From contig OX387188.1 of NCBI GenBank assembly GCA_947561395.2, forward strand, positions 41,039,942 to 41,103,941: DNA of 64,000 nucleotides. The letters run 5' to 3'. The notes below the pieces were generated by a model. The model saw only the letters and a program-made list of their open reading frames with translations. It had not been told where the DNA came from and made no database searches. The stretch is from Buxus sempervirens. Taxonomy: Eukaryota; Streptophyta; Magnoliopsida; Buxales; Buxaceae. Positions within the stretch are counted from its first letter, which is position 1. The number at the start of each line of letters is the position of its first letter. Positions 1-64,000 of this stretch are shown piece after piece. The translations under genes were made by a program, and so were the position numbers.

Positions 1-441
1 CTTGTAATAGCGCACCTCATCCGACGCAGGGTACAGGGACAAAGAAGTGGATTTGGGGGTCATCTTTCTGGAAGCCCACCATAGCTTGGTCCCTTGAAAC
101 TCTTCCGTGATCTCCTCATGGTCATCCATGCTGAGAATTAGACTTTTGCTGTTCTTCACAAGATCGGCCTTGAGCCGCTTTGCCCGCTTGGATGAATTGA
201 CGCTGAGGTAGGTCTCAATGGATTTGAAGAGCTCACTGCGCCTGAACCTATCTCCACCGTATTCACGGAAGGTAATTTGGATGTAAGGATTGAAAAAGCC
301 AATCAGTTTGTGCACAGATCTTTCAAAATAGCTTCGCAGCCAATTTGGGAAATACTGCCGAAACATTGCCGATATAAACATTAAGCCTGCAACCGTTGAT
401 CCGAGGTTTGCCCAGATTTTCCCCATCATCATTGCCATCAT
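1..441 (-). CDS. AAA-ATPase, ASD/BCS1-like (gene 1), N-terminal part
   Basis: Partial minus-strand gene, open for 147 codons from an ATG at 441 to the window edge. The translation has a short start rich in methionines, a hydrophobic segment at about residues 17-32 (probable membrane anchor), then the AAA-associated N-terminal domain found in plant ASD, HSR4 and OM66-like proteins. Landmarks are YIQITFREYGGDRFRRSE, a SIETYLS stretch, LILSMDDHEEITEEF and LWWASRK. The ATPase core would lie left of the window. Plant relatives are about 500 aa, intronless, and sit in mitochondrial outer or ER membranes (family knowledge). No stop or frameshift is visible, unlike genes 2 and 3, so this may be the working member of the array. 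The start was chosen because the homologous start of gene 2 aligns there. Confidence 0.85.
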   Translation of the reverse strand, partial: MMAMMMGKIWANLGSTVAGLMFISAMFRQYFPNWLRSYFERSVHKLIGFFNPYIQITFREYGGDRFRRSELFKSIETYLSVNSSKRAKRLKADLVKNSKSLILSMDDHEEITEEFQGTKLWWASRKMTPKSTSLSLYPASDEVRYYK

Positions 442-795
442 CTTCACCTTGTTAGGAGAATTTCTGGATATTTGTGACATTGTGAACACAAGTACTGATC
501 TGGGTTTAGCTCTACTTTTAGTGTTGCTACCTTTCTGTATGCGTGTGCGGTGTGCGTATATGAACTATATAAAGGCTTGGTGAGTCTTTCTGGTCGTCGT
601 CGGTGGGCGAGTCTTTCACTTTCTATTGTCTGCCACTAACCCGCTTGCTTCGTCCCCAAGAAAAAAATTGGAGAAAGGATTTAGAAAAAAGAAACAAAAT
701 AGTCTTTGCAGCTTAATTTCATGTCGATTAAACAATGACCACAATTTAGGAAGAGACGTGGAAGGGTAGCTATCTGAACCGGCTGTGTGTTGCAA
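442..795. other. AAA gene 1 5' flank
   Basis: Non-coding flank shared with gene 2 (29511-29787 and 30130-30180) and partly with the relics. It aligns up to the MULE-like insertion at 796 and resumes after 3776. No other gene is seen. Confidence 0.6.
564..575 (-). promoter_or_regulatory. Putative TATA box of AAA gene 1
   Basis: Read on the minus strand, the sequence CTTTATATAGT lies about 125 bp upstream of the gene 1 ATG. The relics at 7.8, 11.0 and 62.4 kb keep a shorter CTTTATAGT form at the same place, and gene 2 has lost this stretch. The role is inferred from position and sequence only. Confidence 0.4.
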
Positions 796-1025
796 CCAGA
801 TGAGATCCTGTAGAGGTTCTATCTGCAGTCTGCGATAGAGCCTTTACAGGATTGCGACAAGTGTCCAATTAAAATCTCCGTTGCGTTTTTGCAAAACTAA
901 CGGTGTTTTTTTAAAACGTTAGCGTCAACGGAATTTCGTTTTAGTCGAGGCGGGAAACTTTTGCAGACCAAACCATGCGCCCAAACCATTCAAAAGCTCA
1001 AAAACTCTCTTGCTCTTCTTCTCTT

Positions 1026-1026
<1 letters not shown>

Positions 1027-1060
<34 letters not shown>
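1027..1060 (+). repeat. Poly-G tract, 34 consecutive G
   Basis: An uninterrupted run of 34 G. Runs this long are very rare in plant DNA and can form G-quadruplex structure. The length is likely to be unreliable in sequencing. The ORFs that cross it are not real. Confidence 0.95.
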
Positions 1061-1061
<1 letters not shown>

Positions 1062-1066
1062 ACCAT

Positions 1067-1155
1067 CTTCAACGAGGGTTTTATGTTTTTTTTCAAAAGC
1101 TCTCCTCTGCAAGCAACTTCAACAAGGGTTTCCTTTTCAAAAGCTCTCCTCATGA
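1067..1155 (+). repeat. Imperfect direct repeat, two ~45-bp units
   Basis: Two adjacent units share TTCAACRAGGGTTT, then TTTTCAAAAGCTCTCCTC. They follow the poly-G tract directly. No function is seen. Confidence 0.7.
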
Positions 1156-1504
1156 GTTTGCCTGGACTCATCGTTACGAGCAAGAGCTGGAAGTTTCTCA
1201 AAGGCTACTCCATAGATGCGACTGTCCAACGCACAATGAAATCAGCCGGAGCAGACCTGTCAAGATCTTGGGTGGAGATGCTGCCACGCCTCCCCCAAGT
1301 CCACAAGTGTCGCGAGGAGTTGAATCAGATGCGTCACCGGCCATTCTCCTTTAGATAGTGCCTCTCTGTCTTTGCCCAAAGTCGTCTTCTGGTGTTTTGG
1401 GTTCTTTGCTTTTTATATAATGATCTCGTCATTTTTAATCTCTTTGATTACATCCTTTTCACTTGTTGATTTGTGTGATAAGAAAGACCAATGGGGAAGG
1501 AGAA

Positions 1505-1714
1505 ATGGCGGATTGGGGACCGGTTGTGATAACGGTAGTGCTTTTCGTGCTATTGTCGCCGGGGCTCTTGTTCCAGTTGCCCGGAAGGAACAGAGTGGTG
1601 GAGTTTGGGAACATGCAGACTAGCGGCATGTCTATTCTAGCGCACGCCATCATCTATTTCGGCCTCATCACCATCTTCTGCATCGCTATCGGTGTTCACA
1701 TCTACACTGGATGA
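1505..1714 (+). CDS. DUF3339 small membrane protein
   Basis: A 69-residue protein starting MADWGPVVITVVLFVLLSPG, the standard start and length of plant DUF3339 proteins. It has two hydrophobic segments (about residues 6-24 and 43-66) separated by a polar loop with LPGRNRVVEFGN and QTSG, the family hallmark. An ATG 14 codons upstream (1463) is in frame but adds a tail not typical of the family, so the internal ATG was chosen. The function of the family is unknown; members are predicted small integral membrane proteins. The gene lies inside a TIR-flanked MULE-like element, so it is probably a captured copy, but its frame is intact and no damage is seen. Its promoter is not obvious. Confidence 0.85.
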   Translation: MADWGPVVITVVLFVLLSPGLLFQLPGRNRVVEFGNMQTSGMSILAHAIIYFGLITIFCIAIGVHIYTG

Positions 1715-3131
1715 TAACGTCTTTCTTCTTGATTTGGGATGATTGCAGTCCTTGCTCAAGCTGTTTCATATTTGTGGTGGTTTATTGTTGGGATTTCGAA
1801 TATTTTTATGTATGTGTGAAGATAAAGAGGTCTGGTAGTCGGATCCGTTATGGAAATTTAGGGGTCTAGGCTCTCTTGCCTCCTTTTATGTTTCACTTTT
1901 CCGTGTAGTTCGATTTTGAAGAAATTTTAACTGGAATGCCCAAATGGTTTCTAACTGCTTATAGTCTGATAATCCAATAATCCATGTTTATTGAAAGATT
2001 TCTTCTTGTTCTTTCACATTTCTTGATGGGGGTTGGGGTCGCAGGACGAAAACTTGAAGTGCAATCCCCCAGTGTTTTTGCTTTTTCTGGGAAATTATTG
2101 TCATGCCTTTTCAGCAAACGACCAAATTGAGTCCTGACATCGTTCCAATATAATAAACTTGAACGAAACCTTAACAAGGAATAGTTTTACCAAATTAAAA
2201 GAAGGGGATGAATGTGATCGAAATCGAAGTGTATGTCGCTAATCGGTGGAAAATTCTCTCTTGTTCTAACTTTGAAGTGGTTGATATGTTAGTACATAAT
2301 AATCCAAAAAAAATACCTAAATCCAAAAATTCCATAATAACAATGACAATTTAAAAGTTTCAGGTTTTTATTAACTTCATCTATACGATACGATCATTTT
2401 CACATTAATGTATGGAGTAAAAAATAATATTAGAAAGCACTGTTTTTTGGATTTTCTCAAAATCCGTCACTTCAAAATTCTAAACTAACACCATCCCCTT
2501 TGTGCTACTTTACTCGACGGTGGTCAGCTATCATCCTAACACAAGCCAGACTCTGAATTCCTCACTGGCACTGCAAATAGCATTCGTTTATAGGACAGAG
2601 ACGAAGCACTTCCAAATCCATCCAAAAAATTGACAACAATAATAATTTGAACATATTTACTTCTCATCTTACGCTTCAGCGAAGATGAGACAGGGTACTC
2701 TTTCAAACAACAATTTCGAGCATGCTAGTCTTTACAACCCTTGCCACTAATTTACCAATGCTGAACATCACAGAAACTATAGATCAGTTAATCCAGCATT
2801 ATTTCAGAGATAAATCATCGAGATTTGGATGTACAAAATATCCTCCCTTACTCAAAAACTAAGCCCACATTTGGTTCAAATGTTTACTTGTACTACTCAA
2901 ACCAAGAACACATTCAGAATTTTCTTTCTTTGCGCTCAAAATGTGAAAGGAAGCATTTATCTACAGTTTCTCCAACAATCGATGAAGCGGGAGAAAAACA
3001 GTCGAAGACTCCTTGGTTAAAACTCATTTGGGCAACTGTTGCTAAGCGGCAGCACAAGACATAAACAGTTCATCCGTGATTTCTCCACTCCCCGTCCCTC
3101 TTCTGGATAATCCAGCACATCTCGGAACTCC
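1715..3131. other. Non-coding interior of the MULE-like element
   Basis: AT-rich sequence between the DUF3339 and DUF1677 genes. Its start is probably the DUF3339 3' UTR. No conserved coding segment, RNA gene or further repeat was recognised; ORFs here look like chance frames. Confidence 0.5.
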
Positions 3132-3484
3132 ATGATTCTTCAACTAGCAGTCTTCTCCCACACAAAACTTTCCATGCTACAGTTGTTGAGTTCTCAGGTG
3201 GAAGTCGAGTTCACAAAATGCGATTGCTGCGGTTTAACAGAGGAATGTACACCGGCTTACATAACTCGGATTTGCGAGAGGTATCAAGGCAGATGGATCT
3301 GTGGTCGTTGTGCCGAAGCAGTTAAAGACGAGATTTTCAGATCGGAAAGCTCATCAGCAGTGAAGAAGCCTTGAACAGACACACAAACTTCTGCAAAAAA
3401 TCGTCAAGTCCTCCTCCAAATCCAATAAAGCATCTGATCCTTGCCACGAGACAACTTTTCTGGTGGAGCTTTGATTCGCCTTGA
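3132..3484 (+). pseudogene. DUF1677 family protein, frameshifted
   Basis: Frame 1 (from 3132) carries the DUF1677 core: VEFTKCDCCGLTEECTPAYI, then the CERYQGRWICGRCAEAVKDE stretch, with paired cysteines that suggest metal binding. Frame 1 stops at 3374. The family's C-terminal part continues in another frame from about 3350: SEEALNRH, FCKKSSSPPPNP, then LATRQL. That frame meets TGA at 3482-3484 where relatives usually have an arginine, followed by SLGSTP. So there is one frameshift plus one probable nonsense change. The function of DUF1677 is unknown. It lies in the same TIR-bounded element as the DUF3339 gene. The start upstream of the domain is uncertain. Confidence 0.75.
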
Positions 3485-3776
3485 AGTCTTGGATCGACTC
3501 CCAACAATCCTCTCAGATTTTCGTCTGAGCAGATTTTGAACAGTCGAAATTCAAATTTTGAAAACGGGGAGAGAGTTGAAAACAGGGAAAGAATGTAGAC
3601 CTCCAAAATTTGAAAACGGAGAGAGAGATTGAAAAGTGCTCGTTTCCGTTAGGCGTCAAAGCTTGTTTCCGTTATTTGCTAAAGCGGAAAGCCTCCGCTT
3701 TGAGTGGACAGATGGCAAGATCTTGTAAAGGCTCTATCGCGGACTGCAGATAGAGCCTCTACAGGATCTCATCTGG

Positions 3777-5125
3777 AGTACAACACAACTCTGCATGTCA
3801 TGGTTGCTTGTTGACTTCTTAGAAAATCTGAACCTATTAAAATAAAGAACTGTACTGCCGATTCAACATTGAGTAGCAAAAATAACTTGAAGGGTAACCG
3901 GAGATGCAATTAGCAGCCCATGTACTAATGTGAACACCCTGCTTGATTGAAAGGACATGAGATTACAATATTAATGCAGTCTTTGGAGTCTGGATTAATT
4001 AAGAACAATCACAATGTGTTACCAAAAAAAAAAAAAAAAAAGAACAATCACAATGATGAGGAGTGCCAAGGGGCTAAACAAGCATTATCTATACTATTAG
4101 TAAAGTGAACTATGGGGAATATTCTTCAGATGGACCTCCCTTTTTCTTCCTAGAAATTTCCTCATCAAATCAAGAAATTAATCAATATTCATCATCAACT
4201 GTAGCCGCCCATTCAAATATTCTTAATTTGCAAAGTAACCATGTCTATCTTTGAAAAGACTATCATCCAAAGGGGGCCATGGTAACCACCTATATCAAAC
4301 CTACAGCATGCACGTGCCTCTCCTAATCTAATAAATGTCAAGGCAACTTACCCTTGGGAATTGCACAAAAGACCTATACCATTTAAACAACTATTGCATC
4401 TAAAAGCTTAAGCTGATAAATAAAGGTGTAACTACACATATCAAGGGCCAGCATGCCAACATTAATGGCCAAGCATGCACTTTTTCATGCTACCACCTCC
4501 CCTGTTGCCATTCTAAGACTTTGAAAGCTCCTACCTGCAGACTGTGTTGTGGTTCTCGGAGGACCCTCCAACAAAGATTCTCAATACCATAGGCTTAAAA
4601 TCAAATATATCGAAACTGAAAGGGTTCCGCCAATCTACCAAGCTCACGTACTCATAGAAATAGCCAAATAGGAAATCTCTTATCTGGTTGCAGTGACACT
4701 TCCACGAGTTTAGCTGACTGGCCGCCTATGGTCCCTTTGCATGGAAGTCAGTCCACTGAGTCACCAGTTTGGCAGCTAGGTTTAAAGGCGAGCGAAAGTG
4801 AACTTGCATCCCATTCTTCCCCAAAACCATCCTTTATCTATTGATTTTTACTGTTGCAACAACATCAAAATTTACATACAGATTTAGGCGTTGTGCCTAT
4901 ATCTAGGGAGAGATGGAGAATTTTCATCATCTTATATATATCTACGGGAGAGATGAAGAGAGATAAAGTTTGTCTTCTCGTTTTCATGTGTAATTTGTGT
5001 ACAGGATCTTATTCTAAGCTTATTTTGTGGAGGTTGTTTACCTGAAACTGAAAGCGACCATTATCATATATCATTAAAAATAGCTAAGATACCTTCATCA
5101 GGACACATATTTTTCAATACACCCT
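3777..5125. repeat. AAA-array spacer, copy 1 (matches 18446-19516)
   Basis: 3777-3930 continues the AAA 5' flank shared with about 30180-30390. From about 3930 to 5115 it matches 18446-19516, for example GAACACCCTG, the ACTATTAGTAAAG motif, and the CCTGAAACTGAAAGC end. This is the intergenic spacer of the tandem array. It includes an 18-A run near 4024. No gene is seen. Confidence 0.75.
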
Positions 5126-7638
5126 TGTAAGCACCCAAATTTTGCACACCAAAATTCATTGAGCTAAGAGTCATAATCTAAGCAGACATAAGAGCAAAAA
5201 ATGAGATTTTTAAATAAGTTGAGTTGACTACAAATTTTGACACCATTGAAAAGAGGAAATTGGCACGATTCCAACGGCATTGACTGTGCGTGAATCGGAG
5301 TTAGAACAAAAAATTTATGGCTAAAACAATTAGAGGGCATTTTTGTAAATTTTTGCGGATCGCTACCGTCACGTGGCATGAGACATGAGCATGCCACATG
5401 GCAAAAAAAAAGGGGTTGTTTCGTAAAAGAAAAGCCAAACATAAAATGAATAAATAAATTATAAAATACTAAAATAATAAAAATCAATAAATTAAAAAAT
5501 AATAAAAAATTAATTAAAAAAATGTAATAAAAACATGTAGCCTGTTAATTAATTAATGGACGGTCGGCTTCCGGCGCACGCCCGACCAATCATTCATAGC
5601 ACCCTTCGATGCCATGAGTTTCGAGGATGGCACACGCCCGACCAATCATTTATAGATCATTCATAGCACCGTTTGATGCCATGACTTTCGAGGAATGCTC
5701 TCCTCTCCAGAAGAAAAAAAAGAGGAGAGAAACCTGGAGAGTTAAAAAAAAAACAAGGGAGAGAAAAGAACCCCAGAGAAATCTTGGGGTAAGAGTCTAG
5801 AAGAGAGATTCAGCTGAGAATGAAACGATATATTTAAATGAAACTGAGGGTTTTAGTGATAGTCGATCAGGTTGACTAGGAGAATCGAACGGGGGAAAAA
5901 TTTTGGCTTCCTTCACTTGCACTATTCATCGTCTCATTCCCATTTCGGAGCACAGCAACTTCAATTCTTCAGGAGCTCCAAACCCAAGCTGGACAAATTC
6001 CTCATTCAGGTACTAATGTACTATCCTTGTTGTAACATAGATGTTATATACGTATTTGTGAATTGCAAGCAAGGTAAGATATAAAAAAAAAACAAAGAAG
6101 TTCAGCAGCGGGTTCGATCCACATGGCCGAACCTGTGTGGCCTTCTAAGTTCTTCATTTTGTTTTTAATACCATTTATTTATCTTGTTCGTTGTTATTAC
6201 TTTTGTTTTGTTGGTTCGTGAATGCAAAATATGGAATAAATGGGAGGGAAATAACGATAAAAAATGCTTCACGCATTCTTCAGTTTTGAATGAATTGGAA
6301 ATGGATTCTTAAACCCACCTTCAGATTTCGATCATGTATCATCTTGAACTTGAAATACATGAAATTAAAACCAAAAACTAGGAGATTTGGCTCGAATTAG
6401 CTGCTGAAATAAAATGATTTCTAGAAAAATTCGGTCATTTTTAAAACCCCAAAGGATGGAGCAAATCCTCCCAATTTCCAATGAGTTGTCTCTAAAATAG
6501 ATCAATGATTTTTTTTATAATTTTTTTTTTCGGTTGCTAAAACAGCAACCAAAACCAAACCCGAAACAATGGATTGTACGAACATGGCTTGGGGATTTAT
6601 TTTGTAAATTTGATTAACATTAGGGGCAATTGTGATATTTTAAAAATACCAAGGTTTAAATTTAAATTTTATCTTCTTTTACTTTCTGAACTTTCATTTC
6701 AAAACTCACCCGTTTCTAAGTTTCACTAATTCACTTATTTCCTCATTTTTAAAAGCATTTTTTTTTAGTGCAAATTTTTTTTATAGTGTTCCTCATTTTG
6801 AGTGCTCTACGGTGTGAACCAATAAATTTATGGGGAACAGCATCTAAAAATGATCATTTTGCCCTCGTCAATTAGTCGGGCCTTCTAATGGGCCAGGATT
6901 AACTTAAACTTGAATTAGGCTTTCTAGTGAGCCTAGTCATCAAGCATGCACCAGTCGGGCTTATTCATGGGTCCTATTCAAACTTGACTCAATAACGAGT
7001 CCAAAAAGGCCCAAAAGTTTTGGTTTGCAAAAGCCCAAACCATTTTAGCAGCATGTTCACAAAACATCACATGAAGTGAATAAAACAATCCAACTAAATT
7101 CACAAATGCGAACCTACTATGCAGGGTGGCTCGGGGTGTTCACAGACTTCCCCGGGTCATAATCAGGTCACTTAGCCGGACTCTGGGTTCAGACAAAATA
7201 AGCCTGGGTGACTGCTTACACCCTCAAATCCATGAGCAGTGGCGACTCCAAAATCAAATTGAACTGGCTAAGGACATTAAAACCAAAAAAATCAAAAAAT
7301 ACAAAAAGGCGAGTCAACCCACACGCAACCGTGCGACCCGCAACCCGAAGGGGGGTGCTCACACTGGCGGAACCACGTTGAAGCTAGGGGGGCAACTAAC
7401 TTTTACTTTTTTATGAAAATATATATATATATATTTTTATATGTTTTAATTAAAATTTAAGTTTTGCCCCTTCCAACTCATTAAAATTTCTACATTTCAT
7501 GAAAACCCCCTCTAAAATTTCTGGTTTGCCCCCCCCCCCCAACTCATTGAAATTTCTATATTTTATGAGAAGTGTTAATTGAAAATTTTTTTTGCCCCCT
7601 CAGATTTGGAGTCCTGGTTCTGCCACTGGGTGCACACA
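5126..7638 (+). mobile_element. Solo LTR E, TGTAAGCACC...GGTGCTCACA family
   Basis: It begins TGTAAGCACC and ends in GGTGCTCACA once the MITE in its last bases is removed. The flanking 5-bp target duplication is ACCCT (5121-5125) and ACCAT (7639-7643), one mismatch. It belongs to the same family as the elements at 11629-16257 (reverse) and 34699-40635. All carry GCAGTGGCGACTCC about 80-110 bp before the 3' end, and a module with GATTCCAACG near the 5' end (one copy here). There is no coding capacity. The large LTR resembles those of plant Ty3-gypsy Tat/Ogre-type elements, but the lineage is inference. LTR length without the MITE is about 2.24 kb. Confidence 0.8.
7362..7628. mobile_element. 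hAT-type MITE in the 3' end of LTR E
   Basis: Terminal inverted repeats CACTGGCGGAACCA (left) and CAGTGGCAGAACCA (right end, reverse complement). 8-bp target duplication GGTGCTCA (7354-7361) and GGTGCACA (7629-7636), one mismatch. It has no coding capacity. Excising it restores the LTR terminus. Confidence 0.75.
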
Positions 7639-7849
7639 ACCATTCTTAAAGAGTTAAAACCCACTACGTGATCTGAGGTGTGCCTAGATTTTCCCCATCA
7701 TCATTGCCACCATCTTCACCTTGTTAGGATAATTTATGGATATTTGTGTCATTGTGAAGTGTGAACACAAGTATTGATCTATGTTTAGCTCTACTTTTAG
7801 TGCTGCTACCTTTCTGTATGTGTGTGCGTATATGAACTATAAAGACTTG
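7639..7849 (-). pseudogene. AAA-ATPase relic A (ends and flank only)
   Basis: 7644-7680 matches the AAA 3' flank (GAGTTAAAACCCA). It is joined directly to the first codons of an AAA gene read on the minus strand (CCCATCATCATTGCC... at about 7693-7715) and its 5' flank, ending in the TATA-like ACTATAAAG. The whole gene body is deleted. The 5' flank continues after the Harbinger insertion at 9110. Confidence 0.7.
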
Positions 7850-8134
7850 GGCTGCGTTTGGTAACACTTTTCGGAAGTACTTTTTTGCTTTTGAAAGCAA
7901 AAAATTGCTTTTAAAAGCAAAAGTACCGTTTGGTAACGCACACGAGAAGCAATTTACTAAAAGCAAAGAAGCAATTTTATTGCTTTTCACCGGAAGCAAC
8001 AAAACGTTACTTCTCAATTTTTTTACAAAATTGCTTTATTGCTTTCAAAACCCCTGGATACCCTATTGCTTTATTCCTATATTAAAGATGATGCTTCCAT
8101 ACTCACTTAAGAAGTAATAACGTATTGTTATTGA

Positions 8135-8568
8135 TAGAGCTAGCAAAATGCCACCCGACCCGACGGGTCAATTCGATTATAAATGGGTTGGGTTGACTCG
8201 TTTATTAATTGGGTTGGGGAAACCCCAACCCGCCAGTAATCGGGTCAACCCGATTATGACCCGCCAACCCGACAGGTAACCTGATTAAAAAAAATGGCAA
8301 AAGTATCATGTTTCGACCCGATTAACCCCAAAATCCGACCCGAACACGGTACAACTGGATCCAATTAATCCCCCGACCCTATTTTAATAATATTTTTTGA
8401 AAAATAAAAATAATAATAAACGGGTTGGCGGGTTGAACCCGTTTATTGGCGGGTTGGGTTTGGGTTGGGGGTTTTCCAACCCGCCTTAATTTAGTCCAAC
8501 CCGATTATGATCCGATTAACCCCAACTCGATTATGACCCGACCCGAACCCGACCCATTGCTAGCTCTA
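8135..8568. mobile_element. hAT MITE nested in the Harbinger transposase
   Basis: Ends TAGAGCTAGCAA and its inverse. 8-bp target duplication GTTATTGA (8127-8134) and GTTATTGC (8569-8576), one mismatch. The interior is dominated by CGACCCGA / GGGTTGGGTT repeats. Its removal rejoins the transposase coding sequence. Confidence 0.85.
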
Positions 8569-8798
8569 GTTATTGCTTGTTGTGCATTACATAATTTATC
8601 AGAATGCAAGCACATGAAGATAATTTATTCACAGAATTTGAAGATGAGGAAATGGTGGTCGAAGATAAGCTAGCAGGTTCAAGTTCAAAACAACCCATAG
8701 AGATTGATGTGACGGCTAGATCTCGACGAGAGATGTCAGAATTAAGATACTCAATTGCACATAGACTAGCTAGTGCATATGGATTAGCACAATGGTGA
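8569..8798 (+). pseudogene. Harbinger transposase C-terminal remnant
   Basis: The frame right after the MITE reads VIACCALHNLSE, matching the conserved ACCxLHN segment near the C-terminus of PIF/Harbinger (HARBI1-like) transposases. The acidic tail (HEDNLFTEFEDEE...) is in another frame from 8604 and ends at 8798 with a stop after SAYGLAQW. So there is at least one frameshift, and the catalytic N-terminal part is missing. Confidence 0.65.
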
Positions 8799-9109
8799 TA
8801 TTAGATACTTGTTTAGTTATTTGAATGTAATTAAATGACTATTTTATGAATCTTTTATAATATTGGACTTATATTTTTGAGTATATTTCTAAGTACAATA
8901 CATAAATTGTGTACAATACTTTTATGAAAGCAAAAAGCAATTTCTATGTTACTGCAATTACCAAAAATGCTTTTTTTCTTCTTAGAAGCAAAGCAAAAGT
9001 TTACCCCAAACGCATTTGCTTCAAGAAAAGATCTTTCGAAAAGCATAAAATTGCTTTTTGCTTTCTTGCTTTTAGAAGCAAAAAAGCAAAAGCGTTACCA
9101 AACGCAGCC

Positions 9110-9340
9110 TTGGTGAGTTACAAAATACTTAATTTGTAAATGTTTTTGTGGAGCCCACTTAGAAAAGATTCCAAATTACATGTGGTTGGATTATGTTGAC
9201 GTGGCATAGCAAATTAGTAAAATAGGGAAAAGCTAGGGGTTATTTGGACATAGATTATTAGGACTAAATTTTTCGTGGTGCCCACGTAGAAAAGATTCCA
9301 AATTGCATGCGGTTCGGTTATGCTGATGTGACATAATAAA
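9110..9340. repeat. AAA 5' flank with internal ~135-bp direct duplication
   Basis: Two imperfect adjacent units, each holding CCCACTTAGAAAAGATTCC (or CCCACGTAG...), TGATGTGACAT/TGACGTGGCAT, and GGACATAGATTATTAG. The same two-unit arrangement recurs at 11041-11320 and 62380-62665. This copy breaks off at about 9340. Confidence 0.75.
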
Positions 9341-10412
9341 CACACAAAAAACACGAACAGAGAAAAACGGCAGACAAAAAAGAAAGAAAAAAACACCGTA
9401 GGATTTCAAAAACCCTACATAAAACGTAGTTCTCTGAACACTTCAGATAAAAAAACCTTTGGGCCTTCTTGAGAAGATAATGATCAAATAGATTGTAAGG
9501 GTATGTATTTACTGAAACCAAAACAGGGTATTTATAGAAAAGATAAAGCATCCGTTGGAAAAGGAACATTATGGAAGACACCTCTAAATCATGTGAGAAT
9601 AAAAGTACTCACACCAAAACCGTTTGATACATATTCTCTTTTTTTGAGTGTCAAGAGGGTGCTATTAAGTTTGTTAAAGGTTTCCTTTGCTTGAGTGGAA
9701 TTCCTTCCATCTTTGTCTTGGGAGAGATTTACGTTGTGGAAATAGCAAATTCATCTTTATCTTGAATTCCAACGACATGAGTGTAGCAATCTTTCTTCCG
9801 TTGCGAGTTTCAACTTGGAATTGAAGCGTTTCCGGGTATGCTTTCTTTATTTAAATTCAATTCCTACACTTTTTCTTTATTAAATTACTCCAACTGGAAT
9901 GAGTTCCACGGAAATAGGGCTATCACAATAGCGTAAAGTTTCACATGAATCACATTAGCCTGGCTTGTGGCGGCTAGCCGGCTAGGCCTATCGAAAAGTT
10001 AGACATGCAGGACCTGAGGTTAGTTTTGCATTGCCAGCAAGGTAAAGAAAGGTAAATCAACAATGCAAAAGAAATGAGCATTGTATTGTAGACAACCAAA
10101 ATGGGAATCCATAAGCACCCTTGCAAGACTCCGTACAGGGGGCTCTCCTGCATGTGCCTTCTTGGAGTTCCCTTTCTTGGCTTGCATCCCTCATTTCGAA
10201 GGTTACACCAAAATTCCTTCCAAGCCTCTTTGAACATCATCTCATCTGATAACGGTGGCTTCACTTGTAGGGTCTGCGCAATGGATCTCATCCCGTATGT
10301 TCTAGAAGCATCCGATTTTGTTGCGAAGGTGCTCTATAAAGCCACTCGTTCTCTGTGTCTGTCTTTCGCTCACTCTCTTTCTTTCTCCGTTTCTCCTTCC
10401 GTGTATTTTCTC
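9341..10412. other. Unassigned insert between two AAA relics
   Basis: Not shared with the other relic copies. A minus-strand open frame (9974-10291) contains a fairly protein-like stretch (EAWKEFWCNLRNEGCKPRKG, then RRHMQESPLYGVLQG) followed by what could be a splice donor at about 10122. I do not recognise it. 10300-10412 looks like a promoter and leader for the ORF at 10413. The rest shows no recognisable gene. Confidence 0.3.
10333..10340 (+). promoter_or_regulatory. Putative TATA box of the 10413 ORF
   Basis: TCTATAAA lies about 75 bp before the ATG at 10413. A CT-rich leader (TCTGTCTTTCGCTCACTCTC) follows, as is common in plant 5' UTRs. Inference from composition and spacing. Confidence 0.45.
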
Positions 10413-10841
10413 ATGGATCCCCAACGACGATCTACTTGCTGGCCTTCCCCTCCTCCCTTACCACACCTACCACATTGTGAATCTATTTCTTCTCAAGAAA
10501 AAGAATCCTACGTTCTTCAAATAACCCTAAATACCACCGCCAAGTCTCTGGATGAGTCTCAGAAGAACCTTCTGAGTATATTTGAGGGAAAAGAACTCGG
10601 CATTCAACAAAGATTCGTCTCGACGGTCTGCATGGAGATGACTACACGAACCCTATACAAGATCCGGGCAGATCTCAAAGCTCCATTGCCAGAGGAGAAC
10701 CTTTGTCATCGTTTCTCATTTCTTGAGTACGTGATGAGCGCATCACGTACAGAGCACGATACGTGTCTAAAGCAGTTCTACGATCTACATGAGTACAAGG
10801 GCCGAAGACTGTCTACCCATGTAGAAAATCAACTCTTATGA
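10413..10841 (+). CDS. Unrecognised protein, 3'-truncated gene fragment
   Basis: A 142-codon frame starting MDPQRRSTCW after a plausible TATA and CT-rich leader. It has a proline-rich start, then a stretch with balanced composition (LDESQKNLLSIFEGKELG, then LYKIRADLKAPLPEENLC and SFLEYVMSASRTEHDTC). I cannot assign a family. The frame stays open upstream to 10101, but that part overlaps the leader and is not protein-like. The last 6 or so residues come from sequence shared with the AAA 3' end at 62105, so the original gene was cut by a rearrangement at about 10820 and the present stop is accidental. It may be exon 1 of a captured gene. Confidence 0.4.
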   Translation: MDPQRRSTCWPSPPPLPHLPHCESISSQEKESYVLQITLNTTAKSLDESQKNLLSIFEGKELGIQQRFVSTVCMEMTTRTLYKIRADLKAPLPEENLCHRFSFLEYVMSASRTEHDTCLKQFYDLHEYKGRRLSTHVENQLL

Positions 10842-11040
10842 TCCCAGTCGATGTGTTTCTACACACTCACTTTATTGTCTTCCTCCTCGCTAAATATGTT
10901 CCCATCATCATTGCCACCATCTTCACCTTGTTAGGAGAATTTCTGGATATTTGTGACATTGTGGACACAAGTACTTTAGCTCTAATTTTAGTGCTGCTAC
11001 CTTTCTGTATGCATGTGCGTATATGAACTATAAAGGCTTG
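10822..11040 (-). pseudogene. AAA-ATPase relic B (internal deletion)
   Basis: Reading left to right: the end of an AAA gene (TAGAAAATCAACTCTTATGA, CACTCACTTTATTGTC), a few C-terminal codons, then directly the first codons and 5' flank (CCCATCATCATTGCCACC, CTTCACCTTGTTAGGAG). The same deletion junction is found at 62105-62220, so relics B and C are duplicates of one deleted ancestor. Confidence 0.75.
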
Positions 11041-11628
11041 GTGAGTTACAAAGTACCTAATTTGTAAATGTTATCATGGAGCCCACTTAGAAAAGATTCC
11101 AAATTACATGCTATTGGGTTATGTTGACGTGGCATAGCAAATCAGTAAAATAGGGAAAAGCTAGGGGTTTTTTGAACATAGATTATTAGGACTAAATTTT
11201 CCGTGGGGCCCACTTAGAAAAGATTCCAAATTGCATGCGGTTCGGCTATGCTGATGTGACATAATAAATTGATAAAATAGGGAAAAGCTGAGGGATGATT
11301 TGGACATAGATTATTAGACCAATTCCCTTTATATCTATACTACTATACAAAGCCAACCACCTTTTCTGGCTCAACATTTAATACCTAAACTACCCCTCAC
11401 ATTTTATTGTGTTTACTTTCATCTCCCCTTAACTGACTTACACTTATATAACTACCTTATATTTTTTAAAATGCCCTTTACATTTAATTTTATTTACTTT
11501 TTATATCCTTACACAATAACTACTTCAATTCCCCAAGATGTCTTTCAATTTATTTTTTTCTTTTACAGTCCTCTTTGTTTAAAAGTAGAGTGTGATATTG
11601 GAATTACATTTTTTTTTTTTTTGGTGGG
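11041..11628. repeat. AAA 5' flank, copy B (matches 62380-62940)
   Basis: Holds the two-unit direct duplication (11041-11320). TCTATACTACTATACAAAGC follows at about 11334, resembling Helitron 5' ends, then AT-rich sequence and a T-run. It is interrupted at 11628 by solo LTR D and continues at 16263. Confidence 0.7.
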
Positions 11629-14600
11629 TGTGAGCACCTAAAATCGGTCGCACGACGAGACGCACATGATGATGTGCGTGCCTTGGGACTTCTTGGAGTC
11701 GCCACTGCCTGAAAGGTGCAGACAAACACAAGGGGTGCCTATACAGGTCTATTTTTACTGGTCTGCGGCTTTTAGAGATCTTGGTTAAGTTCTCGCTTAC
11801 GGTCTAGGGAAGTCCGAAAACACTCCGGTCCGCCTCGTCGGTCTGACGGGTCCCTCGGGTCTCCCTGGTTCGAGTCAACTTTAATCTCACCCTTATCCTA
11901 TACCAGCATGTATCTTTATTTGGTCTGAATGGGGACCACTGAAGGTGTAGGTCCCCTTCATTTGTTTGATTTTATCTTTTTAGTGAAATGGGACGGATAT
12001 GGGCTCTGTTGGAAGGCCCATTGGTTACCAAGTTGGGCTTTAGTCAAGCCCAAGGCCCATTGGACTGGGTTATTTGATTTTTAAGTTAATTACATATATT
12101 CATTAATTAAGTGGGTTAAAGTCTTTTAGGGCCCAATGGGCTTGGTCTTGGCCCATGGGTAATTAATCAAGTGGCCTGGAGACCCATTTATTGAAATGGG
12201 CCAGATTGAATGTGGGCCCTGTTGGAAGGCCCACAATACCTCATTAGGTCCAAGTGGACTTAGGCTACTAAAAATGGGCTTAGGTTAACCTAAAGACCCA
12301 ATGGGTTCAATTTAATTACAATCGAGTTAGTTCAAATGGGCCTGGGCCAAGAAAATTGATTTTTGATGATTAAACGGGTCAAACTGCACTTATCTTGTCG
12401 AGTAAGGGTAACCACGGAATTGGTGCGGTTCAAGCCTAACCGTACCTACCATGCGGTCAAGCCCGAATCGCTCTGAGTATGCGGTTTGGGTCAAAGAACC
12501 TAAAATGTCCAAAAAATGAGCATGGGATTTCGTTTGCTTGCTTCTCTGGGGTACTTACAATTTATTGTGAGTTCAGAAATGAACTCACAGTGACTCAAAT
12601 CTTCACTCTTGGCTTAAAAGTCTCACTTTCTTCAAGCCATTCACGTGCTTTTAAATCCACCAATAAGCAAGCACAAAAAAGAAACAAACTAACATGAATA
12701 ATTATGCATGTAGATGTTATAAAAAATGATAGAAGGCATCTAAGAAATCAAAGATGTTTCAGAAAGTTGATTTGAAATATTAGGGGTAATCCAAAGAGTA
12801 TGTGTCATTGGACCAAGTAAGAATGAAATCATTAAATCCCATGTTAAGTGTTTATACCAAAAAAAATTAGTTAAAGCAAATCTGAAATATTACAAGTGAA
12901 TATGTGTGTGTGTGTTATGCTTATTTCTATAAGAGAAAACATTTGGAGCATCAAAATCAATGATGAAAGCATACAAAATGGAAATGATATCCATAAAGCA
13001 AAAAGTGATCAAGAGGAAACTATCTTATATAGAAATTACTCACGTGTGTACATAAAACTTGATTTGATATAAAAATAATAATAATATGCTAAGCTATGCA
13101 TAAATGTGCATGATTAAATAAGTATATAGCTATGGATGTGCATGAGAAGGCATTAACAAACAAACACATAGAATAACAACCACTAACTCTAGTTGAAAGG
13201 GAAGAGGGTAGGAAGATTAAAGGTACATGAGAAGTGTAAAGAGGACAAACCCCTCTTAAAATGGATTCATGAGAAAAAGGGTAAAGATTATATTTAAACA
13301 AAACACTTTATATGGTGAAAGAGACTCTCCTCCTCCCATCCTTTGAATGGAGATCCCCTTCTTACCAAGGACTTACCAAGGAGATCTCATAGCATACACA
13401 AAAGAAACAAAAGTGCTGAGAAAAAGATAGTGAATAACCAACCTAAAATAACATATTAAGAAACAAGCTTAATTAAAAGAAATTCATTTTATCATATATT
13501 GAATGGAAGATAACAAGCATGTTTACCTTGATATTACCTTAGCTTTTGGATTTTTGATGCTTCTCCAAGTGACGTAGACAGCACCTTGGGAACCTCTTCT
13601 CGATCTCAAGTAACCTCTACTAAGTTCTCTTGTGATGGACAATATAGATGAAAGAAGAAGGAGAAAGGGTCTAGGGGTATTTTAGGAACTATATGGGGTA
13701 TTGGGAGTAGAGCTGTAAGTAGGGCGGGTTGGGCTGGGTTTCAATGAGTTCGGGTTCAACCCTAACTAAAATTGGTGAACCCAAACTCTCCTCGGCTCGC
13801 CCTAACCCAAACTCTTTGAGCCCAAACCCAACCCTAAAATTATTTCTTGAGTTCGGGCCAGCCCAAACTTTTTTTTCTACTTGATACAATGATACATTCA
13901 CATATATAAGACTACAATATTTCAATATATATAATAAAGTTTATTGGCATACATTGATTTGTTTGTGTATTGGGTTAAAAATGATCTCTATAAGTCCACC
14001 AAACTTTTGATGTGTGTAAAGAGCCTTAGAACAAAATATTCACTAAGATATTTATGAGTTTCACATGTCTTCCAATCTGATGCAACCATCCATCATAACG
14101 CATGGAATTAAAGCAATACAACAAATACAGTAGCAGAATTAATCCTAACAAGGCATCCTCTACTCTCAAAGAAACAATAGATAGAAAATGATGACTTGAT
14201 TAGCAAGGCATCCCTATATTTCCCATTCAATCACTGTTTCACAAAAATTGCAATGTTGCATACAGGACCTACCCCATTTGAAATTTCAGAATTAGTTTCA
14301 TTGCATTCACATTGTTTAAGTATTTAAACCTTAATATAAAAATAATACATTTTACAAAATCAATGTAATTTTAAATAGACTTAATATTCATGTTTCCTAT
14401 CTCTTCAAATTACTTTAGAATCTACATTTTTTTTTCTTGCTGAGTTAGAATCCATGTTTCAAATATTAGAACCACGAAATTATGTAAGAAACACATAACT
14501 CATTTGCATATGACCAAACAAGAACAATAAATCAAGATTTTAGGGGATATATATTGATGTTAAAAATAACATAAAATAAAATACTACTAAAGTAACAAGA

Positions 14601-16257
14601 TTTTCTGTTTTGCTACCTTATCGGAAATCAAATTTTAATGAAATTTTGCATCTAGCAGTAAAAGATTGGGGATTGAAATATCTGAACTAACTTTGTAGTC
14701 AAAGAGGTAAATAATTTTAGATTATATGGTGCATAGCCGAGGAAAAGAAACAAACCCTCCCAAGCACACATTAATGGATCTTATCCAGATCGAGTACTAG
14801 AAAAGAGAGGAATTAAACAGTACCTGAAAGCAGTGAACAAATGGGGAAAGATGAGATGCCCGATTTGACAAAAATAGCAATCGCAAATCCCTTGTGACTT
14901 GTGAGCAATGGATCTGTATCGTAAATCCCTTGTGAGCAATCGCAAATCCCTTGCTGCTGGAACTATACCCCACTGTATTGATGGTGACGCCGACGGCAAC
15001 TGTATTGCTAGCTCTTGCCGATCGAGCTCCTTTGTTGGGGGTTTGTCTAGCTAGGTTGTCTTTGAGATGTGAAGTATTGATAATAGAAGAGAGGGACAGT
15101 AAGTCACTGAGAAGGGCGAGCAATTCCAAATTCCGTGGTAGAGATATGGGAGAAGACAAGAAACTTTTAGGTTTGCAAGAGACAATCGTATGGAGGTTTG
15201 CAAGAGGGGGTTTTAGTGGTGTATATACTTCGGGTTATTCGGGTTTTTTCGGGTTGTACCTTGTGAGCCCGTGCCCAACCCAAACTCAACTTCGGGCTCA
15301 ATCTTGAGCCCGGGAGAGAAGTGAGAAAGGGGGTTTTTTGGCTCCTATTGAGAATGGGACTCGACCCCCTATTTATAGAAGAAAAAAAATTGAAAAAAAA
15401 GGTGAACCAAAGAAGTATTTCGGTTTTGGTCATTTTAAGTGAATGGCTTATTGAGTGACATGTGTCCCTCTTTGAGCTTATCCATCCAGCACATGGAGTT
15501 TCTAGAAACTCCATGTGTGCATATCCATTTTTTTATTTTCTTTTTAATTATTTTAATTGTTAGATTTTTTAGAATATATTAATATTTTATTCATTGATCT
15601 TTTTTTACAAAACGCATATGCATTTTGATTTTCCATTTTATTTTTTATTTAACTTAATTATTAGATATTTACAAAATATTATTATTTTATTCTTAGATTT
15701 TAATTTTTGTCCTTTCTTTAATTTTTGCCACATGTGCAGATTTTCCGAAAATTTTGATTGCTCATATCTTTCTCATTTGGTATCCGATTTCAGCAAACTC
15801 AATGGCGTTGGAATAAGCTCGAGATTCCCTATCCACTGAATTGGAGTTTAGTAGCAAATTTGGGTTTTTTAGTAGAAGTACAAAGTCGCGTCCTGGAGCC
15901 AGTTTTTCTCATATCTCCTTATCCAGAACTCCGATTCTGGCAAACTTAGTTGCGTCGGAATCGTGTCGAGATGCTCTTTCTACTGGTATAAAATTGAGTA
16001 GCTAATTCGGAGTTTTGCAGAAAGCCAATTTCTGCTATTTCCATATTTGACCAGCTCATAACTGCTTTATCCGGACTTCGATTTGAGCAAACTCAGTTGC
16101 GTTAGAATTGTATCCAAGTCCTTTTTCCAATGGTATGAAGTTTGGTGGTCAATTTGTACCCGATAAAAAAGTCAAATTTTTGACCCTTCCGGGTTTGACT
16201 TTCCAATTAGGGTTTTCACTTTCGGCACTTTTGGTGCGCAAAAATGAGGTGCTGACA
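11629..16257 (-). mobile_element. Solo LTR D, reverse orientation, with internal insertion
   Basis: On the minus strand it runs from TGTCAGCACC (16257) to GGTGCTCACA (11629). Perfect 5-bp target duplication GTGGG at 11624-11628 and 16258-16262. The uninterrupted site is visible at about 62930. A TATA-like CTATAAATAG (minus, 15369-15378), three ~130-bp modules with the GATTYNNACGCAACTGAG type motif (15740-16170), and GGAGTCGCCA (11695-11704) match LTR C. Length is 4.63 kb, about 1.6 kb longer than LTR C. The extra part is a likely insertion at about 13711-15310. Confidence 0.85.
13711..15310. mobile_element. Probable insertion inside LTR D, class unresolved
   Basis: The left end TAGAGCTGTAAG with GGGTTGGGCTGGG repeats looks like a hAT terminus. 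The right end (GGGCTCAATCTTGAGCCCGG) is also rich in GGGTT/GAGCCC words but lacks the matching inverted terminus. GGGAG occurs at both borders. 14780-15160 contains repeated CAAGGGATTTGCGATTGCTC blocks on the minus strand that look like a gene leader. Boundaries are approximate. Confidence 0.35.
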
Positions 16258-16849
16258 GTGGGAATTGGAATTACATCTAGAAGTAAAAAATATAATAAGG
16301 ATGGGCTATCAGGGATCAACTATTTGTGTTTTGGTCCCTTTTCTGAACTTATTCTCTGTACCTGGAATAAGCAACCTCTATCACTTGCCTTTCAGCACTA
16401 TCAGCTTGTGAAGGGAAGTTTTCTTTTGTTGTTAGACATCTCCACATATGCATTTTTTTTTGTAACAATCTCCACATATGCATGGAATTTGAAGATTATG
16501 AAATCGCATAAATTTTTTCAACAAAAGCAAGGTTCAGATGATTTTGTCCTCTCCCTCATTAATTATCAGCTATTGAAAAAGTGTCCATATTAACACAATC
16601 TGCAAACAGAAGAAATATGTGATGGGAAATGGCTTATTATTGCATCTAGAAAATAAAAAATTGCAGACCTTGCACTCTTTGCCAAAGTTTGGTGGAGGCA
16701 TATATCCGAAAAAAAAAATGAGATATTATATTTAGGAAAGGCTAACTGAATACGTTAATTTCAATGGTACACTGGACTTGAACAAATTCCAACATTTGTT
16801 ACCAACTGAACTCAATGATCAAATCCTTCGAATCGGTGCAAAATGTATT

Positions 16850-17344
16850 GGGAAATTTAATTTTTAGAGGTACTTTATCAAACTATTTAAGAGTTAGTCA
16901 ATAAAGTTTTGAGTTTTAACTTTTAGTACACCTTTATTAATATAATTAATATTTAGTACCATTTCACTATTACAAATCGACTATTCCAAAAATGCCCTTA
17001 TGTCACTTATCCAAATGACTTGTACAAGTCACTTTATTGACTTGTACAAGTTAATTTTTGACTTGTACAAGTCATTTTATTATTTGTACAAGTCTAAAAT
17101 GGCTTGTACAAGTCAATTTATTGCTTGTACAAGTCTAAAATGACTTGTACAAGTCTAAAATTGATTTGTACAAGTTTCGGAAGTAAATTGTATAAGGGTA
17201 TTTTTGGAAGAATTTATCCTTGATAGTGAAATGGTATTAAAAATTAATTATTTTGATAAAGGTGTATTAAAAGTTAAAACTCAAAACTTTACCCACTAAA
17301 TCTTAAATAGTTTGATAAAGTACCGCTAAAAATTAAATTTCCCC
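16850..17344. mobile_element. Mutator-type MITE 1, 9-bp TSD
   Basis: Long terminal inverted repeats (over 40 bp) starting GGGAAATTTAATTTTTAG. Perfect 9-bp target duplication AAATGTATT at 16841-16849 and 17345-17353. The copy at 63490 has the uninterrupted site. The centre carries an array of short palindromes. No coding capacity. Confidence 0.9.
17015..17177 (+). repeat. Array of eight TTGTACAA palindromes
   Basis: Eight copies of GACTTGTACAAGTC or one- to two-base variants, at irregular spacing of about 18-25 bp. The unit is its own reverse complement. It occupies the centre of MITE 1. Confidence 0.9.
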
Positions 17345-17367
17345 AAATGTATTTGGCACAAAATTTT

Positions 17368-17712
17368 GGGAAAATTGGTTTTTAGTGATATTTTCTAACA
17401 TAATTTAGATTCAGTCGACCAAATCTTGGTAATTAGCTTTTAGTATTACTTTTTTAATATAATTAAGAATTGATGTAAAGTTTCTTTCAAAAATACCCTC
17501 AAAAGACTTGCAAATCTCACTTATAGCAAAAAGAGTGAAAAGGTTTTCAAAGTCTTTTGAGGGCATTTTCGGAAGAAGAAACTCTTAAAGAATAGTAGAA
17601 TGACATTGATTCTAAATTATTTTAAAAAAGTATCACTAAAAACCAATTATAAAGATTTGATGTACTGAATCTGAATTATTTTGAAAAAGTATAACTAAAA
17701 ACCAATTTCCCC
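17368..17712. mobile_element. Mutator-type MITE 2, 9-bp TSD
   Basis: Inverted ends GGGAAAATTGGTTTTTAGT. 9-bp target duplication CAAAATTTT (17359-17367, 17713-17721). Central inverted arms CTCAAAAGACTT / AAGTCTTTTGAG make the whole element one long potential hairpin. Same family as 29788-30129. Confidence 0.85.
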
Positions 17713-18445
17713 CAAAATTTTTTGTATTCTTGAATTCCCAAGCTTTTATGACATGAGTCTTTAGCGTTGGCTCAGAATGAACTCAAAAAGACTGATTTTA
17801 AGATACATATATATATTTAGCTACACATAAAATGAGATATTGACAGAGAAGAAAGGACTAATGTAAAAGAAGGAAATGTTCTTCTGAAGCTGGAATTCAT
17901 AAACTTGCTGTATTGGGAAATGTTAGCAGTTCCAACACTTTGTAGTCACCTATTAGAGATACAATCTGCTGTAAAGGAATTACATAATTTTGTATTTTCG
18001 GGAGCACATACCATTACTGGATAGTCTAAAAATAAAATTGTAATGGAAAGTTTTAACATTCTAATGGTAAGTAAAAAAGGAAAATAAAATGCTAGCAATT
18101 AGAAAGAATGATGGAAGTAATACAATTCATTTGATAGATGCATTGTAACTACACTTATGATACATCCGCAATGTTATACACTCAAATTTATTAATTTTAT
18201 GTTAATTCTAAATTTAGTTTTTGAATTCAATACAATTAACCCATGAGGGAAACCTGCCTACAATGGAGGAAGTATTTGATGGTATTCAAAATTTTAATAA
18301 CCCAATTTTAGTACATCAACAGGAAATATTCAAGAATACAACGATAAGTAATATTCCTTTTTTTTTTTTAAATTTCTTTACTAAGAAATAGAAATATATT
18401 TTTATTTACATATGTTAATTTTTAATAGGTGGCTCAATTTTGACG

Positions 18446-19516
18446 ATTAATGTGAACACCCTGGTTGAAAGGACATGAGATTACAATATTAATGCAGTAT
18501 TCAGAATTTGGATTAATTAAGAGCTTAACAATAACAATGACGGGACATGCCAAAGAGCTAAACAACCATTATCCATACTATTAGTAAAGCCAAGTCTAGG
18601 GAACATTCTTTAGATGGACCTTCCTTTTTCTCCCTAGAAATGCCCTTGTCAAATCAAGAAATTAATCAATATTTATCCTCGATTGTAACTATCCACAAGA
18701 ACGTTCTTAAAAAGACTATATCAACCAAAGTGGGCCATGCTAACCACCTATATATATTAACTTTCAATAGTGTACATGCTTCTCCTAGTCCAATAAATGC
18801 CAAAGCAATATACCCTCGGGAGTTTAACACAAGACCTATATCATATTAAATAAATATTGCATATAAAAGCTTAAACTGATAAGTGAAAGTGTAATTATGT
18901 ATATCAAAGGGCCAACATGCCAACATCAATGGCCAGGCATGCACTTTTTCATGCTACAACCTCCCCTTTGCCATTCTAAGACTTTGAAAGCTCCTACGTA
19001 CAGATTGTTGAGGTTCTCAGACCACACTCCAACGAAGAAGCTCAATGGCATAGGCTTCAAATATATAGAAACAGAAAGATTGCCCCATCTACCAAGCTAA
19101 CTTTATAGGAATAACCAAATAGGAAGGCTCTTATCTGGTTGCAATGACACTTCCACGAGCTTAGCTGACTGGCCGCCTATGTTTCCTTTGCATGGAAGTC
19201 AGTTCACCGAGTCACTAGTTTGGCAGCTAGATTTAAAGGTGGAAGTGAAATTGCATCCCATTCTTCCCCAAAACCATCCTTTATCTATTGATTTTTACTG
19301 TTGCAACACCATCAAAATACGGATTAATTTTAGGCGTTGTGCCTATATCAACGGGAGAGATGAAGAGAGATAAAGTTTGTCTTCTCGGTTTCATATGTAA
19401 TTTGTGTAGAGAATCATATTCTAAGGTTATTTATGGAGGTTGTTTACCTGAAACTGAAAGCAACCATTATCATATGTCATTTAAAATAGCTAAGATACCT
19501 TCACCAGGACACATAT
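18446..19516. repeat. AAA-array spacer, copy 2 (matches 3930-5115)
   Basis: Second copy of the spacer described at 3777-5125, with scattered substitutions and small indels. It is the 3' flank of AAA gene 2 and resumes at about 21215 after an insertion. No gene is seen. Confidence 0.75.
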
Positions 19517-21007
19517 TCTTGTGGGGAATAAGGGGCAGTGACCATGAGATGACTTTATAGACAAAATTGAGATGGTGAGCATTAGTTTTAAAGATATTCG
19601 ACGAACTTAGTTTATCGACAATGACAATTCAAATTAACATTCTTTTATTCATTTTGTTTTATTCTCTATTGCTATATTCTTGAGCAATTTCTTTCTGAGA
19701 TTCTACAGCTCTTGTTATGTTATTTGCTATTACTATTTATGCATGGCTCTTGTTATTTTATTTACTATTACTAATTATTCATTGCTCAAAGAAATCTTAT
19801 TTTTTCTTTTTCTATGATGCAAACCTCTAAACTGTTGGTTTTCATGGATGAACAGGATCGATGGATCTGGTATAGACATTAGAAGAAAAGCGTGGGTAAT
19901 AACTTTTTGTCTACTTTACTTTTTTGTTCTTGTTTATCTATTTGGATGATAGTCATGTGTGAATATCTTGATAAACTTGGTTTTTGGTTTCTTTTTTAGA
20001 CACTTCTTAATATAGCTAACCTTAAGCACCTACCGAAGTGGAACTACGTTTGGTGCCGACAATGATCTTATAGCTAGTAAGTATTCCTTATCCTTTACTT
20101 GTTAGTTTCTCGGGATCCCAAACATTGTGTGTTTGTCAATCGTTTTTTTGGGCGTACACAACCATGTAAACCACCTCTTTGATATATTTGTGTTTCTGCC
20201 ACCATGACCAGAGACCATTTATAAGTAAAGATTTTCCTGCCTTTGCATTACTAATTTCAAGTGCTTCCATGTATCAACAGGGATAAAGCAACAAATGAAC
20301 CCAGCCATTGCTGAGCAACGTGAGAGTTTGTGACATGATCATCAGAAGGCTTGCGAGGAGCAAATCACAAAGAACATAAGCTTGATTTTATTTCATCAAC
20401 TCAGGGGGCTCACAATATATGTTTTTTTTTTGGAATTTTTTATATATTAACTTTTGGTGTCATCAATAATATGCTTTTATTAGCTTGCAACAAACAATTG
20501 AAATGTCTTTTTAATTTGTTTCTTTTTTTCAGAAATATCAGTAAGAAATTAAAAGAAAAGGTTGGGGTGGGTTTTTGTTGGGGCTGGGGGAATAAATTTA
20601 TAGGATAGTGGGATTGGTGTGTAATTTGGGGAGGGTGGTGGGGGGAATGTAATTTGGGGGTTGGCAGGAGGTGCGGCATGCAATTTGGGGGGGTGGGGTG
20701 GGGTATATTATTAAATTTTTTTAAATTAATATACTTTTAGCGGCACTTGGTGACCGTCGCTATAAGCGTTTAAGTGATGGTAATTTTATAACGGCACTTT
20801 AAAAAACTGCTGTAATAGCTTACATTATAACAACATTTTTAAATGCCGTAAAAAGTCACTTTATAGCAGCATGTTCCAAAGTTTTGTTATAAGTTGTCAC
20901 TATAACATAATGCAACACCACTTAAAACGACATATGTTATAGCGGCATTTTCTCATATTATAAGGGTACTTTTGAAGTACCCCTATAAAAAGAGATTTTT
21001 TGTAGTG
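19517..21007. mobile_element. CACTA-like element, right end only recognised
   Basis: The right terminus read inward is CACTACAAAAAATCTC (21007 leftward). Before it lie many subterminal copies of TATAGCGGCAT-like words (20735-20950) and a perfect hairpin around GGGTACTTTTGAAGTACCC (about 20963-20983). I found no matching left CACTA end; the left border is set by where the spacer alignment stops. 20570-20710 is G-rich. No transposase domain was recognised, though short exon-like pieces occur near 19860 and 20040. Confidence 0.5.
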
Positions 21008-21411
21008 ATATTTTGACTTTTCTTTTTTATTTTAATGTTATTCTGATTTAGGGTTGCTTTTGGGTTGTTAACAATTGATTTTGGTTTTCCATTGTACGTA
21101 TTATGAAAAAGAAAAGGTGTCAAACCAATTAAACTTAGTGTGCTTTATATAATCGCCATTACATTATCCAATTATCTAGCTAATAATACAGATTCTCAGC
21201 TACCGGTCCCCAGCAACCTTACACCATTCTTTTGAGTTAAAACCCATTACGTAATCGGATAAAAAGAAACATCATTAGCCTAATCTAGAGGTTAAGAACC
21301 TCAATGCTAGTCTGTTTATTCAATTTAAAAAACTAAAACAACAGATTGAAGAAAAAAAAGCTAGACAATCGACTCTTGGGATCCCACCAGTCGTGTTCCT
21401 ACTCACTCACT
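21008..21411. other. AAA gene 2 3' flank
   Basis: From about 21215 (CCTTACACCATTC, GTTAAAACCCATTAC) it matches 61925-62105 and 7640-7680, the shared 3' flank of the AAA array. 21008-21214 is AT-rich with no gene. Confidence 0.6.
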
Positions 21412-21812
21412 TTATTCTCCTTTCTTGCTAAATTTGTCCTCTTTTTGCTCCGTCTCCTTCACTTCTTTGTCTAGGGACTTTTCTTCTGCTTCAGCCTTGG
21501 TCTTCGCTTCTTCCTCGGCCTTCATCCTGGCTTCTTCCTTGGTCTTTTCAAGAGCTTCAATCAGGTTCTGAAAGCAAGTCTCGGCGTCTCCCGGTATTGT
21601 CTTAGGCATCAAGTTCTCTGCAACGTCCGCAGGAGTCATACGGGTCTCCTCCATCAACGATCCGATCCTCCCAAACAGGTCGTGAGACTCCACGTCCAGA
21701 TAGTTCTTGGACAGCACCTTGAATGCCTCGAAGCTGCAGTAGGACATTTCGATATGCTTGTCCATCCGGCCTCTCCGAATGAGAGCCGGATCTAGTTGCT
21801 CCATGTAGTTTG

Positions 21813-22716
21813 TGTTAGATCTGTTAGTGTTAAACTACTGTATTGTAACACATGAACACAGGAGACTTTTTAACGAGGTTCGGTATTAACCTAATCCTCG
21901 GGACCACGTCCAGATGATGAACAATCCACTAAAGTTAAACAAAATCTTACATACACCGATGTGGACTTACACATACAAAAGACTCCCTCTTTTTCGTCGC
22001 CAAGGTGTAAAATCTTCTTTAGAGTCTTGTTTAGCGAGCTCCCCTCGACTTAGACAAGATTGAACTCCCTTCAATCTTCTGTGTGCAGCAAGGCTCCTCC
22101 TCGACTTATGCATCCATGATTGAACTCCCTTCAATCTTCTGTGTGCAGCAAGGCTCCCCCTCGACTTATGCATCCATGATTGAACTCCCTTCAATCATAA
22201 GTTGCCTTCTCCCGAAGGCTTCAAGTTCTTCTCCCGAAGAACGATGAGCTTCAAATACTTCTGATAAATTTGTTTAATGCTCAAGGAGTTGAGTTTTCTG
22301 TCAAACTCACATCAGTATTTATAACCTGAAACATCACTCAACAAAACAGTTAACTTGTTGTAACTTTGTTACAACTGAGATAAGGAACAAATAAGATATT
22401 CTCTTAACTGTTTTTCCAGATTCGAAATTTTCAATCTGGAAAGATAATCTCTTAATTAGATAAGGCATATCAGATTCTAAGAGATGCATGTTAAATCTGA
22501 GAAATCAGAATTCAAGTTAATCCTAAGGGATGCATATCAAATCTTTAAGAGATAAGATTCTAAGAGATGCATATCAAATCTCTAGGAGATAAAAATTCAT
22601 TCAAATCTCTATTAACAAACCATGACAACTAGATAATGACAACTAGAAAAATACAGATTTAAAAATTCCATGTCATCAAATGCTTCCACGTCATCAAATG
22701 CCAATATACTTTAACA
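21813..22716 (-). repeat. Copia 3' LTR
   Basis: 3' LTR relative to the element. Contains three ~60-bp direct repeats built around TTGAACTCCCTTCAATCTTC and GCAGCAAGGCTCC (about 22053-22196). One visible difference from the other LTR is at about 22099 (T here, C there) and another at about 22674. Confidence 0.95.
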
Positions 22717-22730
22717 ATCTCCCCCTTTGG
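22717..22730 (-). promoter_or_regulatory. Copia polypurine tract
   Basis: On the minus strand CCAAAGGGGGAGAT sits directly before the 3' LTR. This is the standard copia plus-strand priming site. Confidence 0.9.
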
Positions 22731-23879
22731 CATTTGTGGACAAAATAACAAACAGCAGAATTTTTAAACTGTCTAAACAAAATAGTTCAGAAACAAAACA
22801 GTTCTGTGTGTCATTTTCTCCCCCTATTTTGGCACACAAAATGCCAAAGACAATCAAAAACACATACACAATTCATGCTGAAGAAATCTACCAAGCTGGG
22901 AAGATGAAGAAGCTGGAGCAGCAAATTTGGTTGCTGAATCATCAGTAGCACACTATCAAGTCACCATGCTTCAAGAACAAACTTGCACAAAACAGGGGTT
23001 AGGATTGAGGAAGACGAATAGTGCTCAAGAAAGACATCCCAATAAGAAGCAAGTGCAACACTCAAAAACCTCGAATATAGCAAAAGACCAAGCCAGTTCA
23101 AAAGGTAGTTAGAAATAACTGACAAAAGAAGAGTGAAGACAGCAAAGCACATGCTGTAACACACTAAAAACAAGATCATAATGTCAGAACAGTCAATACT
23201 TCAACTTCCCAAAAGTCAACATTTAATACTATAACTGAAGTATACTAAGATTGAGATATACTGAGCAGAAATTGAAACCAATAGTGTGTGTGTGAGCAGC
23301 AACAATCTTTCTGGGTTTGATCTCTTTGATATTTCCAACAGTAGAAAGCAGGGCATCTTGAAACAAACATGTGGATTCAATAATGGCCCCATTTTCTTTC
23401 TTTCTTTTCCCTTTTTTTTTTTTTTTGCTTTTCTCTTTTCTTTTTTTTTTTTCATTTTTTTCAGTAGCTTTCACTCTGGCACTAAGGTAGCTTTTTTCTC
23501 ATGGTAGATCTTCCTCTACATATTTGTGATACATAGGCCCAGATTACTCAAGGATAGCTTCACACAAAGTGTAGGTAGCTTTTTCCGAACTTACAATTTT
23601 TGTACCACAAGTCAAATCCAGATGTTGTTCAAAATGAACTGATCACAAGTTGTACTTTAATTAGACATTCAGATCAGAAAAATATATGCTGTTGTGCACT
23701 ATTTGATTGGCTTGAAAATCAAGATCAATATATATCAAAACTCAGAAATTCAGATTTAGAGAATTAAAAATTAACTATTGGAAATATGAAACATTGTCAA
23801 TCTGAAATCTGATCCTATTCTGAGTATTTACATCATGCACAAACCTCAGGTCTTCCTCAAGGATTCAAACTTTATTGCA
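22731..23879 (-). other. Copia region where RT/RNase H should be: non-coding
   Basis: Between the end of the gag-pol frame and the polypurine tract. No RT (YVDD-type) or RNase H motif is seen in any frame I examined. Contains T-rich homopolymer runs at 23409-23450. Probably the result of an internal deletion or replacement. Confidence 0.6.
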
Positions 23880-26800
23880 TCAAGAGCTTGATTTGGAAAC
23901 CCAAAAAAATATTTTAGTTCTCCCACCAAATATCATTTTTACAAATTGTTCTAGTTCTTCTTGCATAGCATTAATCCAGAAATCATCAAGAAGGGCTTCT
24001 TTAACACATTTAGGTTCAAGAGATGATGTATAACAAACATACCTGACCATGTCTTGGTAGTTTACCTTTGGTCGACCTCTTGTACGAATCCCATCATCAA
24101 GACCTCCAATGATTGAGTCTACAGGATGATTCTTCTGAATTTGAGATGAAGGTTCTCGATTAGTTTGATCTGCAATATCAAAAGAACCAGATTTAGAATC
24201 TGTGGGTCCTATATTAAAATCAGATGCAGAATTACTCCCTGTTGCAGTGTCTGTTGCTATATCAGTTGCAACAGTAACTTCTGTATCAGAAGACTCATGA
24301 ACAGTAACTTCTGTATCAGAAGATTCATGAGGAAAAACTTCCTCCTCCCTATTGTAATCTTCAGCTTCCTTCAAGAGACTTGTTATAACTTCCTCCTTAG
24401 AATGATCTGCAAAATCTTTACAATCATCAACTACAATATTAATAGATTTCATAACAGTATGAGTTCTCAAGTTATAAACTCTATAGGCTCTACTGTTTGT
24501 GGAATAACCCAGAAATATTGCCTTGTCACTTTTGGCATCAAATTTGCCCAGATGTTCACAATCATTTAGAATATAACAAGTGCATCCAAACAAATGAAAA
24601 TAACTGAGATTGGGTTTCTTGCCTTTCCAAATCTCATAGAGAGTTTTGGTAGTACCAGGCCTAAGATAGACTCTATTTACAATGTAGCAAGCTGTGTTAA
24701 CAACTTTTGCCCAAAGTCTCATAGGAACTCTTTTTAAATTTAGCATAACCTGAGCCATTTCTTGAAGAGTCCTATTTTTCCTCTCAACAACCCCATTCTG
24801 TTGGGGTGTTTTAGGTGCTGAAAATTCATGAGCTATTCCAAGATTAGTACAAAAATCAGCAAACACAGTGTTTTCAAGTTCTCTTCCATGATCACTTCGT
24901 ATCCTCACTATTTTTCCAATATTGCAACACTTCTCATTTTGAAGTTTCATACACAGAATTTTAAACACTTTAAAGGTGTCTGATTTTTCTCTAATAAAGT
25001 CAACCCAAGTAAGCCTAGACCAGTCATCAATATACACAAACACATACCTTTTTCCAGATATACTTGCTACCTGCATTGGACCCATAAGATCCATGTGAAG
25101 TAACTCAAGTACCCTTGCTGTAGACACCTGTTGTAATGGTTTATAAACAGATTTCTGCTGTTTACCAATCTGACATGGTCCACATATTCCAACCTGTTTT
25201 TGATCCAGCTTTGGTATTCCTCGAACAATACCTGTATTGACAATCTTGATCAGATTTTTATAGTTCAAATGTCCAAGTTTTTCATGCCATAATTCAGATT
25301 TATCTAATGAAAGTTTATGACAGGTGTGTGATTGTGATAAAATATAACAATTATCAGCAGATCTGTAACCCTTTAAAACACATGTTTCATCTTCATTAAC
25401 AACATAACACTTGTTTTTGATGAATCGAACAAACAAGTTCTGATCACACAATTGACTGATGCTTATCAAGTTAGCCTTTAGCCCTTCCACATGAAGTATA
25501 TTCTTTAGTCTTGGAAAACCTTCCATATCCAAGTTTCCTTTTCCAAGAACACGACCTTTGACACCATCACCGAAAGTCACCTGACCTGACATGGTCCTTT
25601 GATACTCTGCAAGTATCTCTTTGTTCCCTGTCATATGCCTGGAACATCCACTATCAAAATACCAAGCATCAGTAGCACAAGACAAGGAAATGTGAGTAAC
25701 AAAACATTTGAAATTATCCTTTCTTACCCAAATTCTTTTGGTAACAGCAGACTTGTTCATTTTTGATGTAATATTGGTACTCATTTCTTTCCTAATAGCT
25801 TTCAGCAATTTAAAGCATCTAGGACGAATATGACCAACCATACTACAGAAATGACAAATAGGAATAAATTTCTTTGATTTAGATGATGATTTTGTTCTCT
25901 TACCAGACCCAAAAGTAAATTCTGATGTTGACATGGCTTTTGCAAAAGTAATTTTTGAAGCAGAATTTTCTCCAGTAAATCCAATACCTTGATGATCACC
26001 ATGAGCTTTTCCAAGGGACAGTGCATGATTAAGGTTCTCAGTACCTGAGTTCAGCATGTGAATGTTCTTCTGAGTTCTTTTTAACTCAATTCTGAATTCC
26101 TGTACTTCCTGTTCCTTTATCTCAAGAAGTTCTTCACAGCTGGTTACAGTCCTTATTAGCTTCTCTTTCTCTTTAATAAGTTCTGCAACTTGAGCTTCCA
26201 ATGACTTGTTCATTTCACACACCCAGATCCACTTCTCATACATCTTCTTATAAACTTCCTGAATGGTTTCAATAGTCAAGTCATCATCATCACTGCTAGA
26301 GCATGTTTCAAAATCAGCTTCAATTTCTTTCTCTTTGTGACCAACAGCAAGATGTTCTTGCATTTTACTGGTAAATGCAATATGATTACTGGTAAGTTCA
26401 TCTTCTTCTTGACTGTCTTCTGTTTCTTCATCACTCCAAGTAATATTCAATGATTTTCCTTTCTTTTTCAGAGTGTTTGCACATTCGGATTGAATATGAC
26501 CAAACCCTTCACACTCACGACATTGTATGCCTTTGTTCTTTCTCTTTTCTTCAGAATATTCATCTGACTTGTTTCTCCTTGCATTGTTGAATCTGCCAGG
26601 TTTGGTAGATGAATCCTTCCTATTCATCTTTTTCAGAAATTTTCCAAAGTTTTTTGTTAATAAAGCAATTGAATCATTGAATACATCAGTTTCTTCATAC
26701 TCACCTTCCTTAGTCTGAGTTTGTATTTCAGCTTGAAAAGCAATACTCTTCTCCTTATTTCTTTGCTTTAGATTCATCTCGAAGGTTTGTAACGACCCCA

Positions 26801-27407
26801 TCAACTCGTCCAGTCTCATCTTGCTCACATCGTGAGCTTCCTCAATTGCTGTAACTTTATAAGCAAATCTCTCAGGTAATGACCTTAGAGTTTTCCTTAC
26901 CAGCTTTGAATCGGAATATTTTTCTCCAAGAATAAAAGCTTCATTTGATATATCACATAACTTGGAATTAAAGTCGGCAATCTGTTCATCCTCGAGCATC
27001 TTCAGATCTTCAAACCGAGAAGCTAGCATCTGTAATTTTGAGAGCTTGACTGCAGTAGTACCTTCATGAGCCGTTTGTAAAATATCCCAAGCCTTCTTTG
27101 CTGATTCACACGTAGAGATTAGTTTGAATTGATTTGCATCAACTCCATTAAAAATTGCATTCAATGCCTTAGAGTTTTCGGATGACAACCGATCTTCTGC
27201 AACTGTCCAAGTTTCTTCTGGTTTGAGAATAATATTTCTTTCATCATCAATTAGGGTGGGAGGAGTCCACTCTATCAGAATTGCACGCCACGCCCGTTCA
27301 TTAACCGCTTTGATGAATGCTCTCATTTTAGCTTTCCAGTAAGAATAGTTTGTTCCATCTAACAGAGGTGGTCGTGTGACTGATCCTCCTTCCTTCATAG
27401 CATCCAT
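23880..27407 (-). CDS. Copia gag-protease-integrase polyprotein, RT missing
   Basis: 1175 residues. Gag begins MDAMKEGGSVTRPPLLDGTN and includes a CCHC zinc knuckle (CRECEGFGHIQSEC, about residues 296-309) and a second CCHC (CHFCSMVGHIRPRC). The aspartic protease motif is WYFDSGCSRHMTG. The GAG-pre-integrase motif is ELWHEKLGHLNYKNL. The integrase core runs from LLHMDLMGPMQV through FVYIDDWSR and SDHGRE to NGVVERKNRTLQEMAQ, keeping the D, D, E residues. Just after WINAMQEELEQFVK, where RT starts in related elements, the frame shifts into unrelated residues and stops. The element is thus gag-pr-int only. Confidence 0.93.
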   Translation of the reverse strand: MDAMKEGGSVTRPPLLDGTNYSYWKAKMRAFIKAVNERAWRAILIEWTPPTLIDDERNIILKPEETWTVAEDRLSSENSKALNAIFNGVDANQFKLISTCESAKKAWDILQTAHEGTTAVKLSKLQMLASRFEDLKMLEDEQIADFNSKLCDISNEAFILGEKYSDSKLVRKTLRSLPERFAYKVTAIEEAHDVSKMRLDELMGSLQTFEMNLKQRNKEKSIAFQAEIQTQTKEGEYEETDVFNDSIALLTKNFGKFLKKMNRKDSSTKPGRFNNARRNKSDEYSEEKRKNKGIQCRECEGFGHIQSECANTLKKKGKSLNITWSDEETEDSQEEDELTSNHIAFTSKMQEHLAVGHKEKEIEADFETCSSSDDDDLTIETIQEVYKKMYEKWIWVCEMNKSLEAQVAELIKEKEKLIRTVTSCEELLEIKEQEVQEFRIELKRTQKNIHMLNSGTENLNHALSLGKAHGDHQGIGFTGENSASKITFAKAMSTSEFTFGSGKRTKSSSKSKKFIPICHFCSMVGHIRPRCFKLLKAIRKEMSTNITSKMNKSAVTKRIWVRKDNFKCFVTHISLSCATDAWYFDSGCSRHMTGNKEILAEYQRTMSGQVTFGDGVKGRVLGKGNLDMEGFPRLKNILHVEGLKANLISISQLCDQNLFVRFIKNKCYVVNEDETCVLKGYRSADNCYILSQSHTCHKLSLDKSELWHEKLGHLNYKNLIKIVNTGIVRGIPKLDQKQVGICGPCQIGKQQKSVYKPLQQVSTARVLELLHMDLMGPMQVASISGKRYVFVYIDDWSRLTWVDFIREKSDTFKVFKILCMKLQNEKCCNIGKIVRIRSDHGRELENTVFADFCTNLGIAHEFSAPKTPQQNGVVERKNRTLQEMAQVMLNLKRVPMRLWAKVVNTACYIVNRVYLRPGTTKTLYEIWKGKKPNLSYFHLFGCTCYILNDCEHLGKFDAKSDKAIFLGYSTNSRAYRVYNLRTHTVMKSINIVVDDCKDFADHSKEEVITSLLKEAEDYNREEEVFPHESSDTEVTVHESSDTEVTVATDIATDTATGSNSASDFNIGPTDSKSGSFDIADQTNREPSSQIQKNHPVDSIIGGLDDGIRTRGRPKVNYQDMVRYVCYTSSLEPKCVKEALLDDFWINAMQEELEQFVKMIFGGRTKIFFWVSKSSS

Positions 27408-27464
27408 TTCCTACACAACAGATCTTTTTCCCAAAAATCTCACCAAAAATAAAATTAGTGACCC

Positions 27465-27476
27465 GCTCCGATACCA
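27465..27476 (-). promoter_or_regulatory. Copia primer binding site (initiator tRNA-Met type)
   Basis: On the minus strand TGGTATCGGAGC lies two bases after the 5' LTR. It matches the usual copia site complementary to the 3' end of initiator tRNA-Met. Confidence 0.9.
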
Positions 27477-27478
27477 AT

Positions 27479-28382
27479 TGTTAGATCTGTTAGTGTTAAA
27501 CTACTGTATTGTAACACATGAACACAGGAGACTTTTTAACGAGGTTCGGTATTAACCTAATCCTCGGGACCACGTCCAGATGATGAACAATCCACTAAAG
27601 TTAAACAAAATCTTACATACACCGATGTGGACTTACACATACAAAAGACTCCCTCTTTTTCGTCGCCAAGGTGTAAAATCTTCTTTAGAGTCTTGTTTAG
27701 CGAGCTCCCCTCGACTTAGACAAGATTGAACTCCCTTCAATCTTCTGTGTGCAGCAAGGCTCCCCCTCGACTTATGCATCCATGATTGAACTCCCTTCAA
27801 TCTTCTGTGTGCAGCAAGGCTCCCCCTCGACTTATGCATCCATGATTGAACTCCCTTCAATCATAAGTTGCCTTCTCCCGAAGGCTTCAAGTTCTTCTCC
27901 CGAAGAACGATGAGCTTCAAATACTTCTGATAAATTTGTTTAATGCTCAAGGAGTTGAGTTTTCTGTCAAACTCACATCAGTATTTATAACCTGAAACAT
28001 CACTCAACAAAACAGTTAACTTGTTGTAACTTTGTTACAACTGAGATAAGGAACAAATAAGATATTCTCTTAACTGTTTTTCCAGATTCGAAATTTTCAA
28101 TCTGGAAAGATAATCTCTTAATTAGATAAGGCATATCAGATTCTAAGAGATGCATGTTAAATCTGAGAAATCAGAATTCAAGTTAATCCTAAGGGATGCA
28201 TATCAAATCTTTAAGAGATAAGATTCTAAGAGATGCATATCAAATCTCTAGGAGATAAAAATTCATTCAAATCTCTATTAACAAACCATGACAACTAGAT
28301 AATGACAACTAGAAAAATACAGATTTAAAAATTCCATTTCATCAAATGCTTCCACGTCATCAAATGCCAATATACTTTAACA
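27479..28382 (-). repeat. Copia 5' LTR
   Basis: 904 bp, nearly identical to 21813-22716, which suggests recent insertion. Contains the promoter side of the element on the minus strand. Confidence 0.95.
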
Positions 28383-29510
28383 GTTTGTAGTGAAGACGAT
28401 CAGTCTTTCTCCTCCACAAGCTGACCAGAGACCATCAATGAAGTTCAGAAGTCCGGAGAGTGTAACCTTGCTTTCTTTGCTGCTTTTCTCCTCTTCTTTT
28501 GCCTTTTTTTGAATTGGGTCCTTGTTCTCTCCATCATCTTTATCCTCCTTCTTTTTCTTCCTTTGCCCGGTCAGATCAAGTGAACAATCGATGTCCTCTA
28601 TCACAATGATAGACTTCCCGGATGTATCAATCAATAGCTTCCGAAGTTCGGTGTTATTTTTCACGGCAGTCAATTCAAGATCATAGATATCGTAACCCAG
28701 AAAATTAGCCATGGCAGCAATCATGGTGGACTTACCTGTTCCGGGAGGGCCATAAAGGAGATACCCACGTTTCCAAGGCTTGCCAATTTTTGCATAATAC
28801 TCTTTTCCCTTACTGAAGGTAACGAGGTCGTCGATTATGTCCTGTTTCTTAACTGGATCCATTGCAAGTGTTTCAAACGTCGCCGGGTGCTCGAACACAA
28901 CATGGCTCCAAATGCTACTCTTGTACCCGTACCAGTCATTGCTTGGGTTGTTTGTGTAAAGCTTTCTCTGCCGATTTCGCACCCCAATTGCCTTCGCTTC
29001 TTCCATCACATGATTCAGGTATGAACAAGTGATGAGCTCTCGGTCACGCTTATGGAAGGTGAGCTAGTAGTAGCGCTTCTCGTCTGATGCAGGGTAGAAG
29101 GAGAAAGAAGTGGATTGGGAGCCTATCTTGTTGGAAGCCCACCATAGCTTGATCCCTTGAAACTCTTCCGTGATCTCCTCATGGTCATCCATGCTGAGAA
29201 TTAGACTTTTGCTGTCCTTGACAAGATCAGCCTTGAGCCGCTTTGCCCGCTTGGATGAATTGCCGCTAAGGTAGGTCTCAATGGATGTGAAGACCTCACT
29301 GCGCTTGAACCTATCTCCACTGCGTTCATGGAAGGTAATTTGGATGTAAGGATATGAAATGCCCATCAATTTGTGCACGTATCGTTCCACATAGCCTCGG
29401 AGCTGATAAGGGACATACTGCTGAAACATAGCCCATATAAACATTAAGCCTGCAACTGTTGATCCGAGGTTTGCCCAGATTTCTCCCATCATCATTGCCA
29501 CAATCTTCAC

Positions 29511-29787
29511 CTTTTTTTAGGGGAATTTCTTGATGTATGTGATCACAAGTACTGATCTGGGTTTAGGTCTACTTGCTACCTTTATTTATGCGTGTGCGTG
29601 TATGAAGACTTGGTGAGTCTTTCTGGTCGTGGACGTTTGGCGCGTCTTGTACTTACTATTTTCTGTCCACTGACCCGCTTGCTTGCTTCCTCCGCAAGAA
29701 AAAATTGGAGAAAAGGACTTGGGAGATAAAAAGAATCTATTCCTTGTAGTTTCCATGTCAATTAAACCATGACCACAATTTAGGAAG
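29511..29787 (-). promoter_or_regulatory. AAA gene 2 5' flank
   Basis: Homologous to 442-750. The TATA-like stretch present in gene 1 (ACTATATAAAG on plus) is absent here: TGTATGAAGACTTGG replaces it. This suggests the promoter had also decayed. Confidence 0.5.
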
Positions 29788-30129
29788 GGGAAAATTGGTT
29801 TTTATTAATACTTTTTCAAAATAATTTAGATTGAATTGGCCAATTCTTGGTACTTGCTTTTTCATGATATTTTTTCACATAATTGATAATCGCTGGCATA
29901 TTACCATTCATTAAAAGTTTCTTCCGAAAATGCCTTCAAAAGACTGCAAAATTTTTTCACTCATTTTGTTACAAGTTTCAAGTGAAGTTTGCAAATCTTT
30001 TTGATGGCATTTTCGGAAAACATTTTTAATAAACAGTAAAATGATACCGTTTCTTAATTATGTTAAAAAAGTATTACTAAAAACCAATCTGAATTATTTT
30101 GAAAAAACATCACTAAAAACCAATTTCCC
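29788..30129. mobile_element. Mutator-type MITE 3
   Basis: Inverted ends GGGAAAATTGGTTTTTA, flanks TTTAGGAAG (29779-29787) and TTTAGGAAA (30131-30139). Gene 1 has the uninterrupted TTTAGGAAGAG at about 746. Same family as 17368-17712, with the same central inverted arms. Confidence 0.85.
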
Positions 30130-30995
30130 TTTTAGGAAAAGACATGGAAGGTTAGCTATGCGAGCAAAAGCTTTGTGTTGTAATCCACGCCATGGTTGCT
30201 CGTTGACCGCTTAGAAAAATCTGAACCTATGAATATAAAGAACTGCATGTACTGCCGATATCATGATGTAGCTTGGATTGGACATCGGTTTTATTGCATA
30301 TGACAAATTCATGTACCTTGAAATTGTTTCAACATTGAGTAGCAAAAATAACCTGAAGCTTGACTGGAGATGCAAGCCCGTATACTAATGTAAACACCCT
30401 GCTTTGAAAGGACATGATATTAAAATATTAATGCAGTATTAATGAAATGTGTAACACTTGGTTAGGAAGTTCAGCAGTAATCTGTAGCGCAATGCCGTAA
30501 CTACTGTTTCATGTAGACCGAAGACATTAAAAAACAAACATTTTGACAAAAAAAAAAAGGAAGACCTGTCTCAGGGAAAGTCACTGATTTAACTCCAAAG
30601 GTCGAGCTGCTTATGATTGAAATTCAAAAATAATTGACAGCTTTCTCTTGGCTTGAGATGTCTAGATTAAAAAAATAAAAGAAAAGCAGGGAACAAATAT
30701 AAAACAAGATAAACCAGTTAAGACAGAGACTTATGCCAATCTCTGAAATTGAGATAAATCCAAATTGCGCCTCATACCATCATCGACAATGATCCATCAA
30801 GGGTGCTGCATGTGCAGAGGTTTGGTATTCTTCACCAAAATTGGCACCGCTTATAAACTGGGTTAGATCTGATTTAGCACACAATTAGGAAGTTAGATTA
30901 CTTGTGTGATCATACTACTTGTGTTTCTACTTTCTACCCACTCGTTTTATTGTTCTCCGTCAGGCATAATTTGTCCTGTTTTTGCTCCGACTCCT
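30130..30995. other. AAA gene 2 upstream / gene 3 downstream spacer
   Basis: 30130-30450 matches 3780-3990 (AAA 5' flank running into the array spacer). 30450-30900 is not shared with the other spacers and shows no gene. 30900-30995 is the 3' end region of gene 3. Confidence 0.55.
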
Positions 30996-32606
30996 TTACC
31001 ACTTCTTTGTTTCTGCTCCTTCAACCTTGGTCTTTTCAAGAGCTTCAATGAGGTTCTCCAAGCAAGTCTCGTCGTCCCCCGGTATTATCTTAGGCATCAA
31101 ATTCTCTGCAACGTCTGCAGGAGTCGTACTGGCCTCCTCCATCAACGACCGGATCTTCTCAAGCAAGTGGTGAGAATCCAGGTCTAGATAATTCTTCGCC
31201 AGCACCTTGAATGCTTCACAGCTGCAGTACGACATTTCGATATGCTTGTCCATCCGGCATCTCCGAATGAGAGCCGGATCGAGTTGATCCACGTAGTTTG
31301 TAGTGAAGACGATCAGTCTTTCTCCTACACACAAGTTGACCACGGACCATCAATAAAGTTCAGAAGTCCCGAGAGTGTAACCTTGCTTTCTTTGCTGCTT
31401 TTCTCCTCTTTTGTAAATTTTTCTGGAAGTGGGTCTTTGTTCTCTCCAGCATCTTTATCCTCATGCTTCTTCTTCTTCTTCTTTTCTTTCGTTGCCCGGT
31501 AGATTAAGTGAACAATCGATGTCCTCTATCACAATGATAGACTTCCCGGATGTCTCAGACTCTCAATCAATGCCCTCCGCAGTTCAGTGTTAATTATCTT
31601 TCACGGCAGTCAATTTAAGATCATAGATATGGTAATTCAGAAGATTAGCCACGGCAGCTATAATGGTGGACGACTTACCTGTCCCGGGAGGGCGATGAAA
31701 ATGATACCCATGTTTCCAAGCCTTGCCAATTTTTGCATAGTCCTCTTTTCCCTTACTGAAGGTAAGGAGGTCATCGATTATCTCTTGCTTCTTAACTGGA
31801 TCCATTGCAAGTGTTCCGAACGTGCTGGATGCTGGAACACAACGTGGTTCCAATTCCGACTTGTGTTGTTTGTGTAAAGCTTCCTCTGATGATTTCGCGT
31901 TCCGATTGTAACAGAAAATGACTGAAAAGAATACTTTTGCTTAAACTGTAAAAGAGAGATTACATGACTATAAATAGTCTTTACAAAGATATAACAAGCT
32001 AACTAAATCCACGTTCCATTCTTAACAAACTAACAACCACTAACTCTGTTTCTTAATACACCCCCTGTTTCTCAATAGATTGCCTTCCCTTCTTCCGTCA
32101 CATGATTCAGGTAAGAGGAGGTGATGAGCTCCCGGTCACGCTTATGGAAGGTGAGATTGTAGCAACGCTTCTCGTCCGTCGCATGGTTGGACTGTTGGAG
32201 AAAGAAGAGGAGTTGGGGACGGTCTTGCTTGAAGACCACCATAGCTTGATCCCTCGAAACTCTTCTTCTGCATGTGATCTCTTCATGGTCATCAATGCTG
32301 AGAATTATAGTTTTGCTGTTCTTGACAAGATCAGCCTTGAGCCGCTTTGCTTGCTTGGATGAATTGCTGCTAAGGTAGTTCTCAATGGATGTGAAGACCT
32401 CGCTGTGCTTGAACCTATCTCCACTGAACTCATGGAAGGTAATTTTGACGTAAGGATTGAGAAAGCTTATCAGTTTGTGCACGTATCTTTCAATATAGCC
32501 TCACAGCTGATGCGGGAAATACTGCCAAAACATTGCTGATATAAACATCAAGCATCAAAGTTTTGATCCAAGGTCCGTCCAGATTTCCCCCGTCATCATT
32601 GCCATC
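30996..32606 (-). pseudogene. AAA-ATPase, ASD/BCS1-like (gene 3), multiply disrupted
   Basis: Minus-strand paralogue of gene 2, readable end to end but in several frames. N-terminus at about 32606 (MAMTGEIWTDLGS) is soon out of frame. 32482-32072 keeps VKITFHEFSGDRFKHSE and the IDDHEEIT block, then frameshifts. A ~170-bp insertion sits at about 31910-32080. 31853-31590 keeps PPGTGKSS, but the first Walker A glycine is arginine (HRPPGTGK). 31343-30996 keeps LIVFTTNYVDQLDPALIRRC, where a glycine has become cysteine, and ends early at ETKKW compared with the charged tail of gene 2. Clearly non-functional. Confidence 0.88.
31910..32080 (-). mobile_element. Short insertion in AAA gene 3, LTR-like
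   Basis: Sequence absent from gene 2 at the same codons (GKAI|GVRNR region). On the minus strand it holds GAGAAACAGGGGG, a polypurine-like tract, directly before TGTATTAAGAAACAG, and ends CTGTTACA, as a small retroelement LTR would. CAATC occurs at both borders. It may be the 3' end of a copia or TRIM element. Confidence 0.45.
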
Positions 32607-32826
32607 TTCACCCTTTAAGAAGAATTTCAGAGTATATGTGACCAGGAATTCTTCCTAATGAGCTTCCTCTACTCATAGTGGTTGGAACCTTTCTCCTGCG
32701 TGTGGATGTATGGTGTTGTGTAGAGTTGGAGACTTAAAGTCGGCCGACGCTTCTGGTTTTAGTTTCCTAAACAAATTGAAAGTGGGTTACCCTAAAATAG
32801 TAAAGTTTAATGTATTAACCTAATTA
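32607..32826. other. AAA gene 3 5' flank
   Basis: Degenerate 5' flank of gene 3. It ends where the 12.9 kb tandem duplication begins. No gene. Confidence 0.4.
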
Positions 32827-34638
32827 TTAGGAACTTGAATGCCTAATTCGTACGCCTATCCTAATATATGGCAACCGAGAGATTATCCCATCTACCCGGC
32901 TTCAACTCTATCGCTAATCGCAACAGGCGTAGCTCGGTTCATTAGGAAAAATTAATTCCTAGCTAGTACATTCTTGCCGTACGCGCAAAGCCTCTTGGTC
33001 CAGTGGTCTCTCTCATTGGACCAGATAAATTACGACTTACGAGCCTCCCTCCTTCGGACCCCACAATTAGGCGATTTAAAACTTTTGGGTTTTTGCAGTG
33101 TTTTTGCCAAATTAAATACGTTATTACTAGCCAAAAACAACCGCTTAAGCATTTAGGGGTGGCTATAAACCGCCGCCAATAGTGTCAATCGGTAAACCAA
33201 TATGTCTTTCCCCTCCAAAGCTGACATTATTAGCGGGATATTCGTTTTTGAACGTAGAGGCGTAGAAGAGTATATAGTGTGGATCCTATTTCCCAAACAA
33301 TATTAGTGGTGCATCTTTTCCCGAAAGAATAAAATTGTATATAGTGTGCATCCTTTCTTCACAAACAATTAATGATATTGGTGTATCTTTTTCTGAAAGT
33401 ATAGGCATAGAGGTGTACATAATGTGTATCTTATACCCATTTAAGTGCTTATGGCATGTAAATTAGTATGCCCCAAATCGCCTATGACTATGCAATTTAC
33501 TTGAAAAATGTTATTAAGAGCCTCTTTAAGAGAAAAAAATTAGTGCATCTTACACGCAAAAAAGAAAAATGCGTCTAACATGTAAAATTGATGTACTCTT
33601 TTGGGATACCATATAAGGGGGAAATTACGTATTTTCGAAGTGTGTAGCATCTTGTCATTTGAAGAAAGGTTTAGATTTTCTGAGAGAACAATTTCAGTGC
33701 GTAGAAAAACCTATTTTTTTCGTCTTTGTTCTTTTGTGAAATAACTTCATCTTGTACAAGAAATTAGTTCTTTCAACATATCTTAAATTTCCAAACAAAC
33801 TCTATCAAACTCCTTAATACAAGATATCCATCTACACCTACCTCTTCGATTGGCTGTCTTTGTTACAAGACTAAAATATATCACGAGAGAGAGGAGCGAT
33901 ATAACCATACCCAATCTAAATCAATCAGTCGGGTAAAGGCCCTGCAGATTAATCAAGTAGAAATGGACTTGACTATATAAGACAAAATATTTCATGAATA
34001 ATCGATTCTATTATGAGACCGAGGTCATTCAGATGTTTAGAACTCCTAAAGTTTAGATTAAAGAATACATTAGTCTCTAGGTAGAAACTTTATTTGCTAC
34101 TGGTTAGCAAGACCCAGTGAATCAACTAACCGCACTGTTGTTCTTAAAACAGGGAAAACAGATGGGGGGTGATCGCGTTCAATTTGAGTCAGTGGCTTCG
34201 GTTGCCTTGAATCTTATATGATATTCATATTATCAACTGCTGTTGTTTTTCTACATAAATTAAAGAACCTGAAGCTTTTTGTACTGTAAATATTCTTTGC
34301 ACATGACCCCACAAAAATCTAATCCCTCCCCATCATCCCTACCTAATACAACTCCAGAACCTGCTCGTAACAGTTTTGGCACCCGCTTATTCCTGCCTGA
34401 GGAATCAGATCAAACTTCCAGAAAAGCAGAATTCTCACTTGGGTAGGGTTCATCTGTCTCTGACTATCCTCCCCTGCACCATCCTCGCCTCAAAAAGAAA
34501 AGGAGAAAGAAATAATGAATGAATTGAAAGAGGCAGATGGATGGCTCCATCTATCCTCCACAGATATATGATATTGGATGCTATGGCTGCAAAACTTGTG
34601 TGTTCTACGTTTTCTTATTTTCCACGAGAGACGATTTA
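32827..34638. other. Spacer and GT31 3' region, unit 1
   Basis: No gene recognised. 33225-33450 holds imperfect ~80-bp repeats with TAGTGTGNATCCT, ACAAACAAT and GTGTATCTTTTTC-like words. 34270-34638 is probably the GT31 3' UTR on the minus strand. Unit 2 counterpart: 45755-47566. Confidence 0.45.
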
Positions 34639-35537
34639 TCATCTCATATTGCAACACTGGGGTCTTCCCAGCTGCTGCAACTTATCCCACATGCACATTT
34701 TAAGCACCTTATTTTTGCACCCTTGGAGTTGCTGAAAATGAAAACCCTAGCAGAAGTCAAACCCCGAGGGGACAAAAAGTTGACTTTTTGATTAAGTGAT
34801 ATTTGGCCACCTTGCTTTATATCATTGGATAGAGAATCTCGACACGATTCCAACGCAACTGAGTTTGCAGGAATCGGAGTCCGGATTAAGGTTCTGCGGG
34901 CGGTCAAACTTGGGCGAAGCCAAAAGTTGACTTTCTGCTAAAATCCGATCCAGAGGCCTTGCTTTATATCATTGGATAAAGAATCTCGACACGATTCCAG
35001 CGCAACTGAGTTTGCAGGAATCGGAGTCCGGATGAAGGTTCTGCGGGGCGGTCAAATTTGGGCGAAGCCAAAAGTTGACTTTCTGGTAAAATCCGATCCG
35101 GAGGCCTACCCCTAGGTCATGGGATAGAGGGCTCCGATACGATTCTAACGCCACTGAGTTTGCCCAGATCGGAGCCCGGGTGAAGAAAATATGAGCTGGC
35201 GAAGTTCCCGAGCAGCAAAACCGGCGAACTGCGCACGTGGCAAAAAGCTGCACACGTGGCGAGTTGCGCAGGAAAATATCTCGGGGATCAAATCCGTAAA
35301 TATCCAAACATTCAAAATATCCCAGGGACCAATCTGAAAGTATCTGAAAATATCTAAATAAAATAATATTAAACCTAAATATCCCAGGGACCATATCCTA
35401 ATTTTCAGATTTTTAAAACAAACGGGCGGCTGCATTAATGGGTTTTTAATCATTTGGTCGCTCAAGCGGGCGTGGCAGGGGGTATGCGCTCACCTTGAGC
35501 TGGGCGCCAAGGTGAGCGGCACCCCATTTCCCTTGCC

Positions 35538-35545
35538 TATATAAG
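35538..35545 (+). promoter_or_regulatory. TATA box of LTR C (also 48466-48473)
   Basis: TATATAAG within a GC-rich context, placed as the TATA of LTR D. Probably the former retroelement promoter. It points toward the GT31 gene's antisense direction. Confidence 0.55.
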
Positions 35546-36279
35546 CCGCGAGAGTCTTCATTGCAGGAGGTTGGCTGATTTCGGGGTTGGACGATTTTTG
35601 GAAAAAAGCTAAGTGTTCGGCATTTTTGCTTGGCAGCTCTCGGGTTGGAGGTTTCTGGGTGTCGGCTACCTTTGCTCGAGCCTTCTTCCTCACTCCCCAT
35701 TGCTCAAAACCCTCTCGGCATACCTCTCCTGGCCTCCACCCTCTGACAGAAACCCCTCCGACCCCATTCCCTCTCTTCCTCTTCTTCCTCATCAAACCCG
35801 AAGGAGGTAAACCCTGAGGAGATCTTGCTGTGGGCGTGGAGAGGTGTTGCTCCGGTGGCTGCACAAGGAGGCTCCACCCACGTCGGATAGGTGTTGAAAC
35901 ATCCAGGTAATGTTCCCGACGAACTCCTGTACAAAATAAATAAGTTCATTGCGATATCCTGTTTTCCAGCATTTTTGTTTGTCACCGCTATTACTTGTCT
36001 GATTGATTCGAAGGGGGAGCATGTTCCCCCATGAGTTCTCCCTCTCTGTTGTATCCCATAAAGCCCCCAGTCCCCTTCCTTGCATGTTCTGTTAGTGTTT
36101 AGGTGTTCGGATTTGCAGGTTTGTAAGGAGGTTTGATTTTCATAAAAATGTGTTTAGATTAAATCCAAAACTAGTTGGGAAGTGTTCTGAGCATGTTAGG
36201 AGGCTAGTGGAACAGTTACAGACCAAAAAAAATCGGCCAGAGATGGAGATCTCAAAAAAACAGAGAGTTGAAAATTGCA

Positions 36280-36540
36280 GTGACTTGCCGCCCATCTGGC
36301 GCCCACCTGGCGCTCACCTAGGAGGTGGGCGCCCCTTTCATCTCACTTCCCGCCGAGCTGGCGCCCACCTGGCGCTCAGCTCGCGTCCACCAAAAAAACA
36401 GGTGAAATTCTGGCGCCCTTCTCGCGCCCATCTCGCGCTCACCTCCCGCCCAGCTCGCGCTCACCTGGTATCGGGTGAGTGCAAGGTCAAAATTTCGCCC
36501 GGATTCTGGCGCCCACCTGGCGCTCACTTCAGGAGGTGAG
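36280..36540 (+). repeat. GC-rich GGCGCYCACCT word array in LTR C (also 49208-49468)
   Basis: About 15 variants of (T/C)GGCGCCCACCT, CTCGCGCTCACC and CCCGCCCAGCT, some in inverted order (AGGTGGGCGCC). It makes long open frames on both strands that are not genes. Confidence 0.8.
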
Positions 36541-37577
36541 CCCCGGGTACCTCCCCTTGGACCCAGCACAATGAGCCAATTTTTTCTTGATAAAGTGTCA
36601 ATCTTGTGTATTTTCTTATGTGATTATTGCTGAATGTGAATGATATTTCCGAACCAAACCGGATAAACCAAAAGGGTTTCTGGGTTACCCGGAAACCCGA
36701 CATGGGACTTGGACTCTCGGTCCAACTTGGTTTCCAGTGGGCCTTCCAACAGGGCCCACCTAGCCCAACCAATTCATTTTGCTTAACTAAGATAATAAGA
36801 GATTTGAGTGGGCCAGACCATTTGAGGCCCACCCAAGCCCTAATTGGGCCATGCCTGATTAAAGTAGGATGTGGTTTGGCCGAGACCACGGGTAGGGCCT
36901 ATCGGGCCCACTAAGCCCATGAACCCGACCAACTTAGGGTTTCCAAACCCTAATTCAGGAAGCCTTGGGCTTTCAAGCCCAAGCCCAGGTAAAGGGCCCC
37001 AAGCCCAGTACTTGGCCCGTTTTTGGCATAGATAAGAAAGATAAAATCAAAATCACTTGGCAACCAATTGGGGGGCCCACTCAAGGGCCCACAAGGCAAT
37101 CCCGGCCCACTTTTTGGCATGAAATCCACTTAACTAAATCAACTTGAACTCCAAAAGAAAATCAATTCAAATTGAACCAAAGTCCAAAGGGCCATACTTG
37201 GCCCACCAGGGGATACCGTGGGCCTTCCAACGGGGCCCACCCAACCAGGTTCAGATCATCTTAATTAAAAAGATAAAATCAAGTAAAGGGACCCACACCA
37301 CTTTGGCGGTCCCGCCAGACTTAATCAAAATTGCATGCTGGACTAGGAATCGGGTGAGCGAGAGACCAAAGTTGACTCAAACCAGGGAAACCTATGGGAC
37401 CCGTCACTTGACGGGGTGGACTGGGGTGTCTACGGACTTCCCCAGACCGCAACCGAGCCCCTACTTAGAATCTCAAAGCCGCAGACCAAAAGCCTTAGAA
37501 GAAGAACTTAGGCATCCAGGTGTCTGCCTGCACCCCATCAGGCAGTGGCGACTCCAACCAAAACCCGAGGCACGCGT

Positions 37578-40500
37578 TGTAAAACCCCGATTTTTCACCT
37601 AATAAATAAATAAATAATAAATAAAAGAAAATATGAGTTAAGTCCTAGTTAAAATAAAAAGTGAAGATTTAGAGAATAATTAATTCAAATAAGTTCTAAG
37701 TTGAAGGTAAAGAAAGAATTTTAATGAAATTAGCCTAAAAGAATAAAAAGGGTATTTTGGTAATTTCCAGAAAAGGGTAATTAGTAAATAGATCATCAAA
37801 TAATAATGAGAATTAGAAAATAGAAGAAAACAAATTATTTTGACAAGTTAGAAATTAAAAGAAATTAATAAAAGCCTAAAATAGGGAAAAAGGGTAATTA
37901 GGAGATTTCACGTCTTAATTTGGAGAAAATAAGGTTTTAGGTGATAATAATGTTTAATTAACTATTTTGCACGAAAATAGTTTATTTTCATGAGTTTAGA
38001 TAATAGGAAACTTAATTAGTATTATTTAAGTAGAAAAATAGAAGGTGGAGAAAAAGTAGGAATTAAATTAGAAAGGATTAGACATTAACTAGACCATGGT
38101 TGGGTTAGCCCAAATTAAACTAGCCAATTAGGGTTTGTTTAGGATTTCTAAAGCTTAGTATAAATAGGAGGCTAAGGTTAGAAGAGAGGGGATTTTCGTG
38201 GGTTTCTTATGGAGAGAAAAGAGGGAGAGAAAGGAAGGAGGTCTCTAATGGAGGTGTCTGACCAGCCACCATCAAAATGCGATCGGGGAAAATCCGCACG
38301 GTGGATCGCCTCCAAATTTGGAGGTTTTGTTCGTGACTGATAAAAATACATTATGAACGGTGGAGATTTGAATTGGAAGAGTCTAGCTTGGTGCGGTTGG
38401 GAGCAACATTCTGGTCCAGAATTAGAAGGTGTAATGGAAGAAGGATTTAGCGTATAAGGCAAGTAGTAACCCTTGGAAAACGTGAGGAATTGCATGATTT
38501 GGTTTTCTGTGATTTCATATGGTTGAATGGATTAGTCGAAACAGTATTTACATGGAATCAAATTGTTTATATTTTAGGGTTTTGTGTTCTTGAAGAATTT
38601 GCTAAAGTAAGGAAGAAACTTGGTTTGATTATGAAATAAATTATAGGATGGTATTTAATTAATAAGAATTGATCTAGAAGGCTTTAGGAATGTTTTAGAA
38701 TGTTATTAGATCAATTTAGACCAAGAAAACATAAAGCAAAAGCATAAGAATCCGAAATTGTAAAATCTGGAAAATTCTATTAAAAATTGCACGAGCGCCC
38801 AGGATCGCCTAGGATCGCCCAGCCCTGTAGAGGTAGGCGGTCTAAGTAAAATTTGTAGATTTTGGGGATTTTGTAATTCGAATAAATACTCAATAATTCT
38901 TATGATTAGTTAAGCATGTTAGCATCTTTATAAGGACCTAATTAAGCTATAAAAATTATATAATTAATTGGGAAAGATTAAGCAATAAATAGAAGGTTAT
39001 AATGAAAGGATTGTTATAAAAGAGTCAAAGGGTAAGGATATTGCTAGAAATAATACTACTGAAATTTATAGCTTACAAACATCTTTTAAACTTCATTCTA
39101 GGTCTGTAGAACATGCTGGAAAAATAAAATACAGAAAATTCAAATAGAAACTAGCTTAGGTGCTAAGGTAGGAAATTGGATTCTAATAAAGGGATTAAGA
39201 AGGAAAAGTTCAAGCATGATTTGATTTACTTTATTTTGAGCTTTAAATAGGAATATTGGCTACTGGAATTGCATAAACTCAGATTTTATCGGATTTATGA
39301 TACTTGAGTTTTATTTTGAATATAATTGGAAGAATTGCATATGTTATTCTGAAAATGCCTATAATTGGATTTGTTATGATTGAATCATGATTTTCACATG
39401 GAATGGAATACTTTGGTATGGATTGGTATGTGGTATGATATTGTTCTCTTTAATTTTACGGTTGGGTGATACGGCTTCTGTGGTAGAGTTTGATACTATC
39501 TTTTACGGCAGAGATGGGTAATCCTCTGTGTAGAGATGTGTAATCCTTTACGGGTAAAAGTGTGTATGCCTCCTACATTAGCGTGTCCTCCCGTATGTGG
39601 TTTTATCGTGGTTTGTGTCAGTGGGCTTAGCTGTATATGGATCCATAGTTTTGGCTGGTTAGCTAAGTGGTATTTAGTTTGGATTGATTTACTCCTATAT
39701 TGCGAACGCGCTTCCCTTTGCAAGTTAGTTTGCTCTGGGAGGGTCCTATGTCTGGAGGGACACCCCGGTGAGCCGCTGGTGATTCCCTGTACATGTGGAT
39801 AAGCGACCACACTCCATGTATTGATTCTGGTGCTGCATGCTGGTGGTACGTCCAACTCTGCGGGGTTCGTGCGCAATAAGTCGGTGACTACGGCTCTTGC
39901 CTAAGCTGCGCTGCATGGGGCTTGAGTATCATCAAGTAGCACTGCCCCTAAGCCGCACGGTGGAACAGCATTTAGTAGAGTGTCATCTCAAATACTTATC
40001 ATCTTTGTGAGTCCTGCAATGGCACGTGTTTTATCTCTTTTGTCGGTTTTACCTCGTTAACATCAAGAGACTGGTATTTATACATGATCGTCTGTTTTAT
40101 CGCTTTATTTGGAATTGCCATGAATAACTTGGATTCTCGTCTTATCGTTGATTAATCGAATACCTCATGACTATTTGCTTATATTGGACTGTTTCAAATT
40201 GCATGCACCTGCTACTTGCTGAGATGTAAATCTCACTCCGTTTTCCCCTATATTTTTCAGGTTGCTTGGAGAGATCGCGAAGATGGGGTTTTAATTTGAT
40301 GGGTAGAATTATAATTGGTATTAATGTCACATGTTGATTAGATAAACTTAATTGTAAATTGAATTGAATATATTGATTAAAGAATTGCTTATTTTATTTG
40401 GCCACCATAACTCTGATGTAATTGATTTATAAATTTTAAAATTATTGTGAATCTTGGTGTGTATCTGACCCAGCTTCGTGGTAACACCTCGAGTTTGATT

Positions 40501-40585
40501 GTTGAATCGGACTTGGGTTGTTACAGTAGCGAACCGGGTTCGGGTTGGGTGCCGGTTTGCACTGACCCGGGTTCGAGGCGTTACA
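37578..40585 (+). mobile_element. Solo LTR A (unit 1), nested in LTR C
   Basis: 3008 bp, TGTAAAACCC...GGCGTTACA, perfect TSD CGCGT at 37573-37577 and 40586-40590. TATAAATAGG at 38159-38168 is a likely promoter. The 3' portion shares blocks with LTR B (GAGTCCTGC, CTGCTTGCTG.GAT, CTCA.T.CGTTTT, TTTCAG), so A and B are related families. End sequences and LTR size resemble plant chromovirus (Tekay/Del-type) LTRs; this is inference. No coding domain. Confidence 0.88.
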
Positions 40586-42079
40586 CGCGTCGTTACGCGT
40601 GCGCCTCGTCGTGCGACCGAAATCGGGTGCGCACACACATCATCTGCCTTGGAGACTGGTAATGTGCTGCGTAATAGTCTTCAATGCATCCAAAATGGCA
40701 GAACTTAAAGCTGTGTCCATACTCCACAGGCCTTGAGCTATTGAACTGCTCCACCCACATTCCCATGCTCACATCTTCCATCTTGAACAACTGCATTGTA
40801 AGGAACAGTCCAAATATTCATTCAAGATTTCCAACATGGACTGAATCAACATGTGTGTGTATGCATGACAGAGAGAGAGTACAAATGACTGAGCACCAGC
40901 AGATTATCCAACTTACTCTTAGCTTGTGTTTCTCAAACTGCGATACAACAAAGTATGCAATGTCAGATGAGATAACGTAACCCGGCCCATTTGCATCGGG
41001 TGGATACTCTTCTTCTGGCCACTCCTAGAAAACCCAAAAAGGGCAGAAGGAAATTAATAATCATCTCAAGACAAAAAATTCTTTTTGGAGGTAAACAAAG
41101 AGAATGTTTTCCAATTATAAAGAGAATTGACAGTTGCATATACAAAGAGAATTGACAGTTGCATATATAAAGAGAATGTTGAATCATTTAAAAATTTTAA
41201 TCAGGCAACGATTTTGTCATATATACAATTATAATTGACAAAACTACATTATATGCATGATCCTAGATCAATCATGTTATTGTGAATTGATATTATTACC
41301 CTACCAGCCAAAAGAATGTCAGGGTCACATACCACCTCATGTTGTTTTTCATTAACAATTCCTCTAAATATTCCATGGAAATGTAAGTGCATCAACTCAG
41401 AAATTCCAACTTCACCAATTTAGTAGAAAGCTTCACTAGAAAGGTGGAGACTACAAAAGTGGCAGCATAATTGCATGAACAAGGAAATATATAGTCACCT
41501 CAATTGAAGAGAAGTCAGTTTCAATAATTTTTAAGTAATATTTTTAATCTGGTAAGGAACTCTTGTGACAGTGGCTAAGCAATGAAGAATACTGAGACCA
41601 GAGAACAATTAAAAATATTTATAATGGGGATGAGATAATTCCTTTTCTTTATGACTGATGAAAATCTTCTCAGAGAAGATACTAAGACAGGAAAGAGAGT
41701 GTTTCCTTCCGCTACTTGAAAAATAGAACTTTTCTGCCAACGAGATCGAACACAGATAAATATAGTAAACAATTTCCAAAACAATAATAATTAATCGCAA
41801 TGCAACATTACACGTGAGAAGGAAGGGAATTATGACAATAAGAATTAGATCCAAGTTAAGCCCTAAAATCCACAGTAGGTGAGTTATGAACAGTCAAGAA
41901 CCTGAAGCACAAATAAGTGAACAAGTCTTTTAAGGGGCAGCAGAAATTGTCAAAACAATACCTCATAAGTCACTGCCCATTTGCCATATCGCAGGGCCTG
42001 CGGTAGAAGTTTATGTTTCCCACATACAGGCTCCTATCAGCAGGAATTTTCTTAACTTCCTTTATCACTGCCTCCACTC

Positions 42080-43160
42080 TAGGGATGCTTATTGGGCTAT
42101 GCCGGGCTGGGGGTGCCTGGGCCGTGGCCCATTTAGGCACGGCCCGTCAGGGCACACGTCCCGACGGGCCATGGCATGCGGGTGGCCCGGGCCCGCGTCT
42201 AAGCGGGTCGGCTTGCTATGGCATGACAGGTTGGCCCGCAATTGGCTAGCTCTCTTTTCCCCTCAAAAAGTGGGTTTTAACCATTTTTTTGCCCTTTTTA
42301 TCTCCCCAACAACTATATAACAACCATATTGGGGGGATGGTTGTAATTGACTATTAAAAGACCTTTTCTACCCTTCAAACTGCTAAATAACAGTAATATT
42401 GGAGGGTAGATGTGGTAAAAAGCCAGTTTTGGATTTTTATAAATAGGCTTACCCTTTCCCACTTCAAACCACACCTCTTTTACAATCTCTTACTCTCTTC
42501 TTCTACAATCTCTTTAGCCTATCAAGAAATAGTTGCTTTGCTTAAATTGTTCAAGCATCAGAAGTGGGAAATTGGACTCTGCAAAGTTCAAGCTTCATTC
42601 TAAAGAGGTATTCTTCTATTTAATTTTCCGATTTTAAAATTAGTATATATATATATATATATATATATAAGTAATTCTCTCATTCTACCTTTCTTATTAT
42701 TTTAAAGCCTAGTATCGTGGGTGAATATTGTACAACTAAGTGCATCTCTAGAAAAGTTCTGTCACAGAGGACGCAATAATTGCCTTAAGGAAAGTGGATT
42801 TTAAGTGGGACTGTTTGTGACCCCTCCACTTACCTGAGAATTTTCGTGGTGCATTTTTGCATACTTATTCCTTACTTTACTATAGGTAGTGTATCACCAA
42901 AAATTTATTATTATATTATTTATTAAGAAATTTTTTTTTCCAAAATTTGATAATGGACCCCAGGCATCCTATGTTCTTTAACACTGAGGAAAGAGAATTT
43001 CTTAGACTCTATTCTGACCCAACTTTTCTGATGATGTGACCTAATCCCCATATGGTGACCCTCCCATCCAAGATCACGAAACTGAGTTGCCTTCCCAAAA
43101 GATGGGATCATCTTCCCTACCAGCTAGGAGCACTAAGAGGAGTAGAACCTCCAGTGTTTG
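42080..43160 (+). mobile_element. hAT transposon, left part (unit 1)
   Basis: Left end TAGGGATGCTTATTGGG with GGCCCGGGCCCGC subterminal sequence, after the 8-bp flank CTCCACTC (42072-42079). A leader with CT-rich sequence (42470-42600), an (AT)n tract at 42647-42669, and the start of the transposase reading (PYGDPPIQDHETELPSQKMG at about 43049) precede the LTR B insertion. In unit 1 the element has no right half; unit 2 joins it. Confidence 0.85.
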
Positions 43161-43597
43161 TGTAAAACCCGGAATTTTTAAGGAATTTTAATTTAGGGTG
43201 AATAGGAGATTAAAGGATTTAAAAACGAGATTAAGGGATTTAATGAGATTAATTAAATTAAACTTTAAAAGACTTGATTGCTAGTCCGGTTAGGGGTGGT
43301 TTACTTGAAGTTAACAAGCTAAATTGATTTCGGTTCGGTTCACTTGTATAGTAAAAAAAAAAATTGTTAGGTGATTGAGACCGGTTTAGTTGATTTAGGT
43401 GTAACTTGAATTTATTTGGTTTAATTGGGCAAATTGGTCTGATTCAATTGCGTTCAGTTTAGTGAATCTGGTTTATGTGTAAAAAGGGAATTTAATTGGT
43501 TTAATTAGGTTAGTTGGGTTTAAGTGGTTTATTTAAATAGGTCGGTTCATTTCTAGTAGCCCGGCTTAATGAGTCATTGGTTTAACCGGTTTAATAG

Positions 43598-43636
<39 letters not shown>

Positions 43637-45754
43637 CAGGATTAAGAACCGAAAGTGTTCTATTTTTCACTTTGTCCGTGGAAGAGGAAAAAGGGGCGCA
43701 GAGGAGAAGACGAAGGGTGAAGAAGCCTTGGCGATTTCAATTAGATCAGATCAGATTGGAGTTCTCGGCTAATCTGAATTCGAAGTTCAGGTTAGAATCA
43801 TCTAACTTAAGAGCAAATTGTAGAATTTGAATCTGAATGGGATTAAAGGATTAGATCGGATGAAAACTAATCTGAGGATGGTCGAAGTTCAGATCAGTGT
43901 TGAGAGTGGGAAATTGAAGTGCAAAAGTCAGAAGCTTGCTGGTCAATTGAAGGTTTGACAAATTGAAATCGGTAGTTAGAAGTAAGTAGCTTTTATTTTC
44001 TCCTCTTGTTTTTTTCGTTTTTAGAAGATGAGCTGATTTATTTTATGTTGGAATCTTATGGTTAGTCTCAAATTTCAAGCTTAAATTTCAGTTTGATATA
44101 GTCTGGAGTGATTGCAATTGTTTTTAGATTATTTGGAAGCAAGGCAAACCTTTGAAAATGATAAAAGCAAGGGCTGAAATGAGGAAAATCGTGACTGGTT
44201 GGCTGTGCGGGAGGAAGAAGAAGGGTTTTGAAAAATAACTACAATTTGGTGCAAAAATGATAACGTAATTAAACATTGATGTATTATTTTAGAAAATAAT
44301 TACATTTTAGTGTAACACGTTTACTGTATTAATACATTAGTTCACCGAACCTAAATAATTACTATTTAGTTTAGATTTTAGTTAGATTCAACAAATAGTT
44401 CAAACCCCAAATAAATAATTACATTTTAGTTATATTTTGAAAGAAAAATAAAAATTCAAGGAAAAAGTGTTTAAAAATGGATTTTTAGATTTGTAACTTA
44501 ATTTAAAAATAAGATATTGACAATTTAATAATAGTAAAGAGAAAAGAAATAGTTAAGATGCAATCTGACATATTGCACGAAAAGGATTTTTAAGAAGGTG
44601 ATCAAAGAATTTTGGGAAGGTAGTAGTTGAGAACAATACTTTTATTTCTAATTTGACTCTTAAAGGGGTTTTATGGAAGTTAATGGAAAGAATGTATAAA
44701 GTAAATATAAATGAAAATTTTGGTTATCGGAGGGTGTGCCAAGCTTTTAGAGAACTACAAATATTAATACTATTTTGTTGGGGCGAGAGAAAGCTTACTT
44801 GAACAAATTAAAATCAAATTAGAATAAGAAGGAATGGAGAAAATACAATTTAACTATAGAGAAACCTTTTATAAAATGTAATTGTTAATTAGGTTGGGAA
44901 AGAGTCTGTGATTAACAAGGGAATTGTAGGGAGTTTAATTTGGAATTGGAAAGACACTAAGAAAAAATATTTGTAAAACTTGATATTTGGATAAGTAATG
45001 TTTGTAAATTTCTGATCTTGTGGATACGGTGGAACCTTGATTATTATCATTGGATTTTAACCTCAGTTTAGATGAGATTGTCGTGATTATGGAATCTTTA
45101 CATGGAACTGGTTTTATGCGGATTTTTCAGAAAGAGGATTTAAATTGATTTTGAATGATTGGGTTTTGGCTTGGAATTGGTTTTCCTCCATGTACTTGGA
45201 GATACGGTTTGTGATGCTCATGTACTTGGGTAGTTGTGATACCTCCGTGTATCTCAGAGACGCCCCGTGTACCTCGGAATGTTGTTACCTCCGTGTATCT
45301 CGGGGATGCCCCGTGTAGCTCGGGATGATATGATTGAGATTGAGATGAGTTGTGCTTACTGGATTTCTCCGTTGGTTTTGGTTTTAGAGTCTAGTGGGCA
45401 TAGCTCGATATGGATCCATGTTAGGAGCTAGATAGTGGAAAGGATTGTTCTTTGCTAATCTTAACACTTTGTTCACGCACGCGTTTCCATCGTGTATCTC
45501 GATGAGGCCCTCACTGTATCTGGTTGGCTGCGGCTATGATAGGATAGTACATGCCAACCCATTACTGTACCTGGATGGGTTCTCCCGCAATAAGTCGATG
45601 ACCGTGTAGCTCGGCTTCGCTCATAAGCCGAGAGGTGGCATAGTGAGCTCGGTCTTACACTGGTTAAAGGTAGTCTTATTTCATGAGTCCTGCGGTGACT
45701 CATCAATTATTATTTCCATGATACAAACCTCTTTGTTTTACTGTATTATTCTTG
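43161..45754 (+). mobile_element. Solo LTR B, 3'-truncated by duplication junction (unit 1)
   Basis: Starts TGTAAAACCC after GTTTG (43156-43160). It is cut at 45754 where unit 2 begins, and the intact copy is 56089-59099. Contains (AT)n at 43600-43629 and a small array of CTCCGTGTATCTCGG-type words at 45240-45330. Confidence 0.92.
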
Positions 45755-47626
45755 TTAGGAACTTGAATGCCTAATTCGTACGCCTATCCTAATATATGGC
45801 AACCGAGAGATTATCCCATCTACCCGGCTTCAACTCTATCGCTAATCGCAACAGGCGTAGCTCGGTTCATTAGGAAAAATTAATTCCTAGCTAGTACATT
45901 CTTGCCGTACGCGCAAAGCCTCTTGGTCCAGTGGTCTCTCTCATTGGACCAGATAAATTACGACTTACGAGCCTCCCTCCTTCGGACCCCACAATTAGGC
46001 GATTTAAAACTTTTGGGTTTTTGCAGTGTTTTTGCCAAATTAAATACGTTATTACTAGCCAAAAACAACCGCTTAAGCATTTAGGGGTGGCTATAAACCG
46101 CCGCCAATAGTGTCAATCGGTAAACCAATATGTCTTTCCCCTCCAAAGCTGACATTATTAGCGGGATATTCGTTTTTGAACGTAGAGGCGTAGAAGAGTA
46201 TATAGTGTGGATCCTATTTCCCAAACAATATTAGTGGTGCATCTTTTCCCGAAAGAATAAAATTGTATATAGTGTGCATCCTTTCTTCACAAACAATTAA
46301 TGATATTGGTGTATCTTTTTCTGAAAGTATAGGCATAGAGGTGTACATAATGTGTATCTTATACCCATTTAAGTGCTTATGGCATGTAAATTAGTATGCC
46401 CCAAATCGCCTATGACTATGCAATTTACTTGAAAAATGTTATTAAGAGCCTCTTTAAGAGAAAAAAATTAGTGCATCTTACACGCAAAAAAGAAAAATGC
46501 GTCTAACATGTAAAATTGATGTACTCTTTTGGGATACCATATAAGGGGGAAATTACGTATTTTCGAAGTGTGTAGCATCTTGTCATTTGAAGAAAGGTTT
46601 AGATTTTCTGAGAGAACAATTTCAGTGCGTAGAAAAACCTATTTTTTTCGTCTTTGTTCTTTTGTGAAATAACTTCATCTTGTACAAGAAATTAGTTCTT
46701 TCAACATATCTTAAATTTCCAAACAAACTCTATCAAACTCCTTAATACAAGATATCCATCTACACCTACCTCTTCGATTGGCTGTCTTTGTTACAAGACT
46801 AAAATATATCACGAGAGAGAGGAGCGATATAACCATACCCAATCTAAATCAATCAGTCGGGTAAAGGCCCTGCAGATTAATCAAGTAGAAATGGACTTGA
46901 CTATATAAGACAAAATATTTCATGAATAATCGATTCTATTATGAGACCGAGGTCATTCAGATGTTTAGAACTCCTAAAGTTTAGATTAAAGAATACATTA
47001 GTCTCTAGGTAGAAACTTTATTTGCTACTGGTTAGCAAGACCCAGTGAATCAACTAACCGCACTGTTGTTCTTAAAACAGGGAAAACAGATGGGGGGTGA
47101 TCGCGTTCAATTTGAGTCAGTGGCTTCGGTTGCCTTGAATCTTATATGATATTCATATTATCAACTGCTGTTGTTTTTCTACATAAATTAAAGAACCTGA
47201 AGCTTTTTGTACTGTAAATATTCTTTGCACATGACCCCACAAAAATCTAATCCCTCCCCATCATCCCTACCTAATACAACTCCAGAACCTGCTCGTAACA
47301 GTTTTGGCACCCGCTTATTCCTGCCTGAGGAATCAGATCAAACTTCCAGAAAAGCAGAATTCTCACTTGGGTAGGGTTCATCTGTCTCTGACTATCCTCC
47401 CCTGCACCATCCTCGCCTCAAAAAGAAAAGGAGAAAGAAATAATGAATGAATTGAAAGAGGCAGATGGATGGCTCCATCTATCCTCCACAGATATATGAT
47501 ATTGGATGCTATGGCTGCAAAACTTGTGTGTTCTACGTTTTCTTATTTTCCACGAGAGACGATTTATCATCTCATATTGCAACACTGGGGTCTTCCCAGC
47601 TGCTGCAACTTATCCCACATGCACAT

Positions 47627-50600
47627 TTTAAGCACCTTATTTTTGCACCCTTGGAGTTGCTGAAAATGAAAACCCTAGCAGAAGTCAAACCCCGAGGGGA
47701 CAAAAAGTTGACTTTTTGATTAAGTGATATTTGGCCACCTTGCTTTATATCATTGGATAGAGAATCTCGACACGATTCCAACGCAACTGAGTTTGCAGGA
47801 ATCGGAGTCCGGATTAAGGTTCTGCGGGCGGTCAAACTTGGGCGAAGCCAAAAGTTGACTTTCTGCTAAAATCCGATCCAGAGGCCTTGCTTTATATCAT
47901 TGGATAAAGAATCTCGACACGATTCCAGCGCAACTGAGTTTGCAGGAATCGGAGTCCGGATGAAGGTTCTGCGGGGCGGTCAAATTTGGGCGAAGCCAAA
48001 AGTTGACTTTCTGGTAAAATCCGATCCGGAGGCCTACCCCTAGGTCATGGGATAGAGGGCTCCGATACGATTCTAACGCCACTGAGTTTGCCCAGATCGG
48101 AGCCCGGGTGAAGAAAATATGAGCTGGCGAAGTTCCCGAGCAGCAAAACCGGCGAACTGCGCACGTGGCAAAAAGCTGCACACGTGGCGAGTTGCGCAGG
48201 AAAATATCTCGGGGATCAAATCCGTAAATATCCAAACATTCAAAATATCCCAGGGACCAATCTGAAAGTATCTGAAAATATCTAAATAAAATAATATTAA
48301 ACCTAAATATCCCAGGGACCATATCCTAATTTTCAGATTTTTAAAACAAACGGGCGGCTGCATTAATGGGTTTTTAATCATTTGGTCGCTCAAGCGGGCG
48401 TGGCAGGGGGTATGCGCTCACCTTGAGCTGGGCGCCAAGGTGAGCGGCACCCCATTTCCCTTGCCTATATAAGCCGCGAGAGTCTTCATTGCAGGAGGTT
48501 GGCTGATTTCGGGGTTGGACGATTTTTGGAAAAAAGCTAAGTGTTCGGCATTTTTGCTTGGCAGCTCTCGGGTTGGAGGTTTCTGGGTGTCGGCTACCTT
48601 TGCTCGAGCCTTCTTCCTCACTCCCCATTGCTCAAAACCCTCTCGGCATACCTCTCCTGGCCTCCACCCTCTGACAGAAACCCCTCCGACCCCATTCCCT
48701 CTCTTCCTCTTCTTCCTCATCAAACCCGAAGGAGGTAAACCCTGAGGAGATCTTGCTGTGGGCGTGGAGAGGTGTTGCTCCGGTGGCTGCACAAGGAGGC
48801 TCCACCCACGTCGGATAGGTGTTGAAACATCCAGGTAATGTTCCCGACGAACTCCTGTACAAAATAAATAAGTTCATTGCGATATCCTGTTTTCCAGCAT
48901 TTTTGTTTGTCACCGCTATTACTTGTCTGATTGATTCGAAGGGGGAGCATGTTCCCCCATGAGTTCTCCCTCTCTGTTGTATCCCATAAAGCCCCCAGTC
49001 CCCTTCCTTGCATGTTCTGTTAGTGTTTAGGTGTTCGGATTTGCAGGTTTGTAAGGAGGTTTGATTTTCATAAAAATGTGTTTAGATTAAATCCAAAACT
49101 AGTTGGGAAGTGTTCTGAGCATGTTAGGAGGCTAGTGGAACAGTTACAGACCAAAAAAAATCGGCCAGAGATGGAGATCTCAAAAAAACAGAGAGTTGAA
49201 AATTGCAGTGACTTGCCGCCCATCTGGCGCCCACCTGGCGCTCACCTAGGAGGTGGGCGCCCCTTTCATCTCACTTCCCGCCGAGCTGGCGCCCACCTGG
49301 CGCTCAGCTCGCGTCCACCAAAAAAACAGGTGAAATTCTGGCGCCCTTCTCGCGCCCATCTCGCGCTCACCTCCCGCCCAGCTCGCGCTCACCTGGTATC
49401 GGGTGAGTGCAAGGTCAAAATTTCGCCCGGATTCTGGCGCCCACCTGGCGCTCACTTCAGGAGGTGAGCCCCGGGTACCTCCCCTTGGACCCAGCACAAT
49501 GAGCCAATTTTTTCTTGATAAAGTGTCAATCTTGTGTATTTTCTTATGTGATTATTGCTGAATGTGAATGATATTTCCGAACCAAACCGGATAAACCAAA
49601 AGGGTTTCTGGGTTACCCGGAAACCCGACATGGGACTTGGACTCTCGGTCCAACTTGGTTTCCAGTGGGCCTTCCAACAGGGCCCACCTAGCCCAACCAA
49701 TTCATTTTGCTTAACTAAGATAATAAGAGATTTGAGTGGGCCAGACCATTTGAGGCCCACCCAAGCCCTAATTGGGCCATGCCTGATTAAAGTAGGATGT
49801 GGTTTGGCCGAGACCACGGGTAGGGCCTATCGGGCCCACTAAGCCCATGAACCCGACCAACTTAGGGTTTCCAAACCCTAATTCAGGAAGCCTTGGGCTT
49901 TCAAGCCCAAGCCCAGGTAAAGGGCCCCAAGCCCAGTACTTGGCCCGTTTTTGGCATAGATAAGAAAGATAAAATCAAAATCACTTGGCAACCAATTGGG
50001 GGGCCCACTCAAGGGCCCACAAGGCAATCCCGGCCCACTTTTTGGCATGAAATCCACTTAACTAAATCAACTTGAACTCCAAAAGAAAATCAATTCAAAT
50101 TGAACCAAAGTCCAAAGGGCCATACTTGGCCCACCAGGGGATACCGTGGGCCTTCCAACGGGGCCCACCCAACCAGGTTCATATCATCTTAATTAAAAAG
50201 ATAAAATCAAGTAAAGGGACCCACACCACTTTGGCGGTCCCGCCAGACTTAATCAAAATTGCATGCTGGACTAGGAATCGGGTGAGCGAGAGACCAAAGT
50301 TGACTCAAACCAGGGAAACCTATGGGACCCGTCACTTGACGGGGTGGACTGGGGTGTCTACGGACTTCCCCAGACCGCAACCGAGCCCCTACTTAGAATC
50401 TCAAAGCCGCAGACCAAAAGCCTTAGAAGAAGAACTTAGGCATCCAGGTGTCTGCCTGCACCCCATCAGGCAGTGGCGACTCCAACCAAAACCCGAGGCA
50501 CGCGTTGTAAAACCCCGATTTTTCACCTAATAAATAAATAAATAATAAATAAAAGAAAATATGAGTTAAGTCCTAGTTAAAATAAAAAGTGAAGATTTAG

Positions 50601-53563
50601 AGAATAATTAATTCAAATAAGTTCTAAGTTGAAGGTAAAGAAAGAATTTTAATGAAATTAGCCTAAAAGAATAAAAAGGGTATTTTGGTAATTTCCAGAA
50701 AAGGGTAATTAGTAAATAGATCATCAAATAATAATGAGAATTAGAAAATAGAAGAAAACAAATTATTTTGACAAGTTAGAAATTAAAAGAAATTAATAAA
50801 AGCCTAAAATAGGGAAAAAGGGTAATTAGGAGATTTCACGTCTTAATTTGGAGAAAATAAGGTTTTAGGTGATAATAATGTTTAATTAACTATTTTGCAC
50901 GAAAATAGTTTATTTTCATGAGTTTAGATAATAGGAAACTTAATTAGTATTATTTAAGTAGAAAAATAGAAGGTGGAGAAAAAGTAGGAATTAAATTAGA
51001 AAGGATTAGACATTAACTAGACCATGGTTGGGTTAGCCCAAATTAAACTAGCCAATTAGGGTTTGTTTAGGATTTCTAAAGCTTAGTATAAATAGGAGGC
51101 TAAGGTTAGAAGAGAGGGGATTTTCGTGGGTTTCTTATGGAGAGAAAAGAGGGAGAGAAAGGAAGGAGGTCTCTAATGGAGGTGTCTGACCAGCCACCAT
51201 CAAAATGCGATCGGGGAAAATCCGCACGGTGGATCGCCTCCAAATTTGGAGGTTTTGTTCGTGACTGATAAAAATACATTATGAACGGTGGAGATTTGAA
51301 TTGGAAGAGTCTAGCTTGGTGCGGTTGGGAGCAACATTCTGGTCCAGAATTAGAAGGTGTAATGGAAGAAGGATTTAGCGTATAAGGCAAGTAGTAACCC
51401 TTGGAAAACGTGAGGAATTGCATGATTTGGTTTTCTGTGATTTCATATGGTTGAATGGATTAGTCGAAACAGTATTTACATGGAATCAAATTGTTTATAT
51501 TTTAGGGTTTTGTGTTCTTGAAGAATTTGCTAAAGTAAGGAAGAAACTTGGTTTGATTATGAAATAAATTATAGGATGGTATTTAATTAATAAGAATTGA
51601 TCTAGAAGGCTTTAGGAATGTTTTAGAATGTTATTAGATCAATTTAGACCAAGAAAACATAAAGCAAAAGCATAAGAATCCGAAATTGTAAAATCTGGAA
51701 AATTCTATTAAAAATTGCACGAGCGCCCAGGATCGCCTAGGATCGCCCAGCCCTGTAGAGGTAGGCGGTCTAAGTAAAATTTGTAGATTTTGGGGATTTT
51801 GTAATTCGAATAAATACTCAATAATTCTTATGATTAGTTAAGCATGTTAGCATCTTTATAAGGACCTAATTAAGCTATAAAAATTATATAATTAATTGGG
51901 AAAGATTAAGCAATAAATAGAAGGTTATAATGAAAGGATTGTTATAAAAGAGTCAAAGGGTAAGGATATTGCTAGAAATAATACTACTGAAATTTATAGC
52001 TTACAAACATCTTTTAAACTTCATTCTAGGTCTGTAGAACATGCTGGAAAAATAAAATACAGAAAATTCAAATAGAAACTAGCTTAGGTGCTAAGGTAGG
52101 AAATTGGATTCTAATAAAGGGATTAAGAAGGAAAAGTTCAAGCATGATTTGATTTACTTTATTTTGAGCTTTAAATAGGAATATTGGCTACTGGAATTGC
52201 ATAAACTCAGATTTTATCGGATTTATGATACTTGAGTTTTATTTTGAATATAATTGGAAGAATTGCATATGTTATTCTGAAAATGCCTATAATTGGATTT
52301 GTTATGATTGAATCATGATTTTCACATGGAATGGAATACTTTGGTATGGATTGGTATGTGGTATGATATTGTTCTCTTTAATTTTACGGTTGGGTGATAC
52401 GGCTTCTGTGGTAGAGTTTGATACTATCTTTTACGGCAGAGATGGGTAATCCTCTGTGTAGAGATGTGTAATCCTTTACGGGTAAAAGTGTGTATGCCTC
52501 CTACATTAGCGTGTCCTCCCGTATGTGGTTTTATCGTGGTTTGTGTCAGTGGGCTTAGCTGTATATGGATCCATAGTTTTGGCTGGTTAGCTAAGTGGTA
52601 TTTAGTTTGGATTGATTTACTCCTATATTGCGAACGCGCTTCCCTTTGCAAGTTAGTTTGCTCTGGGAGGGTCCTATGTCTGGAGGGACACCCCGGTGAG
52701 CCGCTGGTGATTCCCTGTACATGTGGATAAGCGACCACACTCCATGTATTGATTCTGGTGCTGCATGCTGGTGGTACGTCCAACTCTGCGGGGTTCGTGC
52801 GCAATAAGTCGGTGACTACGGCTCTTGCCTAAGCTGCGCTGCATGGGGCTTGAGTATCATCAAGTAGCACTGCCCCTAAGCCGCACGGTGGAACAGCATT
52901 TAGTAGAGTGTCATCTCAAATACTTATCATCTTTGTGAGTCCTGCAATGGCACGTGTTTTATCTCTTTTGTCGGTTTTACCTCGTTAACATCAAGAGACT
53001 GGTATTTATACATGATCGTCTGTTTTATCGCTTTATTTGGAATTGCCATGAATAACTTGGATTCTCGTCTTATCGTTGATTAATCGAATACCTCATGACT
53101 ATTTGCTTATATTGGACTGTTTCAAATTGCATGCACCTGCTACTTGCTGAGATGTAAATCTCACTCCGTTTTCCCCTATATTTTTCAGGTTGCTTGGAGA
53201 GATCGCGAAGATGGGGTTTTAATTTGATGGGTAGAATTATAATTGGTATTAATGTCACATGTTGATTAGATAAACTTAATTGTAAATTGAATTGAATATA
53301 TTGATTAAAGAATTGCTTATTTTATTTGGCCACCATAACTCTGATGTAATTGATTTATAAATTTTAAAATTATTGTGAATCTTGGTGTGTATCTGACCCA
53401 GCTTCGTGGTAACACCTCGAGTTTGATTGTTGAATCGGACTTGGGTTGTTACAGTAGCGAACCGGGTTCGGGTTGGGTGCCGGTTTGCACTGACCCGGGT
53501 TCGAGGCGTTACACGCGTCGTTACGCGTGCGCCTCGTCGTGCGACCGAAATCGGGTGCGCACA
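47627..53563 (+). mobile_element. Solo LTR C (unit 2)
   Basis: Duplicate of 34699-40635, with TSD CACAT on both sides (47622-47626, 53564-53568). Carries the single substitution seen between units (T at 50182). Confidence 0.88.
50506..53513 (+). mobile_element. Solo LTR A (unit 2)
   Basis: Duplicate of 37578-40585, TSD CGCGT retained. Confidence 0.88.
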
Positions 53564-56088
53564 CACATCATCTGCCTTGGAGACTGGTAATGTGCTGCGT
53601 AATAGTCTTCAATGCATCCAAAATGGCAGAACTTAAAGCTGTGTCCATACTCCACAGGCCTTGAGCTATTGAACTGCTCCACCCACATTCCCATGCTCAC
53701 ATCTTCCATCTTGAACAACTGCATTGTAAGGAACAGTCCAAATATTCATTCAAGATTTCCAACATGGACTGAATCAACATGTGTGTGTATGCATGACAGA
53801 GAGAGAGTACAAATGACTGAGCACCAGCAGATTATCCAACTTACTCTTAGCTTGTGTTTCTCAAACTGCGATACAACAAAGTATGCAATGTCAGATGAGA
53901 TAACGTAACCCGGCCCATTTGCATCGGGTGGATACTCTTCTTCTGGCCACTCCTAGAAAACCCAAAAAGGGCAGAAGGAAATTAATAATCATCTCAAGAC
54001 AAAAAATTCTTTTTGGAGGTAAACAAAGAGAATGTTTTCCAATTATAAAGAGAATTGACAGTTGCATATACAAAGAGAATTGACAGTTGCATATATAAAG
54101 AGAATGTTGAATCATTTAAAAATTTTAATCAGGCAACGATTTTGTCATATATACAATTATAATTGACAAAACTACATTATATGCATGATCCTAGATCAAT
54201 CATGTTATTGTGAATTGATATTATTACCCTACCAGCCAAAAGAATGTCAGGGTCACATACCACCTCATGTTGTTTTTCATTAACAATTCCTCTAAATATT
54301 CCATGGAAATGTAAGTGCATCAACTCAGAAATTCCAACTTCACCAATTTAGTAGAAAGCTTCACTAGAAAGGTGGAGACTACAAAAGTGGCAGCATAATT
54401 GCATGAACAAGGAAATATATAGTCACCTCAATTGAAGAGAAGTCAGTTTCAATAATTTTTAAGTAATATTTTTAATCTGGTAAGGAACTCTTGTGACAGT
54501 GGCTAAGCAATGAAGAATACTGAGACCAGAGAACAATTAAAAATATTTATAATGGGGATGAGATAATTCCTTTTCTTTATGACTGATGAAAATCTTCTCA
54601 GAGAAGATACTAAGACAGGAAAGAGAGTGTTTCCTTCCGCTACTTGAAAAATAGAACTTTTCTGCCAACGAGATCGAACACAGATAAATATAGTAAACAA
54701 TTTCCAAAACAATAATAATTAATCGCAATGCAACATTACACGTGAGAAGGAAGGGAATTATGACAATAAGAATTAGATCCAAGTTAAGCCCTAAAATCCA
54801 CAGTAGGTGAGTTATGAACAGTCAAGAACCTGAAGCACAAATAAGTGAACAAGTCTTTTAAGGGGCAGCAGAAATTGTCAAAACAATACCTCATAAGTCA
54901 CTGCCCATTTGCCATATCGCAGGGCCTGCGGTAGAAGTTTATGTTTCCCACATACAGGCTCCTATCAGCAGGAATTTTCTTAACTTCCTTTATCACTGCC
55001 TCCACTCTAGGGATGCTTATTGGGCTATGCCGGGCTGGGGGTGCCTGGGCCGTGGCCCATTTAGGCACGGCCCGTCAGGGCACACGTCCCGACGGGCCAT
55101 GGCATGCGGGTGGCCCGGGCCCGCGTCTAAGCGGGTCGGCTTGCTATGGCATGACAGGTTGGCCCGCAATTGGCTAGCTCTCTTTTCCCCTCAAAAAGTG
55201 GGTTTTAACCATTTTTTTGCCCTTTTTATCTCCCCAACAACTATATAACAACCATATTGGGGGGATGGTTGTAATTGACTATTAAAAGACCTTTTCTACC
55301 CTTCAAACTGCTAAATAACAGTAATATTGGAGGGTAGATGTGGTAAAAAGCCAGTTTTGGATTTTTATAAATAGGCTTACCCTTTCCCACTTCAAACCAC
55401 ACCTCTTTTACAATCTCTTACTCTCTTCTTCTACAATCTCTTTAGCCTATCAAGAAATAGTTGCTTTGCTTAAATTGTTCAAGCATCAGAAGTGGGAAAT
55501 TGGACTCTGCAAAGTTCAAGCTTCATTCTAAAGAGGTATTCTTCTATTTAATTTTCCGATTTTAAAATTAGTATATATATATATATATATATATATAAGT
55601 AATTCTCTCATTCTACCTTTCTTATTATTTTAAAGCCTAGTATCGTGGGTGAATATTGTACAACTAAGTGCATCTCTAGAAAAGTTCTGTCACAGAGGAC
55701 GCAATAATTGCCTTAAGGAAAGTGGATTTTAAGTGGGACTGTTTGTGACCCCTCCACTTACCTGAGAATTTTCGTGGTGCATTTTTGCATACTTATTCCT
55801 TACTTTACTATAGGTAGTGTATCACCAAAAATTTATTATTATATTATTTATTAAGAAATTTTTTTTTCCAAAATTTGATAATGGACCCCAGGCATCCTAT
55901 GTTCTTTAACACTGAGGAAAGAGAATTTCTTAGACTCTATTCTGACCCAACTTTTCTGATGATGTGACCTAATCCCCATATGGTGACCCTCCCATCCAAG
56001 ATCACGAAACTGAGTTGCCTTCCCAAAAGATGGGATCATCTTCCCTACCAGCTAGGAGCACTAAGAGGAGTAGAACCTCCAGTGTTTG

Positions 56089-56525
56089 TGTAAAACCCGG
56101 AATTTTTAAGGAATTTTAATTTAGGGTGAATAGGAGATTAAAGGATTTAAAAACGAGATTAAGGGATTTAATGAGATTAATTAAATTAAACTTTAAAAGA
56201 CTTGATTGCTAGTCCGGTTAGGGGTGGTTTACTTGAAGTTAACAAGCTAAATTGATTTCGGTTCGGTTCACTTGTATAGTAAAAAAAAAAATTGTTAGGT
56301 GATTGAGACCGGTTTAGTTGATTTAGGTGTAACTTGAATTTATTTGGTTTAATTGGGCAAATTGGTCTGATTCAATTGCGTTCAGTTTAGTGAATCTGGT
56401 TTATGTGTAAAAAGGGAATTTAATTGGTTTAATTAGGTTAGTTGGGTTTAAGTGGTTTATTTAAATAGGTCGGTTCATTTCTAGTAGCCCGGCTTAATGA
56501 GTCATTGGTTTAACCGGTTTAATAG

Positions 56526-56570
<45 letters not shown>

Positions 56571-59099
56571 CAGGATTAAGAACCGAAAGTGTTCTATTTT
56601 TCACTTTGTCCGTGGAAGAGGAAAAAGGGGCGCAGAGGAGAAGACGAAGGGTGAAGAAGCCTTGGCGATTTCAATTAGATCAGATCAGATTGGAGTTCTC
56701 GGCTAATCTGAATTCGAAGTTCAGGTTAGAATCATCTAACTTAAGAGCAAATTGTAGAATTTGAATCTGAATGGGATTAAAGGATTAGATCGGATGAAAA
56801 CTAATCTGAGGATGGTCGAAGTTCAGATCAGTGTTGAGAGTGGGAAATTGAAGTGCAAAAGTCAGAAGCTTGCTGGTCAATTGAAGGTTTGACAAATTGA
56901 AATCGGTAGTTAGAAGTAAGTAGCTTTTATTTTCTCCTCTTGTTTTTTTCGTTTTTAGAAGATGAGCTGATTTATTTTATGTTGGAATCTTATGGTTAGT
57001 CTCAAATTTCAAGCTTAAATTTCAGTTTGATATAGTCTGGAGTGATTGCAATTGTTTTTAGATTATTTGGAAGCAAGGCAAACCTTTGAAAATGATAAAA
57101 GCAAGGGCTGAAATGAGGAAAATCGTGACTGGTTGGCTGTGCGGGAGGAAGAAGAAGGGTTTTGAAAAATAACTACAATTTGGTGCAAAAATGATAACGT
57201 AATTAAACATTGATGTATTATTTTAGAAAATAATTACATTTTAGTGTAACACGTTTACTGTATTAATACATTAGTTCACCGAACCTAAATAATTACTATT
57301 TAGTTTAGATTTTAGTTAGATTCAACAAATAGTTCAAACCCCAAATAAATAATTACATTTTAGTTATATTTTGAAAGAAAAATAAAAATTCAAGGAAAAA
57401 GTGTTTAAAAATGGATTTTTAGATTTGTAACTTAATTTAAAAATAAGATATTGACAATTTAATAATAGTAAAGAGAAAAGAAATAGTTAAGATGCAATCT
57501 GACATATTGCACGAAAAGGATTTTTAAGAAGGTGATCAAAGAATTTTGGGAAGGTAGTAGTTGAGAACAATACTTTTATTTCTAATTTGACTCTTAAAGG
57601 GGTTTTATGGAAGTTAATGGAAAGAATGTATAAAGTAAATATAAATGAAAATTTTGGTTATCGGAGGGTGTGCCAAGCTTTTAGAGAACTACAAATATTA
57701 ATACTATTTTGTTGGGGCGAGAGAAAGCTTACTTGAACAAATTAAAATCAAATTAGAATAAGAAGGAATGGAGAAAATACAATTTAACTATAGAGAAACC
57801 TTTTATAAAATGTAATTGTTAATTAGGTTGGGAAAGAGTCTGTGATTAACAAGGGAATTGTAGGGAGTTTAATTTGGAATTGGAAAGACACTAAGAAAAA
57901 ATATTTGTAAAACTTGATATTTGGATAAGTAATGTTTGTAAATTTCTGATCTTGTGGATACGGTGGAACCTTGATTATTATCATTGGATTTTAACCTCAG
58001 TTTAGATGAGATTGTCGTGATTATGGAATCTTTACATGGAACTGGTTTTATGCGGATTTTTCAGAAAGAGGATTTAAATTGATTTTGAATGATTGGGTTT
58101 TGGCTTGGAATTGGTTTTCCTCCATGTACTTGGAGATACGGTTTGTGATGCTCATGTACTTGGGTAGTTGTGATACCTCCGTGTATCTCAGAGACGCCCC
58201 GTGTACCTCGGAATGTTGTTACCTCCGTGTATCTCGGGGATGCCCCGTGTAGCTCGGGATGATATGATTGAGATTGAGATGAGTTGTGCTTACTGGATTT
58301 CTCCGTTGGTTTTGGTTTTAGAGTCTAGTGGGCATAGCTCGATATGGATCCATGTTAGGAGCTAGATAGTGGAAAGGATTGTTCTTTGCTAATCTTAACA
58401 CTTTGTTCACGCACGCGTTTCCATCGTGTATCTCGATGAGGCCCTCACTGTATCTGGTTGGCTGCGGCTATGATAGGATAGTACATGCCAACCCATTACT
58501 GTACCTGGATGGGTTCTCCCGCAATAAGTCGATGACCGTGTAGCTCGGCTTCGCTCATAAGCCGAGAGGTGGCATAGTGAGCTCGGTCTTACACTGGTTA
58601 AAGGTAGTCTTATTTCATGAGTCCTGCGGTGACTCATCAATTATTATTTCCATGATACAAACCTCTTTGTTTTACTGTATTATTCTTGTTATCTCGTTCT
58701 GATCGATGGTTTATTGTTGGATTATTCAGATTACTCGGAACTGATGTATTATCGCTACTATTGCACGATTTACGACTGTATCATGGTTTAGAACTGATAA
58801 ACTGTATTTGTGCATGCATGTGCTGCTTGCTGGGATATTCGTATCTCATTACGTTTTGTTTTGTTTTGTTTTCAGTTTCTGGTAAGGACGACACAGCGGG
58901 TATATGCTCGGTTCATGTGAGTTAGCATTGGTTATAGTATTTTATCTTTGAGCTTGGGTTATAGTGCACTCTGATTATCCAGTTATTATTGTGTATTCAT
59001 GTTTTTCCTTCACTTTGATATTGCTATCCTGGGTTATATATATTAACCTTCGGAGATAAGTTACGATTTCTCTACGTAACTTGGATCCGGGGCGTTACA
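56089..59099 (+). mobile_element. Solo LTR B (unit 2 and beyond), complete
   Basis: 3011 bp, TGTAAAACCC...GGCGTTACA, perfect TSD GTTTG at 56084-56088 and 59100-59104. It interrupts the hAT transposase between AGT-GTT|TGG codons (TSSVW). No internal retroelement domain remains, so it is a solo LTR. Confidence 0.92.
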
Positions 59100-59104
59100 G
59101 TTTG

Positions 59105-60964
59105 GCTCAATTCTACAATTGAAAATATAGGGAGTGAAGAGAGGGCAATTTGTAATCACTGCAAAAAAAAAAAAAAAAAATTAGTTGTAAAGGAAAAAGT
59201 GGTACAGGCCACTTGCAACGGCATTTGCAAAAATGCCTTCTAAAACATGGCCAAATAGACCTTAGGCAAGCCCAAATTTCTGGCAGTAGTGTTAATTTTG
59301 GTAATTTTGTTTTTAATAAAGAAGAAACTTGGCTTGAAATAATAAAGTGGGTAATACAAGAAGAATTACCTTTTAAATTAATAGAATTTAAAAGATTTAA
59401 CCGTCTAATAATCAAATATCTAGCACCAGGATTTAAATCCTTCTCACGCCACACTTTAAGAAAGGATGCTATAAAATTATACGAAAAAATAAAAACCGGA
59501 TTAATATAAACTTTTTCAATTAATAACTTTAAAGTAGCTTTAACCTCAGATATTTAGACAAGTAGACAAAAAATAAGTTATTTAGCTATAACTGCACATT
59601 ATATAGATGCGAATTGGAGTATGGAAAAAAGAATAGTAACTTTTGAAGCACTAGATTCTAACCATTCTGGACTAACTATAGCAAATACTATAGCAAAAAA
59701 TATAAGAAAAAATAAAATACAAAATAAAATAATGGCTCTAACACTTGATAATGCAAGTGCTAATAATGTTGCAGTAGATATATTAAAACAACACTTAAAC
59801 TTAAATATAGATGGATGTTTATTTCATGTTAGGTGTGCTTGTCACATCCTAAATTTAGTTGTGCAGGATGGCTTAAAAATTGTCCAATATCATTTAACAA
59901 ATATTAGAGATGCAATAAGATATTTAAAACAATCTAGCACAACTGCTAGAGAACTTAAAAATTATTGTGAAAGTTTAGGAAAGCAACTTAAAAAAATTAC
60001 CCTAGATGTTGAACATAGGTGGAACTCAACATATTTAATGCTAGAAGCTGCACTAGAATTAAAACAAAAACTTACACTATTTTATAAAACAAAAGTGCCT
60101 CAAAGTGAAGTAATAGAGCTTGATTGGCAAATAGTAGAAATTTTAAGAGATTTTTTAAAAGTTTTTTATGATGCAACAAGATATTTATCAGCGGTTTATT
60201 ACCCAACATCCGCAAGCATTTTAAATTGTTTATATCAAATAAGTATTTGCTTTAAACAATATAGAAACACGCCCGTTGCTAAAGATATTTGCCCTGCAAT
60301 GGAAGCTAAAATTTTAAAATACTGGCAAGATATGCCTAATTTATATTGTTTATCTACTACAATGGACCCTAGGATTAAATTAGGAGTGAAAAACTTAATA
60401 GATGGAATAAATGATAATATGAATTCTTCTTTTCAAATAGATATACATAAAATAAAAACCCTATTAGAAAGACTTTTTTGTGAATATGATACTAGCTGTA
60501 GTTGGCAAGGTTAGACTCAGACCCAAGAAGCACTACCAGATAATTCCCCTTGGTAGTAGGGGAGAAGAAAGGGAAAACAACCAGCATCTGGTAGTAGGGG
60601 ATCATCTGAGTTAAGGATTATTTTAGAAAGCCCCCTAATACTTTTCCATACTATGGAAGAGCATAGTTCTTTTAACATTTTGACATGGTGGAAGCAAAAT
60701 CAAGTTAGTTATCCTGTGTTTGCCGCCATGGCACGTGATCTACTAACGGTTCCGGTGTCCACAGTTATATCGGAATCAGTTTTTAGCGCAGGTAGATGAA
60801 CAGTGGACGACTATAAGAACATATTAACGCCGGAGATGGTGCAAGTATGTGTCTGTTTTACAGATTGGTTAAGGGCGAAACTGAGAGATCGGGAATATGA
60901 AGATGATCAATTTGCTGGAGACTTCAATGATTTGAATCTTGATGAATTTAGTCATCTAGATTAG
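59105..60964 (+). pseudogene. hAT transposase (RICESLEEPER/Ac type), disrupted
   Basis: Continues the coding started at 55977 in the left part. BED zinc finger: VWLNSTIENIGSEERAICNH then a slipped 18-A tract, then GTGHLQRHLQKC (59199-59235). The core follows: SDI-TSRQKISYLAITAHYI, with TAG replacing the usual tryptophan codon (about 59554). An uninterrupted block 59621-60514 has LDNASANNVAVD, the FHVRCACHILNLVVQDGL motif and WNSTYLML. After a frameshift the C-terminal dimerisation region reads WWKQNQVSYPVFAAMARDLL then VISESVFSAG, a TGA, DDYKNILTPEMVQ, ending at TAG 60962. A further stop follows KIKTGLI (59509). Inactive. Confidence 0.9.
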
Positions 60965-61450
60965 TCTAAATTTTATTATATTTTTTGTAATCAAAGTTTA
61001 GGAACTTTACTTTCTCTTTTTTTTTCTTTTAAACTGCAAATGAAAAATAGATGAGTGGATGCCAACCTAATTGGGATGTGCTCATACTATAGTGATGCAG
61101 TATTATTTGTGCAAGTGATTGTGTATTATTTGCAAAGTTGTACTTATACTTGTGATAATTAATTAATTTATATTTTTTTTAGCAAAATCTATCCCAATAT
61201 GTGTAAGACAATTTTGTGAATAATAAAAATATTTTTCAGAATTTTTTGTGATTTTTTACTATTTTTTTGGAAATTTTCTTGATTTTTTAAAAAAAATCAT
61301 TTTTAATACCCCCGGCCCGCCAGGCCTAGCGGTGGCCCGCCGGCTGGGGCATGCCATGCCAGGCCGAGGGTATATGCTAAACGGGCCATGCGTGCCGCAG
61401 CCCGCCGACCAAAGCTAAATGGGGTCCAACCGTGCCGTTTAGCACCCCTA
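60965..61450 (+). other. hAT 3' region
   Basis: AT-rich 3' UTR followed by GC-rich subterminal repeats (61310-61440, GGCCCGCC words) and the right terminus. Confidence 0.7.
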
Positions 61451-61915
61451 CTGCACTTTGACAAATGTATCATCATCACATTTCATAATATACTTTGCTG
61501 ACATTGTTTGAACCTGTAAAAAGAAAAGGCATTAGATATAAAACAATACATAGAGGGAAAAACCATGTAAATTTGAAGTTCGGTTGCTTCTTCAACTCAC
61601 CCCATACTCACAGATGGCAACAGTTTTCAGGACGAGAAGTTCATAGTTATCCATGTAAGGCACTATTACAATATCACCAAAAAATTCTGCTTCCTTCTTC
61701 AACTCTACATTCACTTCCTTTCTTCCATGCTGTTCAAACAAAAAACACGAAAATGATTTAAGCACACCCAGATTAAAGTTTATACATAAAGGTTATCTCA
61801 GGGTAACAAGATTTGCCATATATTTGACTCTTACCAGCGCAACAAAAAACCGAGCTACCACATTTGAAGAGGCAATCAGATGATTCTGCATACATGACTT
61901 CCTCACAGCCATCCG

Positions 61916-62105
61916 CCATTCAATACACCATTCTTAAGAGTTAAAAACCCATTACCTAATCGGATAAAGAAACCACCATTAGCCTAATCTAGAGGTTAAG
62001 AACCTCAATGCTAGTCTGTTTCTTCTTCTCCTTCCTACAAATTATTCAATTTAAAAAACTAAAACAACAGATTGAAAAAGACAAAACAGAAAAAAAAGAA
62101 AAAGA
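61916..62105. other. AAA array 3' flank, directly fused to GT31 exon
   Basis: From CCATTCAATACACC onward it matches the 3' flank at 21215-21400 and 5110-5125 (ACCATTCTTAAGAGTTAAAA, then AATCTAGAGGTTAAGAACCT). It marks the rearrangement breakpoint that removed the GT31 5' half. Confidence 0.75.
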
Positions 62106-62380
62106 GTAGAAAATCAACTCTTATGATCCCAGTCGTTGTGTTTCTACCCACTAACTTTATTGTCTTACTCCTCGTTAAATTTGTCCCCATCATCATTGTC
62201 ACCATCTTCACCTTGTTAGGTAAATTTCTGGATATTTGTGACATTGTGAAAAAATTTCTGGATATTTGTGACATTGTGAAGTGTGAACACAAGTACAGAT
62301 CTATGTTTAGCTAGCTCTACTTTTAGTGCTGCTGCCTTTCTATATATGCGTGTGCGTATATGAACTATAAATACTTGGTG
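62106..62380 (-). pseudogene. AAA-ATPase relic C (internal deletion)
   Basis: Same fusion of AAA gene 3' end and 5' end as relic B (10822-11040), with a private 30-bp tandem duplication at about 62221-62280 (AAATTTCTGGATATTTGTGA repeated). Ends in the TATA-like ACTATAAATAC. Confidence 0.75.
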
Positions 62381-64000
62381 AGTTACAAAATACCTAATTT
62401 GTAAATGTTTTCATGAAACCCACTTAGAAAAGATTCCAAGTTACATGTGTTTGGGTTATGTTGACGTGGCATAGCAAATCGGTAAAATAGGGAAAAACTA
62501 TGGGTTATTTGGACATAGATTATTAGGACTAAATTTTCCATGGGGCTCACTTAGAAAAAATTCTAAATCGTATGCGGTTCAATTATGTTGATGTAACATA
62601 ATAAATTGATAAAATAGGGAAAAGCTGAGAGATGATTTGGGCATAGATTATCAGACAAATTCCCTTTATATCTATACTACTATATAAAGCCAACCACCTT
62701 AATTTTTCTGGCTCGAATTTTATTGTGTTCACTTTGATCTCCCCTTAACTGACTTACACTTATATAACTACCTTATATTTTTTAAAATGCCCTTTACATT
62801 TAATTTTATTTACTTTTATATCCTTACACAATAACTACTTCAATTCCCCAAGATGTCTTTCAATTTATTTTTTTCTTTTATAGCCCTCTCTGTTTAAAAG
62901 TAAAGTGTGATATTGGAATTAAGTTTACCAAAAAAAAAGTGATATCGGAATTACATCTAGAAGTAAAAAATATAATAAGGATGGTCTGTCAGGGCTATTT
63001 GTGTTTTGGTCCCTTTTCTGAACTTATTCTTTGTACCTGGAATAAGCAACCTCTATCACTTGCCTTTCAGCACTATCAGCTTGTGAAGGGAAGTTTTCTT
63101 TTGTTGTTAAACATCTCCAGATATGGATGGAATTTGAAGATTATCAAATCGCCATAAAATTTTTCAGCAAAAAGCAAGGTTCAGATGATTTTGTCCTCTC
63201 CCTCATTAATTATCAGCTATTGAAAAAGTGTCCATGTTAACAGAATCTGCAAACAGAAGAAATATGTGATGGGAAATGGCTTATTGTTGCATCTAGAAAA
63301 TCAAAAATTGCAGACCTTGCACTTTTTGCCAAAGTTTGGTGGAGGCATATATCTTAAAAAAAAAATGAGATATTATATTTTAAATTAAAGGCTAACTGAA
63401 TACGTTAATTTCAATGGTACACTGGACTTGAACAAGTTCCAACATTTGTTACCAACTGAACTCAATGATCAAATCCTTGGAATCGGTGCAAAATGTATTT
63501 GGCACAAAATTTTTTGTATGGTTGAATTCCCAAGCTTTTATGACATAATCTTTACTGTTGGCTCAGAATGAACTGAAAAAGACTGCTTTTAATATATATA
63601 TAGCTACACATAAAATGAGATATTGACAGAGAAGAAAGGAGTAATATAAAAGAAAGAAATGTTCTTATGAAGGTGGAATTCATAAGCTTGCTGTATTGGG
63701 AAATGTTAGTAGTTCCAACACTTTGTAGTCACCGACTCACCTATTAGAGATACAATCTGCTGTAAAGGAATTACGTAATTTTGTATTATTTTCGGGAGCA
63801 CATACCATTACTGGATAGTCTAAAAATAAAATAGTATTGGAAAGTTTTAACATTCTAATGGTAAAAAGGAAAATAAAACACTAGCAATTAGAAAGAATGA
63901 TGGAAGTAATACAATTCAAAGAATATTTCATTTGATATACGCATTGTAACAAGACTTATGATACATCCTCAATGTTATACACTCAAATTTATTAGTACAT
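62381..64000. repeat. AAA 5' flank, copy C (matches 11041-11628 and 16263-18180)
   Basis: Second copy of the flank, lacking solo LTR D and MITEs 1 and 2, so it provides the empty sites for all three. Contains the two-unit ~135-bp duplication and the TCTATACTACTATATAAAGC motif at about 62671. No gene is seen. Confidence 0.8.

Follow-up and report, generated by a model that had tools for sequence, protein, structure and literature searches.

How did two nearly identical segments of about 12.93 kb come to stand head to tail in the Buxus sempervirens genome, and do they reflect one recent duplication in the plant or a duplicate made during assembly? The segments lie in the window, the whole stretch of 64,000 nucleotides analysed here (contig C10, 41,039,942-41,103,941), and the genome searched comprised 676.5 Mb in 247 contigs. 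Self-BLAST of the window returned a single dominant match, 32824-45757 against 45752-58691. Compared base by base, 32827-45754 and 45755-58688 showed one substitution and an AT tract that differs purely in length, by 6 bp; the second mismatch given by BLAST is base 32826/45754, directly outside the unit. An earlier note on this DNA had described a near-identical head-to-tail duplication of ~12.93 kb whose copies differ by one substitution (37254/50182) and a 6-bp change in an AT repeat. Self-BLAST and the direct comparison of the units confirmed the duplication, and both differences were recovered base by base.

32827..45754, + strand: unit copy A, 12,928 bp, delimited by self-BLAST and direct comparison
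45755..58688, + strand: unit copy B, 12,934 bp; relative to copy A it carries one substitution and 6 additional bp in the AT repeat
37254, + strand: sole substitution between the copies, G in copy A and T at 50182 in copy B
43600..43633, + strand: AT repeat, 34 bp in copy A and 40 bp at 56528-56567 in copy B

The unit does not appear to be an insertion copied from elsewhere: a search with 32100-33600 brought up no third copy in the assembly (14/14 candidates scored), and 100% identity to 44600-45754 was confined, among the matches listed (40 of 2237 candidates scored), to the two copies in the window. A genome search with the whole unit (32 of 24,366 candidates scored) listed mainly copies of a solo LTR within it (solo LTR 1), and the window's own two units were absent from that list. 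The result for 32100-33600 also bears on a duplicated haplotype, one of the examples of an assembly error named in the earlier note, in which both alleles of one locus would have been kept in tandem. One substitution and one microsatellite difference do resemble allelic differences. Against this, the search gave no sign of a leftover haplotig, a test that applies to 32100-33600 only, and the interval would need a heterozygosity of ~8e-5, while such errors are tied to raised heterozygosity in the account of PMC9516828. Two alleles would have to be separated by a single substitution across 12.9 kb, which makes the haplotype reading less likely than an overlap of contigs from the same haplotype; we consider a duplicated haplotype very unlikely.

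The two outer edges and the middle joint were compared with related sequences. At the right edge, the relevant element is a second solo LTR (LTR B), present in both copies.

56089..59099, + strand: complete solo LTR B, 3011 bp, running from TGTAAAACCC to GGCGTTACA, with TG..CA termini and the target site duplication (TSD) GTTTG; spans the right-hand boundary of copy B
43161..45754, + strand: LTR B in copy A, cut by the junction; its start is inferred by offset from copy B
58689..59099, + strand: last 411 bp of LTR B, the native right flank, missing from copy A

In copy B, LTR B carries GTTTG on both sides and spans 58688/58689. The search with 44600-45754 listed 42 matches (40 of 2237 candidates scored), from which ten loci were fetched, two of them being the window's own. 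All eight others, the best eight outside the window (89-97% identity), run through 58688 to 59082-59113; aligned to copy A, the same eight end at 45755-45757. The claim that the duplication cut LTR B in mid-sequence thus held, the element being whole in copy B and lacking its last 411 bp in copy A. Judged from these alignments, the right edge of copy B is ancestral, because a whole LTR with its target site duplication crosses it and 8/8 related loci continue through it. The missing end of LTR B in copy A would be due to the duplication event.

The left edge adjoins pieces of a gene of the AAA-ATPase type and falls within a short palindrome.

30996..32605, - strand: pieces of an AAA-ATPase (At3g28540 type) next to the left edge, outside the unit, with the reading frame in several pieces
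32819..32831, no strand: 13-bp perfect palindrome CCTAATTATTAGG, which holds the left breakpoint

The pieces matched the AAA_assoc, AAA and At3g28540-type lid domains of Pfam, and the likely start codon, placed by eye against a neighbouring copy, lies ~0.22 kb from the edge. Both AAA-ATPase paralogues on contig C1 (2/2) align through 32826 to 32832 at 83-84% identity, that is, 6 bp past the break, and a match on contig C15 likewise ends at 32832. Five other AAA loci on C10, compared by match coordinates, match the gene side and end at 32643-32644. Three of the five also match to the right of the left edge, from 33369 onward, with order and strand conserved and with gene-side to right-side distances of 0.6, 2.2 and 7.2 kb, compared with 0.7 kb here; the remaining two gave no match from the right of the edge. 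These alignments suggest that the left edge is probably ancestral as well, on thinner evidence than the right edge.

Palindromes with arms of at least 6 cover 1.5% of window positions, and the location of the left break in one of them was noticed after the fact. The 28-bp block beside the palindrome (32832-32859) is inverted in one C1 paralogue, L011 (0 of 2000 shuffles reach its score), and had no significant match in the other, L012 (177 of 2000 shuffles). The left break therefore lies within a few bases of the edge of an apparent older microinversion. On this basis, the palindrome upstream of the AAA-ATPase genes might be a weak spot that was reused, having broken at least twice, with the second break giving rise, next to a multi-copy AAA-ATPase cluster, to a fresh tandem duplication that is probably still polymorphic; we regard this fuller account as improbable. 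Hairpin-driven fragility at the edges was rejected on the predicted DNA fold energies, which are ordinary, since stability equal to or greater than that of the two edge segments was seen in 64% and 76% of 300 random segments.

The joint between the copies is the one boundary for which a derived state was indicated.

45752..45757, no strand: derived junction, ending in ATTCTTG on the left and continuing with TTAGGAAC on the right; TTA is common to both parental edges

A 200-bp query centred on the junction listed 40 matches (40 of 735 candidates scored), 3 of them inside the window. All 37 listed matches outside the window end at query base 101-103, which corresponds to window positions 45755-45757, and none among the matches listed crosses the junction. 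The sequence runs straight from the interior of LTR B into the AAA upstream sequence with no inserted base. The window contains no N, and therefore there is no scaffold gap at the join.

Direct comparison of the edges bore out the statement that the junction shares TTA alone: no homology joining them was found beyond these 3 bp, and no transposon terminus was found at the junction. Between the unit and the window flanks we detected six matches (37-371 bp, 71-89% identity), none of them at the unit edges. Duplication by non-allelic homologous recombination (NAHR) requires long homologous repeats at both edges and these are absent at both, so that the earlier exclusion of recombination between long repeats stands. 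Of 200,000 breakpoint pairs drawn from the initial 45.6 kb of the window, with those less than 2 kb apart removed, 6.4% shared at least 3 bp. The TTA microhomology is therefore suggestive at most.

The locus thus presents head-to-tail copies, outer edges that appear ancestral and one novel junction, the left edge resting on 6 bp and on C10 match coordinates. Ancestral outer edges with a new joint in the middle are predicted by one head-to-tail duplication, and equally by an unmerged contig overlap. The earlier note had offered a choice between a very young microhomology-mediated duplication and an assembly error; the polarity of the edges fits a single duplication, and an overlap too, and the 3 bp, with their 6.4% expectation by chance, give weak grounds for the word microhomology-mediated.

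In the overlap reading, contigs sharing about one read length (12.9 kb) would have been placed end to end unmerged, a 'homotype' false duplication of the kind documented at contig boundaries as tandem duplicated sequence of about read length (PMC8081667). The present copies resemble those cases in being tandem and near-identical, and their length may be about that of the reads behind this assembly. A 12.93-kb unit would suit a typical read length, near-identity and a microhomology close to chance would both fit, and errors in the consensus, or heterozygous sites, could account for the substitution and the AT-repeat difference. Several points count against a real duplication. An assembly duplicate would be expected to be just as near-identical, and the unit, at 12.9 kb, is roughly as long as a long read. 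The alignments at the left edge extend 6 bp past the break, sharing of 3 bp is common enough by chance, the fold energies at both edges are unremarkable, and the worm and Arabidopsis precedents described below come from mutants. However, PMC8081667 describes homotype duplications with a gap between the copies, left by scaffolding, and there is none here, though gap filling could erase one. PMC9516828 likewise gives gaps among the primary characteristics of false duplications, together with half or very low depth, and the window is free of N. The gap-free join disfavours an unmerged contig overlap, and the exactly three shared bases and the break inside a palindrome (1.5% of positions) lean weakly against it. 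We judge the overlap unlikely, while giving it a substantial minority of our belief.

The explanation that we prefer, and hold to be likely, is a single recent tandem duplication by end joining or template switching, of a familiar size class. Overall, we put the odds of a real event at roughly two in three and those of an assembly duplicate, by either the overlap or the haplotype route, at roughly three in ten. Under the preferred explanation, a DNA break or replication stall would have occurred at two points ~12.9 kb apart, one inside the short palindrome upstream of the AAA-ATPase gene copy and the other inside the solo LTR. The 3-bp TTA would then have served to connect the right end of one copy, sister or homologous, with the left end of its partner, through end joining of the polymerase-theta or another type, or through a template switch.

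The age of such an event can be estimated from the single substitution. A single change across 12,928 sites corresponds to ~5,500 years (95% range ~140-31,000) at the textbook plant rate of 7e-9 per site per year, and to ~26,000 years (650-144,000) at a slow tree rate of 1.5e-9. The LTRs of the retrotransposon at 21813-28382 carry 2 differences in 904 sites, compared with 1 in 12,928 for the units (Fisher p = 0.012). The units differ less than those LTRs, and the duplication is therefore the more recent of the two, provided that they evolved in the same manner and without gene conversion. Gene conversion could have homogenised an older duplication and masked its age, and a 12.9-kb extrachromosomal circle reintegrated by homologous recombination would yield the same final structure. 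One substitution in 12.9 kb makes gene conversion unnecessary, and we give these other routes hardly any credence.

What was copied consists in part of old transposon remains and lies beside a family of AAA-ATPase genes. Two further features inside the unit were delimited:

37578..40585, + strand: complete solo LTR 1, 3008 bp, TSD CGCGT; its counterpart in copy B is placed by offset
34756..35195, + strand: three tandem repeats of 145-148 bp inside the unit, and again in copy B

Solo LTR 1 has 30 genome matches at 95-98% identity (one of them partial) and two at 92-93%, among the matches listed (32 of 24,366 candidates scored). Together with the 2,594 bp of solo LTR B, it makes up 43% of the unit, which otherwise comprises the tandem array and sequence without an assignment. 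The earlier note had counted pieces of four nested elements; the two solo LTRs and one 148-bp tandem array were verified, and four nested elements were not. Its statement that part of a gene had been copied was not supported, as the AAA-ATPase pieces lie to the left of the unit and all 29 stop-to-stop frames of at least 75 aa overlapping unit A lacked a Pfam family above the curated cut-off, a scan limited to such frames, so that genes made of short exons or lacking Pfam domains would escape it. Two weak matches in unit frames fell below the cut-off (E 0.07-0.08). On the same 29/29 frames, a hidden gene in the unit was rejected. Two tRNA calls (43379-43474 and its twin) were taken as spurious; they lie inside LTR B and had no Rfam match at gathering score. 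The duplicate, with no recognised protein domain, probably has little or no function. To the right of the duplication, at a distance of 0.9 kb, there is a hAT transposase frame.

If the duplication is real, it provides a nearly fresh example of a plant tandem duplication that started without long repeats and adjoins a gene cluster. Plants of the species may still differ in whether they carry it, in which case its rate and cost would be measurable. If it is not real, the locus is a warning case, a gap-free false duplication of read length that annotation would count as genuine.

Several known systems produce comparable structures. Reversed-ends transposition of Ac/Ds generates tandem direct duplications of 8,157 bp upward (PMC3744419), and the present locus is similar in its tandem direct arrangement, in its kilobase size and in having a hAT transposase frame nearby. 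The Ac/Ds duplications, as described there, differ in carrying transposon sequence and 8-bp target duplications at their breakpoint junctions. A hAT (Ac/Ds) origin was rejected because it requires both a transposon end and the 8-bp target duplication, whereas the junction here has no inserted base. In ATM-deficient mice, double cuts at adjacent meiotic hotspots lead to deletions and tandem duplications (PMC12918824). Among maize presence/absence breakpoints, microhomology of at least 3 nt is given for 414 of 1028 (PMC5800051). Arabidopsis mutants of the ddm1 type carry a 55-kb tandem duplication without SNPs and another of 56 kb (PMC10462705). The present case shares with them the plant host and the tandem arrangement, and the 55-kb copies, being free of SNPs, come close to the single substitution seen here; those duplications of 55-56 kb were shown by junction-spanning long reads, whereas the 12.9-kb one described here is read from assembly sequence. 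In brc-1/brd-1 lines of Caenorhabditis elegans, tandem duplications are mostly ~10-20 kb and need polymerase theta, and the wild type is described as having no such duplication in 240 generations (PMC7368036). The C. elegans cases are new events in repair mutants, unlike the single event in a plant assembly considered here, for which a pathway can be proposed by inference. The two share the head-to-tail orientation, and our unit falls in the majority size class of the polymerase-theta duplications, which arise with or without short homology. The proposed mechanism is of an ordinary class, and the locus would add one more case to a kind already described.

The following features were annotated around the 12.9-kb head-to-tail duplication (copy A, 32827-45754; copy B, 45755-58688).

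1-753, 21412-21834, 28377-29516 and 30996-32500: clustered At3g28540-type AAA-ATPase copies, also present at 41.04-41.41 Mb of the same contig
21813-28382: full-length LTR retrotransposon (904-bp LTRs; TSD GTTTG), with a 1176-aa frame on the minus strand
32819-32859: palindrome CCTAATTATTAGG, adjoined by a 28-bp block whose orientation is inverted in the paralogue L011
59558-60514: reading frame of hAT transposase type (PF14372, E 1.5e-9), 0.9 kb past the right edge of copy B

Both AAA-ATPase copies examined had broken reading frames, and additional matches were detected on contigs C1 and C15. The retrotransposon, which appears copia-like by eye, interrupts one gene copy, leaving two parts at 21412-21834 (lid domain) and 28377-29516; its LTRs carry 2 mismatches over 904 bp.

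Elsewhere in the window, dispersed segments at 16264-18193 and 62944-63994 are collinear and 88-94% alike, and 62106-62921 is likewise matched by portions of 9109-11606. A short-repeat array at 17013-17175 is built from the palindrome ACTTGTACAAGT. An unusual 34-G homopolymer (1027-1060) is possibly a weak point of sequencing or consensus.

The 28-bp block within 32819-32859, inverted in L011, an AAA-ATPase paralogue locus on C1, is likely a microinversion. The edge of this putative microinversion coincides, to a few bases, with the left duplication breakpoint (32826/32827).
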